Source: an uncultured Bacteroidota bacterium (GTDB lineage Bacteria > Bacteroidota > Bacteroidia > Bacteroidales > F082). From it: DNA of 64,000 bases. This document shows positions 1 through 64,000 of this stretch, one piece after another (the stretch's first letter is position 1; every line of letters starts with the position of its first letter). The stretch is taken from positions 1 to 64,000 of the forward strand of contig CAJXKB010000006.1 of NCBI GenBank assembly GCA_913055825.1, read 5' to 3'. The translations under genes and the position numbers were made by a program. Under the pieces are notes generated by a model. That model was not told the DNA's origin. It worked only from the letters and a program-made list of their open reading frames with translations, and did no database searches.

Positions 1-1646
1 CAACCAATGGGTGCAGTAGGAATAAAGTCAGTCATGCCAAACGATGGCATTGAATGGGTAATTCTCATGGGCATGGTATCCAGAATATAAACAGGAGAAG
101 CATAATCTTTAAAATGCATATCGGCAGCATCCCAAATAAAAACAGAATCTAACTTAATACTGCCTCCCATATTGTTTGGATCAAGGTAAATTTTCCAAAC
201 TCCGGAAGCCGCAGCTATGGGGCGGAAAGTAGCTGTATCAAAATGATCCAGATCACCTGTCAGCATAAAATAGCCTCCATCAGGGCCATTATCTCCACTG
301 ATATAACCACCAATCAAAACACTGTCGATATTACTCGAAGTCCATTTAAACGTTAGGCTATCCCCTACATAAACTGTATCATTATCCTGAGGTTTGGTGA
401 AATGGAGTGAGCGGTTGTCTGTTACTGTAAGAGGAGCAACTTGTTTCTTAAAAGTAGTATCGTAGGCATCATACAAAACCATGCCTAAGTCTCCTGTTTC
501 GGCAGTATGGGGAATAACCAAATCATAAGCCCCGGCAGCAGCAGCAATAGCGCCATCAGAAACGAAAAATACTGCACCTATTCCCTGTGATGCAGGGTAA
601 ACACCTATAAAAAGACTATCGATATTTACCGAAGTCCATTTCAATTTTACGGTATCACCCAAGGAAAATGTATCGTTAGCTTTGGGATTGTCAAAAGATA
701 AAGAACGGGCTGCGGTAGTTGTAACACTAATTTTCTCGGGAGCGCTTTGTAGGTTTCCTGCATTGTCTTCCGCCACAAACCAGATATCTGCGGAAGTGTT
801 GGGTTGCGCACCGGTAAAATTGAAAGCAGCGGTGGTGTTGGCTTGTTTTACCTCAATGGTATCATGGTCAAGCAGTGTCACACTGCCATAATCAGCGCCG
901 GCTTTTACCTGTGCAGCTGTGGGCGCATCGGCACCGGCAGGAACAATAATAAAATAAACTTTACCCGGCTCATCAAGATTCACCAGAAAAGTACCCCGTG
1001 TATCTTCCACGCGAACAGCCTTCGGATAACCGGTAGTCCAGCTTGGAGCTTCCGTGTCAGTGCCAAAAACATGGTTTGCAGGATCCATATCGGCAACATT
1101 GGCCGGTCTGGTAATTATCCATTCCGAAGCGGTCCATGTAGCATTGGGCGCCGATATATTTCGATTTCTTTCGGCAAGGCCATCTGTGTATTCCCAAGGT
1201 TTTCCAGATCCATCTTCATCAACAACACCATAAGCATCAATTAAAGTTCCACTTCCATGTCCTCCACCTTGGTATAAAAAATAGCCATCATCACCATTTC
1301 CGTTAATTTGACCACTAGTCATATCAGCATCAAAACCATAAAGCGTGCTGAAATCGCTGTAACCGGCAATCACAAATACTGATCCGGCCTGAATAGTACC
1401 AGTTAACTCAATGTCAGAAAAACTACCACCATTCGATTGTTTTACAAGGTACCAACTTCCGGCAGAGAGATCAATATCACTGCTGGTTGGATTAAAAAGT
1501 TGAACAAACCGACCTTGATAAGTATCTTTTGGATCGGTCACTTTAGAAATGATGAGATTGCTTTGGGCATAAGAATATAATCCCATGAACAACAGCATCA
1601 TGACTACAGAAAATTTGTAATAAAGTAATTTTTTCTTCATTTTCAT
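1..1646 (-). CDS. Secreted lamin-tail-domain protein, partial (C-terminus outside window)
   Basis: An open frame reads from an ATG at 1646 (a second in-frame ATG is at 1640) to the left edge, about 548 codons with no stop. Residues 1-24 form a signal peptide (basic MKMKKK start, hydrophobic stretch, end near SYAQS). Residues about 25-150 match the lamin tail domain fold, with the typical segment GRFVQLFNPTSSDIDLS. Two similar domains of roughly 100 residues follow at about 312-410 and 411-525. They share the pattern RSL-F--P---DT---GD---KWTS-NIDS, which resembles the Ser/Thr-rich Kre9-type immunoglobulin-like domain. In Bacteroidota such proteins are usually extracellular T9SS cargo, but the C-terminal sorting domain would lie outside the window. 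The substrate or role is unknown. Confidence 0.85.
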   Translation of the reverse strand, partial: MKMKKKLLYYKFSVVMMLLFMGLYSYAQSNLIISKVTDPKDTYQGRFVQLFNPTSSDIDLSAGSWYLVKQSNGGSFSDIELTGTIQAGSVFVIAGYSDFSTLYGFDADMTSGQINGNGDDGYFLYQGGGHGSGTLIDAYGVVDEDGSGKPWEYTDGLAERNRNISAPNATWTASEWIITRPANVADMDPANHVFGTDTEAPSWTTGYPKAVRVEDTRGTFLVNLDEPGKVYFIIVPAGADAPTAAQVKAGADYGSVTLLDHDTIEVKQANTTAAFNFTGAQPNTSADIWFVAEDNAGNLQSAPEKISVTTTAARSLSFDNPKANDTFSLGDTVKLKWTSVNIDSLFIGVYPASQGIGAVFFVSDGAIAAAAGAYDLVIPHTAETGDLGMVLYDAYDTTFKKQVAPLTVTDNRSLHFTKPQDNDTVYVGDSLTFKWTSSNIDSVLIGGYISGDNGPDGGYFMLTGDLDHFDTATFRPIAAASGVWKIYLDPNNMGGSIKLDSVFIWDAADMHFKDYASPVYILDTMPMRITHSMPSFGMTDFIPTAPIG

Positions 1647-1799
1647 TTAATTTAATTGGTTAAAAAATTCATTTCATTGATTTCGAATTCTGGTTTTATG
1701 GTATAATTTGTAAAAATATAGAATTTTTTTCTTAAATACAAATTTCTGTTGAGGAAAATTTTATTCATTTATTAAACCTTTACATTCCAAAAAGCTTTC

Positions 1800-1807
1800 T
1801 ATTTTTG
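1800..1807 (+). promoter_or_regulatory. Bacteroidota -7 promoter element TATTTTTG
   Basis: This matches the TAnnTTTG element used by the Bacteroidota primary sigma factor. It lies 19 bases before the acylphosphatase ATG, so a leader of roughly 10-15 bases is expected. No clear -33 element was assigned. Confidence 0.5.
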
Positions 1808-1826
1808 TTGATAAAACGATGAAAAC

Positions 1827-2099
1827 ATGGAGAATGAAGCGGTTATCTTGCAAATTTACGGGCGCGTACAAGGCGTAGGATTTCGCTATTACGCACAAAA
1901 AAAAGCAGAAGAACTTCACCTTAAAGGTTTTGTTAAAAACCGCCCGGATGGTAGTGTTTATATTGAAGCCGAGGGAAATTCCGATAATTTGGAAGCATTC
2001 GTCCTTTGGTGCGAAATGGGTCCTTCGTGGGCCAGAGTCAGTAAAGTAGAGAAGCAGCAGATTCCATTACAGGGATACACAGGATTTGAAATTCACTGA
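1827..2099 (+). CDS. acyP: Acylphosphatase
   Basis: This 90-residue protein has the usual length for the family, which hydrolyses the carboxyl-phosphate bond of acyl phosphates in the cytoplasm. The signature GRVQGVGFRYY at residues 12-22 carries the phosphate-binding loop and the catalytic Arg20. Asn38 in the GFVKNRPDGSV segment is the second catalytic residue. An earlier ATG at 1819 is out of frame, so 1827 is the start. The gene stands alone and converges on mnmD. Confidence 0.95.
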   Translation: MENEAVILQIYGRVQGVGFRYYAQKKAEELHLKGFVKNRPDGSVYIEAEGNSDNLEAFVLWCEMGPSWARVSKVEKQQIPLQGYTGFEIH

Positions 2100-2141
2100 A
2101 CATGGACTTTTTCGGGTGTTCCCGGATGTTGAACTTCATGC

Positions 2142-2810
2142 TTATTTGACGGGAACCCTTGCCCTCAAGAACTCTCTTTTCCCCGGAGGGCCGGGCAATT
2201 TTTCAATTTGAAAACCAGCTGCCTTTAATGCTCTTTTTACCATGCCTTTGCAGGAGTAAGTCGTTAGTATTCCGCCGGTTTTCAACGACTTATAAAGTTT
2301 CAAAAAGCCTTCCTCAGTCCACATTTCAGGCTGGACTTCCGGCGAAAAAGCATCAAAATAAATAAGGTGATAATAATTTCCTTCCGGATAAAACCCTTCA
2401 AACTTTTGATGAATCCACTTAAAGTGGAAAGAAGGTGACAATTTTTGTTTTGATTCTGTAGAATAAAATCGTGGGGGCAAAACTTTGTCCATTTTCAATA
2501 AATGGGGATAGTTCAACGATTTCAATTGAATAATTTCCGGTGGAAATGCCTCCAAACCGGTATAATCAATCCGTCGCCCGTTAGCTTCAGCCCATTGCAT
2601 ACTTAATAAGGTATTCAGGCCAGTACCCAAACCAATTTCCAGAATATGAATAGTCTTCACTTCTTTGTCAATGACTTCCAGGCCGGCATCAATAAAAATA
2701 TGCTTCGACTCCTGAATGGCACCGAAGATAGAATGGTAGTGCTCACCGGATTGTTTATTAAAAAGCGTATGGGAACCATCTTGCGTTAAAACAACTTTTG
2801 ATATATTCAT
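2142..2810 (-). CDS. mnmD: tRNA 5-methylaminomethyl-2-thiouridine methyltransferase, MnmD type
   Basis: The 222-residue protein matches the stand-alone methyltransferase half of MnmC. That enzyme methylates the wobble uridine at tRNA position 34 using S-adenosylmethionine. The SAM-binding motif ILEIGLGTGLNTLL sits at about residues 55-68. The segment YFDAFSPEVQPEMW at about 152-165 is diagnostic of the family. The C-terminus carries TTYSCKGMVKRALKAAGF and GPPGKREFLRA, both usual for MnmD. The oxidase half of MnmC is absent, as in most bacteria outside the gammaproteobacteria. A TACTTTTG element ends four bases before the ATG, so the leader is very short or absent. Confidence 0.93.
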   Translation of the reverse strand: MNISKVVLTQDGSHTLFNKQSGEHYHSIFGAIQESKHIFIDAGLEVIDKEVKTIHILEIGLGTGLNTLLSMQWAEANGRRIDYTGLEAFPPEIIQLKSLNYPHLLKMDKVLPPRFYSTESKQKLSPSFHFKWIHQKFEGFYPEGNYYHLIYFDAFSPEVQPEMWTEEGFLKLYKSLKTGGILTTYSCKGMVKRALKAAGFQIEKLPGPPGKREFLRARVPVK

Positions 2811-2814
2811 TCGG

Positions 2815-2822
2815 CAAAAGTA
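2815..2822 (-). promoter_or_regulatory. Promoter element TACTTTTG for mnmD
   Basis: The minus strand reads TACTTTTG from 2822 to 2815, ending four bases before the mnmD ATG at 2810. With normal spacing transcription would begin at or next to the start codon. Confidence 0.5.
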
Positions 2823-2892
2823 AATCTTATGTCGAATTAGGTTTATTTAATAGAAATTATTCGTACTTTGCTCAAAGAAAAAACGCTTCAGT

Positions 2893-3600
2893 ATGTTAAA
2901 CAAAATACCTCTTGAAAATATTCTGTTTCTGGACATTGAAACTGTTCCGGCTTATCCGGACTTTGATGCCGTTCCCGAAAAATTTCAAAAATTATGGATA
3001 AAAAAATCAGTCCGCATACGGGCTAATGACGACCTAACTCCTGCTGAAGTATATGGACAAGCAGGCATATATGCCGAATTTGGAAAAATTGTGTGTATCT
3101 CATGTGGTTTTATGAACGGCAATGAAGTGAGGCTGAAATCATTTTATGGTGACGATGAAGCCATTCTGCTCAATGAATTTGCCGGATTATTACGCCAACA
3201 TTATAACCATCCCGAATCACTACTGTGTGGCCACAACGGCAAAGAGTTTGACTTTCCGTATATTGCACGCCGCATGCTCATCAATAGTATTGAGCTGCCC
3301 TCAATTCTTGACATTGCCGGTAAAAAACCATGGGAAATCAGGCATCTCGATACCATGGAATTATGGAAATTCGGTGATTATAAACATTATACCTCTCTTG
3401 AATTGCTTGCTGCTATTTTTGATATCCCAACACCAAAAGATGACATCGACGGCAGTGAGGTAGCCAGGGTATTTTGGCAAGACCACGATCTGGAGCGTAT
3501 TGCAAAGTATTGCCAAAAAGACGTACTTACAACCATCCAGCTTTTCCGCAGATATAAGGGGCTGCCATTGATTAAAGAGGAATTTATTGTGATTAGTTAA
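2893..3600 (+). CDS. PolB-related 3'-5' exonuclease (DEDD type)
   Basis: This 235-residue protein matches the predicted exonuclease family related to the proofreading domain of DNA polymerase B. Exo I is FLDIETVP, with Asp14 and Glu16. Exo II is in LCGHNGKEFDFPYIARRML at about residues 111-129. Exo III is YCQKDVLTTIQLFRR near 205-219. These give the four acidic metal ligands of a DEDD nuclease. No polymerase domain is present. It ends eight bases before a second, Cas4-like nuclease gene, so the two are probably co-transcribed and may act together in DNA processing. That partnership is inferred from position only. Confidence 0.85.
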   Translation: MLNKIPLENILFLDIETVPAYPDFDAVPEKFQKLWIKKSVRIRANDDLTPAEVYGQAGIYAEFGKIVCISCGFMNGNEVRLKSFYGDDEAILLNEFAGLLRQHYNHPESLLCGHNGKEFDFPYIARRMLINSIELPSILDIAGKKPWEIRHLDTMELWKFGDYKHYTSLELLAAIFDIPTPKDDIDGSEVARVFWQDHDLERIAKYCQKDVLTTIQLFRRYKGLPLIKEEFIVIS

Positions 3601-3608
3601 TAAGGTAT

Positions 3609-5057
3609 ATGGAAAAACACATTTTATCAAAATCCACCTTCATCCGGGGTGCACAGTGCCTTAAATCGCTGTATTTAAATAAAAAACGTCCATTTTTACG
3701 CGACCGTTTTAGTGATGTGCAACGTGCTAAATTTAAAAGGGGAACCGATGTTGGGGTGTTGGCGCAGCAATTGTTTCCGGGTGGTATTAATTTAAAACCC
3801 AAATCACCTTCGCAATACAGAAAGAAAGTAGCCGAAACCTCTGAAATTCTCCGTACCGAATCTTATCGTATTCTCTATGAAGCTGCATTTCAGTACGATC
3901 AGCTATTGATTTTGCTGGATATACTGGTAAAAAAACAAGGTGGTTGGGTCGCTTTTGAAGTAAAGAGCTCGCTTGGCGTAACCGAAACTTATTTGCGGGA
4001 TGCTGCCTTTCAATATTACGTAATAACCCATTCGGGTATCCGGCTCAAAGATTTTTTTCTGGTGACTATTAATCCGGATTATGTACTGGAAGGCGAGACT
4101 GACATTCAACAACTTTTTGTCCAACACAATGTAACTGAAGAAGTTAAAGACAGGCAAGATTGGGTTGGACAACAGATTAAAAAAGAGAAAGAAACGCTGG
4201 AATTACCACATTCTCCAAAAATAAACATCGGCCCCCAGTGCAAACACCCCTACCCTTGCGATTTTCAGGGCCATTGTTGGAAAAATGTACCCGGCAACAG
4301 CATTCTGTATCTTGATGCATTTCACGAAAAAGATCGCTTTGAAAAGTACTACTTAAAAAAAGATTCGCCTGAAATACAGAATATGTCGTTATGCACCGAA
4401 GCTCAGCAAATACAACTCCAATCGGCTATACAAAAAAAAATCTACCTGAATCGTGGTCAAATTAAATCCTTTTTGCAATCTATCACGACCGATTCAATCT
4501 TTCTGAGTTATTATTTTATTAATCCGGCCATACCTATACTTCAAAATACAGCGCCTTACCAGGCCATTCCCGTTGCAGCCTCATCAGGCAGAATAGATTC
4601 TTTTTCAAAAACCAAATTCTTTTTTCCGACTGACCACCCATTTGAACAATTTAAATCTTATCTGAGCAATCAACTTTTATGTTGCACTAAAATAATAGGT
4701 TACGACTTCGCACAAATTACTTCTTTTCTTTTGTCGATTCATGAAGAAAAACTACTGTCCCGGTTACAAGACCGGTTTATTGATATGAAAATGCTGTTTG
4801 ATAATCAGGCTATTTATCATTACATGCTTCGGGGAGACTATACAGCACAGCAGGTTTCGAAAGTTATTTTAAACGAATCTGTACGCGAATTAAATCCGGC
4901 TCTTTTATCGATGAACTGGCAAAAATCATTGTTTAATAAAGAAGAAAATTTTGCAGGATTAAAGGAGCAAACCGAATATTATTTGGGACAATCAGATCGG
5001 TTTAACCGGAAATTTTCAGACTTTTTGCAGAACACGCAAGAAACTCCGAAGTTCTGA
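3609..5057 (+). CDS. DUF2779-type protein with Cas4/RecB-like Fe-S nuclease domain
   Basis: The 482-residue protein has an N-terminal PD-(D/E)xK nuclease core: Asp104 in LLDILV and Glu117-x-Lys119 in AFEVKSS. Four cysteines, Cys17 near the N-terminus and Cys211, Cys217 and Cys223 after the core, match the 4Fe-4S arrangement of Cas4 and AddB nucleases. The C-terminal half (about 240-482) is the DUF2779-type region of unknown function and includes IGYDFAQITSFL near residue 360. There is no CRISPR array or other cas gene here, so this is not a CRISPR component. The gene follows a DEDD exonuclease by eight bases, which suggests a two-nuclease operon in DNA repair or recombination. Confidence 0.78.
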   Translation: MEKHILSKSTFIRGAQCLKSLYLNKKRPFLRDRFSDVQRAKFKRGTDVGVLAQQLFPGGINLKPKSPSQYRKKVAETSEILRTESYRILYEAAFQYDQLLILLDILVKKQGGWVAFEVKSSLGVTETYLRDAAFQYYVITHSGIRLKDFFLVTINPDYVLEGETDIQQLFVQHNVTEEVKDRQDWVGQQIKKEKETLELPHSPKINIGPQCKHPYPCDFQGHCWKNVPGNSILYLDAFHEKDRFEKYYLKKDSPEIQNMSLCTEAQQIQLQSAIQKKIYLNRGQIKSFLQSITTDSIFLSYYFINPAIPILQNTAPYQAIPVAASSGRIDSFSKTKFFFPTDHPFEQFKSYLSNQLLCCTKIIGYDFAQITSFLLSIHEEKLLSRLQDRFIDMKMLFDNQAIYHYMLRGDYTAQQVSKVILNESVRELNPALLSMNWQKSLFNKEENFAGLKEQTEYYLGQSDRFNRKFSDFLQNTQETPKF

Positions 5058-5098
5058 AATAAGTTATCAACAACCTCCGGATTAAACCCATCAATTAT

Positions 5099-5106
5099 TA
5101 TTTTTG
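5099..5106 (+). promoter_or_regulatory. Promoter element TATTTTTG for dnaB
   Basis: The element ends four bases before the dnaB ATG at 5111. Normal spacing would place the transcription start at the start codon itself. Confidence 0.45.
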
Positions 5107-5110
5107 ACCT

Positions 5111-6643
5111 ATGGAAAAAACCGATACCACTGCCAAAAAAACAAAATCTTTAAAACGGGCGGGATCATTGAATGACAATTATTTGGAACACGGAAAAATT
5201 CCGCCGCAGGCCGTTGATCTGGAAGAAGCCGTGCTGGGTGCCATGATGCTGGAACAGGATGCGGTTTCGGCAGTGATTGACATTCTGAAACCGGAAGTCT
5301 TTTATAAAGAGTCACATCAAAAGATATTTTCTGCTATTCTTCGGTTATTTTCAAAATCGGAACCTGTTGATATTCTCACGGTAACCAACGAACTAAAAAG
5401 TAGCGGCGAACTTGAGATAGTTGGTGGCCCGTATTACATAACCATGCTTACAAGCCGAATTGCATCGGCCTCCAATGTGGAATACCATGCCCGGATTATT
5501 CTTCAAAAACATATCCAGCGCGAACTTATTAAAATATCATCGGGAATTATTAAAGATGCTTTTGAAGACACAACAGATGTTTTCGATCTGCTCGACCGTG
5601 CCGAACAGGGATTGTTCAATGTGTCCGAATCGAATTTGCGCAGGAATTTCGCAGATATGCCATCCCTTATAAAACAGGCTATTGAAGATATTGAAAGTGC
5701 TAAAGATTCGGATTCGCACATGCGTGGGGTACCCTCGGGATATGTTGATTTAGACCGGATTACCACCGGATGGCAAAATAGCGATTTGATTATCCTTGCT
5801 GCACGTCCGGCCATGGGAAAAACTGCCTTCGCCTTGTCGATGGCCCGCAATATCGCCGTCCGGTTTAAAAAACCAGTGGCCGTATTTTCGTTGGAGATGT
5901 CGGCGGTTCAGCTTGTAACCCGTTTAATTTCGAGCGAAACTGAATTGCCGGCCAGTAAGTTAAAAAAAGGCGATTTAGCCGAATACGAATGGCAACAATT
6001 AAACTCCAAGATAAGCAACCTTGTGGATGCCAAAATATTTATCGATGACACCCCTGCCCTCTCGGTATTTGAACTGCGGGCTAAATGCCGCCGCTTAAAA
6101 CAACAACATGACATTCAAATGGTTTTTGTTGATTATCTTCAACTTATGACCGTTGGCGGTGGCGAAACACGGGGTAATCGTGAACAGGAAATCAGTGCAA
6201 TTTCACGATCGCTCAAAGCCTTGTCGAAAGAGTTGAATATTCCGGTACTTGCCCTTTCGCAGTTGAGCCGTGCAGTTGAAAGTCGCCCGGGTGGTTCCAA
6301 AAAGCCAATTCTGTCAGACTTGCGTGAATCAGGTGCCATCGAACAGGATGCTGACCTGGTACTGTTTATTTATCGTGCCGAATATTATAAATTACACGAA
6401 TTTGAAGACGGCACACCCACTGATGGCGTTGCCGAGATTATCATTGCAAAACACAGAAACGGACCGGTAGGTGAAATAAAACTGAAATTTATTGACCGCT
6501 TCGCAAAATTTGAAGATTATACGCAGCCGGGGTCTCCTTCGCAGGATTTTTCGGCTGACGATGTAAGCAACGGTTTCCGGACGCTTCCATCACGGATGAA
6601 TGACATGGATGATGGAGACGCCGGTGACGGAATACCTTTTTAA
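5111..6643 (+). CDS. dnaB: Replicative DNA helicase DnaB
   Basis: This is the hexameric 5'-3' helicase that unwinds DNA at the replication fork. It has 510 residues, slightly longer than the typical 450-480 because of a basic N-terminal extension of about 25 residues. The N-terminal collar domain (about 30-130) begins at PPQAVDLEEAVLGAMM. The RecA-like domain carries the Walker A motif AARPAMGKT (231-239), the Walker B motif VFVDYLQLM (about 338-346), and the DnaB motif LRESGAIEQDADLVLFIYR (about 404-422). No intein is present. The C-terminus is an acidic tail ending in GDGIPF, similar to the SSB-type acidic tip, which may be coincidental. Confidence 0.97.
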   Translation: MEKTDTTAKKTKSLKRAGSLNDNYLEHGKIPPQAVDLEEAVLGAMMLEQDAVSAVIDILKPEVFYKESHQKIFSAILRLFSKSEPVDILTVTNELKSSGELEIVGGPYYITMLTSRIASASNVEYHARIILQKHIQRELIKISSGIIKDAFEDTTDVFDLLDRAEQGLFNVSESNLRRNFADMPSLIKQAIEDIESAKDSDSHMRGVPSGYVDLDRITTGWQNSDLIILAARPAMGKTAFALSMARNIAVRFKKPVAVFSLEMSAVQLVTRLISSETELPASKLKKGDLAEYEWQQLNSKISNLVDAKIFIDDTPALSVFELRAKCRRLKQQHDIQMVFVDYLQLMTVGGGETRGNREQEISAISRSLKALSKELNIPVLALSQLSRAVESRPGGSKKPILSDLRESGAIEQDADLVLFIYRAEYYKLHEFEDGTPTDGVAEIIIAKHRNGPVGEIKLKFIDRFAKFEDYTQPGSPSQDFSADDVSNGFRTLPSRMNDMDDGDAGDGIPF

Positions 6644-6682
6644 TTAATTTATAACATTTATTATTTTAACAATCAGAAAATT

Positions 6683-7528
6683 ATGAAACATTTAAAACTT
6701 GCTTTAATTTTAAGTATGGCTTTTTTAATGCCTGCATTGATGAACCAGGCCCAAGCGCAAAAAAAAATCACATTAAAATACAAACTGCATCAAGGAGAAA
6801 CTTTCATGTCAACATCCAACATTAATCAGGATATTGAAATGCATGTTCAGGGACGTGTTATGACACTGAATCAAATAATTACCAACGTCCTATCAACAAA
6901 AATAACAGCTGTAAAACCAAATTCAATCCAAACAACCAATTCCATTGATGCCATGACGATGAAACAAACCGTAAACGGACAGGAATTTTATTATGACTCG
7001 TCGGACCCTACAACCTATGCAAGCGGTCGTGGAAAGCAAGTTGGCGATGCCCTGAATAAAATAATACACAAAACCTATGGCATTACCATTGATGATCTGG
7101 GCAACATTATAAATTTTGATTTAAAAAATCTCATGGGGGAAAACAATAAAATAAGCAGTAACATAAGCTCAGGGAACAATTTCATCATTTTTCCTGACCA
7201 TAAAATAAAAACCGGTGACAGTTGGGAAGCAAATATCAAACCTATGAAAGGCAGTAATATGAAGATTCATATGAAATATACGCTTAAAAAAATTGCCGGC
7301 AAAAAGGCCACCCTGGATTTGGAAGGCACCATCACGGGTAATGATGACAACGCTGCGCAAATGAACATTAGTGGCACACAAAACGGGGAAGCCATTGTTG
7401 ATATTCGTAACGGCTGGACACTTGAAACCAACCTCGATCAGGAAGTAAAAATGGAAGTTACACAAAATGGTATGACAATTCCAATGAACGTGAGCAGTAC
7501 AATCCTCAAAAAATCAAAGATGAAATAG
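6683..7528 (+). CDS. Secreted protein of unknown function (DUF6263-like)
   Basis: The 281-residue protein begins with a signal peptide (MKHLKLALILSMAFLMPA, cleavage near AQAQ), so it is exported. The mature part is beta-rich, with segments such as KYKLHQGETFMSTSNINQD and KTGDSWEANIKPMKGS. These recall DUF6263-type periplasmic proteins of Bacteroidota, but the match is from memory and tentative. No catalytic motif or cysteine is evident. It follows dnaB by 39 bases on the same strand and could be read from the dnaB promoter, though nothing links the functions. Confidence 0.7.
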   Translation: MKHLKLALILSMAFLMPALMNQAQAQKKITLKYKLHQGETFMSTSNINQDIEMHVQGRVMTLNQIITNVLSTKITAVKPNSIQTTNSIDAMTMKQTVNGQEFYYDSSDPTTYASGRGKQVGDALNKIIHKTYGITIDDLGNIINFDLKNLMGENNKISSNISSGNNFIIFPDHKIKTGDSWEANIKPMKGSNMKIHMKYTLKKIAGKKATLDLEGTITGNDDNAAQMNISGTQNGEAIVDIRNGWTLETNLDQEVKMEVTQNGMTIPMNVSSTILKKSKMK

Positions 7529-7735
7529 GGATGAAATAGGAGTTGTTCAAAGTTTGTGCAATAATGGGCCTCCAATTATTTTATTTTTATCAATATTGTC
7601 AAGTATTTCATTTACATAACAATACAAGTTAAAGGATACCGTATTTGCTCTACTTTTGAAAGTGGTAGTAAACAATCTTGAAAGTTAACGTTAAACAACT
7701 TCATAAAGAAATTATAAGAAGCCCCCTAAAGTGCT

Positions 7736-8959
7736 TCATCGTAAGGCAGCCATCAGCAAATCCAAGTCACGAAAAGGAAGCCCGAATTTATCGGCGATAT
7801 TTTTATTGGTTAAAATTCCACTAAATAAATATACACCATTTCCAAAGGCTTTGTCCTTATTGATAAGTTGTTCAACACTGCCGGCATCACCCATATGCAA
7901 CAAGAGTGTTGTCAAAAAATTACTAAGCGAATACGAGGCGGTGTGCGGGACTCGTGAAGCGATATTGGGAACACAATAATGAGTTACCCCAAATTCTTTA
8001 TAAACCGGATGTTTGTGTGAAGTAGGCTTTGAGGTTTCAAAACACCCACCCTGATCGATACTCACATCTACAATTACTGCTCCTGTCTTCATCTGACGGA
8101 CCATATCGGCCGAAACAAGACAGCTGGACTGGCCGGTTGGAGAATGCTTGGCAGCAATAACCACATCGGCTTCCCTGAGTGCTTTTTGGAGCAAAACAGG
8201 TTGTAAAATGGATGTAAAAACCCGCGCACCTAACATTTTTTGAATATAGCGCAATTTATAAATAGAATCATCAAATATTTTTACCAGGGCGCCCATGCCA
8301 ATGGCAGTTCGGGCAGCGTATTCGGCAACAGTACCGGCACCTATAACTACCACATCGGAAGGCCGGATACCGGCAAAACCTCCCAGCATCACCCCTTTTC
8401 CGTATTCGGGGCTACTCAGGTATTCCGAAGCAATCATAATAGACGCATTACCAATAATCTCACTCATGGAACGCAACAAAGGAAAAGCACCGGTTTTATC
8501 TTTGATCAATTCAAAAGCAATAGCATTGGCATTTTTCTCCATTAAATTATGAAAATAGGTTTTATCGCGACTTTGTAACGAAATAGAAGAGAATAAGATA
8601 CGGTTTCTGCCCATCATCTGTATCTCGTTTTCAGTAGGAGGTGCTATTTTTATCACAATGTCCGTTTGATATACGTCATTGGGAGTTTCTACTATATCAG
8701 CACCGGCTTCGGCATAAAGGCGGTCTTCAAAATGTGCGGCCTTTCCAGCACCTCGCTCCAGAATCACACGATGCCCGTTATTTACTAACAGGCCAACCGC
8801 ATTTGGAACCAGGGGAATCCGCCTTTCGTTGGGATCCGATTCCATGGGAATGCCTATGGAGAACTTTTTTTTCTCCTGCTTAATTTCAAGTGTTTCTTCC
8901 TGTGGTAATAAAGTGTTTTTTTCAGATAAGTTGAGGTAAGTTTTCCGTTTTTGTGCCAT
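7736..8959 (-). CDS. ald: Alanine dehydrogenase
   Basis: The 407-residue protein interconverts L-alanine and pyruvate with NAD(H). After an N-terminal extension of about 33 residues, the AlaDH/PNT N-domain begins (SIGIPMESDPNERRIPLVP). The Rossmann NAD-binding segment VVIGAGTVAEYAARTAIGMG lies at about 206-225, and the C-terminal family segment NIASRVPHTASYSLSNFL at about 334-351. Most alanine dehydrogenases have about 370 residues; the extension is the main difference. It is the last gene of porX-tsaE-ald, 42 bases after tsaE. An alanine:cation symporter lies elsewhere in the window at 46419, so alanine use is a plausible shared theme. Confidence 0.9.
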   Translation of the reverse strand: MAQKRKTYLNLSEKNTLLPQEETLEIKQEKKKFSIGIPMESDPNERRIPLVPNAVGLLVNNGHRVILERGAGKAAHFEDRLYAEAGADIVETPNDVYQTDIVIKIAPPTENEIQMMGRNRILFSSISLQSRDKTYFHNLMEKNANAIAFELIKDKTGAFPLLRSMSEIIGNASIMIASEYLSSPEYGKGVMLGGFAGIRPSDVVVIGAGTVAEYAARTAIGMGALVKIFDDSIYKLRYIQKMLGARVFTSILQPVLLQKALREADVVIAAKHSPTGQSSCLVSADMVRQMKTGAVIVDVSIDQGGCFETSKPTSHKHPVYKEFGVTHYCVPNIASRVPHTASYSLSNFLTTLLLHMGDAGSVEQLINKDKAFGNGVYLFSGILTNKNIADKFGLPFRDLDLLMAALR

Positions 8960-9001
8960 ATCTTTTGAGTACTTAGGACCTAAAAATTATTTCTTCCAAA
9001 T

Positions 9002-9436
9002 TTACAAATTTCTAAGATGCACACTATACGATATCAGTCGTTCGCCATTGTTGGTTACTTCGATGGAAATATATACGTAAGATTCCGGCAAAAGTTCCAT
9101 AACCTGCTCGGGCCATTCTATGAAACAGTAGTTTCCACTATCAATATACTCCTCAAAACCAATGTCATACACTTCCTCTAAGCGTTCTACACGGTAAAAA
9201 TCAAAATGAAAAATACTACTGCCATTTTCCCGCTCATATTCGTTTACAATGGAAAAAGTCGGGCTGTTAACGATGTCATCACTTCCAAGTACTTTGCAGA
9301 AAGATTGAATCAAAGTGGTTTTGCCGGCACCCATCTCACCAAACAAACAAAAAATTTTCTCGCCGACAGTTTCTTTTAAAATTTGACCGGCAATAGCCGG
9401 TAATTCACTTAAATCAAAGGCGTTCAACGTCTTCAT
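9002..9436 (-). CDS. tsaE: tRNA threonylcarbamoyladenosine biosynthesis ATPase TsaE
   Basis: This 144-residue P-loop protein is needed with TsaB, TsaC and TsaD to form t6A at position 37 of ANN-decoding tRNAs. The Walker A motif GEMGAGKT is at residues 33-40. It is followed by the family segments VNSPTFSIVNEYE and FHFDFYRVERLEEVYDIGFEEY. The conserved FIEWPEQV motif lies near 107-114. Length is typical. Its ATG abuts the stop codon of the porX-like gene, which indicates one transcript. Confidence 0.95.
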   Translation of the reverse strand: MKTLNAFDLSELPAIAGQILKETVGEKIFCLFGEMGAGKTTLIQSFCKVLGSDDIVNSPTFSIVNEYERENGSSIFHFDFYRVERLEEVYDIGFEEYIDSGNYCFIEWPEQVMELLPESYVYISIEVTNNGERLISYSVHLRNL

Positions 9437-11005
9437 TTATTTTTTAGATTCTAAAGTAATGAAAGGGATCAGGATTTCTTCCATCGAAAGTCCACCGTGC
9501 TGAAAAGTATTGCTATAATAGCGGGCATAGTAATTATAATTGTTTGGATAGGCAAAAAAGTGGTAACCGCGGGCAAAAACCCATCGGGTACTTACATTGA
9601 CTTTAGGAAGAAAATATGTTTCCGGATCGGTTATTTCAAACACTTCTTTTGCATTATAATTCAGGCTTTTACCATATTTATACCGCAGGTTGGTGTTCAC
9701 ATTCCTGTCACCCACAATTTTTATGGGATCGTGTACGCGTATGGAACCATGGTCGGTGGTAATCATCAGTTTTACATCTTTTGTGGATAAATATTTAATA
9801 ATTTCAAAAAGGGAAGAATGTTCAAACCATGAAGACATCAGCGACCGGTATGCCGCCTCATCATCAGCCAATTCCTTGATAATTTCCATCTCGGTACGTG
9901 CATGTGACAACATGTCCACGAAATTATACACAATCACGTTTAAATCATATTGCATAAGGTTAGAAATATTCTCAAATAATTTACGGCCCGATTCCTGTTT
10001 CAGAATTTTATTGTATGAATATTTGACCCGTTTTCCGTATCGCCTGAGCTGTTCACCCAACAACTCTGATTCAAATTGATTTTTAGTTCCTTCCTCATTT
10101 TCATCAACCCAATACTGAGGAAATCGCTTTCTGATTTCCAAAGGCATAATTCCCGAAAACAGAGCATTCCGGGCATATTGTGTTGTGGTGGGTAAAATAC
10201 TGTAATACAAGCCGTCTTCCTCAACCCTGAAATACTCGCCTATCATGGGCTCAATCACTTTCCACTGGTCGTATCTAAGGTTATCAATAACCAAAAGGAA
10301 AAGTTTTTTGCCTTTGTCGAGTTGCGGAAAAAGTTTCTCTTTCAACAGTGTATGTGAAAGCACCGGTTTATCATCCTCTTTACCATACAGCCATTGCTTG
10401 TAATTTCTCTCATAGAATTTACAAAAACCAGTGTTGGCCTCGTTTTTCTGCATATTAAGTATTTCGCTGATACCTTCATCATCTGATTTTTCCAGTTCAA
10501 TTTCCCAACGCACCAACTTTTTGTAAACATCTACCCATTCTGACTGGCCCAAACGATCTTGCAACTGCATGCCAATTTCACGAAATTGTTGCTGGTAAAT
10601 CATAGTAGACTTTTCGCTCACCAGTTTTTTATTTTCCAGATTCCGTTTCAAAGAAATGAGTATCTGACTGGGTTTTACCGGCTTAATCAGATAATCGGCA
10701 ATATTAGAGCCAATGGCATCTTCCATAATTGATTCTTCCTCGCTTTTGGTAATCATCACTACGGGAATGTTAGGTTGTATTTCTTTCAATTTTTCTAGCA
10801 CCTCTATCCCGCTCATTCCCGGCATCTGTTCATCAAGAAAAATAATATCGAAAGCTTCTTCGGCCACGAGGTCGATAACTTCATCGCCACTATTCACAGC
10901 CACCACTTCAAAACCCTTTTCCTGCAAATAGATAATATGTGGTTTTAACATGCTGATTTCGTCATCAGCCCAAAGTATTTTTGTTTTATTCATTGTTTCT
11001 GCCAT
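9437..11005 (-). CDS. porX: PorX-type response regulator with PglZ phosphodiesterase/phosphatase domain
   Basis: The 522-residue protein has an N-terminal receiver domain (about 7-125; phospho-acceptor Asp58 in FLDEQMPGMSG, Lys in YLIKPVKPSQ). A linker region follows, then a C-terminal PglZ/alkaline-phosphatase-superfamily domain from about residue 215 (LLVIDNLRYDQW, LPTTTQYARNALFSGIMP, TTDHGSIRVHDP). This combination defines PorX, which with the kinase PorY controls the type IX secretion system in Porphyromonas gingivalis. The start could be Met1 or Met5; both agree with family length. T9SS cargo is encoded in the window at 37251. The PglZ domain here should not be read as a BREX defence component. 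Confidence 0.92.
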   Translation of the reverse strand: MAETMNKTKILWADDEISMLKPHIIYLQEKGFEVVAVNSGDEVIDLVAEEAFDIIFLDEQMPGMSGIEVLEKLKEIQPNIPVVMITKSEEESIMEDAIGSNIADYLIKPVKPSQILISLKRNLENKKLVSEKSTMIYQQQFREIGMQLQDRLGQSEWVDVYKKLVRWEIELEKSDDEGISEILNMQKNEANTGFCKFYERNYKQWLYGKEDDKPVLSHTLLKEKLFPQLDKGKKLFLLVIDNLRYDQWKVIEPMIGEYFRVEEDGLYYSILPTTTQYARNALFSGIMPLEIRKRFPQYWVDENEEGTKNQFESELLGEQLRRYGKRVKYSYNKILKQESGRKLFENISNLMQYDLNVIVYNFVDMLSHARTEMEIIKELADDEAAYRSLMSSWFEHSSLFEIIKYLSTKDVKLMITTDHGSIRVHDPIKIVGDRNVNTNLRYKYGKSLNYNAKEVFEITDPETYFLPKVNVSTRWVFARGYHFFAYPNNYNYYARYYSNTFQHGGLSMEEILIPFITLESKK

Positions 11006-11032
11006 TTCGTTAATTGAAAATAATATTAAACG

Positions 11033-11040
11033 TACTTTTG
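11033..11040 (+). promoter_or_regulatory. Promoter element TACTTTTG for the HD phosphohydrolase gene
   Basis: This TAnnTTTG match lies 122 bases before the ATG at 11163 in the divergent region with porX. A second match, TAGTTTTG, is at 11050-11057. Either could be the promoter, and both give a leader near 100 bases. Confidence 0.4.
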
Positions 11041-11162
11041 TTTTTTAATTAGTTTTGAAATTGTTATAAAGAAAATAATAATAGTTCCTATTTTGAATTC
11101 TATGCAAAAATCCGGCAATTCCTTCAGCATAAAAAATTAAGAAAACAAATTTAACAAAATTT

Positions 11163-12416
11163 ATGAGCAGCCTGAAAATTAACAAACGTAAAATTTTTAA
11201 CGACCCGGTTTACGGATTTATTTCCATTTCAAATGATTTGATATTTGATATTATTGAACATCCTTATTTTCAACGGCTCCGGCGCATCAAACAACTGGGT
11301 CTGGCCCATCTGGTTTATCCCGGCGCATTGCACACCCGCTTTCACCATTCGCTTGGAGCCATGCACCTGATGGGCAGGGCATTATCCGAATTAAAGATGA
11401 AAGATAATGAAATTAGCACCCGTGAAACTACGGCTGCCCAAATTGCCATGCTGCTGCACGATATCGGGCATGGGCCTTATTCGCATGCACTGGAACACAG
11501 CTTGGTTAACCATGTAAACCACGAAGAAATCTCCCATTTGTTCATGCAAAGGCTGAATACGGAAATGAATGGCAAACTACAAATGGCACTAAATATTTTT
11601 CAGGACAATTATCCAAAGCATTTTCTTCACCGCTTGGTGTCAGGGCAGTTTGACATGGACCGCCTCGATTATTTGAAACGCGACAGTTTTTTCACCGGGG
11701 TATCAGAAGGCACCATCAATTACGAACGTTTGCTTAACATGATTCAAATTGCGGATGACGCACCGGCCATTGAATACAAAGGTATTTATTCGGTGGAAAA
11801 ATTTATCACCGCACGTCGTATCATGTATTGGCAGGTTTATTTGCATAAAACCGTACTGGTAGCCGAATATATGGCCATTAATTTGCTCAGGCGTGCCAAG
11901 TGGCTGGCTTTGCAGGGCGAAAAACTATTTGCTACTCCTGCCTTTAGATATTTTTTAGAAAATGATATTTCAGGCGACGATTTCACAAACCGCCCGGAAG
12001 TATTAGAATTATTTTCGCAGTTAGACGATTTCGATATTTACACCTCTATGAAGGTATGGATGAACCACCCCGACCGTGTTCTGTCTCATCTTAGCAAAGC
12101 ACTGGTCAACCGTCATTTATTTCGCATAGAAATGCAAAATCGGGCTTTTGACCCGGAAAAGGAAGAAATTATTAAGGAAGCCGCCAGGCGATGTTATCAA
12201 CTTACAGACGAAGAATTACCTTACTTTGTTTTTCACGACCAAACTTCTAATTACACCTACCAACCCGGTACAAATAAAATCAATATTTTGTTTAAAAACG
12301 GAAGTGTAAAAGACATCACGCAAGTATCCGACCAGTTGGACATTCACATGTTATCAAAACCGACCACCAAATACTTTTTGTGCTATCCCAAAGATATTGG
12401 CGTTCCCGGTTCATAA
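11163..12416 (+). CDS. HD-domain phosphohydrolase (dGTPase/SAMHD1-like)
   Basis: The 417-residue cytoplasmic protein has the opening IFNDPVYGFI and the core YFQRLRRIKQLGLAHLVYPGALHTRFHHS family pattern at about 35-63. The metal-binding HD motif MLLHDIGHGPYSHALE is at about 96-111, and the distal Asp is in GQFDMDRLDYLKRDS near 160-175. This layout is that of the YdhJ/SAMHD1-like HD proteins, some of which hydrolyse dNTPs. The substrate of this one cannot be told from sequence. It runs divergently from porX and is followed after 48 bases by a hybrid histidine kinase gene. Confidence 0.88.
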   Translation: MSSLKINKRKIFNDPVYGFISISNDLIFDIIEHPYFQRLRRIKQLGLAHLVYPGALHTRFHHSLGAMHLMGRALSELKMKDNEISTRETTAAQIAMLLHDIGHGPYSHALEHSLVNHVNHEEISHLFMQRLNTEMNGKLQMALNIFQDNYPKHFLHRLVSGQFDMDRLDYLKRDSFFTGVSEGTINYERLLNMIQIADDAPAIEYKGIYSVEKFITARRIMYWQVYLHKTVLVAEYMAINLLRRAKWLALQGEKLFATPAFRYFLENDISGDDFTNRPEVLELFSQLDDFDIYTSMKVWMNHPDRVLSHLSKALVNRHLFRIEMQNRAFDPEKEEIIKEAARRCYQLTDEELPYFVFHDQTSNYTYQPGTNKINILFKNGSVKDITQVSDQLDIHMLSKPTTKYFLCYPKDIGVPGS

Positions 12417-12464
12417 TTTTCAGATTTTTTTATCTTTACTAAAAATTATCAACAATTAAACCGA

Positions 12465-14513
12465 ATGAAGATGGCTGACAAAAAAGAAAGGGATTTCAGG
12501 AAGTCTTCGCTGATGGAGCAGATATCAAAAGAGATTTTAACCCGGATGACGCTCAATCCGGAAGAAAATATCCAAACTATTCTGGAAGGAATAAATCACG
12601 TTACTAACGCAGCCCTTACGTTTTACTATAGTTTAGATAACCAAAAATCAAAGGCTTTTAGTTTTACTGATAAAATTGATGTTCCATTAAAAAAAACACT
12701 TCAACAACAAGATGGCTTTTGTGAATTTATGGCAGATAAAGGGCAAGATTCACTTTTGGTTATTCCCGATTTTGAAACCTCTACAATTTTTCAAGACCAT
12801 ACTTCATTTGCTAAAAGCGGAATACGTTCATACATTGGAACCCCGGTAAAAATCGGGAAACACAGTATTGGCATTTTGGCACTTGCCGATACGCAGGAAA
12901 GAAACTTTAGTAAAGCCGAGATCAGTTTAATCGAGAACCTTGCCCGTTTTATTGCGTTGGAAAAAAGCAGGCAACATACGCTAAATGACAAGCTTGCATT
13001 AAGTACCAAATACAAAACCATCTTTGAAAACCTGAGTGCCGGTATTGTTCTCTTAAACGGCAACACCATTGTCGATGTAAATCAGGAAATATGTGATATG
13101 CTGGGTTTTACCAAAGATAAAATGATCAGGGAACCGCTATATAAATTTTCCCCTAAATACCAGGCAGACGGCAACTTATCAACAAATAAATTAAAACTAT
13201 TCATCCGTGCTTCCCGAAAAAAACCTCAAAAAATCGAATGGACCCACAAGCGAAAAAACGGTCATTTGATTTATACCGAAATTTCGCTCACACACATGGC
13301 CATGCTTGAAGATGCCGATACAATGGCTGTTATTTACGACATCACCAAAAAGAGAAAACATGAAAAAGAGCTGATTCAGGCCCGTGAAAAAGCTGAAAAT
13401 GCCGACCGGATGAAATCGGTATTTTTATCGAATATGTCACATGAAATCCGTACACCCCTTAACTCAATTATAGGTTTCTCCGATTTGTTGCTGGATGAAG
13501 ATTCAAGCAATGATGAACGGCAAATGTATTCCGAAATGATCAGCACTGCCGGAAAATCACTGCTCCAGCTGATTGAAGATATTATCGACATCTCAAAGAT
13601 TGAAGCCGGGCAGTTGCGTATCAATAAAACCGATTTTGAAGTCAACCGGGTACTTGAAGAGCTGTTGATGGCGTTTGAACAGGAAAAAATAAAACGGGGT
13701 AAATCACAGTTGAAATTAATCCTAACCCGGACGTTGGAAGAAATGCCCTTGATGCTGTATTCAGATGAATTACGCTTTCGTCAGATATTTATCAACCTGC
13801 TTACCAATGCCATTAAATTTACAGATGAAGGAAGTATCGAATTTGGCTACCGGGCAGTTTCACCCCAAAAAATTCAGTTTTTTGTAAAAGATACAGGCTC
13901 CGGGATCGAGGCTAAAGATATCAGTTTAATTTTTGAACGTTTCGGACAATCCAATCAGGATTATGTCAAAAACAAAGAAGGTAAAGGATTGGGGTTGGCC
14001 ATCACCAATTCGCTGGTCAGGCTTCTCGGCGGAAAAATATGGGTAGATTCCGAATTGGGGATGGGAAGTACTTTTTATTTTACGATTCCCATCGAAGGCA
14101 ATGTTTCGGCACAACTCGACCTGAAAAACATATTTGATTCCGTACTGAAAGATAAAACCATTTTGATTGCAGACAATATTGAAGAAAACTTCCATTTTAT
14201 ACGCGGCGCACTGCAATCGACGCGGGCACTGTTCATCTGGGCCAAAGGTGGCATAGAAGCTGTGAAAGCCTGTTCCGAAAATCCGGATATCGACTTGGTT
14301 TTAATGGATATCCTAATGCCCGATCTGGATGGAATAGCCGCCACCAAACTCATTAAAAAAATGAATAAGGACCTGCCCGTTATCGCACAATCAGCCTTTA
14401 ACAATTATCTGGAAAAAGAAAAAATAACGGCTGCCGGTTTTGATGGTTTACTGATAAAACCCATTCATTTTAAAGAACTTTATCAATTATTGACCGAATA
14501 TTTACTAACATAA
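12465..14513 (+). CDS. Hybrid sensor histidine kinase (GAF-PAS-HisKA-HATPase-receiver)
   Basis: The 682-residue protein has no signal peptide or membrane segment, so it should sense a cytoplasmic cue. Domain order: GAF (about 20-165), PAS (about 180-290, with NLSAGIVLLNGNTIVDVNQE), HisKA with phospho-acceptor His326 in MSHEIRTPLNS, HATPase_c (NAIKFT, DTGSGIEAKD, GKGLGLAITNSLV) and a C-terminal receiver with Asp615 in VLMDILMPDLDG and a Lys in LLIKPI. The receiver has ADN where the acidic pair is usually ED or DD. No separate output regulator lies beside it. It is followed by recQ after 17 bases, probably on the same transcript, which is not known to be functional. Confidence 0.92.
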   Translation: MKMADKKERDFRKSSLMEQISKEILTRMTLNPEENIQTILEGINHVTNAALTFYYSLDNQKSKAFSFTDKIDVPLKKTLQQQDGFCEFMADKGQDSLLVIPDFETSTIFQDHTSFAKSGIRSYIGTPVKIGKHSIGILALADTQERNFSKAEISLIENLARFIALEKSRQHTLNDKLALSTKYKTIFENLSAGIVLLNGNTIVDVNQEICDMLGFTKDKMIREPLYKFSPKYQADGNLSTNKLKLFIRASRKKPQKIEWTHKRKNGHLIYTEISLTHMAMLEDADTMAVIYDITKKRKHEKELIQAREKAENADRMKSVFLSNMSHEIRTPLNSIIGFSDLLLDEDSSNDERQMYSEMISTAGKSLLQLIEDIIDISKIEAGQLRINKTDFEVNRVLEELLMAFEQEKIKRGKSQLKLILTRTLEEMPLMLYSDELRFRQIFINLLTNAIKFTDEGSIEFGYRAVSPQKIQFFVKDTGSGIEAKDISLIFERFGQSNQDYVKNKEGKGLGLAITNSLVRLLGGKIWVDSELGMGSTFYFTIPIEGNVSAQLDLKNIFDSVLKDKTILIADNIEENFHFIRGALQSTRALFIWAKGGIEAVKACSENPDIDLVLMDILMPDLDGIAATKLIKKMNKDLPVIAQSAFNNYLEKEKITAAGFDGLLIKPIHFKELYQLLTEYLLT

Positions 14514-14530
14514 AATTAGCAATTTATCCA

Positions 14531-16462
14531 TTGAGTGCAGAAGCGGGGAAAATACTGACAAAATACTGGGGTTACACCCGGTTCAGGCCACAGCAGGAAG
14601 AAATAATCGACTCGATACTGATGGGGAAAGATACTTTTGCGCTCCTGCCTACCGGGGGTGGCAAGTCACTTACTTTTCAGATACCTTCGCTGATGAAGCC
14701 CGGGTGCTGCCTTGTTATTACCCCATTGATTGCGTTGATGAAAGATCAGGTTGAGCGACTGAAGAAACTCGGCATCCCGGCTAAGGCCTTATATACAGGC
14801 CTGTATCCTGATGAAATTGAATCGGCTTTTTCAAACGCCATTCACGGTCAGCTTAAGTTTCTTTACGTTTCTCCCGAACGATTGCTAAACATCGGTTTTC
14901 AAAATACATTGGCTAAAATTAACGTGAACCTTATAGCTGTGGACGAAGCCCATTGCATTTCGCAGTGGGGATATAATTTTCGGCCTCCATATTTAAAGAT
15001 AGCTGATATTAGGATGTTTTTTCCAGATATCCCCGTGTTGGCCCTTACAGCTACTGCTACTCCGCAAGTTGTTGACGACATTATGGATAAATTACATTTT
15101 AAAAAAACTAATGTCATCAAGGCCAGCTTTGAACGGAAGAACCTGGCTTACCGGATTTATGAAGAATCCGATAAAAGTGGGCGACTGCTCCATTTGCTCT
15201 CCTCCGAAAAAGGCTCGGCTATTGTATATGTCCGTAACCGGAAAAAAACCAGGGAAATTGCCGAGATTTTACTAAAAAACAAAATTTCAGCCACTTTTTA
15301 TCATGCCGGACTCGACAACAAAAGCCGAAGCCAAAGGCGGCAAGCCTGGTCGATGGGAAAAATAAGGGTAATTGTGGCCACCAATGCATTTGGAATGGGT
15401 ATCGACAAAGCCGACGTGCGTCAGGTTATTCACTATAACCTCCCCGATTGCCTGGAATCATATTTCCAGGAAGCCGGACGTGCCGGCCGCGACGGAAAAG
15501 AAGCCGTAGCTTCCCTGCTTTTCAATAAACAAGATATCGGCCATGCCAAAAAACAACTGACAGAGTCGTTTCCCGACCTTAAAACCATCCGGAATATTTA
15601 CAACGCCCTGGGTAATTATTTTAATATCCCCGAAGGAAGCGGCAAAGACATGGGATATAATTTTAAGATTATGGATTTTGTAAACCGCTATGGATTCGGA
15701 TTACTGACCACATACAGTGCCATTAAACTCATGGAAAAAGAAGGGTTTATCGCTTTTGATGAATCCAGCGGGCGCACATCAAAAATGATGATCCGGCTCA
15801 ACAATGAAGATATGTATCGCTTTATTGTTGAAAATCCTAAATTTGAAAGAATTTTGAAAGAAATACTGCGCTCTTATGGCGGCATCTTTTCCGATTATGT
15901 TCCGGTAGATGAAAAGCAAATCGCCCGGCGTGCCGAAATTGAACCCGACAGGGTTTTGTCTGCATTGAAATATCTGAATCAAATTAAAATCATCAGCTAT
16001 ATTCCGTTGCGCACACAGCCCCAGATTTTTTACAATACCGTCCGTTTACCCAAAGAACATATTGGTTTTTCACACGAAAACTATCAGGATATTAAAAAGG
16101 CTTCTGCGCGGCGACTGGATGCACTCATTCAATTCCTGACCAATTCCCATGAATGCCGCAGTATTCAGCTGCTACGCTACTTTGGAGAGATTCAACCAAA
16201 ACGTTGCGGCATCTGCGATGTTTGTTTAACCATCAACAAAACACACTTAGACGAACGCGAATTTGACACCATAAAAAAACAAATCAAAGAAATTCTCATT
16301 AATAAGCCCATGCACCTGTACGAACTTATTCCACAAATTAAAGATTTTGAGGAGGAAAAAGTGATCGCAGTCATTCAATGGCTAACCGACAACCAAAGCC
16401 TTATTCGTGAAAAAGATGAAAGATTACGTTGTAACGACCAATTGGGCCTCGATTTGGAGTAA
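14531..16462 (+). CDS. recQ: ATP-dependent DNA helicase, RecQ family
   Basis: The 643-residue superfamily 2 helicase unwinds DNA 3'-5' in recombination and repair. The TTG at 14531 is the best start because it gives the family N-terminus ILTKYWGYTRFRPQQEEII, and the nearest in-frame ATG lies inside the helicase core. Motif I is LLPTGGGKSLTFQ, motif II is VDEAHCISQWG (about 137-147), and motif VI is QEAGRAGRDG. The RecQ-Ct zinc cluster uses the cysteine in ECRSIQ near 541 and CGICDVC near 558-564. No HRDC domain follows; the C-terminal 70 residues are a short winged-helix-like tail. The lack of HRDC is common in the shorter RecQ forms. Confidence 0.93.
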   Translation: MSAEAGKILTKYWGYTRFRPQQEEIIDSILMGKDTFALLPTGGGKSLTFQIPSLMKPGCCLVITPLIALMKDQVERLKKLGIPAKALYTGLYPDEIESAFSNAIHGQLKFLYVSPERLLNIGFQNTLAKINVNLIAVDEAHCISQWGYNFRPPYLKIADIRMFFPDIPVLALTATATPQVVDDIMDKLHFKKTNVIKASFERKNLAYRIYEESDKSGRLLHLLSSEKGSAIVYVRNRKKTREIAEILLKNKISATFYHAGLDNKSRSQRRQAWSMGKIRVIVATNAFGMGIDKADVRQVIHYNLPDCLESYFQEAGRAGRDGKEAVASLLFNKQDIGHAKKQLTESFPDLKTIRNIYNALGNYFNIPEGSGKDMGYNFKIMDFVNRYGFGLLTTYSAIKLMEKEGFIAFDESSGRTSKMMIRLNNEDMYRFIVENPKFERILKEILRSYGGIFSDYVPVDEKQIARRAEIEPDRVLSALKYLNQIKIISYIPLRTQPQIFYNTVRLPKEHIGFSHENYQDIKKASARRLDALIQFLTNSHECRSIQLLRYFGEIQPKRCGICDVCLTINKTHLDEREFDTIKKQIKEILINKPMHLYELIPQIKDFEEEKVIAVIQWLTDNQSLIREKDERLRCNDQLGLDLE

Positions 16463-16473
16463 TATATTTTGTT

Positions 16474-16481
16474 TACTTTTG
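16474..16481 (+). promoter_or_regulatory. Promoter element TACTTTTG for outer membrane protein gene
   Basis: A TAnnTTTG match 46 bases before the ATG at 16528 and just after the recQ stop. It gives the barrel protein its own promoter with a leader near 40 bases. Confidence 0.45.
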
Positions 16482-16527
16482 AAGAGATTCATTACTTAAA
16501 ATAAACTTCATATCGACAAATAAAATC

Positions 16528-17244
16528 ATGAAAAAGACATTTTTATTATTACTCTCATTGTCATTTAGCCTGTTGGTGTTTAGCCAGCACGGGAGTCAAC
16601 ATATACGGCTTACAGGTGGATTTGCAATGCCATTTAAGGATTTAGCAAACAACAACTTCCAAGACAAAGCCTCGGGTTTTGCCTCTAATGGAGTCCATGC
16701 AGCAGCTGGCTACGACTACCAATTCACGCATAATTTTGGTCTTGGATTGCAGGCATTTTATTACGAAAGCCGTTTCAGCGAACGAAAATTTGCAAATTAT
16801 TTTGCCGAACTTCTTAATGATGCCAGGAACAGTGTCGAGCCGGCCAATGGATGGTCAACCGGAGGTATACTTCTGCGCCCCTATCTCACTCTGCCTATTT
16901 CCAATAAATTTTCAGTTGATGTGTATGGCTCTGCCGGTTTTATCGGGGTTTATTCGCCCGCCTACACGTTACGCCGGCAAAGCATTATTCCACCCGGCCC
17001 CAACCCTGCTTATAGTTATTTTCGTGCCAGGAGTAAGGCCTTTTCTTTTGCTTACGGAATGGGGAGTCGATTCAATTTCAACATTGCCAAACATGGCCTT
17101 TTCTTTTCAGCAGAGTATCTCATCAGCAAAATTCATTACAAAGATATAACAGGCACAGGATGGGATGAAAAGCCTTATCAAATGACGATTACCCAAAATC
17201 TGGGATATATAAGCATAAATATAGGCTATAGCTATACCCTGTAA
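16528..17244 (+). CDS. Outer membrane beta-barrel protein
   Basis: The 238-residue protein starts with a signal peptide (MKKTFLLLLSLSFSLLVFSQ). The mature part alternates polar and aromatic residues as in eight- to ten-stranded barrels, for example AAAGYDYQFTHNFGLGLQAF, FGMGSRFNFNI-like strands and a final aromatic-rich strand, GYISINIGYSYTL. It belongs to the broad OmpA/porin-type small barrel group of Bacteroidota. No peptidoglycan-binding domain is present. The role (porin, scaffold or adhesin) is unknown. Confidence 0.78.
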   Translation: MKKTFLLLLSLSFSLLVFSQHGSQHIRLTGGFAMPFKDLANNNFQDKASGFASNGVHAAAGYDYQFTHNFGLGLQAFYYESRFSERKFANYFAELLNDARNSVEPANGWSTGGILLRPYLTLPISNKFSVDVYGSAGFIGVYSPAYTLRRQSIIPPGPNPAYSYFRARSKAFSFAYGMGSRFNFNIAKHGLFFSAEYLISKIHYKDITGTGWDEKPYQMTITQNLGYISINIGYSYTL

Positions 17245-17391
17245 ATTTTTGATCATACTTTTGGTTCTACCTCTTAATTTAATGTAATTTGTTTGATTGT
17301 TACCTCATGGTATAGGTTGTCGCAAAGTTTAGTTTAAAACTTTTAAATTAGTGGTAAAAACAATTTTTTATCGCTAAAACAACTCTTTTTT

Positions 17392-17399
17392 TACCTTTG
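17392..17399 (+). promoter_or_regulatory. Promoter element TACCTTTG
   Basis: The element ends six bases before the ATG at 17406. It supports that ATG over the upstream TTG at 17397, which overlaps the element itself. Confidence 0.5.
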
Positions 17400-17405
17400 C
17401 AACCT

Positions 17406-17900
17406 ATGCAAGAAACCCTGACATATGTAATTATATTTGGTTTCGGAATTGTACTGATCAGTCTTTATTTTTACCGAACAGACAAAAAGCGATTACTTCC
17501 TTTATCTGAACAATGGTTTTCTAATTTGAGCCTAATTGTAAGTGTTGAAAAAGAAAAAGGTAAACTAACCCATGTAATTATCAGTCTGAATTCAGGTGAC
17601 AAGAATAATTTGTGTACGAGCATTGGAATCGAGTTAATTGATTCCCATCGCGAAATAAAATACTTGAAATTGGATCCACTCATTCAAACCCAAACCGACC
17701 ATCATTATATACAAAGCAATCGGCAAGCAATGGTTATCAAATTTACAGCACTCCAAAAGTTTATTACAGATACTGGTTTCCCTTTGCAAAGCATACGATT
17801 TGTAGCCGAAACTAAAACCGGCAAAAAATATAAATCGCACGAACTGGCATTCAACGATCGCTGGCATTTATTCAAAATCGACTCCGGAAAATATAATTAG
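17406..17900 (+). CDS. Membrane-anchored protein of unknown function
   Basis: The 164-residue protein has one N-terminal membrane helix (about 6-24, TYVIIFGFGIVLISLYFY) and a soluble domain of about 140 residues. I do not recognise the family. The domain looks alpha/beta, with SLIVSVEKEKGKLTHVIISL and IRFVAETKTGKKYKSHEL. The ATG is chosen because the TACCTTTG promoter element overlaps the upstream TTG. It precedes the exopolysaccharide-linked kinase gene by 171 bases and may not be part of that locus. Topology would place the soluble part in the cytoplasm or the periplasm depending on the positive charges (DKKR after the helix favours cytoplasm). Confidence 0.65.
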   Translation: MQETLTYVIIFGFGIVLISLYFYRTDKKRLLPLSEQWFSNLSLIVSVEKEKGKLTHVIISLNSGDKNNLCTSIGIELIDSHREIKYLKLDPLIQTQTDHHYIQSNRQAMVIKFTALQKFITDTGFPLQSIRFVAETKTGKKYKSHELAFNDRWHLFKIDSGKYN

Positions 17901-18071
17901 CCTTCCTTTTGTATGTCGCTAATGGAATACTTTCCCATAGCGGGAAAATACAGTACAGATAACCGGTCAACCATTTATGCTTAACAGCCTGTTTCTCTCA
18001 CATATTACTACTTATGGCTTAATTTTTGAAAAGTCATTTGCTTTACAATTCAAAGTGTAGCTTTTTGAACC

Positions 18072-19298
18072 ATGACACAATCAAACAATAAAAATTTACT
18101 GCCGGACAAATTAAAACAAGCAAGGAAAAAATCCCTTAATCAGATTAATAATGGCTCCGGCATTTTAAAAACTGACACAACTATGGAAAACCAGATAAAT
18201 TCACAATTTTTGGCCACGCTAAGCCACGATTTAAAAACGCCACTCAATAGTATTTTGAGTTCCATCACCTTATTAAAAAATAAGCATTTAGATAGCGAGA
18301 GCCATGAACTGGTGGAAATAATCGACCGAAAAGGTCATTATTTGTTCAGCATGATGAATAATATACTCGATTATTATGGCATACTGTTTAATCAAATCAC
18401 TATCAATCATCAGAAATTCAATCTTCAACAAGAGCTGGAAGAAGTAGAAGCAATTTTCTCTGAAAAGGCACAGGTTCATGGGCTTCGTCTTTCTTTCGAC
18501 ATTGCGCCAACCCTACCCCAATATCTCATCGGCGATGCCACCCGAATGAAACAAATTTTAATTCATTTACTTGACAATGCCATTAAGTTCACGCCGTCAG
18601 GACAAATTAACGTTTCCACGGCATGTATTGAAGATGAAGCTGAGTTTTTGACTATACGGTTTATTGTAAAAGATACGGGCATCGGGATTGAGGAACCCGA
18701 TAAAATAAAAATACGCAAGATGATGCGTTCAGAAAGCCATCTGTCCACTTTAACACAGTCTCAATTTGGTTTGGTTTTATCCAACAAGCTATGTAATTTA
18801 CTGGGAGGTAAAATGAGTGTGGAAAGCAAAAAAGGAGCCGGCTCAAGCTTCAGCTTTACCGTTCGCATGGGCAATACTCCTGATTTTAAAAATGAATCGC
18901 CAGGTATCAGCCGAATTTTGCTTGCCGAGGATAACCTGGTTAACCAACGGTTGACACGTGTGATACTGGAAAACCTGGGATATGAAGTTGAAGTAGCCAA
19001 TAATGGCAAATTGGCCGTGGAAAAATTTCAAACTTCATTTTTCGATTTGATCTTAATGGACATTCAAATGCCGGTAATGGACGGGCTGGAAGCCACTCGA
19101 AAAATTCGTGAGATTGAAGCTTTGCAACAAAATAAATCAAAAGTGTTAATTGTTGCACTGACAGCAAATTCACGATTACAGGACAAAGAGAATTGCAAGG
19201 CCGCAGGGATGGATGATTTTATCAACAAGCCTTTTAATATGACTAAATTTCCACTGATGTTACAAAACCTGCACGCCATGAATTTGCCAAGCCAATAA
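18072..19298 (+). CDS. Soluble hybrid histidine kinase (HisKA-HATPase-receiver) without sensor domain
   Basis: The 408-residue protein has only about 40 residues before the kinase core, so no recognised sensor domain is present. The phospho-acceptor is His52 in TLSHDLKTPLNS. HATPase_c carries LDNAIKFTPSG and DTGIGIEEPD. The last ATP-lid box reads FGLVLSNKL where GLGL is usual, so ATP turnover could be altered. The C-terminal receiver has Asp330 in DLILMDIQMPVMDGLEATR, the acidic pair AEDN and Lys in FINKPFN. It is upstream of the exopolysaccharide genes, and its receiver closely resembles the stand-alone receiver at 41330 that ends the locus. A shared phosphorelay is inferred. Confidence 0.9.
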   Translation: MTQSNNKNLLPDKLKQARKKSLNQINNGSGILKTDTTMENQINSQFLATLSHDLKTPLNSILSSITLLKNKHLDSESHELVEIIDRKGHYLFSMMNNILDYYGILFNQITINHQKFNLQQELEEVEAIFSEKAQVHGLRLSFDIAPTLPQYLIGDATRMKQILIHLLDNAIKFTPSGQINVSTACIEDEAEFLTIRFIVKDTGIGIEEPDKIKIRKMMRSESHLSTLTQSQFGLVLSNKLCNLLGGKMSVESKKGAGSSFSFTVRMGNTPDFKNESPGISRILLAEDNLVNQRLTRVILENLGYEVEVANNGKLAVEKFQTSFFDLILMDIQMPVMDGLEATRKIREIEALQQNKSKVLIVALTANSRLQDKENCKAAGMDDFINKPFNMTKFPLMLQNLHAMNLPSQ

Positions 19299-19401
19299 AT
19301 ACGATTAATAAAAAATAAATGATTAAACCACCTCTTGAATTTATTAACTTCCTGATGTAAATAACTTCAAAAGAAAGGTCTGCTAAATCAGTTTTATTCT
19401 T

Positions 19402-19409
19402 TATATTTG
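19402..19409 (+). promoter_or_regulatory. Promoter element TATATTTG for the exopolysaccharide operon
   Basis: A TAnnTTTG match 43 bases before the ATG at 19453. The next 22 kb contain no gap long enough to demand another promoter, apart from about 100 bases at 35150-35249, so this is the likely main promoter of the locus. Confidence 0.5.
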
Positions 19410-19452
19410 CTTATAATTGCAGATTATACTTGAACTTTAAAAGAAAATCAGG

Positions 19453-19830
19453 ATGAAGAAAAAAATACTTGTAATTGATGATGAACTCTCCATACGCATG
19501 TTGTTAGAAAATTACCTGAGCAAAAAATATGAGGTGGTAACTAAAGTGGACGGACAGGAAGGAATAAAGTATCTGGAAGAGGGAAATATGCCCCATCTAA
19601 TTGTAGCTGATATTCAGATGCCTAACCTGGATGGATATGAATTCTTAAAGCAATTAAAAGCCAGCGGATTTTTCAAAGATATCCCCATAATCATGCTCTC
19701 CGGAATTGAAAGCAGCCAGGAAAGGGTGAAATTTTTAAAAATGGGTGCCGATGATTATATTGTAAAACCATTTAATCCGGAAGAACTATCCCTCCGGATT
19801 GACAATTTAATAAGCCGTACCAGCAAGTAA
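19453..19830 (+). CDS. Single-domain response regulator (receiver only)
   Basis: The 125-residue protein is a complete CheY-like receiver: acidic pair Asp9-Asp10 (VIDDE), phospho-acceptor Asp53 in VADIQMPNLDGYEFL, a Ser in IIMLSG and Lys in YIVKPFNPEEL. It has no output domain and so must act by protein contact or in a phosphorelay. Its stop lies four bases before the start of a sugar transferase that itself carries a receiver-like domain. Co-translation and direct interaction are plausible. It would be the first gene of the exopolysaccharide operon. Confidence 0.93.
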   Translation: MKKKILVIDDELSIRMLLENYLSKKYEVVTKVDGQEGIKYLEEGNMPHLIVADIQMPNLDGYEFLKQLKASGFFKDIPIIMLSGIESSQERVKFLKMGADDYIVKPFNPEELSLRIDNLISRTSK

Positions 19831-19834
19831 ATTC

Positions 19835-21040
19835 ATGCAAGAAACAACTTCAAAAAAACTATCATTACTATATGTTGGGAGTAATCCTGAGGTATTAGAT
19901 ATACTCAACAAACATCCTAATCAAATAAACCTTGTCCATCAGGATAACGGATTAAAAGCTATCGATTATTTACGCCGTTTTGATAAGATAGATGCCATCC
20001 TCAGCGAGGCACACCTGCCGGGTATTCCGGGAGATGAAATGGCCGTTCATATAAAAGAGAGGTTGGGAATGTGGAAGATTCCGGTCGTCATCATACAATA
20101 TGAAAAAGATAAAGAATACAGAGCCAGGCTTTTTAAAAAGAAATTATTTGTAAACGACCTGTATTCTTATCCATTCGACTTTAATGTTTTATTAACACGC
20201 ATCCAGTTTCTCATACATTACCTGAATGATTTGAGAGAAACACCTGAATCGTTGGCTGCCAAAGAAAAAATGTACAAAATCCCTCTGGTAAAGAGATTAT
20301 TCGATATTGTGGTTTCGGGTACCGCTTTGCTTTTGTTATCACCCGTTTTGCTGATCGTGGCTTTGGCTATTAAATTAGAATCTAAAGGGCCGGTGATTTA
20401 TAAATCAAAACGAGTGGGTACCGGTTACCGGATATTTGATTTTCTTAAATTCAGATCTATGTATACCGGCGCTGACGCAAAACTAAAAGAGTTGGAACAC
20501 CTTAATCAATACAATAATACCGAAGATAAAAAAGGAAACATTACTTTAGATGAGAAGTGCCCTCGTTGTGCAAAATTACCAGAAGGCGAATATTGCTCAC
20601 CTAAATTATTTATTGGTGGGCAAATCATTTGTGAATATTGGTACCATGAATTGAGTAAACGAAAAAAAACATCTACTTTTATAAAAATAGAAAACGACCC
20701 GCGAATTACTAAAGTGGGAAAATTCATACGAAACACAAGTATCGACGAATTACCACAACTTATTAATGTGCTGAAAGGAGACATGTCGATAGTTGGAAAT
20801 CGTCCGCTCCCACTTTATGAAGCGGAGCAACTTACTTCCGATGATTGGAGTGCCCGCTTTATGGCCCCGGCGGGTATTACCGGGCTTTGGCAGGTAGAAT
20901 TGAGAGGAAAAGGAGGCGATATGTCAGAAGAAGAACGTAAGGCATTGGACAACCAATATGCCATGAACCATTCTGTTTTAGGTGATATTAAGCTGATATT
21001 AAGAACAATACCAGCTTTATTTCAAAAAGAAAATGTTTAA
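19835..21040 (+). CDS. Receiver-like domain fused to initiating phosphoglycosyl transferase
   Basis: Residues about 8-130 look like a response-regulator receiver in which Glu58 (AILSEAHLPGIPG) takes the place of the phospho-acceptor Asp. Residues 150-401 are a bacterial sugar transferase that loads the first sugar phosphate onto undecaprenyl phosphate. A re-entrant membrane helix with Ser-Pro (LLLLSPVLLIVALAIK) lies near 163-180, KFRSM at 205-209, and the catalytic Asp304-Glu305 in SIDELPQL. Between KFRSM and NDPRITKVGKFIR is an insertion with four cysteines, Cys242, Cys245, Cys254 and Cys266, in a CPRC...C...C pattern that could bind a metal. The domain combination suggests that glycan initiation is controlled by a non-phosphorylatable receiver. 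Confidence 0.9.
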   Translation: MQETTSKKLSLLYVGSNPEVLDILNKHPNQINLVHQDNGLKAIDYLRRFDKIDAILSEAHLPGIPGDEMAVHIKERLGMWKIPVVIIQYEKDKEYRARLFKKKLFVNDLYSYPFDFNVLLTRIQFLIHYLNDLRETPESLAAKEKMYKIPLVKRLFDIVVSGTALLLLSPVLLIVALAIKLESKGPVIYKSKRVGTGYRIFDFLKFRSMYTGADAKLKELEHLNQYNNTEDKKGNITLDEKCPRCAKLPEGEYCSPKLFIGGQIICEYWYHELSKRKKTSTFIKIENDPRITKVGKFIRNTSIDELPQLINVLKGDMSIVGNRPLPLYEAEQLTSDDWSARFMAPAGITGLWQVELRGKGGDMSEEERKALDNQYAMNHSVLGDIKLILRTIPALFQKENV

Positions 21041-21085
21041 TAAATTGTTAAAAACTCATTTAATAACTATTTCTTTATTAAAATA

Positions 21086-21928
21086 ATGAACGGCAGTAAA
21101 ATAGTAATTTTCAAATCAAAAGTCGAACATGTGAAAACACGGGATCAAAACAATAGATTGCATCATTCATACTTAACCAAAGGGATTATAATTATACTGT
21201 TGGTAATGATGTATTTTCAGGGACTGGGGCAAAATCAGGTTGTGGATAGTTCCAAATTTTTCAATCCGCTTACTGATAACATTACCAAACGGCTACCTCC
21301 GTTAAATGTTTTGATTGACTCAGCTGCTTTCAACTCGCCCGATATGCGTTATCAAGATCTTAAAGCCGATTACTATTATTATGAGCAACTTTCGGCACAA
21401 AGAGCATGGCTCGAGCATTTCAGTTTAAATTTGGATATGAATATTGGAAAATGGAACTTTTGGGACAGGTACGAAAAAGATCAAAGCAACCAATACTTCC
21501 GTACAGAGTCCATTCGTGATAACTACGCAGTAGGTTTTTACATCCGGTTTCCACTGGCTACCTTGTTTGACAGAAGAAACAGAATTAAAAAACAAAAAAA
21601 ATGGATTGAGATTTCACTGACTCAAAAAGAAATAAATAAACGATTCTTAGTTAAAGAGGTTATTGAGCATTATAACAATCTGGTTCAATACCAAAATTAT
21701 ATACGAATTTACAATGACTATCAGAATTTCACTATGATGCAGATGCAGATGGCACAGAATGAATATTTAAATTCTGAAATCAGCACGGCTGAATACACCC
21801 GGCTGAAAGAAATTCAGACCCGTGGAGCCATTAATTTCCAACAAGCTATTGCTGAATTTAACAAAGAATACCAACTGTTGGAAGTTACGACAGGAATGAA
21901 ATTTAATCTGATAAATATTTTGCGTTAA
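21086..21928 (+). CDS. Half-length TolC-like outer membrane protein
   Basis: The 280-residue protein has a signal sequence (LTKGIIIILLVMMYFQGLGQ) after about 30 residues. In-frame GTG (21131) or TTG (21158) starts would give a more normal signal-peptide length, so the start is uncertain. The mature part has a predicted beta section with amphipathic strands (FSLNLDMNIGKWNFWDRYE, NYAVGFYIRFPLATLF) followed by long helices (EINKRFLVKEVIEHYNNLVQ, EYTRLKEIQTRGAINFQQAI). This matches one repeat of the TolC fold. TolC proteins normally have 420-490 residues with two repeats. It sits directly before the Wzz-like gene, where a Wza-type exporter would be expected. Confidence 0.75.
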   Translation: MNGSKIVIFKSKVEHVKTRDQNNRLHHSYLTKGIIIILLVMMYFQGLGQNQVVDSSKFFNPLTDNITKRLPPLNVLIDSAAFNSPDMRYQDLKADYYYYEQLSAQRAWLEHFSLNLDMNIGKWNFWDRYEKDQSNQYFRTESIRDNYAVGFYIRFPLATLFDRRNRIKKQKKWIEISLTQKEINKRFLVKEVIEHYNNLVQYQNYIRIYNDYQNFTMMQMQMAQNEYLNSEISTAEYTRLKEIQTRGAINFQQAIAEFNKEYQLLEVTTGMKFNLINILR

Positions 21929-21942
21929 TTAATTCGACTTGA

Positions 21943-24858
21943 ATGGATTTATTTTACTTCATACGGTTATTTAAAAGAAATATACTTCTGCTTTTAGGGA
22001 TACCTTTCTTATTGGCTGTGGTTGTCTATTATTTTACACGTAACCAGGAAAAAGTTTACCAGTCGGAAGCTGTTATCTATACCGGTATTACTACCGGCTA
22101 CTCAATTGAATCGACAAACCAGCGTGCCACCGACTTTTTTAGTACAAGTGCACAGTTTGACAACATGATAAACCTGTTGAAATCACGTCAAACGATCGTT
22201 GAAACTGCCATCCGCCTGCTTGCTCAGGATCTTTCACTTGAAGCACCTAATCCACAGTATATTTCACGTGCAAATTATGAATTGTTGATGGCAAACACAC
22301 CCAAGCGAATCAAGGACCTTGTGGTTAAAAATAATAAATCGGGAATCCAACGTGAGAAAGAAGAACAAATTCATTCACTGGAAAAAGAAATCCATTCGCT
22401 GGAAAAAGAAATCAGCAAAAAAAAGAACATTGCAGCAAGAGAATTATCTAACATAAATAAAACAGTTTCTAATAACTACGGAGCTTCCAAACAAACAACT
22501 TCAATCACTCAAAAGACAGTTCCTGCCGGCCTGACCCATACCGTATTACCCGGTGAAACATTATCATCCATTGCCAGTCGCTATGGCGTTTCAAGGGGCG
22601 AGTTGATAAAGTTGAACCAGCTGGGCAACGGAAATGTGAGCCCGGGTCAAAATATTACTATCAGACAAGGTAATCAAAGCGTAACTACTGCTCAGTATCA
22701 CACGGTACAACCCGGTGAAACACTTTTTTCCATTGCTAAACGCTATGGCGTGAATATCAATAAATTAAGAGAACTCAATAATTTGAATAACAGAGAATTG
22801 AGACCTGGACAACGCATTAAAATTGAGGACAATACAACCGGTGGAAATGATTTGTACAATTACGCATTAAAACAGGTATCCCCTGATTATTCCACGCAAA
22901 CATCAAATAAGGGTACAGGTGTTTCAAATAACAAAATCTCAACTGAATCGTCAATTGTTAGTCCGCAAAATATATTTGTTAAAGACCCGATTGTCCCTCC
23001 GGGAATAAAAAAATCGGACTATGAAAAAACAGTAAGAAACCTGAGACGCTACTACGCCTCCAGCGACACAAACTGGATATATGGTTTGGTACATTACGTG
23101 GCGAGTAGGCATTACAGTATCAGTGCCATTAGTAAAATTCAAATTTACCGTATTAGCAATAGCGATTTGGTAAAGCTGACTTATACTTCAGATGATCCCG
23201 GAATTTGTCAACAAACGCTGAAAATTATTTCAAAAGTATTTATGAGCGATTATAAAGCTCTACGTATAAATGAAACCGACAGGGTTGTCAGATATTTTCA
23301 GCGCCAGGTTGATTCGTCCGATAAAAAGCTTTCAGAAGCTGAGGACCGCCTGTTACGTTTTAATAAACGAAACAATATTATTAATTACTACGAACAAAGT
23401 AAATACATTGCTGCTCAAAAAGAAGATCTTGATAAATACTATCAGGATCAGCAAATTAAACTTTCAGGAGCTTCAGCCTCGTTGCAGGAGCTGGAAACAA
23501 AAATGACTGCCCGCGATTCAATCTACTTAAAAAGTGATGAAATCAACCAGCGGAAGAAACAGTTAGCTGATGTTTCGGAAAAAATAATTGTTAATCAGTT
23601 GGCCGAAACATACAACAGCCAGGTAGCTACTAAATTAACCCAACTTCGTGCCAAGCAAAAGAAATTGCGAAACGAGATAAAGTTTTATGTGGATCAACTC
23701 TATCTTTATGGCCATTCGACACAAGGCGTGCCCATAAAGAACATCCTGGATTCATGGCTTAAGAACACTATCAACTATACCGAAGCTAAAGCTGCATTAA
23801 TTGTCCTGGCAAGACGTAAGCTCGATTTTATACGTACTTATCAAAAAATGGCGCCTTTAGGTGCCATGCTTACCCGGATAGAACGTGAGATTAAAGTAGC
23901 TGAGCAAACTTACCTTGAGATGCTGCATAGTTTGAATGTGGCTAAAATGAAACAACAAAATTTGGAAATGTCAACTAACATAAAAATTGTTGATCCTCCT
24001 TTTTTCCCTATTGCACCCAACCCTTCTAAAACAAGATATATTGTAATTGCCTCGGCAATTGCAGGCTTCCTCCTGATTGCATTGGTTATTGTGATGTTGG
24101 AGTATTTTGATACTTCGGTGAAAAACCCTGCCCGTGTAATTGAAAAAACCAAAATGCAATTGGCAGGTGCATATCCCTATTTGTCATCCAAACATCAGGC
24201 CAACGAGCTATCGCAAATCGGTATCAGGCTTACTGATATGATGATTCAGAATATTAAACTGAACCTTGCCAAATCAGATAAAAATCCTGAAAAACCCTAT
24301 CTGATACTGGTTTTGAGTACTCAAAATGGTGTAGGGAAAACGCTCATTGCCCAAAAAATCATAAACCGCATGCGTGCAATGGGCGATAAGGTGCTGTTTT
24401 TAAATTATTTGTCAGACCCATCCGAACAGGAAGATGAAGACTTCAACCAGTCTTACTCCTATACGATTAAAAATAATTTTATCGATATTGAAAACCTTCA
24501 GCAATTAATTGATAACCGGGCTTTACGAAAATCCAACATTGCGTATGATTTTATATTTTTAGAGATACCTTCTATTATTTACCATACTTATCCAATCAAG
24601 TTATTGTCGGATGTTGATTTAAATTTGTTTATCATCAAAGGGAACAGTCGTTTTGGCAAGGCCGACGAACATGCTATTGAATCTTTTAAGAAAGCATCAC
24701 AAGGTACACCAATGGTTGTGCTTAATGAAGTTGAACTATATAATCTGGAAGATTTGTTAACGGAAATACCAAAAACAAAGCCTGGTATTATTGAAAAGCT
24801 GAAAGCAATGCTTACTTATCCTGGTAAATTCAAAGTAACCATAAAGAAAGAAGCTTAA
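21943..24858 (+). CDS. Wzz/BY-kinase-like chain-length protein with two LysM domains
   Basis: The 971-residue inner-membrane protein starts with a Wzz domain: membrane helix at about 13-32, then an extracytoplasmic region. A coiled-coil stretch (repeated HSLEKEI, about 142-158) leads to two LysM peptidoglycan-binding domains at about 197-241 and 251-296 (HTVLPGETLSSIASRYGV and HTVQPGETLFSIAKRYGV). Further coiled coil and a GNVR-like part precede a second helix at about 696-716. The C-terminal ATPase domain has Walker A STQNGVGKT. The A' motif reads LFLNYLSDP, with Asn for the usual Asp, and the Walker B reads FIFLEIPSI, with Glu for Asp. There is no C-terminal tyrosine cluster. Tyrosine-kinase activity is therefore doubtful. 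Confidence 0.9.
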   Translation: MDLFYFIRLFKRNILLLLGIPFLLAVVVYYFTRNQEKVYQSEAVIYTGITTGYSIESTNQRATDFFSTSAQFDNMINLLKSRQTIVETAIRLLAQDLSLEAPNPQYISRANYELLMANTPKRIKDLVVKNNKSGIQREKEEQIHSLEKEIHSLEKEISKKKNIAARELSNINKTVSNNYGASKQTTSITQKTVPAGLTHTVLPGETLSSIASRYGVSRGELIKLNQLGNGNVSPGQNITIRQGNQSVTTAQYHTVQPGETLFSIAKRYGVNINKLRELNNLNNRELRPGQRIKIEDNTTGGNDLYNYALKQVSPDYSTQTSNKGTGVSNNKISTESSIVSPQNIFVKDPIVPPGIKKSDYEKTVRNLRRYYASSDTNWIYGLVHYVASRHYSISAISKIQIYRISNSDLVKLTYTSDDPGICQQTLKIISKVFMSDYKALRINETDRVVRYFQRQVDSSDKKLSEAEDRLLRFNKRNNIINYYEQSKYIAAQKEDLDKYYQDQQIKLSGASASLQELETKMTARDSIYLKSDEINQRKKQLADVSEKIIVNQLAETYNSQVATKLTQLRAKQKKLRNEIKFYVDQLYLYGHSTQGVPIKNILDSWLKNTINYTEAKAALIVLARRKLDFIRTYQKMAPLGAMLTRIEREIKVAEQTYLEMLHSLNVAKMKQQNLEMSTNIKIVDPPFFPIAPNPSKTRYIVIASAIAGFLLIALVIVMLEYFDTSVKNPARVIEKTKMQLAGAYPYLSSKHQANELSQIGIRLTDMMIQNIKLNLAKSDKNPEKPYLILVLSTQNGVGKTLIAQKIINRMRAMGDKVLFLNYLSDPSEQEDEDFNQSYSYTIKNNFIDIENLQQLIDNRALRKSNIAYDFIFLEIPSIIYHTYPIKLLSDVDLNLFIIKGNSRFGKADEHAIESFKKASQGTPMVVLNEVELYNLEDLLTEIPKTKPGIIEKLKAMLTYPGKFKVTIKKEA

Positions 24859-24862
24859 AAAG

Positions 24863-26299
24863 GTGGCAAATGTACTGGCAAAAATATTCAAAAATAAAAA
24901 CTTCCTCTCTCTGGCAAACAATGGCCTGATAGCTGTTTTCGGTTTTTTTGGATTTCTCCTTTTAGTCAGGAGCCTTGGCACAAACCAGTTTGGTGAGTGG
25001 GTGCTTTTTATTACAACGGCAAATTTCATCGACATGTTACGTTTTGGTATCACACGGACGGCAATTGTCCGCTTTTTAGCCGGAGCCAAACAGAATGAAG
25101 CCAAAAAACTCATCGGATCAAATTATCTGATTAATCTCGTTTCAACCCTATTAATTATTGCTGTGGTATTGGTGATTAACTTCTTTTTTACCAATACCGT
25201 AAAAAACTCCGGGTTTTCTCTGTTTTTTCAATGGTTTCCGGTATTAGCCCTGATAAACTTACCTTTTAATAATGCACAATCCGTTTTACAAGCCAGGATG
25301 CAATTCGACCGTATCCTCCTCCTCCGCAGTGTAAATGTAGGTCTATTCATGCTTTTTTTATTGGTAAACTACTTCGCTTTTCGCTTCCAGCTTTCAATTA
25401 TTGTGTATGCTTATTTGGCCATCAACCTGCTTACATCTTTCATTGCAAGTGTCACCAATTGGGATGGCATACGTTACCTGTTTAAGGCCAGTCGTTCTAC
25501 AAATAAAATGATTTTAAATTTCGGAAAATATTCAACAGGCACACTCATAGGCAGCAACTTACTAAAGAGCGCTGACACTTTTATCATTGGTTTAAGTCCA
25601 TTCCTGGGTACTGCCGGAGTTGCACTTTATAGCATTCCGATGAAACTCACTGAAATTATTGAAATCCCACTTCGCAGTTTTGCCATGACCGCTTTTCCGG
25701 GCATGTCAAAAGCCAGCATTGAAGGTAACAACGATTTGGTAAGGCATATTTTTTACCGAAATGCCGGCGGGATGACATTATTGATGATCCCCATCATGTT
25801 ATTTTCATTTATTTTCGCGAAAGAACTGGTCTATATTCTCGGTGGACCCGGCTACGAATCAACGGCTAATATTTTTCGTATATTTTGTATATATGGCATT
25901 TTCCTTCCCCTCGACCGCTTTATTGGCGTAGCGTTAGACAGCGTAAACCAGCCAAAATTAAATTTCTTAAAAGTTGTCTATATGACCCTGGCCAACATCA
26001 TTGGAGACTCGATAATGGTTTTTTCCTTCTATTATCTCGTCGCCGTGGTCAGCCTTTCTACTTTACTATGGCATGGATTTGGCAATTTGGAATTTATTGG
26101 ATTGGTTACCCGTGACTTTTCTGTAAACATTGTTCTTCAGGGAGTAGCATGGGTAACCATTTCATTTACGCTAATAGGGATTTTTGTTGGTTATCATTAT
26201 TTAAATCAGAATCTCGAAATTCATTTACGGAAATTGTGGAGCGGAGGCATTCAGTTCTTTAGCGAGAGTATTTTTCGTAAGAAAAAAATAAACCGCTAA
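24863..26299 (+). CDS. wzx: Polysaccharide flippase (Wzx-like, MATE/MOP superfamily)
   Basis: The 478-residue integral membrane protein starts at a GTG four bases after the preceding stop; there is no suitable in-frame ATG nearby. About 12 hydrophobic helices are spread over its length, beginning with FLSLANNGLIAVFGFFGFLLLV. The pattern LVRSLGTNQFGEWVLFITTANF and, later, GTLIGSNLLKSADTFIIG fits the polysaccharide_synt family of lipid-linked oligosaccharide flippases. It would move undecaprenyl-linked repeat units across the inner membrane. Position between the Wzz-like and polymerase-like genes supports this. Confidence 0.88.
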   Translation: MANVLAKIFKNKNFLSLANNGLIAVFGFFGFLLLVRSLGTNQFGEWVLFITTANFIDMLRFGITRTAIVRFLAGAKQNEAKKLIGSNYLINLVSTLLIIAVVLVINFFFTNTVKNSGFSLFFQWFPVLALINLPFNNAQSVLQARMQFDRILLLRSVNVGLFMLFLLVNYFAFRFQLSIIVYAYLAINLLTSFIASVTNWDGIRYLFKASRSTNKMILNFGKYSTGTLIGSNLLKSADTFIIGLSPFLGTAGVALYSIPMKLTEIIEIPLRSFAMTAFPGMSKASIEGNNDLVRHIFYRNAGGMTLLMIPIMLFSFIFAKELVYILGGPGYESTANIFRIFCIYGIFLPLDRFIGVALDSVNQPKLNFLKVVYMTLANIIGDSIMVFSFYYLVAVVSLSTLLWHGFGNLEFIGLVTRDFSVNIVLQGVAWVTISFTLIGIFVGYHYLNQNLEIHLRKLWSGGIQFFSESIFRKKKINR

Positions 26300-26335
26300 G
26301 CATTTTTTTTTAATTTTAAGCATTAATTCCGAAAT

Positions 26336-27829
26336 ATGCTGGAATCGTTAAAAGATAAAACCGGGGCAACCAAACTTCAACATCCGCTGATTATCGGATT
26401 AGTGATCATAGCAACAATAGTTGTAGGCTTTATCATTGCCAGGGGCGGGTTTAAAATTGCCATTGCCATGATGTTGCTTGCGCCGATATTGATTTATTTA
26501 AACAGGCTGTTTGTCCACCCGGTCCTTGGAATCTACAGCGTTCTTTTTATGGCTTTTACTGCCATTGGATTAACACGTTACATTCAAGGGGTTCCCTTGG
26601 GTTTAAGTATTGACGGTTTACTTGTTTTAACCATTATTTCAATTTTTTTCAGAAACTTTTACGACAAAATTGATTTTAAGTTGCTTAATCGCGATATTGT
26701 CTACCTTCTGATTATTTGGTTCGCCTATTCTATTCTCGAATTTTTTAACCCCCAGGCATTGAGCCGCACGGCATGGTTTTATGCCATGCGTGGGATGTCT
26801 CTTTACCCACTGCTTGCCGTAATGTTAGGTCTGTTGATATTCAATCGTTTAAGACATCTTTATGGTTTTCTGATTTTTTGGGCTGCATTTTCTCTTTTGG
26901 CCACACTTAAAGGCTTGCAACAGAAGTATATCGGGCTCGATTTTGGCGAACAACATTGGTTGGATACTATAGGTGCAGTTACCCACATTATCAATGGAAA
27001 ACTCCGGATTTTCTCTTTTTTCAGCGATGCAGGCCAGTTTGGTGCTGCACAGGGAGCAGCGGGTATTGTGTTTGCGGGAATAGCCTCAGCCTTTAAAGGA
27101 TGGAAAAATAAAATTTTCTTCTGGACTGTTTCCATACTTTCCTTTTGGGGAATGATGCTATCCGGGACAAGGGGTGCCATGATTGTACCGGCGCTTGGTG
27201 GAATTACCTATGTAATCTTATCAAAACGCGTGAGGGTAATGATTGTCGGCGGTATTACCCTGGCTTTTTTATATTTCTTTTTTGCCTACACCTACATTGG
27301 CGACAGTAATGCAACCATTGCACGGATGCGGACAGCCTTTCACCCTGAAAAAGATGCATCTTATCAGGTAAGGCTTCAAAACCGTGAAATATTGAAAACA
27401 TATCTTGCCGACAAACCTTTTGGGGGTGGTATCGGTTCTGCCGGTAACTGGGGACAACGATTCTCACCACAAGGTTTTTTGGCTAATGTTGCAACCGACA
27501 GCTGGTATGTACAAATTTGGGCAGAACAAGGCCGTGTAGGCCTTATTCTACACCTTTTTATATTAATGTACATAATGATTAAGGGTTTTTATATAATCCT
27601 CGCCCGAATACATATTAAAGAATTGAGTAATGTGCTGGGGGCTTTGCTTGGAGGCTTTGCCGGTATTATAGGTGCTGCTTACGGAAATGGTGTGCTCGGG
27701 CAGATGCCTACCGGTATCTTGTTATACCTGAGCTGGGTCTTTATTTTCTCAGGTCAACAACTTGAACGTGAATACAATGCACGCCTGTCACAGGGCATCT
27801 CACCCTGGTCGTTTAAACCGCGTGATTAA
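26336..27829 (+). CDS. wzy: O-antigen polymerase/ligase-like membrane protein (Wzy-like)
   Basis: The 497-residue protein has about 11-12 hydrophobic helices. A large periplasmic loop before the last helices contains RMRTAFHPEKDASYQVRLQN and PFGGGIGSAGNWG, typical of the O-antigen ligase/Wzy_C family. The segment SGTRGAMIVPALGGI is the conserved family motif with Arg. It most likely polymerises repeat units in the periplasm; ligase activity is the alternative, as the two cannot be separated by sequence. It is 36 bases after the flippase gene. Confidence 0.82.
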   Translation: MLESLKDKTGATKLQHPLIIGLVIIATIVVGFIIARGGFKIAIAMMLLAPILIYLNRLFVHPVLGIYSVLFMAFTAIGLTRYIQGVPLGLSIDGLLVLTIISIFFRNFYDKIDFKLLNRDIVYLLIIWFAYSILEFFNPQALSRTAWFYAMRGMSLYPLLAVMLGLLIFNRLRHLYGFLIFWAAFSLLATLKGLQQKYIGLDFGEQHWLDTIGAVTHIINGKLRIFSFFSDAGQFGAAQGAAGIVFAGIASAFKGWKNKIFFWTVSILSFWGMMLSGTRGAMIVPALGGITYVILSKRVRVMIVGGITLAFLYFFFAYTYIGDSNATIARMRTAFHPEKDASYQVRLQNREILKTYLADKPFGGGIGSAGNWGQRFSPQGFLANVATDSWYVQIWAEQGRVGLILHLFILMYIMIKGFYIILARIHIKELSNVLGALLGGFAGIIGAAYGNGVLGQMPTGILLYLSWVFIFSGQQLEREYNARLSQGISPWSFKPRD

Positions 27830-27838
27830 TACAGCTAT

Positions 27839-28777
27839 ATGAATATAAAAGAAAAAAACCAACCACTTGTTTCCGTGGTAACTGTAAATTATAATCAGTC
27901 GGAAGTCACATGTGAATTTCTATCTTCTTTTGAAAAAATCAGTTATCCAAATACCGAAATATTTGTTGTTGACAATGCCTCTCCCAACGACAACCCTGAA
28001 ATTATCAAAGAAAAATATCCATACATTCATTTTATACAAACCGAAAAAAATTTGGGCTTTGCCGGGGGCAATAATGTAGCCCTGCCCCATTGTAAAGGAA
28101 GATATGTGTTATTTATCAATAATGATACGGAAGTTGAACCGGGTTTTTTAGAACCCCTCGTTGAAGTTCTCGAAACTCACCAGGATGTGGCAATGGTCAG
28201 CCCAAAAATCCATTATTTTCATACCCCCAACACACTCCAGTTTGCCGGATTTACCCCCATTCATCCCATTACCATCCGTAATTTCGCCATTGGCTTTGGA
28301 GAAATAGACCACGGACAATACGACATCACGTGTGAAACCGGTTCCATATTCGGAGCTGCCATGCTGGTTTCGATGGATGTTATTAAAAAAGTTGGTATTA
28401 TGACCGAGAAATTTTTCTTGTACTACGAAGAACACGATTGGGCCCACCATATAAAAAATGCCGGATATAAAATTTTTTATCAGGGACTTTCGTTGGTTTA
28501 CCACAAAGAATCCATTTCGACAGTCAAGGAAAGTCCTTTCCAGATTTTCTACCTCACCCGTGGCCGGATACTTTATGGAAGACGAAACAATAGGGGGATT
28601 GTCCGTTGCCTTAGTGTATTATACCTTTATTTTGTTGCTGCCCCAAAACAGGGCCTACACTACCTTTTGAAAGGCCGGCCCGACCTCTTTTGGGCAACAT
28701 GGCGAGCTGTATGGTGGCATTGGACACATTATAAAAACATTCAGGGTTTACCTAAATTAATTATAGAAAATAATTGA
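27839..28777 (+). CDS. Family 2 glycosyltransferase, rhamnosyltransferase-like (copy 1A)
   Basis: The 312-residue cytoplasmic enzyme has a GT-A fold: PLVSVVTVNYNQSEVTCEF at the N-terminus, VVDNASPNDNPEII for nucleotide binding, and NNDTEVEPGF containing the metal-binding acidic motif near residue 100. The acceptor region is FFLYYEEHDWAHHIKNAGY. It resembles WbbL-type rhamnosyltransferases, but the sugar cannot be named. The gene at 30018 encodes a close relative, and each is followed by a processive-type GT2, so this is half of a duplicated two-gene unit. Its stop overlaps the possible start of the next gene. Confidence 0.9.
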   Translation: MNIKEKNQPLVSVVTVNYNQSEVTCEFLSSFEKISYPNTEIFVVDNASPNDNPEIIKEKYPYIHFIQTEKNLGFAGGNNVALPHCKGRYVLFINNDTEVEPGFLEPLVEVLETHQDVAMVSPKIHYFHTPNTLQFAGFTPIHPITIRNFAIGFGEIDHGQYDITCETGSIFGAAMLVSMDVIKKVGIMTEKFFLYYEEHDWAHHIKNAGYKIFYQGLSLVYHKESISTVKESPFQIFYLTRGRILYGRRNNRGIVRCLSVLYLYFVAAPKQGLHYLLKGRPDLFWATWRAVWWHWTHYKNIQGLPKLIIENN

Positions 28778-28779
28778 TT

Positions 28780-30003
28780 ATGAGTATATTGAAAATTATT
28801 ATTTGGATTGTAGAGTACATACTCTTCGCCTATTTATTTTTGGCCACATTATACATACTGATTTTCGCCATCGCCGGTATATTTTACCGTCAAAAACAAA
28901 AATTGAAGGTGAGTAAATTCAGAAAGTTTGCTGTTCTGATTCCCGGATACAAGGAAGATGCAGTTATTATCAATGTGGCTCGTCAAGCCACGTTGCAAGA
29001 TTATCCCGACGATAAATATGAAGTAATTGTCATTGCCGACTCGTTTAAGCAAGAAACATTAGATGGTCTTCGAAAACTCCCCATTCGTGTGGTTGAAGTT
29101 GTTTTTGAGGTCAGTAAAAAATCAAAAGCCCTTAACAAATGTATGGAAATCATTGGTGATGATTATGATGTTGCCTTTGTACTTGATGCAGATAACATCA
29201 TGGAACCGGACGTCCTGAAAAAGATAAATGCAACCTTCGATCGTGGATTTTATGCCGTTCAGGGACACCGGACAGCTAAAAACCTGAATGCCAACTTTGC
29301 AATTTTGGACGCCATGAGCGAAGAAATTAACAATCATATCTTTCGGAAAGGCCACCGTGTTTTAGGCATTTCGTCCGCCCTGATTGGTTCAGGCATGGGG
29401 CTTGATTATAAACTGTTTAAAGAGACAATGGCCACTGTCGATTCGGTAGGGGAAGATAAAGAAGTTGAGCTAAAAATTATAAAACAAGGTTACCGAATTG
29501 ACTATGTACATGACGCCGTGATTTATGACGAGAAAACCCAGAAATCTGGTGCTTTTGTAAACCAACGGCGCCGTTGGATTGCCGCCCAGATCGACTACTT
29601 CAAAAGTCATATTTTAGATGGTGTAAAGGAGCTTGTGGCCAAAGGAAATTTCGATTATTTTGATAAAGTTTTTCAAATGATTCAACCACCCCGGATTTTG
29701 CTTTCAGGCATCTTATTTATCATAACCCTTATAATGGGCATCATAAACTATTTGCCTTTTAGCAGATTAAAAACTTTCTTTGTCCCCGATTGGAAGCTCT
29801 GGCTGGCTTTATTAACAGGAACAGCATTTGCCCTCCTGATCTCCATTCCGCGGAAATTTTACAACAGAAAAACATTCAAAGCTTTATTGTCGCTACCCCA
29901 CGGTTTCCTGCTTATGCTTATCAGCTTATTTAAAATAAAAGGTGCTACAAAAAAGTTTTTACATACTGAACATGCACATTTGGATGATCTTAAGCACAAT
30001 TAA
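28780..30003 (+). CDS. Membrane family 2 glycosyltransferase with QxxRW motif (copy 1B)
   Basis: The ATG at 28780 is preferred over a TTG two codons upstream that overlaps the previous stop. The 407-residue protein has an N-terminal membrane helix (about 4-28), a GT2 core with FVLDADN (metal-binding Asp), DKEVELKI in the place of the acceptor-base motif, and QRRRW at about 264-268. Two or three C-terminal helices follow (about 305-365). This is the layout of cellulose/hyaluronan-synthase-type processive enzymes. The gene at 30947 is its paralogue. Confidence 0.88.
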   Translation: MSILKIIIWIVEYILFAYLFLATLYILIFAIAGIFYRQKQKLKVSKFRKFAVLIPGYKEDAVIINVARQATLQDYPDDKYEVIVIADSFKQETLDGLRKLPIRVVEVVFEVSKKSKALNKCMEIIGDDYDVAFVLDADNIMEPDVLKKINATFDRGFYAVQGHRTAKNLNANFAILDAMSEEINNHIFRKGHRVLGISSALIGSGMGLDYKLFKETMATVDSVGEDKEVELKIIKQGYRIDYVHDAVIYDEKTQKSGAFVNQRRRWIAAQIDYFKSHILDGVKELVAKGNFDYFDKVFQMIQPPRILLSGILFIITLIMGIINYLPFSRLKTFFVPDWKLWLALLTGTAFALLISIPRKFYNRKTFKALLSLPHGFLLMLISLFKIKGATKKFLHTEHAHLDDLKHN

Positions 30004-30017
30004 AAAAGTAACCGGAC

Positions 30018-30947
30018 ATGAGTGCAAAGCGCAAATATTATCCTTTGGTATCCATCATCACTGTAAATTATAATCAGGCTGAAGTTACCTGTGCGCTGTT
30101 AACCTCACTCAACAAAATAAGTTATCCAAATTTTGAAGTTATCGTAGTGGACAATCATTCCACCGAAGACGACCCTTCCATTATTAAAAAACGTTTCCCG
30201 AATATTGTTTTCATTCAAAACCCTATAAATTATGGATTTGCAGCCGGAAATAACTATGGGCTTATGCGAGCGCGTGGTGATTATGTGTTGCTGTTAAACA
30301 ATGATATCGAAGTTCCTGCAGGTTTTTTGGAACCTCTGGTTGATAAACTCGAAAAAAACCCGGAAATAGGATCTGTAAGTCCCAAAATAAAATTTTACTA
30401 TCAGCCTGACACCATTCAATACGCAGGTTATACACCCATTGACAATGTTACTATGCGCAACCGCTCCATCGGCTATTGGGAAAAAGACCGGGGCCAATAC
30501 AACGAAGACCGAGAAACGGCCTATACCCACGGCGCAGCAATGCTCGTGCCTATGAAGGTAGTGAAAGAGATAGGGTTAATGTCGTATATTTTCTTTTTGT
30601 ATTACGAAGAAGCCGACTGGTGCGCCCGTATTAAAACTGCCGGTTACAAAATGTTTTATGTAGGAAATTCTTATGTACTTCATAAAGAATCGGTTTCAAC
30701 GGGCAAAATGAGTGCTCTGAAAATTTATTATCTCAACCGGAACCGTATTGTTTTTATGCGCCGTAACCTTCACGGAAAAGAGTTTTACATAGCCTTGCTT
30801 TATCAATTGTTTGTGGCTATCCCGAAAAATGCCTTTAAATTTTTGGTTAAAGGCAAAATTAAACTCTTTTTGGCTTACTACCGTGCCATTGGCTGGCACC
30901 TCACCCATCTTATATCACACGAAATTCACGAAAATCCCATGCTGTAA
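30018..30947 (+). CDS. Family 2 glycosyltransferase, rhamnosyltransferase-like (copy 2A)
   Basis: The 309-residue enzyme closely resembles the product of 27839 along its whole length, for example PLVSIITVNYNQAEVTC against PLVSVVTVNYNQSEVTC, and FFLYYEEADWCARIKTAGY against FFLYYEEHDWAHHIKNAGY. The metal-binding segment is NNDIEVPAGF. The paralogues probably add different sugars or use different acceptors. Its stop codon overlaps the next ATG by one base (TAATG), a sign of translational coupling. Confidence 0.9.
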   Translation: MSAKRKYYPLVSIITVNYNQAEVTCALLTSLNKISYPNFEVIVVDNHSTEDDPSIIKKRFPNIVFIQNPINYGFAAGNNYGLMRARGDYVLLLNNDIEVPAGFLEPLVDKLEKNPEIGSVSPKIKFYYQPDTIQYAGYTPIDNVTMRNRSIGYWEKDRGQYNEDRETAYTHGAAMLVPMKVVKEIGLMSYIFFLYYEEADWCARIKTAGYKMFYVGNSYVLHKESVSTGKMSALKIYYLNRNRIVFMRRNLHGKEFYIALLYQLFVAIPKNAFKFLVKGKIKLFLAYYRAIGWHLTHLISHEIHENPML

Positions 30948-32167
30948 TGTTAACAACTACTATTCATATTGCCGAATATATTATTTATACCTATCTGGTA
31001 TTCAATACTTTTTACCTGTTTGTTTTTGCTTTTGCAGGCGTATTTCCGCTTAAACGCGATAAAAAAATACCCCTGAAAAATCGAAAATTCATAGTACTTA
31101 TTCCCGGTTACCGTGAAGATTCTGTGATTATTGACGTGGCCAACGAGGCCTTAAAACAAGATTATGGCCGTGAAAATTACGAAGTAGCCATTATTGCCGA
31201 CGGTTTTAAAAAAGAGACCCTTTCCGCCTTAAAAAAAATTGATGTAAAAGTTTTTGAAGTCCAACTGAAATTCAGTACAAAATCAAGGGCACTCAATGCC
31301 GCTTTAGACCAATTGGATGATTCGTATGATGTTGCTGTGGTGCTGGATGCAGATAATATCATGGCCCCCGATTTTCTAAGTAAAATTAATGCAGCATTCG
31401 ACAACGGATACATAGCTGTTCAGGGACACCGTATTGCAAAAAACATGGATACTGACTTTGCTATACTTGACGCTGTTAGTGAAGAAATGAATAATCATAT
31501 CTTCCGTAAAGGGCATCGCGTTTTGCGATTTTCATCCGCTTTGATCGGCTCAGCCATGGCCTTCGACTACACCTATTTTAAAAAAATGATGAAAGAAGTT
31601 GAGGTTGTTGGCGGATTTGATAAAGAGATAGAAGTCAGACTTTTAAGTGAGAAACAAAAAATAGAATACCTTCCGGATGCCTTTGTTTATGACGAAAAAG
31701 TACCCAATGCAAAGGTTTTTACCAAACAACGACGCAGATGGCTATCGGCACAAGTCCATTATTTCGGAAAGAGCTTTTTCCCGGCATTGACAGCTTTTCT
31801 GCTACACGGAAATCTTGATTACTTCAACAAAGCGTTACAATTTATTTTGTTGCCCCGCATTATGCTTATCACTCTTTTATTTTTAATTCTGGTTATACAT
31901 GCCATCCTGGCCCCTATCTTTTATTTTTATGCATGGCTTTTCGTATTTGTATTGTGTTTAATGGTTTTTTCACTTGCCATTCCCGGATATTTTTATCGCA
32001 TAAACACATTGCGCGCCATTAGCCGTCTGCCTTACGGAATTATTCTGATGTTTTTATCTTTGTTAAAACTTAAAAATAGTAACAAAGAATTTTTACATAC
32101 CAAACATACGTACAATGCATTTCAAATAAAGCATCCCATAACGATGCATAAAAACACAAAGAAATGA
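30947..32167 (+). CDS. Membrane family 2 glycosyltransferase with QxxRW motif (copy 2B)
   Basis: The 406-residue protein is the paralogue of the product of 28780, with shared stretches such as FRKGHRVL-SSALIGS and a VVLDADN metal-binding site. It keeps QRRRW at about 262-266 and the acidic DKEIEVRL segment. There is one N-terminal helix and two or three C-terminal ones (about 300-350). It overlaps the previous gene by one base and the next by four, so the set is translationally coupled. A linear homopolymer-type or processive addition is possible, but the product is unknown. Confidence 0.88.
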   Translation: MLTTTIHIAEYIIYTYLVFNTFYLFVFAFAGVFPLKRDKKIPLKNRKFIVLIPGYREDSVIIDVANEALKQDYGRENYEVAIIADGFKKETLSALKKIDVKVFEVQLKFSTKSRALNAALDQLDDSYDVAVVLDADNIMAPDFLSKINAAFDNGYIAVQGHRIAKNMDTDFAILDAVSEEMNNHIFRKGHRVLRFSSALIGSAMAFDYTYFKKMMKEVEVVGGFDKEIEVRLLSEKQKIEYLPDAFVYDEKVPNAKVFTKQRRRWLSAQVHYFGKSFFPALTAFLLHGNLDYFNKALQFILLPRIMLITLLFLILVIHAILAPIFYFYAWLFVFVLCLMVFSLAIPGYFYRINTLRAISRLPYGIILMFLSLLKLKNSNKEFLHTKHTYNAFQIKHPITMHKNTKK

Positions 32168-33318
32168 AGATAGCAATTGAAGGTCAACGACTTTACCGTA
32201 AACGGAAACATGGCATGGACATGGTGGCCCTGGAACTTATTAACGAGTTACAAAAACTTGATAAAGAAAATGAATATGTGGTTTTTATCAAACCGGATGA
32301 GGACAATAAAATATTTAAAGAAACAGCCAACTTTAAATTTGTAGAGCTAAAAGGAGGACCCTATCCAACCTGGGAACAAAATGCTTTACCTAAAGCAGCC
32401 AAAGCCGAAGGGTGTGATATTCTGCATTGTACCAGTAATACAGCTCCGTTAAACCCGGGAATGCCCCTTGTAGTAACACTGCATGACATTATTTATCTTG
32501 AAAGTATCAGCATCTTTAAAAAAGGGGGAACCTGGTATCAAAAGCTGGGCAATATGTACCGGCGTTATGTGGTACCACGCGTAGTGAAAAAAAGCGATAA
32601 AATCATTACAGTTTCAGAGTTTGAGAAAAACCGTATCCGTAATTTCTTCGGCTTTCCCGAATCCGATAAACGATTAGTTGCCATTTACAACGGTGTAAGT
32701 GAACACTTTCGCAAAATTGATAACCAAAACGAGTTGCAACGGGTAAAAGAATTATACCATTTACCTGACCGTTTCTTGTTTTTCCTTGGTAATACCGATC
32801 CGAAAAAGAATACGCCGGGTACTTTGAAAGCTTTTTCAGATTATTTGAAAAAAACCGGAGACGATATGTACCTCGTTATGCTCGATTACGAACAAAAAGA
32901 ACTTGAAAAACTGTTGACAGAAATTGGAGACAAAGAGCTGATTAAAAGGATTATACTTACAGGATATGTCATCAACACCGACCTGCCGGCTATTTATAAT
33001 CTTTGTAAAGTCTTTTTATATCCCTCATTACGTGAAAGTTTCGGTATTCCTATGCTGGAGGCCATGCGTTGCGGAGCACCGGTGATCACCTCAAACACCT
33101 CATCCATGCCCGAGGTATCAGGCGGTGCAGCTTACATTATCGATCCGTTTAAACCGGAAGAAATTACACAAGGTATTGAAGAAATTCTTAGTAATGAAAA
33201 GTTACGAAACAAGCTGATAAAGAAAGGTTTTGAACAATCAGCCAAATTTTCATGGAGCAATATGGCCGAAAAAGTATTGAACTTATACGAAACAGTTTAT
33301 CAAAAATACCATACCTAA
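32164..33318 (+). CDS. Family 4 glycosyltransferase (GT-B)
   Basis: The 384-residue enzyme has the GT-B two-domain layout. The N-terminal domain starts MKIAIEGQRLYRKRKHGMD and includes VVTLHDIIYLE. The C-terminal nucleotide-sugar domain has FLFFLGNTDPKKN, and the family motif SLRESFGIPMLEAMRCGAPVI near 290-310 carries the two conserved glutamates. It retains the sugar configuration. Mannosyl- or glucosyl-transfer is typical for relatives. Its start overlaps the previous stop by four bases. Confidence 0.9.
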   Translation: MKIAIEGQRLYRKRKHGMDMVALELINELQKLDKENEYVVFIKPDEDNKIFKETANFKFVELKGGPYPTWEQNALPKAAKAEGCDILHCTSNTAPLNPGMPLVVTLHDIIYLESISIFKKGGTWYQKLGNMYRRYVVPRVVKKSDKIITVSEFEKNRIRNFFGFPESDKRLVAIYNGVSEHFRKIDNQNELQRVKELYHLPDRFLFFLGNTDPKKNTPGTLKAFSDYLKKTGDDMYLVMLDYEQKELEKLLTEIGDKELIKRIILTGYVINTDLPAIYNLCKVFLYPSLRESFGIPMLEAMRCGAPVITSNTSSMPEVSGGAAYIIDPFKPEEITQGIEEILSNEKLRNKLIKKGFEQSAKFSWSNMAEKVLNLYETVYQKYHT

Positions 33319-33330
33319 AATCCTATAAAT

Positions 33331-34554
33331 ATGATAAAAAACAGAGATATTATTATGGTAGGCCTGGCCGCACTCGATAGTCGCATAGGCAGCAATGTTA
33401 TAAACCTGGCCAAGGTATTTTCAAAAAACAACAGGGTGTTGTATGTTAATTACCCATTGGACAGACTTACGATTATACGTGAGCGAAAAGATCCTTTAAT
33501 TATAAAACGCCGAAAAATCATCAAAGGGAAGCTCCCGCAAATAGAAAGGATAAATCAGAACATGTGGAGTTTCTTCCCCCGGACTGTTCTCGAATCCATA
33601 AATCAGTTGCCTGTGGACTGGCTTTTCGATATTCTGAATAAAATTAACAATAAGCGATTTGCAAGGGAGATCAGGATAGCTATTAGAAAGCTGGATTTCA
33701 AGGATATCATCATTTTTAATGATACCGATATGTTTCGTAGTTTTTACCTGAAAGAATTAATTGGCGCTAAAACACATGTTTATTATACACGCGATAACAT
33801 GGTAGCTGTAGATTATTGGAAAACACAGGGCATTCGAATAGAAGCCGCCATAATGAAAAAAGCCGATTTGGTTGTAGCCAATTCTACCTATTTGGCCGAA
33901 CTGGCAAGCCGCTTCAATCCACATTCATATTACGTGGGACAAGGTTGCGATGTAAGCCTGTTTGATAAAAAACTCATTTCTTCGGTTCCGGATGATATAA
34001 AAGACATAAAAAAACCTGTGATCGGCTACATTGGCGTTTTATATACCCTACGGCTTGATATTGAGGTGCTTGCACATATAGCAAAAAGCAGGCCTGAATG
34101 GTCAGTAGTTTTAGTTGGCCCTGAAGATGAGGCATTTAAAGAAAGTGAGTTACATCAAATTGAGAATATACATTTTTTGGGCAGTAAAAAAATGGACGAA
34201 CTCCCCTCCTATCTCAATGCTTTTGACGTGGCTCTGAACCCACAAAAACTGAATGAGGTAACCATTGGCAATTATCCGCGTAAAATTGATGAATATCTCG
34301 CCATGGGCAAACCCACGGTGGCCACAAAAACAAAAGCTATGGAAGTGTTTTCCGATTTTGTCTATCTTGCAAAAGACAAAGAAGAATATGTAAAACTAAT
34401 CGAAAAAGCACTACAAGAAAATACGCCGGAAAAAGAAATTGAAAGAGAGAAACTGGCGCGTAGCCATACTTGGGATGCCAATGCTGAAGCCATCTACAAA
34501 AGAATTGAAGAAATAGAAAAATTGAAAGAAAATGGGACTCAAAGAAAAGATTAA
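33331..34554 (+). CDS. Group 1 glycosyltransferase (GT-B, GT4-like)
   Basis: The 407-residue protein has a divergent N-terminal domain (RDIIMVGLAALDSRIGSNVINLAK) and a recognisable C-terminal GT-B domain with IGYIGVLYTLRLDIEVL, NIHFLGSKKMDELPSYLNAFDVAL and PRKIDEYLAMGKPTVATKT. The last segment holds the usual conserved glutamate. The donor is unknown. It overlaps the following acyltransferase gene by 23 bases, which supports coupled translation. Confidence 0.85.
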   Translation: MIKNRDIIMVGLAALDSRIGSNVINLAKVFSKNNRVLYVNYPLDRLTIIRERKDPLIIKRRKIIKGKLPQIERINQNMWSFFPRTVLESINQLPVDWLFDILNKINNKRFAREIRIAIRKLDFKDIIIFNDTDMFRSFYLKELIGAKTHVYYTRDNMVAVDYWKTQGIRIEAAIMKKADLVVANSTYLAELASRFNPHSYYVGQGCDVSLFDKKLISSVPDDIKDIKKPVIGYIGVLYTLRLDIEVLAHIAKSRPEWSVVLVGPEDEAFKESELHQIENIHFLGSKKMDELPSYLNAFDVALNPQKLNEVTIGNYPRKIDEYLAMGKPTVATKTKAMEVFSDFVYLAKDKEEYVKLIEKALQENTPEKEIEREKLARSHTWDANAEAIYKRIEEIEKLKENGTQRKD

Positions 34555-35149
34555 ATCCAACGAAAAATTAAAAAAGCTTGCTTTGTGGATGCTAATGCCA
34601 CGCAACCAGGCCCGACCTCGCTTGTGGGTAAAACTTTTTGTAAATCCGTTAAAACATAAAAAGGGTAAACATTCACTCATAAGGCGCCGAACACGAATGG
34701 ATGTGTTGCCTTTCAATAATTTTATATTAGGCAGGGATTCAACCATTGAGGACTTCTCAACCGTCAACAACGGTGTTGGCGATGTGCTCATTGGCGAACG
34801 GACGCGCATCGGTCTGGGTAATGTACTTATAGGCCCTGTTAAAATTGGCAACGATGTAATGTTTGCCCAAAATGTCGTCCTTTCGGGATTAAATCACGGT
34901 TACGAAAACATTAATGTGCCCCCCAGTTTGCAAAAAGTTAGTACAAAGCCCATCGTGGTTGAGGACCAGGTATGGATTGGTGCCAATGCCGTGGTTACAG
35001 CCGGTGTTACCATTGGAAAACATTCCATCGTAGCGGCAGGGTGTGTGGTTGTAAAAAATGTACCTCCGTTTTCTATTGTGGGAGGAAATCCGGGTAAAAT
35101 TCTGAAACAATACAATCACAAATCCCAACAATGGGAAAGAGCAAAATAA
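34532..35149 (+). CDS. Left-handed beta-helix (hexapeptide) acyltransferase
   Basis: The 205-residue protein carries hexapeptide repeats, for example IGERTRIGLGNVLIGPVKIG and IVVEDQVWIGANAVVTAGVTI, from about residue 80 to 190. The loop LSGLNHGYENI holds the His typical of the catalytic site in this acetyltransferase group. The C-terminal VVVKNVPPFSIVGGNPGKIL is standard for WbbJ/MaA-type O-acetyltransferases. It likely acetylates a sugar of the repeat unit, using acetyl-CoA. Confidence 0.9.
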   Translation: MGLKEKIKSNEKLKKLALWMLMPRNQARPRLWVKLFVNPLKHKKGKHSLIRRRTRMDVLPFNNFILGRDSTIEDFSTVNNGVGDVLIGERTRIGLGNVLIGPVKIGNDVMFAQNVVLSGLNHGYENINVPPSLQKVSTKPIVVEDQVWIGANAVVTAGVTIGKHSIVAAGCVVVKNVPPFSIVGGNPGKILKQYNHKSQQWERAK

Positions 35150-35249
35150 ATCTGTTTATTGATTGTAGTCCATCTTTTTTTATATTCGCCTCAACATACC
35201 TTAGTTCTAATTATAATAATAAATTAAATTTACTCACATACCGACTTAT

Positions 35250-36053
35250 ATGCATAAACTTAAAACCTTCATAAATTACTTTAAAGACTTCATCAAATTT
35301 GGGGAATATCGCTATATCTTCTCTTCCATAAAATACATCCTGACAGGCCGCACGACATCCCGAACGCAAATCTATAAGTCCAGTCTCGGAACTTTTATTT
35401 CGCGCCGGGGAAGCCTCGATTTTCAATTTGCCAATTATGCATACGAATGGCCCGTAAAAACATTCTTTCTCAACCATTATCGCAACTATGATATCTTTTT
35501 GGATATTGGAAGTAACATCGGTACTTACGCTATTTTAGCAGCACAAAAAGGATTACGAGCCATCGCCTTTGAACCCATTAAAAGTAATTTCGACACCTTA
35601 CGTATAAATCTGATTTTGAATAAACTGGAAGATAAAGTTACTGCTTTTAATGTAGCACTGGGAGTATATGCGCACAAAGCACAGTTTGCATTCGACTTGA
35701 TTAATACCGGCGCCTCCCATCTGCTCAGTGTTGAAATGGATGATGAACATCCCTCCCACATGGAAATTGATGAATCTCAAATCGTCCCGCTCGATGATTT
35801 TATTCCCCGGATGAATCTCACAAAGAAAGACCGTATTTTTTTAAAAATAGACGTTGAAGGTATGGAGGCTGAGGTGTTAAAGGGGGCAAAAAGATTTTTA
35901 CAAACTTATCCTAATATCCTGATTGTGATGGAGTCGGTTCATTCGGGAAAAGAAAGACTAACTAATATACTTAACGAAATTGATAATTTTGAAGTTTTAG
36001 AAGTTGATGACCTTAACATGGGTGCAAGAAAAATTATTCAAAAAAAAACATAG
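35250..36053 (+). CDS. FkbM-family methyltransferase
   Basis: The 267-residue protein has the SAM-binding motif IFLDIGSNIGTYAILAAQKG at about 90-110 and the FkbM-type segment IAFEPIKSNFDTLRINL. The later motif FLKIDVEGMEAEVLKGAKRFL is characteristic of the family, which O-methylates sugars and other small hydroxyl groups. A gap of 100 bases before it contains no clear promoter (TATATTCG near 35180 is one base off the consensus). Confidence 0.9.
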   Translation: MHKLKTFINYFKDFIKFGEYRYIFSSIKYILTGRTTSRTQIYKSSLGTFISRRGSLDFQFANYAYEWPVKTFFLNHYRNYDIFLDIGSNIGTYAILAAQKGLRAIAFEPIKSNFDTLRINLILNKLEDKVTAFNVALGVYAHKAQFAFDLINTGASHLLSVEMDDEHPSHMEIDESQIVPLDDFIPRMNLTKKDRIFLKIDVEGMEAEVLKGAKRFLQTYPNILIVMESVHSGKERLTNILNEIDNFEVLEVDDLNMGARKIIQKKT

Positions 36054-36055
36054 CC

Positions 36056-37246
36056 ATGCTGACCATAAAAATACTTTTTTGGATACTGCTGTTTATCGTA
36101 TTTTATACTTATTTGGGATACGGTATCGTACTTTTGATCCTGGTTAAAATAAAACGGCTCGTTTGTAAACAAAAATCCCAGGCTATAGCAGATTATGAGC
36201 CGGAAGTAACCCTGTTTGTAGCAGCGTATAACGAAAAAGATTATGTAGATGCCAAAGTCAGTAATTCACTTGAATTGGAATACCCACCCGAAAAAGTACA
36301 TCAGGTTTGGGTTACCGATGGTTCGGATGACGGCACTCCTGATCTTTTAAAAAAATATAAAAATCAAGGGATTGAAGTTTATCACGAAGATGCCCGCGGA
36401 GGTAAAATCGGAGCCATGAACAGAGGCATTCAATTTGTGAAGACCCCCATTGTTATTTTTTCAGATGGAAATACCATGCTCGGTAAAGAATCAATTCGGC
36501 GGATTGTAAACTTATTTGCCGACCCAAAAGTAGGATGTGTTTCCGGCGAAAAACGCATTTTCAACAAAGACAAAGACAGTGCCGCAGCTACTGAGGGTAT
36601 TTACTGGAAATATGAATCCAAATTAAAAAAATGGGATGCCGAACTATATTCGGTTGTCGGAGCAGCCGGTGAACTGTTTGCTATTCGTACCGAGCTGTTT
36701 GAAAAAGTAGAAAAAGACACCTTGCTTGATGATTTTATAATTTCACTAAGAATTGCCATGAAAGGCAAAACCATCCAGTACGATCCCGAAGCATACGCCA
36801 TTGAAAGCCCTTCGGCCAACGTAAAAGAAGAACTAAAACGTAAAATCCGTATTGCTGCCGGAGGTATTCAGTCAATCGTAAGGCTAAAACCTTTACTTAA
36901 TATTTTCAAATATGGTATCCTGAGCTTTCAGTTTATTTCTCACCGTGTTCTGCGTTGGACGCTGGCACCGCTCTCATTGCCCTTTATCTTTCTTTTTAAC
37001 TTTTACCTTGCCTGGCAAGCCGGCTTTGCTAATTATTCAAATATCTATACTTTACTTTTTTACGCTCAACTTCTTTTTTATGTAATGGCCCTTTCGGGAT
37101 GGTATCTCGAAAATCGGAAAATCAGCTTGAAAATCCTGTTTGTACCTTACTATTTTTTTGTGATGAACTATGCTGTTTTTGCAGGCATAAAACGTTATTT
37201 TAAAGGGCAACAAACGGTCAACTGGGAACGCGCTAAACGGGGATAA
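36056..37246 (+). CDS. Membrane family 2 glycosyltransferase (third GT2 type)
   Basis: The 396-residue protein has an N-terminal helix (about 4-28), the GT2 core with LFVAAYNEKDYVDAKV, WVTDGSDDGT, SDGNTML for metal binding and LDDFIISLRI for the acceptor base. Three or more helices at the C-terminus follow (about 280-380). The QxxRW position reads RKIRIAAGG, so it is not a canonical processive synthase. It follows the FkbM gene by two bases. It belongs to a different GT2 branch from the duplicated 28780/30947 pair. Confidence 0.87.
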   Translation: MLTIKILFWILLFIVFYTYLGYGIVLLILVKIKRLVCKQKSQAIADYEPEVTLFVAAYNEKDYVDAKVSNSLELEYPPEKVHQVWVTDGSDDGTPDLLKKYKNQGIEVYHEDARGGKIGAMNRGIQFVKTPIVIFSDGNTMLGKESIRRIVNLFADPKVGCVSGEKRIFNKDKDSAAATEGIYWKYESKLKKWDAELYSVVGAAGELFAIRTELFEKVEKDTLLDDFIISLRIAMKGKTIQYDPEAYAIESPSANVKEELKRKIRIAAGGIQSIVRLKPLLNIFKYGILSFQFISHRVLRWTLAPLSLPFIFLFNFYLAWQAGFANYSNIYTLLFYAQLLFYVMALSGWYLENRKISLKILFVPYYFFVMNYAVFAGIKRYFKGQQTVNWERAKRG

Positions 37247-37250
37247 ATCG

Positions 37251-38912
37251 ATGAAAAAGGGAATTTATACCATATTATTGCTGATAACAGGCTTTCTGAG
37301 TGCTCAAATCACGGCACAAACCTGTAACAAAACCATTGACTCGTCCACGCCTTACATCGACTGGCAAAATCAGGCTTTCAACGATATCAGGCCCGGTGAT
37401 ACCGTTTGCCTGCAGGCTGGAAACTGGAACTACATTCAGCTGAAAAATTTCCATGGAACCACTGACAAACCAATTGTTTTTATCAACTCAGGCGGCACAG
37501 TTATCATCAACACCGACCATTTTGTCGGGATTAAAATCGGAAATTGTTCTCATGTTGTTTTTAGTGGAAACGGTGATTCTCAGGCTCCATATGGATTCCG
37601 AATATTGAAGGTTTCCAAAGGGGCAGGTATGGGCATCGACGATTATAGTACTGATATTGAAATATCACATGTGGAGATATCAAACACGTTGCTGGGCGGT
37701 GTTTATGCCAAAACCGATCCTACCTGCAATAACTTTGGGGCCACCCGCGACAAATTTGTAATGAACAATTTCTCATTCCATGATAATTATGTGCATGATG
37801 TTCCAGATGAAGGCCTTTATATCGGAAATTCACACTACGCCGGATTATACCTCGCCGGTTGCGACACCACTGTTTTGCCACATGCTATGAAAGGTGTGTT
37901 TATTTTCAACAATCTTGTGGAAAACACCGGTTTTGATGGTATCCAGGTAAGTTCTGCCGATTCCAATTGTCAGATTCATGATAATCATATTAATTATGAT
38001 TCACAGGCGGAGCGTGCCGACCAAATGTCCGGTATTATGATTGGCGGAGGAAGCGTTTGTAAAACATATAACAACACCATCACCAATGGTAAAGGAGATG
38101 GTATTGATGTATTCGGACTGGGCAATATGTCAATTTTTAACAATTTAATTGTTAACGCGGGTTTGTATTATCAACCCAACGACTCTTCAAAACTTAAACA
38201 TGGTATTTATATAGGAACTGTAACTACCGCACAATCCGCTGTTTTGGGAATTTACAACAACACTATTGTCAGTCCTAAATCGTTTGGGATAACCCTTAAT
38301 AATACCGAATTACAAAAAACACGCATCATCAACAACCTCATCACCGGCCCCGGAAAGTTTGCAGAAGACGGAGAACGGGCTTTCATTAATTCAAATATTT
38401 CAGATACCCGTATCGAAAAAAGTAATAACTACTTAAATAATGATATCAACCAGGTTCAGTTTATTTCGTACAACAGTGGTAATTATGATTTGAAACCAGG
38501 TTCCCCCGCAGTAAATTATGGTACCGATTTAACTGCCGAAGGCGTAACCTTTGATATTCTTGGCCGTTCACGGCCCTTTCATGACTATTTTGACGCAGGA
38601 GCATTCGAAAGCCATGACTCAACTGCCGATATTTCTCTTTTAAAAACCGGAGATATAGAACAGTTCAATGTTTATCCCAATCCTGCCCGTAACCTGCTAA
38701 ATGTTAGTTTCCAGCTAAAAAGTGCCCGGAAAATTCAAGTGAGTCTTGTTGATGCGGCCGGGAAGGAGCTCCTTCAGCATTCGATTGATGTTAAAAATAA
38801 CCAACTTGTCAATGTTCAGTTTCAGTTATTAAATATATCAAATGGTTTTTATTTTATAAAATTGCAAACCAATAAAGGGACTTCTGCAATTCCGGTTATC
38901 ATCAAAAAATAA
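37251..38912 (+). CDS. Secreted parallel beta-helix protein with T9SS type A sorting domain
   Basis: The 553-residue protein has a signal peptide (KGIYTILLLITGFLSAQITAQ). Residues about 40-440 form a right-handed parallel beta-helix of the pectate-lyase/chondroitinase B kind, with repeated IFNN, IYNNTI and INN turns and SADSNCQIHDNHI. The C-terminal 80 residues (FNVYPNPARNLLNVSFQL to the end) are a Por secretion tail that directs export by the type IX system. No catalytic Lys/Arg or Asp set could be fixed. It probably binds or trims the polysaccharide made by the locus. Its neighbours are four and six bases away. Confidence 0.88.
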   Translation: MKKGIYTILLLITGFLSAQITAQTCNKTIDSSTPYIDWQNQAFNDIRPGDTVCLQAGNWNYIQLKNFHGTTDKPIVFINSGGTVIINTDHFVGIKIGNCSHVVFSGNGDSQAPYGFRILKVSKGAGMGIDDYSTDIEISHVEISNTLLGGVYAKTDPTCNNFGATRDKFVMNNFSFHDNYVHDVPDEGLYIGNSHYAGLYLAGCDTTVLPHAMKGVFIFNNLVENTGFDGIQVSSADSNCQIHDNHINYDSQAERADQMSGIMIGGGSVCKTYNNTITNGKGDGIDVFGLGNMSIFNNLIVNAGLYYQPNDSSKLKHGIYIGTVTTAQSAVLGIYNNTIVSPKSFGITLNNTELQKTRIINNLITGPGKFAEDGERAFINSNISDTRIEKSNNYLNNDINQVQFISYNSGNYDLKPGSPAVNYGTDLTAEGVTFDILGRSRPFHDYFDAGAFESHDSTADISLLKTGDIEQFNVYPNPARNLLNVSFQLKSARKIQVSLVDAAGKELLQHSIDVKNNQLVNVQFQLLNISNGFYFIKLQTNKGTSAIPVIIKK

Positions 38913-38918
38913 ACTGTC

Positions 38919-39749
38919 TTGAAAAGTCAACTAAAAAAAATCATTCCACCCCGGGTGGGAAAACTAATCAAAAGCAGCTGGCTGGAAGTGCGACGATTTT
39001 ACTATACCGGCAATCGTTATGAATGTCCGGTTTGCGGGCATCATTTTCGAAAAATGCTATCGGGCGGTTTTGATCTACCCGTGTTAAAAGAGAAACAAAT
39101 CGTAGGTGGTGGCTATCGCGAAAATGATGTCTGTCCTTATTGTTTAAGTACCGACCGTGACCGCTTAATTTACCTTTATTTAAAATACGAAAGTGATTTT
39201 TTTAACCAACCCCAAACGGTTTTACACATTGCACCCGAACCGGCTTTATTCCGTATTTTTAACAAGTTGGATAATCTCCATTATTTTCCGGCTACAAAAT
39301 ACACCGAAGGTCTGTATTACGGCAGTGGGATACAAACTGCCGATTTACTTGATTTACAATTTGAAACCGGCACATTCGATTGGGTAATTTGTAATCATGT
39401 GTTAGAGCATATTCCCAATGACCAATTGGCTATGCAGGAGATTTTTCGGGTATTAAAACCATGGGGGCAAGCTATTCTTCAAGTCCCTTATTCGCCTATT
39501 CTTAAAAAAACCTTCGAAGACCCTACTATCACTTCAAGGTCCGACCGCGAAAAATACTTCGGGCAATTCGACCATGTCCGAATTTACGGAACAGACTATA
39601 CGTCGCGCTTAGAATCAGCAGGTTTTCATGTTGAAACCATTGAACAAACCAAAAAATTTAAAACATTGGGGAATTTGGAAAAATATGCCCTTAATCCAAA
39701 AGAAAAGCTATTTGTCTGCAAAAAGATTGAAAACTTCAAATCGTTATGA
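38919..39749 (+). CDS. SAM-dependent methyltransferase with N-terminal zinc-ribbon-like motif
   Basis: The 276-residue protein starts with a TTG at 38919, six bases after the previous stop. It has two CxxC pairs, ECPVCGHHF at about 34-42 and VCPYCLSTDRDR at about 69-80, which could bind zinc. A class I methyltransferase domain follows, degenerate in its glycine motif (VLHIAPEPALFRIF) but with clear WVICNHVLEHIPND and EIFRVLKPWGQAIL segments. The combination is found in polysaccharide loci of Bacteroidota, where it may methylate a glycan. The substrate is unknown. Confidence 0.85.
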   Translation: MKSQLKKIIPPRVGKLIKSSWLEVRRFYYTGNRYECPVCGHHFRKMLSGGFDLPVLKEKQIVGGGYRENDVCPYCLSTDRDRLIYLYLKYESDFFNQPQTVLHIAPEPALFRIFNKLDNLHYFPATKYTEGLYYGSGIQTADLLDLQFETGTFDWVICNHVLEHIPNDQLAMQEIFRVLKPWGQAILQVPYSPILKKTFEDPTITSRSDREKYFGQFDHVRIYGTDYTSRLESAGFHVETIEQTKKFKTLGNLEKYALNPKEKLFVCKKIENFKSL

Positions 39750-41284
39750 GTCCTGATATCAAACAGAGGAGAATAATTTTAACAGGTCTGATGCTCACGG
39801 AAATACCTTTTCCGCTGTGGGCTTCACCTGCCCAGGCAACTGTCTTAAATAACAACGGTTTGATTTATATGATCTTCTCGGCTTTATGGGTTCTTATTAT
39901 CGCTTTGCTCATCGTTTTTTATCGCAGTTCAGGCAAAAAATTCAGTAAACAGGCTACACAATTACAAACAAACATTGAGAAACTCAGAACCCGGATTAAT
40001 TATTTTCGACAGCATACCAATCAGTTTAAGAAAGAACAAATTGAGAAACTTCGTGAAGAAGAGGGACAACTTGATATCAGTTTAAAGGCTATGCAGGAAA
40101 CACTTACCAGATCAAAACAAACCAGTAGACGCAACAGTATTTTGCTTTCCAACATAAGTCATACACTTCGGACTAACCTGAACGACATTCTCGGATTTTC
40201 TTCACTTTTAGGCACTGAATTTGCCATGAATGAGGAAGAAGATCTATTTGAATACAGCGAAAATATAAGGAAAAGTGGCGAATCGCTATTGCATTTGCTC
40301 AACAACATCATCGACATCAGTCGTATTGAAGCTAAGACCTTGACTCTCAAACCCGAAAACTGCGACTTAAAAACCATTACCCGGGAAATTATTGCCAGTT
40401 ACGAAGGCCTGGCCAAGCAAAAAGGAATCAAAATTGTTTTTCAGGATGATGGAGTTCCCCAATTTTCCGGAGACGGACAATCATTGCGCCATATCCTCTC
40501 AAACCTCATAGACAATGCCGTCAAGTACACAGAAAAAGGTTTTGTAAAAATTCGTCAGGCCAGACAGGGTGACCGAATAAGTTGGACTATAAAAGATACC
40601 GGAGAAGGAATTGATAAGGCCTATCTCCCTGATATTTTCGAACCTTTCCGCCGCCATAGCCTGGGTTATTCTCAAACGACATACCAAGGTGCCGGGTTGG
40701 GATTGCCATTGGTAAAACAATTGCTTTCACTTATGCATGGAGAGATAAAGCTGGAATCGCAAAAAGCGGTTGGGACCACTGTTCAGGTATCACTGCCATT
40801 TAATCCTCCTCTCGCCGAAGATGTTAAAAAAGATATTAAAAAAGAGCAACATGATCCCTCTGTTTCTTTACCAATATCCAAAATTAAACTGATAAAACCC
40901 TTAAACCGCTTGTTGATAGCCGACAACGATCGTATGAATAATATGCTTATCAAAAAGATGTTGCCCAACACGGGTGAAATTAGTTTTGCCGGCTCCGACC
41001 GGGAACTTCTTCAGAAATTGGAACAAAGCGTCCAGCAAAAACAGCTCTTTGAACTCATTATCCTGGAAATTAATTTTCAAGTCCCGTCAGGAGGAATTAA
41101 ATGGTTGGGTAAAATCCCTGAAGTATTTCCTGAATACGCACACACACCGTTGATTGCACTATCTTCTTTTCCGGAATTGGATGAAGAAAGCAAAATTTTA
41201 AAGAAGGGATTCAACGCTTATATTTCGAAACCGTTAAACAAAGAAAAATTTTATAATAGCATCAATAAAGCCTTGTATTCTTAA
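39746..41284 (+). CDS. Membrane histidine kinase with degenerate C-terminal receiver
   Basis: The 512-residue protein has one or two N-terminal hydrophobic segments (about 10-30 and 36-58), then a coiled coil at 65-125. The kinase core has His139 in ISHTLRTNLNDIL, DNAVKYTEKG, DTGEGIDKA and GAGLGLPLVKQL. The C-terminal domain from about 385 is receiver-like, but Glu441 (LIILEINFQVPSGG) replaces the phospho-acceptor Asp, while the Lys495 in YISKPL is kept. The start overlaps the previous stop (ATGA). It is followed by a stand-alone receiver at 41330 that would be its natural target. Confidence 0.9.
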   Translation: MSPDIKQRRIILTGLMLTEIPFPLWASPAQATVLNNNGLIYMIFSALWVLIIALLIVFYRSSGKKFSKQATQLQTNIEKLRTRINYFRQHTNQFKKEQIEKLREEEGQLDISLKAMQETLTRSKQTSRRNSILLSNISHTLRTNLNDILGFSSLLGTEFAMNEEEDLFEYSENIRKSGESLLHLLNNIIDISRIEAKTLTLKPENCDLKTITREIIASYEGLAKQKGIKIVFQDDGVPQFSGDGQSLRHILSNLIDNAVKYTEKGFVKIRQARQGDRISWTIKDTGEGIDKAYLPDIFEPFRRHSLGYSQTTYQGAGLGLPLVKQLLSLMHGEIKLESQKAVGTTVQVSLPFNPPLAEDVKKDIKKEQHDPSVSLPISKIKLIKPLNRLLIADNDRMNNMLIKKMLPNTGEISFAGSDRELLQKLEQSVQQKQLFELIILEINFQVPSGGIKWLGKIPEVFPEYAHTPLIALSSFPELDEESKILKKGFNAYISKPLNKEKFYNSINKALYS

Positions 41285-41329
41285 TTTTTTTATTTTCGTT
41301 GAACCATTTGGATAAAGAAAGATATTTTT

Positions 41330-41728
41330 ATGAGAAAAAAATTCCAGGATCAGCTTAATGTACTTGTGGTAGAAGACAATTACCTGAATGCCAAATTTGC
41401 AGAAGCCGTATTGAAAAAGCTAAAATACAAAATTGATTTTGCTACCAACGGAAAAATTGGCGTTGAAAAATTCCTCGAAAACAACTACGACCTGATATTA
41501 ATGGATATTCAAATGCCTTTGATGAACGGACTTGAAGCGACAAGAAATATACGTAAAATTGAAAGCCAGATCGCAGCTGAAGAACCGGTGATAATTATTG
41601 CGGTAACTGCATTTGCCATGGAACACGATCGTACCGCCTGCATCACGGCCGGCATGGATGATTATCTTACAAAACCTTATAAACCAAGAGATTTAGTTGA
41701 TACGATTCATAAGTATTTTCCGGAGTAG
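41330..41728 (+). CDS. Single-domain response regulator (receiver only)
   Basis: The 132-residue protein is a complete receiver: VVEDN acidic pair, Asp59 in LILMDIQMPLMNGLEATR, VTAFA and Lys in YLTKPYKPRDL. There is no output domain. It lies 45 bases after a membrane histidine kinase and closes the exopolysaccharide locus. Its sequence is closely related to the receiver of the hybrid kinase at 18072. A strong hairpin terminator lies about 70 bases downstream. Confidence 0.92.
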   Translation: MRKKFQDQLNVLVVEDNYLNAKFAEAVLKKLKYKIDFATNGKIGVEKFLENNYDLILMDIQMPLMNGLEATRNIRKIESQIAAEEPVIIIAVTAFAMEHDRTACITAGMDDYLTKPYKPRDLVDTIHKYFPE

Positions 41729-41795
41729 CAGACGGTTGTACGCCTGTAACACAATTATTATTCGCACTTAAAGAGTTAAGAAAAAGTCTGGTTCG

Positions 41796-41833
41796 AAAAA
41801 AAGAGGAAAACGTTACCATTCTCCTCTTTTTTT
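41796..41833. terminator. Bidirectional intrinsic terminator
   Basis: A perfect 12-bp inverted repeat (AAAAAAAGAGGA at 41796-41807, TCCTCTTTTTTT at 41822-41833) lies between two converging genes and has T runs on both strands. It would end the exopolysaccharide operon and the minus-strand FKBP operon. Confidence 0.75.
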
Positions 41834-41848
41834 ATATGAATCGGATTT

Positions 41849-42757
41849 CTATTTTATCTTTTTTGCCTTTGTCACTTTGTTGATATCCATCAACTCCACA
41901 TCAAAAACGAGTGTTGAAAACGGTGGGATGGGCCCCATGTTGCGTGCGCCGTATCCCAATGAAGAAGGAATAATCAAGGTGGCCTTACCACCTTTGCGCA
42001 ATTTGGCAATACCTTCGTCCCAGCCTGCAATCACCTGATGTTTGCCCAAGACAAATTCAAAAGGTTTACCACGATCGCGTGAACTATCAAACTTTTTACC
42101 ATTGAGTAAATAACCGGTATAATGAACCGATACCTTCTCCCCCACTTTGGGATGCGGGCCTTTTCCTAATTTCTTAGAAATGAAAATTAAGCCACTGGCA
42201 GTAGGTTTTGTATCTATTTTGTGTGCCTTCAAATAAGCTTCACGCTCTTTATTTTCCTGATTCTGAAGCTTAATCATTTTAGCACTTTCTTCAGCCTGCA
42301 TCTGTTTGAGTGTTTTGACAGCCACTAATTTTATTGAAAAATATACATCCTGTGTTGAATCAACAAAAGCAGGCAGTTTACGCATTCTGAAAAGTTTCTT
42401 AAATACTGAATCGGCATTGGTTTCAAAAACGGCACTATCGCCTACGTGCATCATGGCCAAACCCTCATAAATATCACCTTTATAAATTGATTTAATCATG
42501 GGAATCTTCATGGGACGTTGTGCCTTAGGTATTTTACGGCTATCAAATAAAACAGAATCAGCTGTGCCATATACCATCTCCACCTCGGCATACTCGGCAG
42601 TTTTTGGCTGAACCGTATCACCACTTTGGTGATAGAACTTGTAATACAAACCGCTATCGGTTTTTTTGAAACCAGGATGTTTGCTTTGTTGGTTACATGA
42701 TACCAAAAACAAACCGGCTAACATACCCGAAAGGGCAATAAAAAATAATTTTCTCAT
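41849..42757 (-). CDS. FKBP-type peptidyl-prolyl isomerase lipoprotein, two-domain
   Basis: The 302-residue protein begins with a lipoprotein signal (lipobox LVSC, Cys21). Residues about 33-160 form a degenerate FKBP-like domain. Residues about 205-295 form a good FKBP domain: VHYTGYLLNGKKFDSS, FEFVLGKHQVIAGWDEGIA, LGYG and FSTLVFDVELM. It would catalyse proline isomerisation in the cell envelope. It lies 10 bases after a second FKBP lipoprotein on the same operon. Confidence 0.9.
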   Translation of the reverse strand: MRKLFFIALSGMLAGLFLVSCNQQSKHPGFKKTDSGLYYKFYHQSGDTVQPKTAEYAEVEMVYGTADSVLFDSRKIPKAQRPMKIPMIKSIYKGDIYEGLAMMHVGDSAVFETNADSVFKKLFRMRKLPAFVDSTQDVYFSIKLVAVKTLKQMQAEESAKMIKLQNQENKEREAYLKAHKIDTKPTASGLIFISKKLGKGPHPKVGEKVSVHYTGYLLNGKKFDSSRDRGKPFEFVLGKHQVIAGWDEGIAKLRKGGKATLIIPSSLGYGARNMGPIPPFSTLVFDVELMDINKVTKAKKIK

Positions 42758-42767
42758 TTTATGAACT

Positions 42768-43292
42768 TTAATTTATTTTAACTAACTCTACGTCATATAT
42801 TAACGGACTTTGGGGAGGGATTTTAAGGCCATCACCGGTAAGGCCGTAAGCAAGATGCGAAGGTAATATGAATTTTGCTTTATCACCAACTTTTAATAAA
42901 ATAATTCCTTCTTCAAGCCCCTTCTCAACGCCCCCATGCCCTATTTTAAACGATTTTAAGCCACTTTTATCAGAAGAATCAAGCAAAGTGCCATCCAATA
43001 GATACAGCTTGTACCTGATGGTTGCTATTTGCCCGATGCGAGCTTTGGCACCTGTACCATGAGAAACAATCAGATACCGGAGACCGGTTTGCGTTTCCTT
43101 CATCTGCCAGCCTTTGGCTTTGATAAAGTTGTCAATCTCTCCCTTCTCCCTTTGTACCAAGTCTTTATTAATCTGTATTAGTGAATCTTCTGAAATAAGC
43201 TGAGCCTGGTTCGATGGCGAATTCCGCTGTGTATGGCAGGCAACAACTCCAAACAAACACAATAAAACAAGGATTAGTTTAACCGATTTCAT
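42768..43292 (-). CDS. gldI: FKBP-type peptidyl-prolyl isomerase lipoprotein, GldI-like
   Basis: The 174-residue protein has a lipoprotein signal (lipobox GVVAC, Cys19), a helical linker (SEDSLIQINKDLVQREKGEI) and one FKBP domain (GLRYLIV, IRYKLYLLDGTLLDSS, GGVEKGLEEGIILLKVGDKAKFILPSHLAYG). Size and domain order match GldI, the isomerase linked to gliding motility and T9SS function in Flavobacterium. Its neighbours, a DHH phosphoesterase and ndk, also agree with gldI regions as I recall them. The assignment is likely but not certain, since generic FKBP lipoproteins look similar. It overlaps the DHH gene by four bases. Confidence 0.72.
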   Translation of the reverse strand: MKSVKLILVLLCLFGVVACHTQRNSPSNQAQLISEDSLIQINKDLVQREKGEIDNFIKAKGWQMKETQTGLRYLIVSHGTGAKARIGQIATIRYKLYLLDGTLLDSSDKSGLKSFKIGHGGVEKGLEEGIILLKVGDKAKFILPSHLAYGLTGDGLKIPPQSPLIYDVELVKIN

Positions 43293-44320
43293 TCCAGCGT
43301 AATTTGATAATCCAATGCCTGGCGATATTGACCAAGTATGTTTTTCATCTGCTCAAGCGTAGCAGTCAATGACAATTTGGAATTCCCGCCGGAAGCATTG
43401 CGGTGGCCGCCACCATTGAAATGTTTTCGTGCGAAATCATTCACATCAAAATCGCCTTTCGAGCGAAATGAAATACGTATGATGTCATCCTTTTCTGTCA
43501 ATAACACAGCAAGGTTAATATGTGCCATCGACAAAGGATAGTTCACAACGCCTTCAGTATCACCTATCTGAAAATCGAATCGCTTCAGATCATCTTTACT
43601 CAAACGAATAACCGCCGTATGCAGCCCGTTCCACACCAACATACGGCTGCTAATGGCAAAACCCAATAAGCGAAGCCGGTTTTCAGAATAGGTATCATAC
43701 ACCAGTTTGTGTACCTTGGCGGCATCTACACCTCTTTTTACCAAATCGGCAATAATTTCGTAAGTACGTGCATGATTACACGAAAAACTAAAAGAGCCCG
43801 TATCAGTCATTATGCACGTATAAAGTGCAAGGGCAACATTCAGGTCAATCCGTTCTTTATCGCCCAGGGCATCAATAAATTCATAGACCAGCTCGCCGGT
43901 TGAAGAGGTATCAATCACCGAAAAACAATATTCAAATTCATCACTTGGCGCCTGATGATGATCAATCATTATCTTCACTGCCTTTGCTTTCTTTAGGGCA
44001 TCGGCCATATTTCCGGTACGGTCAAGGCTGTTAAAATCGAGACAAAAAATAACATCTGCTTCCGCAATGCACTGCCTGACATATTTGGCCTCCCGATCAT
44101 AAATATGCATCTTTTCACTCCCGGGCATCCATTGGTAAAAGCCCGGAAAATCATTGGGAACAAGCGCGTTAACAACATAATCTTTTTTACTTAAATAATG
44201 ATACATAGCCAGGGCCGCACCAATTGTATCGCCATCGGGATTTTTATGACAAATGAGTGCTATTTTTTTTGATTGGGCCAATATACGGCCTGCTTTTTTT
44301 ATTTCGACTGGATCAAACAT
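43289..44320 (-). CDS. nrnA: DHH-family phosphoesterase (NrnA-like)
   Basis: The protein starting MFDPVEIKKAGRIL has 343 residues. The ATG at 44320 is chosen because a TATCTTTG promoter element at 44344-44351 lies inside the longer frame that begins at 44386. It has the DHH domain motifs HKNPDGDTIGAALAMYHYL, CLDFNSLDRTGNM and MIDHHQAPSDEF, and the DHHA1 domain motif HFNGGGHRNASGG near the C-terminus. Relatives degrade nanoRNA and dephosphorylate pAp or cyclic-di-nucleotide products. It leads the operon with the two FKBP genes. Confidence 0.88.
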   Translation of the reverse strand: MFDPVEIKKAGRILAQSKKIALICHKNPDGDTIGAALAMYHYLSKKDYVVNALVPNDFPGFYQWMPGSEKMHIYDREAKYVRQCIAEADVIFCLDFNSLDRTGNMADALKKAKAVKIMIDHHQAPSDEFEYCFSVIDTSSTGELVYEFIDALGDKERIDLNVALALYTCIMTDTGSFSFSCNHARTYEIIADLVKRGVDAAKVHKLVYDTYSENRLRLLGFAISSRMLVWNGLHTAVIRLSKDDLKRFDFQIGDTEGVVNYPLSMAHINLAVLLTEKDDIIRISFRSKGDFDVNDFARKHFNGGGHRNASGGNSKLSLTATLEQMKNILGQYRQALDYQITLE

Positions 44321-44343
44321 ACTTTCGGAATCATTTTGGGAAG

Positions 44344-44351
44344 CAAAGATA
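44344..44351 (-). promoter_or_regulatory. Promoter element TATCTTTG for the DHH/FKBP operon
   Basis: The minus strand reads TATCTTTG from 44351 to 44344, 23 bases before the chosen ATG at 44320. It argues against the upstream start codon at 44386. Confidence 0.5.
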
Positions 44352-44443
44352 GAGAATCTCACGGGTTTATGACGAAAACATGGCAAAGTGCAATTATTTT
44401 TTATTCATTTTTACATCTGCGTAAGCAGCAACCAATAATCTTT

Positions 44444-44451
44444 TATTTTTG
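44444..44451 (+). promoter_or_regulatory. Promoter element TATTTTTG for ndk
   Basis: A TAnnTTTG match 23 bases before the ndk ATG, back to back with the promoter of the divergent DHH operon. Confidence 0.5.
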
Positions 44452-44474
44452 CCCAAATTTTAAAACTATTCAAA

Positions 44475-44894
44475 ATGGCATCGAACATCACGTTTACAAT
44501 GATTAAGCCCAAAGCCATGGAAAAAGGCTTTATGGGAGATATTCTGGCAAAAATAATTGCCGGGGGATTTAAAATAAAAGCACTTAAACTTACCCGACTC
44601 AGCAAGCAGGAAGCTCAGGTTTTTTATGCGGTACACAAAGAACGGCCGTTTTACGATGGCCTTACCGATTTTATGTCATCCGGTCCCATTATTGCTGCTG
44701 TATTGGAAAAAGACGATGCTGTAAAAGCTTATCGCGATTTTATTGGCGCCACCAATCCATCCGATGCTGCTAAAGGAAGTATCCGCGCTTTATACGGCAG
44801 CAGCATTGAAGCCAATGCTGTTCATGGTTCAGATAGTGATGATAACGCATTGATTGAGAGTGGGTTCTTTTTCTCAAAAAGAGACTGGGTGTAA
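44475..44894 (+). CDS. ndk: Nucleoside diphosphate kinase
   Basis: The 139-residue enzyme moves the terminal phosphate of NTPs to NDPs through a phosphohistidine. His117 in NAVHGSDS is the catalytic residue, and Lys11 in MIKPKA contacts the phosphate. SSGPIIAAVLEKDDAV and GATNPSDAAKGSIRALYG are family motifs. Length is typical of the tetrameric/hexameric bacterial enzymes. It has its own promoter and terminator, so it is transcribed alone. Confidence 0.97.
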   Translation: MASNITFTMIKPKAMEKGFMGDILAKIIAGGFKIKALKLTRLSKQEAQVFYAVHKERPFYDGLTDFMSSGPIIAAVLEKDDAVKAYRDFIGATNPSDAAKGSIRALYGSSIEANAVHGSDSDDNALIESGFFFSKRDWV

Positions 44895-44914
44895 CAATTA
44901 ATCATTTGCCCCCT

Positions 44915-44947
44915 AAAGGCCTACTCTACGGGATAGGCCTTTTTTTA
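44915..44947 (+). terminator. Intrinsic terminator of ndk
   Basis: A 9-bp inverted repeat (AAAGGCCTA at 44915-44923, TAGGCCTTT at 44934-44942) is followed by a T run to 44946, starting 20 bases after the ndk stop. Confidence 0.8.
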
Positions 44948-45089
44948 TTCATAACCTTTTATTTGCTGCAAACCTAATAAAATCAATAGTTGTAGAACTT
45001 TTCACCAACTATTTTATCTATTAACCCTTAATGATTTAGTTTTAAATAAAGCTAAAAAAGCTACAATCCTTAAAGCTCCCATTTGAACG

Positions 45090-45542
45090 TTAAACACCGG
45101 TTTCATACGACTCGAAACTCCCGTCCGAATACAATAAAACTACCCTAATTATCGCTTTAACACCCGGCTTTAATACATCCTTTGCCGTACCTGAGTTCTT
45201 CTTTGAAGAATTTTCTGATTTCTCATTCGCCGACTCAGGCTCAGGAGGCACAAAATTCAATTCAGGTTGCTGCTTAATCTCATTATGACCGGCGAAAGAA
45301 CCGGAGCTATCTTCGGCAGAAATAATATCATCACCCGTAACAGGTTTTCCGCTCCCCAAAGCGAGCCATTCAAAATTAATGGCAGGAAATTTCTTTTTAA
45401 TTTTTATCAAAAAATCCAAACTGGGCTTATTGCGCCCCGACAACACATGGGAAACAGCCGAACGCTGTACCCCAATTTTATCAGCAAATTGTGCAGCCGT
45501 TAAATTGTAATGCAACATTGTCCATTTTACCCGCTCAATCAT
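45090..45542 (-). CDS. Xre-family helix-turn-helix regulator
   Basis: The 150-residue protein has an N-terminal HTH of the Cro/CI type (about 4-60: LTAAQFADKIGVQRSAVSHVLSGRNKPSLDFL), where VQRSAVSHVLSG is the recognition helix. The remaining part is a low-complexity charged linker (EPESANEKSENSSKKNSGTAK) and a short C-terminal segment, IRVVLLYSDGSFESYE. Similar short regulators are common in Bacteroidota and are often orphans. Twelve bases upstream of its ATG is the first copy of a palindrome, TTACAAATGTAA, repeated over the next 424 bases, so self-regulation is likely. Confidence 0.88.
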   Translation of the reverse strand: MIERVKWTMLHYNLTAAQFADKIGVQRSAVSHVLSGRNKPSLDFLIKIKKKFPAINFEWLALGSGKPVTGDDIISAEDSSGSFAGHNEIKQQPELNFVPPEPESANEKSENSSKKNSGTAKDVLKPGVKAIIRVVLLYSDGSFESYETGV

Positions 45543-45554
45543 AATATTTTTTGT

Positions 45555-45978
45555 TTACAAATGTAATATTAAAGTGATTACATTACAATTTTATTTTATT
45601 AAAAATTGGATTCACATTTGTAACATTAGTAATTTTACAAGTTAATTATAGTTTTTATATTTTAAAATACTTTAACTTAATTATTTATAATAGATATATG
45701 TTTAATGTTTTTTGATAACAGTTAAGTGAATAAATTTAGAGTTAATCTATGTTTATATGTAATTATAGACTGATTTTCAGTATCTAATAGTGACAAAATA
45801 ACTACATAAAACATTTTGTTTACATAAGTATCCTATACAAATGTAATCAAATTCTAATTTAATCATATATTGTTGTAAATCAGCCTTATTACTACTGTAG
45901 ATAACATTTGTAATTTATTACTATTGTTAATTACATTTGTAACATAATAAGGTTTACAATCATAATTCACAAATGTAA
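45555..45978. repeat. Array of six TTACAwwTGTAA-like palindromes (candidate operators)
   Basis: Copies are at 45555-45566 (TTACAAATGTAA), 45612-45623 (TCACATTTGTAA), 45835-45846 (ATACAAATGTAA), 45902-45913 (TAACATTTGTAA), 45931-45942 (TTACATTTGTAA) and 45967-45978 (TCACAAATGTAA). The core ACAwwTGTAA is invariant. Arms TTACA and TGTAA are inverted around two bases, as expected for a dimeric HTH protein. The first copy lies 12 bases upstream of the Xre gene start. Confidence 0.75.
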
Positions 45979-46152
45979 CGAAGTGCTTTTATCTTTTTTT
46001 TGATTTACAATTGGCATGCTATCTTTAATTTCACAGCCGAAATGCTTTTTGTAAGTTATCCCCTATATCGAACTCGGGTTAATGGGCTATTCTTATTTTG
46101 ATGCGTTGGTGGTCATTCTTAACTTTGTCAAAAATCCCGAAGAGATTGAACA

Positions 46153-46185
46153 ATAATATCCGTATGCTAAGCGTACGGATATTAT
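46153..46185. repeat. Perfect 12-bp inverted repeat (hairpin)
   Basis: ATAATATCCGTA at 46153-46164 pairs with TACGGATATTAT at 46174-46185, with a 9-base loop that allows two further G-C pairs around TAA. There is no T run after it, so a standard terminator is unlikely. It could be a DNA-binding site or the 3' end of a small RNA. Confidence 0.6.
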
Positions 46186-46418
46186 GTGAATAGAATTCAG
46201 AAGCCGGATCGGGTTCAACTAAAAATCAGGATTACGGGATATTATTCAATACTACATGTTGCTGCCTGAGCATTGCTAAATGCACCAAAACAATCATATA
46301 TTAATTTTCGGTAAAAGCAGGGATTAGCTCTACGGATGTTTTTACCAAAACAAAACAGGCTAAAATTCCAAAAATTCAAATGGTTAATGATAGGTTTGGA
46401 AAACCGGGATTGGCTGTG

Positions 46419-47834
46419 CTATTTTCGGAGTCGCCCGGCATCAAACTTTTTCATCGCCGCAAAATAACTGTTTGTCTCACGAATTACCACACCTGACAAC
46501 AACAGCAGGGCAATGAGATTTGGAATAGTCATAAAAGTGATCACCATGTCCACAAAATGCCAAACCAGGTCGATGCCCCAAACAGAACCAAAAAATACGA
46601 AAAGGCCGTACAAGTATTGATAAGGAACAATTGCTTTTTCGCCCAGGAGGTAATTGGCTGCACGTGAGCCGTAATAGGACCAGCTGATAACAGTTGAAAA
46701 GGCAAAAAGAAGTAGTCCGCCGGTAATTATATGTTTTCCAATACCATACAAGCCAACACGAGCCAGTCCTTCATCCATGGCATAAATAGTCATTCCGACA
46801 CCTTTTATCCCCGAGTGCCAGGCATCGGTTGAAATAAGCATCAAACCCGTCATGGTACAAATAATCAGTGTATCCACCAAGGGTTCCAATGATGCTACCA
46901 GGCCTTCGCGAGCCGAATATTCAGTTTTCGCTGCAGCATGGGCAATTGGTGCAGAACCCTGGCCGGCTTCATTGGAAAACAATCCCCGTCTGACACCCCA
47001 AATCATGGTCATCATAATGGTAGAACCCACAAAACCGCCAGTAGCGGCAGTTCCAGTGAAAGCTCCTGAGAAAATCATTCCAAAAGCATGCGGCAAGTAG
47101 GCAGCGCGATCGAAAAGGACTATTAAAGTCGCCACAACGTAAGTTACGGCCATAAAAGGCACCAGCTTTGCTGTAACTTCGGCAATACGTTTTAAGCCTC
47201 CCACAATAATCAGCAGGGTAAGTCCGGTAATCACCAACCCCGAAGCCCAAGTTGCAAAACCATAGGTCGTTTTCAATGCATCAGTCATACCATTGGCTTG
47301 TGCCATATTTCCGGTACCAAGAGAGGCCAGAATAGTTGCCACAGCAAAAATTCCGGCAAGAATCTTTGCGGCTATAGGCATATTGTAGAGCTTTCCTATA
47401 CCGTCGCGAATGTAATACATCGGGCCTCCCGAAACCGTTCCGTCCGAATTGAACACCCTGAACTTATGTGAAAGTGTACATTCCGAATATTTCAAAATCA
47501 TGCCAAGGAACCCGGTAACCCACATCCAAAAAAGGGCTCCGGGCCCTCCCAGGTAAATTGCAAGTGCCACACCCACAATATTTCCGGTACCAACCGTTGC
47601 CGACAAAGCCGTTGTAAGTGCCTTAAAATGATTTACATCACCCGAGTCGTCTTTGTTGTCATATTTTCCTGCCACCACACGTATGGAATGCCATAATTTG
47701 GTAACATTGATAAATTTAAGCCGGATTATAAAGTATATACCTGTGGGGATTAACATAAACAAAATGGCATAACCTCCAATGTAGTCGTTATACCATACAA
47801 TCATGTGATCAAAAGCAGCTAAAAATTTATCCAT
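46419..47834 (-). CDS. Alanine/sodium symporter (AGCS family)
   Basis: The 471-residue protein has about 10-11 membrane helices. Family motifs include NHFKALTTALSATVGTGNIV, GGPGALFWMWVTGFLGMILK, SGGPMYYIRDG and RRGLFSNEAGQGSAPIAHAA, the last being the sodium-binding signature of alanine:cation symporters (AlsT/DagA). It imports alanine, glycine or glutamine with Na+. The gene is isolated. An alanine dehydrogenase gene at 7736 would use the imported substrate, although there is no genomic link. Confidence 0.93.
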   Translation of the reverse strand: MDKFLAAFDHMIVWYNDYIGGYAILFMLIPTGIYFIIRLKFINVTKLWHSIRVVAGKYDNKDDSGDVNHFKALTTALSATVGTGNIVGVALAIYLGGPGALFWMWVTGFLGMILKYSECTLSHKFRVFNSDGTVSGGPMYYIRDGIGKLYNMPIAAKILAGIFAVATILASLGTGNMAQANGMTDALKTTYGFATWASGLVITGLTLLIIVGGLKRIAEVTAKLVPFMAVTYVVATLIVLFDRAAYLPHAFGMIFSGAFTGTAATGGFVGSTIMMTMIWGVRRGLFSNEAGQGSAPIAHAAAKTEYSAREGLVASLEPLVDTLIICTMTGLMLISTDAWHSGIKGVGMTIYAMDEGLARVGLYGIGKHIITGGLLLFAFSTVISWSYYGSRAANYLLGEKAIVPYQYLYGLFVFFGSVWGIDLVWHFVDMVITFMTIPNLIALLLLSGVVIRETNSYFAAMKKFDAGRLRK

Positions 47835-48001
47835 ACCGGTTTTCTTGTATTAAAAGCAACAAATATGGGGAATTTTTTTTAAGTGGGTGCTGATTAAGGT
47901 GTTTTTAAATTGGAGGGTTGATTCCCTGACTCAAAATTTAGCAATCTGAGATCCACAGCGAATTATACTTTTTCCACCTTTCTACCCTTCAATCAATCAT
48001 C

Positions 48002-48667
48002 CTAACCTCTTTCCCCAAAGATTTTTGAGCCAATCCGCACCAGTGTTGCCCCTTCGCGAATGGCAATGGGATAATCGCCCGACATGCCCATGCTGATTTC
48101 TTTGAAATAACCGGCAGAGGAAAAATACTTTTGTTTTAGCTCCTTAAAATAGAGTGTAAGTTGATGAAATTCATCGGCAACCTGCTGTTTATCATCTGTA
48201 TAAGTAGCCATCCCCATCAAACCACAAATACGGATATTTTGCATTTGTTTGAATGCATCCGATTGTAAAATAGCTTCCGCTTCATCCATCTTCAGTCCGA
48301 ACTTACTTTCCTCGCGGGCAATATGGAATTCAAGCAGACAATCGATTACCCGATCGTTTTTAGCCGCCTGTTTGTTGATTTCTTTCAACACTTTCAAACT
48401 ATCTACGGCATGGATCAAATAAACAAAAGGAGCGATATATTTTACCTTATTAGTTTGCAAATGTCCGATAAAATGCCACCGGATATCGTTCGGAAGTTGG
48501 GGATATTTGGCTGCCATATCCTGAGCTTTATTTTCGCCAAAATCACGTTGACCCGCATCATAAACTTTACGGATCATATCGACAGGTTTGGTTTTGGAAA
48601 CCGCTACCAGGCTCACCTGTTGCGGAATATCATTCAAAACTTTTTTCAAATTGGCTTGGACATCCAT
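48002..48667 (-). CDS. YggS-family pyridoxal-phosphate homeostasis protein
   Basis: The start MDVQANLKKVL at 48667 gives 221 residues. It is chosen because a TAATTTTG promoter element at 48686-48693 lies inside the longer frame that begins at 48730. The PLP-binding lysine is Lys25 in VAVSKTKP. RDFGENKAQDM, WHFIGHLQTNKVKYI and GLMGMATYTDD are family segments, and MSGDYPIAIREGATLVRIGSKIFGER is the C-terminal phosphate-binding end. It controls free PLP levels and has no known reaction. It is a single-domain (beta/alpha)8 protein. Confidence 0.93.
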   Translation of the reverse strand: MDVQANLKKVLNDIPQQVSLVAVSKTKPVDMIRKVYDAGQRDFGENKAQDMAAKYPQLPNDIRWHFIGHLQTNKVKYIAPFVYLIHAVDSLKVLKEINKQAAKNDRVIDCLLEFHIAREESKFGLKMDEAEAILQSDAFKQMQNIRICGLMGMATYTDDKQQVADEFHQLTLYFKELKQKYFSSAGYFKEISMGMSGDYPIAIREGATLVRIGSKIFGERG

Positions 48668-48685
48668 GGTTTCTTCGTTTTTTTG

Positions 48686-48693
48686 CAAAATTA
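48686..48693 (-). promoter_or_regulatory. Promoter element TAATTTTG for the YggS-family gene
   Basis: The minus strand reads TAATTTTG from 48693 to 48686, 18 bases before the ATG at 48667. It supports that start. Confidence 0.5.
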
Positions 48694-48782
48694 AGGAATG
48701 CACCGACAAAATAGCCGGTTTCCCCTGCAAATTTATTTCTTTTAATAAACCTACTTTTAGGCTTCAATAAAAAAAGTACTTT

Positions 48783-49841
48783 TCAGGTTTGAATGTCGTT
48801 AATTAGTTTCAGCAATGCGTTTTCCTGTTTTAAAATATCTTCCAACAATCTGATTTGTGTACGTGTACGAAAAAGATTGTGTTCGGGATAAGACGTTTTG
48901 TAGTAAACATTTCCCAATAAATAATCGTTTAAAAAGCGCAGAGCTTGTTCATAAATTATGGCTTTGGCACCCAACAACAAGGAAAATTTTTCCTCTTGTG
49001 AAAGTACACGCTTCAGGGAGCCGAGATAACCTTTTGTAAGAGCGGCAAAATGCTCAGTCCGAAGCCTGGGCTTGGAGTTATCTTGTTCATCCTCTTTGGC
49101 AGGACTGGTGAAAGTACGCACCATATCACCATAGTCATACATTAAATATCCGGGCATAATGGTGTCTAAATCAATAATAAGCACCTGATCATCGGCAGTA
49201 AACAAGATATTATCCAGCTTGGTATCGTTGTGGGTAACGTGTAAGGGTAATTTCCCGGAGCTCAACACCTGCTTTAATTCGTCAGCAATGTTTTGATGTG
49301 CCAGGACAAAATCTGTTTCTTCCGCTGCCTCATTCTTCAGGGAAACAGGTGCCTTCTCTACTGTTTTCAGAAAAGTTTTCAGTCGGCCTGGTGTATTGTG
49401 AAATCCTTTGATGGTTTCACCGAATTTTTCTACCGGAAGGGTATTCAGAAACAACTGAAATTCTCCCATAGCTTTGGCAGCATAGTAAGAGATGTTTTCG
49501 TCCGGGGAAATAGCGTACGACCGGCAACCCGAAAAAAATTCCATCAGCCGCCAGGCAGCACCTTCTTCATCTAAAGTATGAAAGTCGCCGGAATTATTCG
49601 TATAAACCGCAGGTGTCAGCTTTTTGCCGGTTTTTTTTTCATAGTCATATAACGCATCATAAAGAAAAGAGAGATTTTTGATAAGTATAGTCGTATCAAA
49701 AACATTTTTGTTGACCCGCTGCAGAATAAATTCTCCTTTCGGTGAGGTTACGAGATAGGTGTTGTTGATGTGGCCATTACCAAAAGGCTGAGGTGGTTGA
49801 CAGTCTTTTAAAACACCATAGCGGGATAAAATTTCATTCAC
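48783..49841 (-). CDS. NahK-like sugar 1-kinase (phosphotransferase family)
   Basis: The 352-residue protein has the APH/choline-kinase-like fold. The N-lobe has FGNGHINNTYLV and EFILQRVNKNVF (ATP-binding Lys/Arg region). The C-lobe has THNDTKLDNILF with the catalytic Asp, and VLIIDLDTIMPGYLMYDYGD with the metal-binding Asp. These match N-acetylhexosamine 1-kinase (NahK) and relatives that phosphorylate the anomeric carbon of GlcNAc/GalNAc. It lies 12 bases after a sugar nucleotidyltransferase gene. Together they could turn a free hexosamine into a nucleotide sugar in two steps. The exact sugar is not established. Confidence 0.85.
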   Translation of the reverse strand: MNEILSRYGVLKDCQPPQPFGNGHINNTYLVTSPKGEFILQRVNKNVFDTTILIKNLSFLYDALYDYEKKTGKKLTPAVYTNNSGDFHTLDEEGAAWRLMEFFSGCRSYAISPDENISYYAAKAMGEFQLFLNTLPVEKFGETIKGFHNTPGRLKTFLKTVEKAPVSLKNEAAEETDFVLAHQNIADELKQVLSSGKLPLHVTHNDTKLDNILFTADDQVLIIDLDTIMPGYLMYDYGDMVRTFTSPAKEDEQDNSKPRLRTEHFAALTKGYLGSLKRVLSQEEKFSLLLGAKAIIYEQALRFLNDYLLGNVYYKTSYPEHNLFRTRTQIRLLEDILKQENALLKLINDIQT

Positions 49842-49853
49842 TTTAGTTCTATT

Positions 49854-50753
49854 TTATTGCCATAGATTTTCCGGATATATATTAGCTTCCGTCAGTTCTT
49901 TAATTTTGGCAATAGTGATGGCTTTGTCCTGCTGATAGGTTATGCCAAACCATTGGTCATTACTTTCGAGTACACGTACATAGGCTTTCTTCTCCTGAAT
50001 CAGTTTATTTACAACAAAAGGAATGTAAAATTCAGATTTCATATCTTCGGCATGATCCTGAATAAAAGCCCGGAAATAATCCTCTGATTGCTCGAAATAT
50101 TTGGGGGTAAAACCCCAAAAGTTCATGGAAACCAAGGTGTTTTCATCGATATTAACCTGCTTGCCATCCATTTCGTAAGCAATTCCGTTTTCGGTGCGTA
50201 CAATAGCAGTACGTTCAACTACATCGGTCAATTTACCATTCTTTACACTACAGACACCCCTGGAGACACTTCCATTGTCAGATAAGGTATTTTTCAACAA
50301 ATAGCCCACCATAGCGTAAGCCATGTCCGAATTACAAAGTCCTGAAAGATGTTTTCCGATTACCATGAAAGCATCTTTTCCATAAAAATCATCGGCGTTT
50401 ATTACGGCGAAAGGCTCGTTAACAACCTCTCTTGCAACCAAAACAGCATGGCCGGTCCCCCAAGGCTTTACTCTTTTCTGATTTACTACAAGTCCCGCGG
50501 GGATATTGTCGTTTTCCTGTAAAACATATATGGTTTCAATCTTTCCTTTTAAACGGTCTTCATAAATGGCTTTAAACTCTTTTTCTATTTTCGGGTTAAT
50601 CACAAAAACCACTTTTCCAAAACCGGCACGAATGGCATCAAAAACCGAATAATCAATGATGCTTTCACCGGCAGGACCAACTTCATCCATCTGTTTCACA
50701 CCTCCGTAACGACTGCCTATGCCGGCAGCTAAAATTAACAATGTAGGCTTCAT
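49854..50753 (-). CDS. Sugar-1-phosphate nucleotidyltransferase
   Basis: The start at 50753 (MKPTLLILAAGIGSRYGGVKQM) places the nucleotide-binding loop at the N-terminus as in all relatives; the frame extends 21 codons upstream with a non-conserved sequence. The 299-residue protein has the GT-A-like NTP_transferase fold: AAGIGSRYGG near residues 9-18, NADDFYG for metal binding, and SMNFWGFTP in the sugar site. It would condense a sugar 1-phosphate with NTP. Its neighbour, a NahK-like kinase, would supply the sugar 1-phosphate. UTP is the likely nucleotide but this is inferred. Confidence 0.88.
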   Translation of the reverse strand: MKPTLLILAAGIGSRYGGVKQMDEVGPAGESIIDYSVFDAIRAGFGKVVFVINPKIEKEFKAIYEDRLKGKIETIYVLQENDNIPAGLVVNQKRVKPWGTGHAVLVAREVVNEPFAVINADDFYGKDAFMVIGKHLSGLCNSDMAYAMVGYLLKNTLSDNGSVSRGVCSVKNGKLTDVVERTAIVRTENGIAYEMDGKQVNIDENTLVSMNFWGFTPKYFEQSEDYFRAFIQDHAEDMKSEFYIPFVVNKLIQEKKAYVRVLESNDQWFGITYQQDKAITIAKIKELTEANIYPENLWQ

Positions 50754-50943
50754 ATAAAATCTGTTTTTTTGCGTGCAAGATAGAAAAAAGCTGTGGATAA
50801 TAGTACTTTGCCGCACACTATTTTAGGTATTACTACGAAATAATTTAACCATTCCGGCTTGATAAAAATAAAGGTTTGAGGTTTTAGTATTTATGTTTGG
50901 AAATTTGGACTGTAGATAGGGTAAGTGTTTCCATCGAAAATCA

Positions 50944-50951
50944 TATCTTTG
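50944..50951 (+). promoter_or_regulatory. Promoter element TATCTTTG for the small lipoprotein gene
   Basis: The element lies 18 bases before the ATG at 50970 and inside the longer frame from 50925, which argues that 50970 is the real start. Confidence 0.5.
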
Positions 50952-50969
50952 ACCTTAGGAAAATTAAAA

Positions 50970-51305
50970 ATGAAAAAACTTTTCTTTTTTTTGATTGTTT
51001 TGGGTTTGATGGGTCTAAGCTCATGCGAAAAAACCATTTCAGGTAACGGTTATGTGTACGACAAAGTTAGCCAACAACCTATTGCCGGTGCAACAATTAG
51101 CGTTTATCTGGAACATCCGTCTCCGGATACATTTCAAATGGAAACAGAAACAGACAACAACGGGGCTTACTCTGCATTTAGCAACCCCTATTCCTGTACC
51201 GGCAGTTGTCCCGATTTGGTGGTACGTATCGTCGCTGACGGTTATCAGTTGGAATACGTGAGGAACCCAAACGGGGATACAACTTTTTTAGCGAGGAAAC
51301 AATAA
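50970..51305 (+). CDS. Small lipoprotein with carboxypeptidase-regulatory-like domain
   Basis: The 111-residue protein starts at the ATG at 50970, which gives a textbook lipoprotein signal (MKKLFFFLIVLGLMGLSSC, lipobox LSSC). The rest is one beta-sandwich of the carboxypeptidase-regulatory/transthyretin type: GYVYDKVSQQPIAGATISVY, TDNNGAYSAF and DLVVRIVADGYQ. Such domains are common on Bacteroidota surface proteins and may bind other envelope proteins. Two extra cysteines (SCTGSC) could form a disulfide. Function is unknown. Confidence 0.82.
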   Translation: MKKLFFFLIVLGLMGLSSCEKTISGNGYVYDKVSQQPIAGATISVYLEHPSPDTFQMETETDNNGAYSAFSNPYSCTGSCPDLVVRIVADGYQLEYVRNPNGDTTFLARKQ

Positions 51306-51392
51306 TTCGTTGTTTGCAATTGAATAAATTTCAGGAAAACTTTTGCTCCGTGATGCATCTCGTGCCAATTGAAGATTAGAGGTCGTAAACCA

Positions 51393-51424
51393 AAAAAGAC
51401 CGCTTCAAAAGAAGCGGTCTTTTT
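51393..51424. terminator. Bidirectional intrinsic terminator
   Basis: A perfect 14-bp inverted repeat (AAAAAGACCGCTTC at 51393-51406, GAAGCGGTCTTTTT at 51411-51424, AAAA loop) lies between converging genes, with T runs on both strands. Confidence 0.88.
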
Positions 51425-51442
51425 CAAGATTAAAAATCTCAG

Positions 51443-52438
51443 CTATTTAATATCACTGAAATATTTCATAAACTGAACACGTTCATAAGCATCGGGATTT
51501 TCAGAGGTTGCCTGGCTCAGCTTACCACGGAATTGATCCACATAATTGAAGCCTTTGGATTCCATCCAGTCGTTGACAAATTTGGTCATATCGAGCAAAT
51601 ATTCCGGACCATGTTTGTAAAGCGCAGAAGCTACTTGCACGACCGTTGCACCGGCAAGAAGCTGTTTTACCACCGCTTCGCCATCGTGAACACCGGTAGA
51701 AGCGGCAAGGCTCAATTTCACCCGTTTGGCCATAATGGCAACCCAGCGAAGGGTGTTGGCCATATCGGAGCCATGACTTAAAATATCGGCATGGGTGACT
51801 TTCATTTGGTCGATGTCGATATCAGGGCTTGAGAAACGGTTGAAAAGCACCACACCATCAGCGCCTTTGGCTTCCAGATTTTTAATAACAGAGGCCAGGT
51901 TGGAGAAATATGGACTGATTTTTACCGAAACGGGAATTGACACTTTGGCTTTCACTTTTTCGAGGATATTGTAAATCATCGTTTCATTATCCTCACAACC
52001 TTTTGTGTCGAAAGGCATTAAAAAGATATTCAGTTCCAATGCATCGGCACCGGCTTCCTCAATACGTTTGGCAAAAGAGGTCCATTCGTGATTGGATACG
52101 GCATTGATGCTGGCAATCACCGGCATGGTGATTTTGCGTTTCAATTCCTGAATCAGGTTTAGGTAATTGCTCAGCTCTTTTTCACGGATATGTACGTCGA
52201 TGTAGTCCATGGTTTCGGACAATTCGGTGTACATCATACCGTTGGCTTCAGCTTTATTGAGTTTATGTTCGGCTTCGAGCAAAATTTGTTCTTCAAAGAT
52301 TGATTTCAGAACCACTGCACCGGCACCATTTTTATCGAACTCGACAATTTCATTTACTGAATTTGTCAATCCGGAACTACCCACCACGATGGGATTGCGA
52401 AGGGTGAGCCCAAGATATTTTGTAGTTAGGTCTGCCAT
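51443..52438 (-). CDS. Dihydroorotate dehydrogenase-like flavoprotein
   Basis: The 331-residue protein has the class 1 DHODH (beta/alpha)8 fold: LGLTLRNPIVVGSSGLTNS, GAGAVVLKSIFEEQI, MPVIASINAVSNHEW, IPVSVKISPYFSNLASV and GATVVQVASALYKHGPEYL. The catalytic-loop Cys/Ser region is not a clear match to pyrimidine-pathway enzymes, and relatives are annotated only as dihydroorotate-dehydrogenase-like. The gene lies 89 bases downstream of the NfnB-like gene. Redox coupling between them is possible but unproven. Confidence 0.85.
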   Translation of the reverse strand: MADLTTKYLGLTLRNPIVVGSSGLTNSVNEIVEFDKNGAGAVVLKSIFEEQILLEAEHKLNKAEANGMMYTELSETMDYIDVHIREKELSNYLNLIQELKRKITMPVIASINAVSNHEWTSFAKRIEEAGADALELNIFLMPFDTKGCEDNETMIYNILEKVKAKVSIPVSVKISPYFSNLASVIKNLEAKGADGVVLFNRFSSPDIDIDQMKVTHADILSHGSDMANTLRWVAIMAKRVKLSLAASTGVHDGEAVVKQLLAGATVVQVASALYKHGPEYLLDMTKFVNDWMESKGFNYVDQFRGKLSQATSENPDAYERVQFMKYFSDIK

Positions 52439-52527
52439 GATATAATATTTTTTTTGTTTTCGAATTTAAGAATAAATTTTCAATCGGAAGCGGAATTCGT
52501 CATAAAATCCCGCCTCCGTTGACAAAA

Positions 52528-54012
52528 CTATTTGGCTACTTTTTCCTGAATATAATTATGAATACCCACAGCAGCTTTCCGTCCATCGCCCATAGCCAGA
52601 ATGACAGTTGCACCGCCACGAACAATATCACCACCGGCAAAAATATCGGGAATAGAGCTTTGCATGGTTTCTTTATCAACAATAATGGTTCCCCAATCAC
52701 TCATCTTCAAATCTTTCAAACTACTGGGAACAATCGGGTTAGGAGAGACCCCTACCGCCACCACAACGGTATCGACATCGATATCAAATTCGGAGCCTTC
52801 AATGGGAATAGGTCTTCTACGTCCGGAAGCATCCGGCTCGCCCAATTCCATTTTTTGCACCCGCATTTTGTTCACACGTCCGTTTTCGTCGGCAAAATAC
52901 TCCACGGGATTGTGCAGGTTCATAAATTCAATACCTTCAGCTTGAGCATGATGCACCTCCTCTTTACGGGCAGGCATCTCTTCCAAAGAACGACGATAAA
53001 TAATCATGGCACGATCGGCACCAAGTCGTTTAGCGGTACGCACAGAGTCCATGGCGGTATTACCACCACCGACAACAGCAACATTTTTACCACTTAAAAC
53101 AGGCGTATCGTAATCTTCGTGAGCAGCCTTCATCAGGTTAACCCGCGTCAGGTACTCGTTGGATGAGAAAATACCATTGTAATTTTCACCGGGAATGTTC
53201 ATAAAACGGGGAAGACCGGCACCACTTCCTACGAAGAAAGCCTTGAAGCCTTGTTCGCGCAAATCTTCAAAAGAAGCGGTTTTTCCAACGATAAAATCGG
53301 TAAGGAATTTCACACCCATTTTGCGCATGTTTTCAATCTCGACATCCACAATATCATTGGGCAAACGAAATTCGGGAATACCATATTTTAACACCCCACC
53401 AATTTCGTGCAATGCTTCGAAAACCGTTACATCATAACCAAATTTGGCCAGATCGCCTGCGGCGGCCAATCCGGAAGGACCGGAACCCACAACAGCCACT
53501 TTAATTCCGTTAGATTCTGAAATTTCAGGAATGGCCATCTTACCGCTGTTACGCTCATAGTCAGCGGCAAAACGCTCAAGGTGACCTATGGCGATGGGGG
53601 GTAAATTTAATTTCTGTGTATAGAAACAGTTGAGCTCACACTGTTTTTCCTGTGGGCAAACCCGACCACAAACAGCGGGTAAGGCATTGGTTTCTTTAAT
53701 GGCAGCGGCAGCCCCAAGGAAATCCTGCGCTTCAATTTTTTTAATAAATTTAGGGATATTAATGCCTACCGGGCAACCAATGGTACAGGTTGGTTGGGGG
53801 CAGTCGAGGCAACGATGCGATTCGGCCACCGCCATTTGTTCGGTCAAACCCAGGTTGACTTCCATACTATTGTGGCTTCTTTCTTCGCCATCTTGTTCAC
53901 GCATTTGAACCCGTTCGAGACTTGTACGTTCTTTGGGCTTCATCGACTTACGCAACTCAGCCCTCCAGGCTTCTTTGCGGCCTTCTTTAATATATTCTGC
54001 TATATTTTCCAT
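52528..54012 (-). CDS. nfnB: NADPH-binding large subunit of NfnAB / glutamate synthase small-subunit type
   Basis: The 494-residue protein begins with a bacterioferredoxin-like part containing two cysteine clusters (CLDCPQPTCTIGCPVG at about 78-93, and CGRVCPQEKQCELNC at about 115-129) for Fe-S centres. FAD and NAD(P) domains follow, with VAVVGSGPSGLAAA (about 171-184) and VAVVGGGNTAMDSVRTAK (about 310-327). This is the GltA/NfnB architecture. Paired directly with an NfnA-like gene, it most likely forms electron-bifurcating NADH-dependent ferredoxin:NADP oxidoreductase. No glutamate synthase large subunit is present here, which favours Nfn over GltBD. Confidence 0.88.
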   Translation of the reverse strand: MENIAEYIKEGRKEAWRAELRKSMKPKERTSLERVQMREQDGEERSHNSMEVNLGLTEQMAVAESHRCLDCPQPTCTIGCPVGINIPKFIKKIEAQDFLGAAAAIKETNALPAVCGRVCPQEKQCELNCFYTQKLNLPPIAIGHLERFAADYERNSGKMAIPEISESNGIKVAVVGSGPSGLAAAGDLAKFGYDVTVFEALHEIGGVLKYGIPEFRLPNDIVDVEIENMRKMGVKFLTDFIVGKTASFEDLREQGFKAFFVGSGAGLPRFMNIPGENYNGIFSSNEYLTRVNLMKAAHEDYDTPVLSGKNVAVVGGGNTAMDSVRTAKRLGADRAMIIYRRSLEEMPARKEEVHHAQAEGIEFMNLHNPVEYFADENGRVNKMRVQKMELGEPDASGRRRPIPIEGSEFDIDVDTVVVAVGVSPNPIVPSSLKDLKMSDWGTIIVDKETMQSSIPDIFAGGDIVRGGATVILAMGDGRKAAVGIHNYIQEKVAK

Positions 54013-54848
54013 TATGCCTTCTTTTCAACAGTTTGTAAATATTTTTCGTAAGCAGCATGTTCTTCAGTTTTATAAGCGCCCATTCGCGTCATCATTTCAT
54101 CCCAGTTTACTTCAAAAGCGTCAAACTCAGGACCGTCAACACACACAAATTTGGTTTTACCTCCGATAGAAACACGGCAAGCGCCACACATTCCGGTACC
54201 ATCCACCATAATGGTGTTCAAACTTACGTCGGTAGGAATGTTATATTTTTTAGTGGTAAGACTTCCGAATTTCATCATAATGGCAGGACCAATTACGAAG
54301 GCTTTGTTGACCTTCTCACGCTGAATAACATCTTCCATACCGGCGGTTACCAACCCTTTTTTTCCGTACGAACCATCATCGGTCATGATCATTACTTCAT
54401 CCGAATAGGCGCGCATTTCATCCTCCAGAATAATCAATTCTTTGGTACGACCGGCTAAAACCGTAATCACCTTGTTTCCGGCTTCTTTTAAAGCCTTCAC
54501 AATAGGCATCATGGGAGCCACTCCCACGCCACCGCCTGCACAAAGAACAGTACCGTAATTTTCGATGTGGGTGGCATGTCCCAAGGGGCCGACCACGTCT
54601 AAAATTTCATCCCCTACTTTTTTGGCCAGCAGTTTGGCTGAACTGACGCCCACTTTTTGTACCACCAGGGTAATGGTTCCTTTTTCAGGATCTCCATCGG
54701 CAATGGTCAATGGAATACGTTCTCCCTTTTCGTCCATCCTGATAATTACAAAATGGCCGGCTTTACGGGATTTAGCAATATCGGGAGCCTCCAAAATTAT
54801 CTTGGCGACATTTTCGGAAAAAAACTCCATCTCAATTATTTTATTCAT
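54012..54848 (-). CDS. nfnA: FAD/[2Fe-2S] small subunit of NfnAB (sulfide dehydrogenase type)
   Basis: The 278-residue protein has an FNR-like FAD-binding domain (ARKAGHFVII-type segment and ERIPLTIADGD), an NAD-binding domain (VLCAGGGVGVAPMMPIVKALKEAG) and a C-terminal [2Fe-2S] site (GTGMCGACRVSIGGKTKFVC). This matches ferredoxin:NADP reductase subunit alpha. The stop overlaps the nfnB start by one base, so the subunits are made together. Use of Nfn fits an anaerobic or facultative life style. Confidence 0.88.
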   Translation of the reverse strand: MNKIIEMEFFSENVAKIILEAPDIAKSRKAGHFVIIRMDEKGERIPLTIADGDPEKGTITLVVQKVGVSSAKLLAKKVGDEILDVVGPLGHATHIENYGTVLCAGGGVGVAPMMPIVKALKEAGNKVITVLAGRTKELIILEDEMRAYSDEVMIMTDDGSYGKKGLVTAGMEDVIQREKVNKAFVIGPAIMMKFGSLTTKKYNIPTDVSLNTIMVDGTGMCGACRVSIGGKTKFVCVDGPEFDAFEVNWDEMMTRMGAYKTEEHAAYEKYLQTVEKKA

Positions 54849-54889
54849 AACACCGTTTTTGGTTCATTAATATTCTGTCATTTAGTGCG

Positions 54890-54897
54890 CAAATTTA
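54890..54897 (-). promoter_or_regulatory. Promoter element TAAATTTG for nfnAB
   Basis: The minus strand reads TAAATTTG from 54897 to 54890, 41 bases before the nfnA ATG. Confidence 0.45.
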
Positions 54898-55031
54898 GAA
54901 AATATGCATGCGTACTATTCAATAAATTTGTTTATTTTTAACAAGTAACAGAAAACAAGTAAATTACAGCCTTAATTTATATTCAATCCAAGTCAATACG
55001 AGCTGATTAGCATGGGATTGTGTTATTTTTT

Positions 55032-55159
55032 TAATGTGGTAATGTGCTAATGTGGTAATGGGGTAATGTGCTAATGTGGTAATGGGGTAATTTGATAATG
55101 TGACAATGTGTTAATGTGTTAATGTGCTAATTGGCGAATGGGGGAATGGGGGAACTGGT
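55032..55159. repeat. 8-bp tandem repeat, 16 units (TAATGTGN)
   Basis: Sixteen consecutive 8-base units run without any insertion or deletion. They start as TAATGTGG, TAATGTGC, TAATGTGG, TAATGGGG and drift to GAATGGGG and GAACTGGT at the right end. A block of three units (TAATGTGC, TAATGTGG, TAATGGGG) appears twice in a row. It lies in the 3' region of a minus-strand gene. Confidence 0.9.
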
Positions 55160-55171
55160 GAACCCAGGTTT

Positions 55172-58100
55172 TTACAAATGAATCACATATTTCCGTTTTT
55201 TGCCATCCATTTCAACCACCAGGGGTTTATCAAATTGAACGTGCCTAAAATATTTTCCGGTAAACCTGGCTTTTTGCTTGCTCAGGATATCGTACCTTAA
55301 AATATTTTCCTTTAAATGCGATTGAATGGTAAAATAGCCCACATTCATGCTGGTTACATTGTGAAAAAAGTGGGAGCCCGAAGAGGCATCCAGCGGGAAA
55401 TCTTCGAGACTGGTTTCTACCATTACCTTGGCCATCGATATTTGCGGCCATCGTACAGGTATTCCGATCCATTTGTCGCGGGTACCCCACCGTCCCGGGC
55501 CAATGAGTATGTACTGACGCTGTTCTTTTTCCATCTTTTCATTCAGCATTTCAATTTCAGCTGCCATTTCTTCTGTTTTCGATTTGTCAAAATTATCTTT
55601 ATCCACATAAATAACATCTTTAATATAATCGATTAAACCATTCCCCATTCCTTTTTCAGTATATAACAATAGTTTATCCGTTGAGATTTTTGACATATCC
55701 ACATCACATTCAAAACTTTGTGAGATAAGAGGTTTAATTTGAAGAATATAGAAAGCTGCCCGCCCCTTTTCATCGCGGTTTAGGTCGACGGCATACTCCA
55801 TTTCGACAGCCGTACCCATAGCTTCCTTACCCAACTCAAGCAATAGCTTAATGGTCCTGGCCAAAGGGATATAGTTATATTTAAGGATGTTGGCAAAATT
55901 AACAATACGTGGGCCCGTCTTGGTTAGTCCGGGATAAATTATATCATTATCAGGATCGTACACCGAGACACAATGTTTCAACGTGCCGTGGGCCTCAGCC
56001 ATGTCTATATCGGCCAGCACTAATCCGGCATCTTCGCCTTCCATCAAATCCAGATTCTTTTTGGTAAGGTCAACCGCATAAAATTTCACCTGCGAGTTTT
56101 TAAACTGATCTTTTGGCGAATTAATTTCAACGCCCGGATAAGTAGGTGAAAAACGGTAAGCCCTGTTTCCCTCTACCACATATTTTCCCAAGCCAATGGC
56201 CGCAAGGGCAAAACCCTCTTCGGGTTTCATATGGGCAAACGGGTAATAATTATACGACTGGGCAACGCCGCTAAAGTGGGGATAATATAAATCGCCATAA
56301 CGGGAGCCTACTAATTCTTCGATGACCACTGCCATTTTTTCATCTTCTAACTTATAGTCGATGGCCTTCACATATCCCTTTGACACAGATGAATACAGAG
56401 AAGCATAAACCAACTTAATTGCCTGGCAAAGCTGGTTGAGCCTGACCTCAAAATCTTCATGGCTGTTGGGAAGGATATAAGTTTCAAAAATTCCGGCAAA
56501 GGGCAAAGACAATGAATCTTCAAACAAACTGGAAGAACGCACAGCAATGGGTTTGGAAATTTTAGTAAGCAGACTGGCCAGTTTTTCATGCAGATCTTTT
56601 GAAAGTGGTTCTTTTATAAATGCTTGTTTCACCTTCTGGTGGTCTGTTTCAAACAAGGCCAGTTTATTAAGGGCATGCCCGCCCACAAAATCTTCAAACT
56701 CATGGGTACCTATAATAAAAGTCACCGGGGTCTTAATCTGAATATCAGGAACTTGCTCCGAAAAATTATAATTGTGCATTAATGCATTGATAAAAGCAAG
56801 CCCCCTGCCCTTTCCGCCCAGCGAGCCATCACTAAGCGTATAGAAATTTCCAGGTATAAGTTGAAAATAATTCTGATACGGAATTAAATTACCTGTTTCC
56901 TGTTCATCGCGATGCTCCTTAATCATATGTACGAGGGAGTTTCGCAACTCATTGGCATCTTTAAAATCGCTGACCTTTTTAGGGTTTATAAAATTAGCAG
57001 CCTTTATTTCCTGCCGTGCCATCAGCCACATGGAAAAATGATTTCGTTGGGCATGGAACAAAAGTGAATCGTCAGGAATTTCAATCAAACATTTTTCAAA
57101 TTCCCTTAAATTGGCAGCACGTGCTATTGATTCCCCCTTACTGTTTTTAAATACAAAATCACCAAATCCGAGGTAATTGGTGATAAAATCCTGCAAATCT
57201 TCATAAAGGGTTTCCGAGTTTTTATCGATAAAAAGCGAATGATACTGTCTGGCCACCTCGGCATAAGCCGGATCGGAAGATTGCATCACTACCGGAAGGT
57301 TTTTTAATTCTTTACGTGCATAATCGAGCAATTCAACACCGGCCTGATCATTTACTTTCCCAAAGCGCTCGTATTTCACATCGGTAATCAGGCAAAGTAA
57401 ATAATCACCATATTTGTCAATTATTTCCACGGCCTGCTCAAAAGTTGAGGCAAACAAAATTTTCGGCCTTGCACGCATACGCAAAATCTTGTACAAGGCA
57501 TCCGTACTCACATCCTCAATAATACGTTTGGTTTGCTCCATAATTACCCGGTACAAAAACGACAAATATCGCGATGAATACATGGGTGAATCTTCAGCAA
57601 GTAAAATTACCCTTACTTTTCCCAACCGGGTATCGTTTTCCACATTAATTTTATCTTCAAGCAATTTAATCATGGAAAAGAAGATGTTGGTGTCTCCATT
57701 CCAGGTAAATACACGATCAATAAATGGCAATTTTGTTTGCTCCGTCCTGAAATAGCCCACATCGCTATTGCTGTTTAGTAAAAGAAAAATGGGGATATAA
57801 GGGTATTTATCCTTGATTTGCCGGCTTACCACGAGAGGTGTTTTTTTATCCACACCTACCATGTAAATAATTTGGTCGAAATGCCGTTTTTTTAGCAACC
57901 CAAAGGCCTGCTGCACCGAAGATGCCCCTGTAATCCGGGGCACCGACGTAAGGTTTAGCTGTCCGTATTGACCCAGCATATGCTCCGAAAACCGCCCCTC
58001 CCGTTCGATGGCATAGGCATCGTAAAGACTGGAAATCAACAATATCTCTTTCACCTTAAAAGGCATCAAATCGTGATAGACATCACGGGTATAAGTGTTT

Positions 58101-58570
58101 TTATTAAGAAACCGATGTAAAAACTTTCCGCTAATAATTCCTTTTTTCCGCGTGTCTGTTTTGCTTTTTTCCTGAATCCCCGGTATTGATGCTTTTTTCT
58201 CAATACCATCAAGGTAGCGTTTGAGGACATTGGCCAAGCTGGTGAGAAAATATTTCTTATCCGCAGGTATCAAACCATTCGTATGTTCATCTTTGTTTTC
58301 GTAATACTCCAAATACACCAATTCGCCCGAACGTGTTTTTACACTGATTTCGTGACATTCGTGTTCTTCCCGGTCGTCTTCCCGCCGGTATTCTTTTCCC
58401 CCGTAAATAATTTTGCAAAAGTGGAAATACGATAATCCGGAATCCATCGTTAGGGTCTCAATAATAAGCATGAGGGTTTCATCAACACTTCTGTTTTGCC
58501 TGATCAGCTGGTTAATTTTACTGAGTAACCCCAGCAATTGCAAATATGGAAATGATTCTTTAGCGGACAT
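55172..58570 (-). CDS. Large receiver / PEP-synthase ATP-grasp-like protein
   Basis: The 1132-residue cytoplasmic protein starts with a GAF-like region (about 5-125). A receiver-like domain without clear active site follows (about 174-300), then a second receiver with an insertion (about 318-465, LLAEDSPMYSS acidic pair, Asp397 in CLITDVKYERFG). From about 575 to 970 it has a pyruvate phosphate dikinase/PEP-synthase ATP-binding domain: SLGGKGRGLAF, IAVRSSSLFEDSLSLPFAG, and EMEYAVDLNRD near the end. The swivelling phosphohistidine domain and the PEP-binding barrel of these enzymes are absent, and the C-terminus (about 970-1132) is specific to this group. It may be a phosphotransfer or regulatory protein rather than a metabolic dikinase. 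Confidence 0.82.
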   Translation of the reverse strand: MSAKESFPYLQLLGLLSKINQLIRQNRSVDETLMLIIETLTMDSGLSYFHFCKIIYGGKEYRREDDREEHECHEISVKTRSGELVYLEYYENKDEHTNGLIPADKKYFLTSLANVLKRYLDGIEKKASIPGIQEKSKTDTRKKGIISGKFLHRFLNKNTYTRDVYHDLMPFKVKEILLISSLYDAYAIEREGRFSEHMLGQYGQLNLTSVPRITGASSVQQAFGLLKKRHFDQIIYMVGVDKKTPLVVSRQIKDKYPYIPIFLLLNSNSDVGYFRTEQTKLPFIDRVFTWNGDTNIFFSMIKLLEDKINVENDTRLGKVRVILLAEDSPMYSSRYLSFLYRVIMEQTKRIIEDVSTDALYKILRMRARPKILFASTFEQAVEIIDKYGDYLLCLITDVKYERFGKVNDQAGVELLDYARKELKNLPVVMQSSDPAYAEVARQYHSLFIDKNSETLYEDLQDFITNYLGFGDFVFKNSKGESIARAANLREFEKCLIEIPDDSLLFHAQRNHFSMWLMARQEIKAANFINPKKVSDFKDANELRNSLVHMIKEHRDEQETGNLIPYQNYFQLIPGNFYTLSDGSLGGKGRGLAFINALMHNYNFSEQVPDIQIKTPVTFIIGTHEFEDFVGGHALNKLALFETDHQKVKQAFIKEPLSKDLHEKLASLLTKISKPIAVRSSSLFEDSLSLPFAGIFETYILPNSHEDFEVRLNQLCQAIKLVYASLYSSVSKGYVKAIDYKLEDEKMAVVIEELVGSRYGDLYYPHFSGVAQSYNYYPFAHMKPEEGFALAAIGLGKYVVEGNRAYRFSPTYPGVEINSPKDQFKNSQVKFYAVDLTKKNLDLMEGEDAGLVLADIDMAEAHGTLKHCVSVYDPDNDIIYPGLTKTGPRIVNFANILKYNYIPLARTIKLLLELGKEAMGTAVEMEYAVDLNRDEKGRAAFYILQIKPLISQSFECDVDMSKISTDKLLLYTEKGMGNGLIDYIKDVIYVDKDNFDKSKTEEMAAEIEMLNEKMEKEQRQYILIGPGRWGTRDKWIGIPVRWPQISMAKVMVETSLEDFPLDASSGSHFFHNVTSMNVGYFTIQSHLKENILRYDILSKQKARFTGKYFRHVQFDKPLVVEMDGKKRKYVIHL

Positions 58571-58585
58571 ATTTTATATTTTCAA

Positions 58586-58593
58586 CAAAAATA
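58586..58593 (-). promoter_or_regulatory. Promoter element TATTTTTG for the PEP-synthase-like gene
   Basis: The minus strand reads TATTTTTG from 58593 to 58586, 15 bases before the ATG at 58570. Confidence 0.45.
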
Positions 58594-58636
58594 ACTTAAT
58601 TAAACAAATTTTATACTTCAATTCGGCACGGCTAAT

Positions 58637-58644
58637 TATCTTTG
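58637..58644 (+). promoter_or_regulatory. Promoter element TATCTTTG for the cyclophilin gene
   Basis: A TAnnTTTG match nine bases before the ATG at 58654. It overlaps an upstream in-frame TTG at 58642, which is therefore not the start. Confidence 0.5.
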
Positions 58645-58653
58645 ACAAAAAAA

Positions 58654-59277
58654 ATGAAAAAAGTTGTTTTTTTGCTTTCGCTGTTTTTCTTCCTTTCGGT
58701 AAGTTATTCACAAACTTTTGCCCAAAGTAAGCTATTAGTTGGGAAAAAAAATCCCATTGTTCTGATGAAAACAGCCCTTGGGACGATTACGCTGGAATTA
58801 TATCCTCAGCAGGCACCTGTAACAGTTAGTAATTTCGAACGTTATATCCATGAAAAACGGTTAAAGGATGCAACTTTTTACCGGACAGTTACCATGCAAA
58901 ATCAACCTGATAATAAGGTAAAAATCGAAGTGATCCAGGGCGGATTATTTGATGATAACCACCCCGGCACGTTACCACCTATTATGTTGGAAACCACTAA
59001 GATGACTGGATTACATCATTTGAACGGCAGCATCTCAATGGCTCGCGATAAGCCCAATAGTGCTACGAGCGAGTTTTTTATTTGTATTGGTGACCAGCCC
59101 GAATTGGATTTTGGCGGCAGGCGTAATCCTGACGGACAAGGTTTTGCGGTATTCGGGCGAGTAATAAAAGGGATGGATGTGGTGAGAAAGATACAAAAAC
59201 AGCCGGCTGACGGCCAGTTGCTGAAGCCCCGGATTCCTATTCGGGAGATTGTACTTAAGGGGTTTGAACACCAGTAG
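58654..59277 (+). CDS. Secreted cyclophilin-type peptidyl-prolyl isomerase
   Basis: The 207-residue protein starts with a signal peptide (MKKVVFLLSLFFFLSVSYSQ, likely cut near TFAQS), so it acts in the periplasm or on the surface. The cyclophilin domain has MKTALGTITLELYPQQAPVT at the start, DATFYRTV, HLNGSISMARDKPNSATSEFFICIGD near the active site and GFAVFGRVIKGMDVV. The active-site Arg of YRTV and the SATSEFFI segment are kept. The usual Trp or His in the cyclosporin pocket is not visible. It is transcribed alone. Confidence 0.93.
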   Translation: MKKVVFLLSLFFFLSVSYSQTFAQSKLLVGKKNPIVLMKTALGTITLELYPQQAPVTVSNFERYIHEKRLKDATFYRTVTMQNQPDNKVKIEVIQGGLFDDNHPGTLPPIMLETTKMTGLHHLNGSISMARDKPNSATSEFFICIGDQPELDFGGRRNPDGQGFAVFGRVIKGMDVVRKIQKQPADGQLLKPRIPIREIVLKGFEHQ

Positions 59278-59434
59278 GAATTTTAAACAATGAACATTCA
59301 TACCATTTTTATCATCCGCTCTATTTTTGTAATATAGTTATTGTCAAGACCATCCCCACACAAATCTTTTAAACTGATTTTTAGTGTTTTATGACGAATA
59401 GACAATGAATCGCCCTACTCTGAAAATAAATGAC

Positions 59435-59442
59435 TAACTTTG
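59435..59442 (+). promoter_or_regulatory. Promoter element TAACTTTG for the cold-shock-domain gene
   Basis: The element lies 111 bases before the ATG at 59554, so the transcript would have a leader of about 100 bases. A 6-bp inverted repeat (ATTCCA/TGGAAT, 59449-59463) lies at or just after the expected transcription start. Confidence 0.45.
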
Positions 59443-59553
59443 CCAAAAATTCCATAATGGAATCTTTTGCGCATTAATCTGCTAAATCTCTTTTCATTTT
59501 TAGTTCATTAACGCCTTATTTAATCTTTAATTAACAAAAGTACAAAGTAACAC

Positions 59554-60006
59554 ATGGGTAGATCACAAGAAACATTCAACAAAAAAGAAGTCAGGAATAA
59601 AAAAGAAAAAAAAAGAAAAGAGAAAGAAAAAAAGCGGTTAGCGAGAAAAGAGAATCAAAAAACCAACAGCCTCGATGACATGATTGCCTATGTGGATGAG
59701 AATGGAAATATCACCTCTACCCCACCCGATCCTACCAAAAAGGAAGAAGTAAAACTTGAAGACATTGAAATAGGTATTCCAAAAGGTGGTCCTGCCGAAG
59801 AAATCGATCCCGTCAGAAATGGCGTTGTTTCCTTTTTCAACGACTCAAAAGGCTATGGATTTATCAGGGATATCGAAACTAAAGAAAGTGTGTTTGTCCA
59901 TATTAACAACACACTTGATGAAATTAAAGAAGGTAACCGCGTAACTTACGAAGTGGAAATGGGACCTAAAGGCCCGGCCGCCATTCGCGTAAAGTTATCT
60001 AAATAA
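59554..60006 (+). CDS. Cold-shock-domain protein with lysine-rich N-terminus
   Basis: The 150-residue protein has a highly basic N-terminal part (about 9-38, KKEVRNKKEKKRKEKEKKR) likely to bind RNA. An acidic linker follows, then a C-terminal cold-shock domain (about 86-148). The RNP1 motif is KGYGFI in FFNDSKGYGFIRD, and RNP2 is VFVHI. Classical cold-shock proteins have about 67 residues, so this is an extended form found in Bacteroidota next to DEAD-box helicase genes. The helicase gene at 60167 follows on the same strand. Together they may remodel structured RNA at low temperature. Confidence 0.9.
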   Translation: MGRSQETFNKKEVRNKKEKKRKEKEKKRLARKENQKTNSLDDMIAYVDENGNITSTPPDPTKKEEVKLEDIEIGIPKGGPAEEIDPVRNGVVSFFNDSKGYGFIRDIETKESVFVHINNTLDEIKEGNRVTYEVEMGPKGPAAIRVKLSK

Positions 60007-60130
60007 AACTCTTTTTTTAAACAAGTTAGGGAGTATGATGGAATAATTTCGTCGACAAACTCTTATTTGCTGTTGCAATAATGCTGATTTATAGATTTTT
60101 ACAGTATTCAGGTTGCATTACTAAATTTTG

Positions 60131-60138
60131 TACCTTTG
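60131..60138 (+). promoter_or_regulatory. Promoter element TACCTTTG for the DEAD-box helicase gene
   Basis: A TAnnTTTG match 28 bases before the TTG start at 60167. Confidence 0.45.
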
Positions 60139-60166
60139 CCGCCCTAATTAATAAACAGTTCATATT

Positions 60167-61861
60167 TTGACATTTAACGAGATGGGCTTATCGCCCGAAT
60201 TATTATCCGGAATTGAGAAACTCGGATTTGAGAAACCAACCCCCATTCAAGAAGAAGTAATCCCCATTGTATTAGAAACAGAAAACGATCTTGTAGGGCT
60301 TGCCCAAACAGGAACCGGTAAAACGGCAGCTTTCGGATTACCCATTATCGAGCAAATCGATCCGGGAAACAAGGCTGTTCAGGCACTTATTATAACACCA
60401 ACGCGAGAGCTCTGCATACAGATTGCCAACGACTTAAACAATTATTCAAAGCAACTTAAACAAGTGCGAATAGTACCTGTTTACGGTGGTGCAAGCATTG
60501 ACACACAGCTCAGGGCACTAAAAAAAGGCGCCCACATTATTGCAGCTACTCCCGGCAGGATGTTGGATTTAATGAACCGGCGGGCAGCCGACATTTCACA
60601 CATCAAAACCGTCGTGCTGGATGAAGCCGACGAAATGTTGAACATGGGATTTCGCGAAGAGTTGGATAACATTTTAAAGGATACTCCAAAAGATAAACGG
60701 ACTTTACTTTTTTCGGCAACCATGCCGAGAGAGGTGGCACGTATTGCCAAAACATATATGCACAAACCTGTGGAAATCACAGTAGGAAAGCAAAATTCAG
60801 GAGCTGAAAATGTGCGTCACATTTATTACCTGGTGCATGCCCGCAACCGTTACCTGGCCTTAAAACGTATTGCCGACATCAATCCAAATATCTACGGCAT
60901 TGTATTTTGCCGTACCCGGATGGAAACCAAAGACGTGGCTGAAAAACTAATCAAAGACGGATACAGTGCCGATGCACTTCACGGCGATCTATCGCAGGCA
61001 CAACGAGACAACGTAATGAAACGGTTCAGGAACCGTTCGCTGCAGATGCTGGTTGCTACCGATGTTGCTGCACGTGGCATTGACGTAAACGATATTACGC
61101 ACGTGATCAATTACAACCTGCCTGAACAAATCGAGGGTTATACGCACCGCAGTGGCCGTACGGGACGCGCAGGTAAATCGGGAATTTCCATAGTCATTGC
61201 AAACTATCGTGAAAAGAGCCAGATTCCGAGAATCGAAAAAATTATTGGGAAGAAATTTGAGAAGTTACCTATTCCAAACGGAGCTGAAATCTGCCAAAAG
61301 CAGCTATTTAAATTGATTGACCGGATGGAAAAGGTTGAAATAGATGAAGATCAGATTGCTCCCTTTATGAATACGGTAAATAAACAGTTGGAATGGTTAA
61401 CAAAAGAACAAGTTGTCAAACATTTTGTTTCGCTCGAATTTAACCGCTTTCTGGAATATTATAAAAACGCACCCGATTTAAATGAACCTACCGATGATCA
61501 GGGCGGACGACGAGACAGGAAAAACGGCAAAAGCCGTGAAAGAAGCCGTCAAACGGAAACCGGAAAATTTGCACGCTTTTTTATCAACGTCGGCAAAAAG
61601 GACGGTGTAATCCCCAAAAATATTATCGGGATGATAAACGACAATACACATGACCGCGATATCCGTATTGGCGACATTGACATCAAAGATAGTTTTTCCT
61701 TTTTTGAAGTGAACGAAAAAGCTGCTAACAAAGTGCTAAAATCGTTTGGGAACACAAAATTTAAAGGGCGCAGGGTAAACGTTGAAATTGCCGAAGAAGA
61801 TGTGGGCGGCCGAAGTAATGACAGAGGAAAACGAAAAAACAAACGAAAAAATAAGCGATAA
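60167..61861 (+). CDS. DEAD-box RNA helicase with DbpA-like RNA-binding domain
   Basis: The TTG at 60167 is used as start because MTFNEMGLSPELLSGI matches the family N-terminus; the next ATG (60182) would remove only five residues and is possible. The 564-residue protein has all helicase motifs: FEKPTPIQ (Q), AQTGTGKTA (I), PTRELCIQ (Ia), TPGRMLD (Ib), DEAD (II), SAT (III), HGDLSQAQRD (IV) and HRSGRTGRAG (VI). Residues about 465-545 form a DbpA-like RNA-binding domain, followed by a basic tail (RKNKRKNKR). It is of the CsdA/DeaD type and likely acts in ribosome assembly or cold adaptation. Confidence 0.95.
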   Translation: MTFNEMGLSPELLSGIEKLGFEKPTPIQEEVIPIVLETENDLVGLAQTGTGKTAAFGLPIIEQIDPGNKAVQALIITPTRELCIQIANDLNNYSKQLKQVRIVPVYGGASIDTQLRALKKGAHIIAATPGRMLDLMNRRAADISHIKTVVLDEADEMLNMGFREELDNILKDTPKDKRTLLFSATMPREVARIAKTYMHKPVEITVGKQNSGAENVRHIYYLVHARNRYLALKRIADINPNIYGIVFCRTRMETKDVAEKLIKDGYSADALHGDLSQAQRDNVMKRFRNRSLQMLVATDVAARGIDVNDITHVINYNLPEQIEGYTHRSGRTGRAGKSGISIVIANYREKSQIPRIEKIIGKKFEKLPIPNGAEICQKQLFKLIDRMEKVEIDEDQIAPFMNTVNKQLEWLTKEQVVKHFVSLEFNRFLEYYKNAPDLNEPTDDQGGRRDRKNGKSRERSRQTETGKFARFFINVGKKDGVIPKNIIGMINDNTHDRDIRIGDIDIKDSFSFFEVNEKAANKVLKSFGNTKFKGRRVNVEIAEEDVGGRSNDRGKRKNKRKNKR

Positions 61862-61900
61862 AAAATTTTCAATAATTTTTGCACTTAACAAACAAAATTC

Positions 61901-61908
61901 TATTTTTG
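61901..61908 (+). promoter_or_regulatory. Promoter element TATTTTTG for the tRNA genes
   Basis: A TAnnTTTG match 50 bases before the tRNA-Pro gene and 40 bases after the helicase stop. Confidence 0.45.
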
Positions 61909-61958
61909 CAGTCCCTTTTCAGAGAGGGGATAAGTTCTTAATAAATTTATTCAGGACA

Positions 61959-62033
61959 CGGGGTATGGCGCAGTCCGGTTAGCGCACCTGCTTTGGGAGC
62001 AGGGGGTCGTAGGTTCGAATCCTACTACCCCGA
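61959..62033 (+). tRNA. tRNA-Pro (anticodon TGG)
   Basis: The 75-base sequence folds as a tRNA. The acceptor stem is CGGGGTA paired with TACCCCG, the discriminator base is A, and the TTCGAAT loop is present. The anticodon stem CCTGC/GCAGG encloses TTTGGGA, which gives anticodon TGG. CCA is not encoded. Confidence 0.95.
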
Positions 62034-62052
62034 CGTTAAAAAATTCAGCACA

Positions 62053-62147
<95 letters not shown>

Positions 62148-62164
62148 AAGGTAGCAAAGAAAAG

Positions 62165-62200
62165 AAAACCCCTGCAAACACAGTGTTTACAGGGGTTTTT
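62165..62200 (+). terminator. Intrinsic terminator after the tRNA genes
   Basis: AAAACCCCTG (62165-62174) pairs with CAGGGGTTTT (62190-62199), with additional inner pairs (AAACAC with GTGTTT) around one mismatch, and a T run follows. Confidence 0.75.
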
Positions 62201-62243
62201 ATTTTTCCCTTACAGCACAACGGCGCAAAAAAAGGCAATAATT

Positions 62244-62289
62244 AGCTGGACTATTCGCTGGACTAAAATTTTCCTGTTTTTAGTCCAGC
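62244..62289. repeat. Direct and inverted copies of GCTGGACTA next to the integrase gene
   Basis: Two direct copies, AGCTGGACTA (62244-62253) and GCTGGACTAAAA (62257-62268), are followed by an inverted copy, TTTTAGTCCAGC (62278-62289). The last two form a perfect 12-bp stem with a 9-base loop. The set lies between tRNA-Ser and the recombinase gene, where arm-type or core sites of integrases are found. Confidence 0.7.
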
Positions 62290-62351
62290 TCCATTGTAGT
62301 TTTTGCACTGAATTTCACTACTTTGCATTTGTATGATTTGCTCAGTTCATT

Positions 62352-62359
62352 TAGTTTTG
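62352..62359 (+). promoter_or_regulatory. Promoter element TAGTTTTG for the integrase gene
   Basis: A TAnnTTTG match 19 bases before the recombinase ATG at 62379. Confidence 0.4.
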
Positions 62360-62378
62360 TTAACATAAAATTTAAGCT

Positions 62379-63605
62379 ATGGAAAGAGCAACTTACAGTG
62401 TTTCGTTTTACATTAAACGGACTAAAAAACTTAAAGATGGAACCTGTCCCATCTACGCAAAAATTACAGTCAGTGGCCAAAAGGTCGAATTTGGCCTTCA
62501 AAGAAGCGCTTCAACTCAGGAATGGAAAAAGTACAAAAGGAATGAGGGTGTGAACTCAAAATTTTTCCGGCAACTCGATTCTTATCTCGATTTCGTAAAA
62601 ATGAAACTGCGGGATATTCGAATTGACCTGGAAGAAAAGGGAATCGAAGTGACTGCAAAAGCATTGAAAAATGCTTATATGGGAGTTAACAAAAATTCTA
62701 AAACCATCCTTCAGGTTTTCCAGGAGCATAACGACCGTTGCAAAAGTTTAATCGGGATTGATTTTGCCCCTGGCACCTATGAACGGTATGCCACCTGTTA
62801 TTTACATGTGGAGCGTTTTATGAATTTTATGTACCATAAAAAGGACATGAAGCTTTCCGAACTCTCACCAAAGTTTGTCAAAGATTTTGAATTCTACCTG
62901 AAAACCGAGCGCAAATGTGCCCACAATTCCGCCACAAAGTACTTGAAGAATTTCAAAAAGATCACCCGTCTGGCCATGACCAACGGATGGCTCAAAGAGG
63001 ATCCTTTCAGGGGTATCAGGTTCCACCTGGAAAAAGTGGACATGGCTTTCCTCACGCAAGAGGAACTGGACCGGCTTATCCAAAAGAAAATGCCGGTTGG
63101 GAGACTTGAACTGGTAAAAGATGTGTATGTGTTTTGCTGCTTTACCGGCCTGGCATTTATCGACGTAAAAAATCTCTCGTATTCAGACATACAGGAAAAA
63201 AATCAACAGTTGTGGATCCACAAAAAACGGCAGAAAACCAAAAACTGGTTTGATGTTCCCATACTTCCACCAGCCCGGCAGCTGATGGAGAAATACAAAG
63301 ACCATCCGAAGTGCCAGGCAAAAAACCTTGTATTTCCGGTATTAACCAATCAAAAGATGAATGCTTATCTCAAAGAAATAGCTGCCATCTGCCAAATCGA
63401 TAAGAACCTCAGCACTCATACTGCCCGTCATACATTTGCTACTACGGTAACTTTGACCAATCAAATATCTATTGAAGTTGTAGCCAAGATGTTAGGCCAT
63501 TCCAGTATTAACATGACAAAAAAGTACGCCCGTGTGGTGGATGAATTAATAAGCAAGGATATGCAAAAGGCGTATGAAAAGTACAAGATGCTGTATGTCG
63601 CCTGA
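62379..63605 (+). CDS. Tyrosine recombinase (integrase) of a mobile element
   Basis: The 408-residue protein has the Bacteroidota mobile-element layout: arm-type DNA-binding domain (about 5-95), SAM-like core-binding domain (about 105-205) and catalytic domain (about 222-400). Catalytic residues seen are His347 and Arg350 in STHTARHTFATT, His374 in MLGHSSINMT and the nucleophile Tyr383. The first catalytic Arg is replaced by Ala259 (FTGLAFIDVKNL), comparable to the Ser at this place in the CTnDOT integrase IntDOT. It lies 237 bases after tRNA-Ser, so it is the first gene of an element inserted at that tRNA. The rest of the element is beyond the window. Confidence 0.93.
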   Translation: MERATYSVSFYIKRTKKLKDGTCPIYAKITVSGQKVEFGLQRSASTQEWKKYKRNEGVNSKFFRQLDSYLDFVKMKLRDIRIDLEEKGIEVTAKALKNAYMGVNKNSKTILQVFQEHNDRCKSLIGIDFAPGTYERYATCYLHVERFMNFMYHKKDMKLSELSPKFVKDFEFYLKTERKCAHNSATKYLKNFKKITRLAMTNGWLKEDPFRGIRFHLEKVDMAFLTQEELDRLIQKKMPVGRLELVKDVYVFCCFTGLAFIDVKNLSYSDIQEKNQQLWIHKKRQKTKNWFDVPILPPARQLMEKYKDHPKCQAKNLVFPVLTNQKMNAYLKEIAAICQIDKNLSTHTARHTFATTVTLTNQISIEVVAKMLGHSSINMTKKYARVVDELISKDMQKAYEKYKMLYVA

Positions 63606-63630
63606 TTTTCCTTGTTTACTTTTGACGTTG

Positions 63631-63661
63631 AAGCCCTTCCGGTTTGCCGGTTGGGCTTTTT
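63631..63661 (+). terminator. Intrinsic terminator after the integrase gene
   Basis: AAGCCC (63631-63636) pairs with GGGCTT (63653-63658), with an inner CCGG/CCGG stem, followed by a T run to 63661. Confidence 0.7.
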
Positions 63662-63768
63662 CGTTGCTTTGTCCCCCATATATGTTTTTAACTATTTGCA
63701 AACGGCTCCCTACATGGCCGGAAAAACGCTTGAACCGCTTAGCAACTTTTTCATAAGGGATGGCCGAT

Positions 63769-63844
63769 TCAGGCAAGGGCAGCGGTGTATGGTTGATTTA
63801 TTTTACCGTGGATTTTGTACCGCTGTTTATATACCCTTGCCTGA
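63769..63844. repeat. Nested inverted repeat, possible structured RNA
   Basis: TCAGGCAAGGG (63769-63779) is the perfect inverse of CCCTTGCCTGA (63834-63844). The adjoining CAGCGGT (63780-63786) pairs with ACCGCTG (63819-63825), so an 18-pair stem with an 8-base bulge can form. Confidence 0.65.
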
Positions 63845-64000
63845 CTCGGGCAGCCCTAATATTTTTGCTAAGCGGGGCAATGCGTTACACAGATTACCCT
63901 TTCAATATTGTCTAATTTCGATTGCGTCTCTTTGGACAATTTTCATGTAGTATCGGCATAAACCATTGTAAAATTATCACATGGTATTAACTGGAACACG

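Follow-up and report, generated by a model that had tools for sequence, protein, structure and literature searches.

In polysaccharide export of the Wzx/Wzy or ABC type, the outer membrane is crossed by way of E. coli Wza and other OPX translocons or of composite OPX-beta-barrel systems, as described in the available text of PMC9601211. E. coli Wzc, a PCP-2a co-polymerase with a BY-kinase, consists of a membrane helix, a periplasmic base with helical arms, a second membrane helix and a P-loop domain, and contains a jellyroll proposed as a glycan-capture module (PMC8285477; PMC12881504). In the Wza-Wzc structure paper the word peptidoglycan is absent, and how the polymer tube is held where it crosses the wall is untreated (PMC12881504); a precedent for wall-linked export is KpsD, which associates with peptidoglycan in an Lpp-dependent manner (PMC5442458, available text).

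In the window, i.e., the whole stretch of 64,000 nucleotides analysed, from an uncultured Bacteroidota bacterium, sequence and predicted structure identify ORF 21943-24858 as a Wzc-like polysaccharide co-polymerase (PCP) (Table 1). Wzc chains were the top structural neighbours of the protein (Foldseek E=1.2e-16; VIA Z up to 18.5), which was predicted by AlphaFold2 (AF2) as a single chain only (pTM 0.45); its sequence anchors align with those of E. coli Wzc, and the PCP-2 layout was found, with two membrane helices around a periplasmic domain that comprises a Wzz base and long helices. Pfam matches of the window PCP to GNVR (8.6e-6) and Wzz (0.011) both fell slightly under the cut-off, and at E<=0.01 Wzz was detected in 25 and GNVR in 32 of the 41 order-level PCP members. 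The initial annotation, which had proposed a Wzz-type co-polymerase with a helix-periplasm-helix layout and a coiled coil preceding two periplasmic LysM repeats, agrees with these results: Wzc is the best structural match, hydropathy and AF2 helices flank the LysM repeats near residues 14-32 and 697-719 (the AF2 helix of the latter spanning 697-721), and a single helix (134-170) is predicted where the coiled coil was placed. Since the LysM pair lies between the two membrane helices, it is expected by homology with Wzc to be periplasmic; a cytoplasmic location was ruled out by membrane helices on both sides.

Table 1. Features of the co-polymerase gene and its cluster (positions of the window).
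Feature	Coordinates	Strand	Basis
Single-domain response regulator, motif VADIQMP	19453..19830	+	Pfam Response_reg 2.8e-27; matching place in 59/60 second-collection loci with room
Initiating phosphoglycosyl transferase, N-terminal receiver-like domain	19835..21040	+	Bac_transf 2.9e-58; matching place in 59/60 loci with room
TolC-like outer membrane protein of half size with a single OEP repeat (a beta-hairpin and a long helix)	21086..21928	+	OEP 4.9e-9
Polysaccharide co-polymerase (PCP) with two LysM domains	21943..24858	+	971 aa, ATG start, exact ORF bounds
First PCP membrane helix, residues about 14-32	21982..22038	+	Hydropathy peak, predicted helix 14-32
Helical arm preceding LysM, residues 134-170	22342..22452	+	AF2 helix; pN/pS 0.11 (131-170)
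LysM domain a, residues 197-241	22531..22665	+	Pfam, custom HMM, AF2; pN/pS 0.16
LysM domain b, residues 251-296	22693..22830	+	Pfam, custom HMM, AF2; pN/pS 0.13
PCP periplasmic helical arm, residues 419-677	23197..23973	+	AF2 helices; 259 aa vs 135 aa, Wzc motif 3
Second PCP membrane helix, residues about 697-719	24031..24099	+	Hydropathy peak 3.01, AF2 helix 697-721
BY-kinase-like cytoplasmic domain, residues 785-940, probable pseudokinase	24295..24762	+	59-row alignment; aligned with E. coli Wzc
Wzx-type flippase	24863..26299	+	Polysacc_synt_3 2.8e-11; 65/66 loci with room
Wzy-type polymerase / O-antigen ligase family	26336..27829	+	Wzy_C 1e-11; 63/66 loci with room
Seven glycosyltransferases, hexapeptide transferase, FkbM methyltransferase, same cluster	27839..37246	+	

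Pfam recognized two LysM stretches in the PCP (E=5e-30; 103.6 bits against a cut-off of 20.9), a custom HMM placed the repeats at residues 198-240 and 252-294, and the AF2 model shows the beta-alpha-alpha-beta topology of LysM over residues 197-241 and 251-295. The LysM identity proposed for residues 197-241 and 251-296, which a profile search might have overturned, was thus upheld by that search, by the custom HMM and by the predicted fold. In a shuffle test 0/1000 shuffles reached E<0.01, and this test is circular, since its HMM derives from these same repeats; independent evidence comes from the Pfam score. Chance or artefact was ruled out by that score and by the same insert in separate assemblies. 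The closest solved sequence relative of the pair is the double LysM of the Thermus thermophilus NlpC/P60 endopeptidase (4uz2, 4uz3; E=2.4e-16), with 40% identity across both LysMs in the structure match, and the LysMs with solved structures that come nearest belong to peptidoglycan enzymes (T. thermophilus NlpC/P60, LytE). In the T. thermophilus protein, however, the LysMs are the N-terminal module of a putative wall hydrolase, whereas here they are an insert within a PCP.

Where E. coli Wzc has its jellyroll, the window PCP has a LysM arm: by alignment and published boundaries, the LysM domains sit in the same inter-anchor segment as Wzc residues 110-206 (PMC8285477). Sequence and predicted models put this insertion in the periplasmic domain's base, and have the LysM domains carried on a helix and flexible linkers. 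Furthermore, the helical region of the window PCP is about twice as long as that of Wzc (motif 3 boundaries from PMC8285477), the acidic Walker A'/B residues and Tyr tail of Wzc are missing, and no Wza match was found at the PCP locus.

The ATPase domain of the initial annotation stood only in part, as a P-loop domain with a Walker A motif is present but is degenerate, and "probable pseudokinase" is the better description. In the 59-row PCP alignment, Walker A GK[TS] is retained in 59/59 rows, the A' position is N in 54/59 and the Walker B position is E in 58/59, so that the catalytic Asp residues of the BY-kinase A' and B motifs are not kept; the Tyr-rich C-terminal tail of BY-kinase type is absent, with 0-3 Tyr among the last 25 residues in the 59 rows. 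An active tyrosine kinase is disfavoured on these motifs, and the kinase-like domain is probably a pseudokinase. As described in the available text of PMC12004946, Myxococcus xanthus EcpK similarly has a BY-kinase fold without catalytic motifs or Tyr tail and serves a PCP; however, EcpK is a separate protein with no Walker motif matched, whereas here the domain is fused and Walker A is kept.

Directly upstream of the PCP gene lies a gene for a half-size TolC-like protein of 280 aa. Typical TolC-type outer membrane factors have two OEP repeats per chain and form a trimer with a 12-strand barrel. This two-repeat layout was not found by Pfam and AF2 in the window protein, which has one repeat and two long strands per chain; the OEP repeat and the TolC fold are present (Pfam, AF2, Foldseek). 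Thus the protein resembles CmeC, TolC and OprM in OEP Pfam and Foldseek matches and differs from them in its single repeat, its size, its strands and its PCP neighbour. An OEP match was obtained in 55/55 members of its alignment, its AF2 model has a pLDDT of 86.1, and the titles of the model's 33 Foldseek matches (E<=0.001) name TolC-type channels or complexes containing them, apart from three entries titled just "membrane protein from Pseudomonas aeruginosa". The OEP gene directly precedes the PCP gene in 72 of 78 second-collection loci (72/72 of those with upstream sequence), the other six all beginning 92 bp or less from a contig edge, and in 38/41 order-level loci; in order-level locus L053, the 3.3 kb beside the PCP on its contig hold none of the usual neighbour genes, OEP included. 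Among phylum-wide LysM-less loci it was directly upstream in 19/29; in the other 10, where upstream sequence covers only about 1 kb, a search up to 20 bp from the PCP detected no OEP.

A phmmer search of four ORF sets with three OPX queries gave no match. In this, and in the TolC-type half protein beside the PCP, the locus differs from the OPX systems described in the available text of PMC9601211. The genome itself has three Poly_export (OPX) genes, on contigs C22, C83 and C1 and none on the window contig C6; each lies near a PCP gene of its own, and one of them could serve the PCP locus. Neither the upstream half channel nor the missing OPX gene had been remarked upon in the initial annotation.

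The remainder of the cluster is of the Wzx/Wzy type, the PCP being encoded together with Wzx (65/66) and Wzy (63/66) in loci with room. The receiver-like domain of the phosphoglycosyl transferase (Response_reg 3.6e-4, below cut-off) seems to lack the usual acidic residues. M. xanthus EpsW/EpsZ likewise combines a single-domain response regulator with an initiating transferase (PMC12802240, available text); unlike EpsZ, the transferase here has its own N-terminal receiver-like domain, scores 174.6 bits against NCBIfam EpsZ (cut-off 800), and may be paired with the response regulator, as the gene pair at the matching places in 59/60 loci would suggest.

A survey of LysM in PCPs across relatives revealed a widespread architecture, and similar proteins exist in related genomes as had been supposed: 30 of the 41 order-level relatives covered carry LysM, as do 71 of 80 second-collection loci (the best 80 of 288 relatives), some of them on the same contigs as the order-level set. 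The former proportion overstates the LysM share, because these 41 were drawn from the upper end of a list obtained with a LysM-bearing query. A PCP match outside LysM was obtained in at least 69 of 393 order-level genomes, and the other 28 frames are <=746 aa, G105, G165 and G327 among them being LysM-less. G362, another of these shorter frames, has its PCP split over contigs and may carry LysM. Bearers have one or two copies at a common, single insertion site, where 9/11 LysM-less order-level PCPs have 5-6 residues. Eight of 78 second-collection proteins are without LysM (L101, L132 and L155 start <=42 bp from a contig edge). LysM occurred in 0/29 PCP loci examined phylum-wide (54 of 395 genomes matched) and in 3/29 class-wide, being absent in 26/29 (28 of 295 genomes matched; some PCPs shared with the phylum-wide set). 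The class-wide bearers come from three genomes, all of a single family belonging to a different order of the class, and lie outside the tree. A one-off fusion was ruled out by the order-level and second-collection relatives. A single clean origin was not supported either, as a quick PCP tree (122 rows, LG+G4, several long branches) needs at least 11 LysM label changes; left out of it were sequences cut by contig ends (L054, L066, L087, L141, L137, L143), L101 and L132 (short), L108, L123 and L155, the outlier L172 and exact duplicates. As relatives without LysM share this cluster, LysM is, judging from these sequences, an add-on in some lineages.

In this context, we consider it somewhat more probable than an even call that the locus encodes an OPX-less Wzx/Wzy machine, whose PCP ring would dock a TolC-type channel and whose LysM arms would tether it to peptidoglycan. 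The PCP would act as co-polymerase of a Wzx/Wzy polysaccharide system without an OPX (Wza-type) gene at the locus; several subunits (eight in Wzc) may ring the polymerase, their long helical arms docking on an oligomer of the half-TolC protein, so that the polymer would exit via a conduit resembling those of type I secretion systems or efflux pumps, while LysM arms radiating from the ring would bind GlcNAc-MurNAc strands and fix the conduit where the wall is crossed. The length of the helical region, 259 aa where Wzc has 135 aa, counts in favour of this tethered conduit, and fixing of export machinery to the wall, as suggested initially, is plausible and our preferred reading of the LysM domains. 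On the other hand, homology places the start of LysM close to the inner membrane, on tethers. Many relatives that have this cluster also lack LysM, so that wall binding is dispensable for a machine of this kind.

The position of LysM in the jellyroll-matching segment, that of Wzc residues 110-206 (PMC8285477), favours a glycan-capture role as well, and makes binding of polymer or repeat a serious rival, although we judge it rather unlikely: LysM would recognize GlcNAc-containing lipid-linked repeats or nascent polymer of the system's own and feed the polymerase. The K12 Wzc jellyroll bound GlcNAc/Gal-rich glycans and its deletion strongly lowered capsule output, but it failed to co-sediment with intact colanic acid (PMC12881504). 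Conservation of the sugar-handling genes was used as a test between wall and polymer binding. Wzx, Wzy and GT2a-c, where found in LysM-bearing loci, are as conserved as the PCP (medians 54-76% against 50-55%), which would be compatible with a constant polymer. Conservation of GT2d is lower (medians 49-52%), and GT2a-d homologues were found in part of the loci, 8/15 wide loci and 46-51 of 71 LysM-bearing second-collection loci, whose stretches end about 6 kb downstream and whose counts cover genes within that only. Against glycan capture are the origin of the closest solved LysMs in peptidoglycan enzymes, the retention of the cluster in LysM-less relatives, and the linkers around LysM, which are long, little conserved and of low model confidence, and suit a tether more than a loading arm.

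It is improbable that LysM instead positions the machine in space (e.g., at the growing or septal wall) or senses wall state, without bearing load. LysM domains recruit other proteins to wall sites, which agrees with such a role, as does the variation in copy number from none to two between relatives, which fits tuning better than it fits an indispensable part; by sequence, it is indistinguishable from tethering. The repeated gain or loss on the tree could also be expected of a passive insert without a selected role, but this we regard as very improbable: over 22 non-independent pairs, pN/pS was 0.13-0.16 for LysM but 0.42-0.47 for the linkers, indicating that the LysM domains are under purifying selection and the linkers much less so, and G204, E205, N225 and G235 of LysM a and E259, N279 and G289 of LysM b are near-invariant where the residue is present.

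A full-text literature search (LysM with Wzz, Wzc, GNVR or co-polymerase; TolC or OEP with polysaccharide export), with most subscription papers and bioRxiv preprints outside its coverage, found no LysM-bearing PCP and no OEP-PCP export pair. In the available text of the papers concerned, LysM beside PCP terms referred to plant receptors (PMC5748678), a toxin-linked domain (PMC12419801), a separate streptococcal protein (PMC3102119), "Lys^M^" in a drug list (PMC12826051) and a COG table entry (PMC10710014).

In brief, a PCP with built-in domains of wall-binding type, of which natural versions with none, one and two exist, makes the wall-anchoring question testable by deletion and by natural variants. 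The partner OEP gene suggests that polysaccharides, too, may pass through channels of TolC type, which are known to carry drugs and proteins; this would add a further outer-membrane route besides OPX and OPX/beta-barrel. Tentatively, and with somewhat less than even confidence, these loci may represent a separate class of Bacteroidota exporters, with no OPX, a single-repeat TolC-like oligomer matching the PCP ring, arms that dock directly, and, in some lineages, a LysM arm on each PCP subunit that clamps the trans-envelope tube to peptidoglycan; if so, one exporter would unite the logic of Wzc with that of type I secretion and efflux channels.

The co-polymerase (PCP) carries two LysM domains, recognized by Pfam at E=5e-30 and located at residues 197-241 and 251-295 of an AlphaFold2 model, which bears out the two LysM repeats proposed in the initial annotation. 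GNVR (8.6e-6) and Wzz (0.011) matched under their Pfam cut-offs, and no NCBIfam model passed its cut-off, chain-length determinants (e.g., TIGR03007) scoring weakly. The model, built from a 59-row alignment (the window protein and 58 proteins from contig-collection loci; mean pLDDT 78.6, pTM 0.45), predicts a helix at 14-32, a strand and helices up to 124, a helix at 134-170, low-confidence linkers flanking the LysM pair (172-195 and 298-343), strands at 400-416, long helices at 419-677, a helix at 697-721, and a P-loop-type domain. In Foldseek the top-ranked matches were Wzc chains; in VIA they were chains of Wzc and of related BY-kinases, with Z reaching 18.5. The helix-periplasm-helix-ATPase layout previously proposed is thus supported by helices 14-32 and 697-721 and by Wzc as best structural match, but its ATPase-like part is degenerate. 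All 59 rows retain GK[TS] of Walker A, but 54 have N at the position of the Walker A' Asp and 58 have E at that of the Walker B Asp; 0-3 Tyr occur among the 25 C-terminal residues, whereas the tail of K-12 Wzc is Tyr-rich. By criteria like those for EcpK (PMC12004946), the domain resembles a pseudokinase, which may still bind nucleotide.

As the initial annotation allowed for, similar proteins occur in related genomes, and the LysM-bearing PCP is a family, not an oddity. Pfam LysM matched 30/41 order-level PCPs (window included), a sample drawn with a LysM-bearing query and therefore biased towards LysM, and LysM was present in 71/80 contig-collection PCPs, the best 80 of 288 relatives in a scan whose query was the C-terminal part of the protein, which lacks LysM. 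With an HMM built in this analysis, one or two copies were counted in each of those 30, whereas the 11 LysM-less order-level proteins have 5-6 residues (nine) or 48-56 (two) at the insert region; every insert lies between the equivalents of window residues 130 and 361. Among the 78 contig-collection PCPs not flagged as N-terminally cut, 34 have two LysM, 36 one, and 8 none, three of the latter beginning ≤42 bp from a contig edge. Outside these relatives LysM in PCPs is rare, being found in 0/29 phylum-wide loci and in 3/29 class-wide PCPs, which belong to a single family in a different order. On the PCP tree the LysM label is strongly clustered, yet at least 11 changes are required, so that LysM was either gained and then lost in places or gained several times. 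Locus L149 lies very close to L148 on this tree, and L103 to L100; records of L101, L103, and L149 are named Paraglaciecola, Chlorobiota, and Alphaproteobacteria and carry a Bacteroidales-type locus, and such short distances indicate that these contigs are probably mis-binned or misnamed.

The gene order is response regulator, initiating transferase, OEP (a half-size TolC-like outer membrane protein), PCP, Wzx, Wzy, and glycosyltransferases. In contig-collection loci with room, regulator and transferase hold the matching place in 59/60, Wzx in 65/66, and Wzy in 63/66. OEP is directly upstream of PCP in 72/78 contig-collection loci (the six exceptions begin ≤92 bp from a contig edge) and adjoins it in 38/41 order-level loci, where two exceptions are cut by the contig end and in the third, L053, none of these neighbours occurs in the 3.3 kb preceding PCP. 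Furthermore, OEP is ≤20 bp from PCP in 19/29 LysM-less phylum-wide loci and 22/29 class-set loci, most having about 1 kb upstream; the OEP-PCP pair is therefore distributed more widely than LysM. The regulator-transferase pair recalls EpsW/EpsZ control, and hybrid histidine kinases could feed the cluster's regulator.

Features of the polysaccharide locus and its surroundings in the window
Feature	Coordinates	Strand	Remarks
Hybrid histidine kinase	12465-14513		Upstream of cluster
Hybrid histidine kinase	18072-19298		Upstream of cluster
Response regulator	19453-19830		Single-domain; acidic pair and phospho-Asp present
Initiating transferase	19835-21040		N-terminal receiver-like domain, by eye without the usual acidic pair and phospho-Asp
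OEP	21086-21928	+	
PCP	21943-24858	+	971 residues
Wzx and Wzy	24863-27829		
Right-handed beta-helix protein	37251-38912		Por_Secre_tail sorting domain; after glycosyltransferases
Hybrid histidine kinase, by eye	39746-41284		Downstream of cluster
Tyrosine recombinase	62379-63605		Phage_integrase with SAM-like and arm domains; near contig end

OEP resembles one half of a TolC protein. Its predicted model (pLDDT 86.1) has one OEP repeat, with strands 112-128 and 137-153 and helix 157-228. Foldseek gave 33 matches at E≤0.001; judged by their titles, these are TolC-type channels or complexes containing one, except for three entries that carry just the title "membrane protein from Pseudomonas aeruginosa". 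Queries with Wza-type exporters (OPX) of the same genome, which do find each other, gave zero matches in four locus ORF sets, as single-sequence queries that a remote OPX could escape. We infer that OEP stands in for Wza here; the source genome has three Poly_export genes (contigs C22, C83, and C1), near which Wzz-type genes lie, and an OPX may be supplied from elsewhere. Helix lengths were calculated at the helical rise of 1.5 Å per residue. Predicted PCP helix 598-677 (~120 Å) and OEP helix 157-228 (~108 Å) would together measure ~230 Å, near both Wza-Wzc (250 Å) and AcrAB-TolC (210 Å) as given in PMC12881504. Moreover, the PCP helical region has 259 residues versus 135 in E. coli Wzc, as expected if the PCP arms cover the distance spanned by Wza's periplasmic part in E. 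coli.

In E. coli K30 Wzc, the base (motif 1) comprises residues 54-109, 209-267, and 403-427, and the jellyroll (motif 2, 110-206) lies between the first two segments, pointing outwards with no contact with neighbours (PMC8285477). Profile alignment pairs the NIVTSRET-like stretch of the PCP family (before residue 98) with IQLIRSRLV of K-12 Wzc (near 91-99), and SDL..Y..DDPG (window PCP 407-420) with K-12 Wzc from about 227, which places LysM in the segment holding the Wzc jellyroll, the register within it being unreliable.

With domain make-up, insertion site, conservation, synteny, and folds established by sequence analysis and prediction, we modestly favour an OPX-less Wzx/Wzy machine, in which PCP subunits would assemble as a ring and dock on the OEP channel, and LysM arms would bind the wall. 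The main rival, appreciably less probable, is that LysM captures glycan, since it sits in the jellyroll segment; in PMC12881504, the K-12 jellyroll recognized glycans rich in GlcNAc/Gal in an array experiment, and capsule fell strongly when it was deleted, but the jellyroll showed no co-sedimentation with intact colanic acid. Between relatives sharing 78-98.5% identity (22 pairs, simple counts, non-independent pairs), pN/pS was 0.16 and 0.13 for the two LysMs versus 0.42-0.47 for the linkers around them; the base gave 0.10, the remaining periplasmic part 0.07, and the cytoplasmic domain 0.16; mean column identity was 0.61-0.62 for LysM versus 0.26-0.28 for linkers. LysMs retained between drifting linkers are what would be expected of a functional module on a tether. 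That LysM serves positioning or sensing seems unlikely, and that it has no role very improbable. No description of LysM in a PCP or of an OEP-PCP exporter was found in literature coverage that leaves out most subscription papers and all bioRxiv preprints.

Wzx and Wzy are variable in typical capsule loci. Those of the window are about as conserved as PCP (medians 54-62% across LysM-bearing relatives), which suggests that the exported polymer is conserved as well; the beta-helix protein may act on or bind it.
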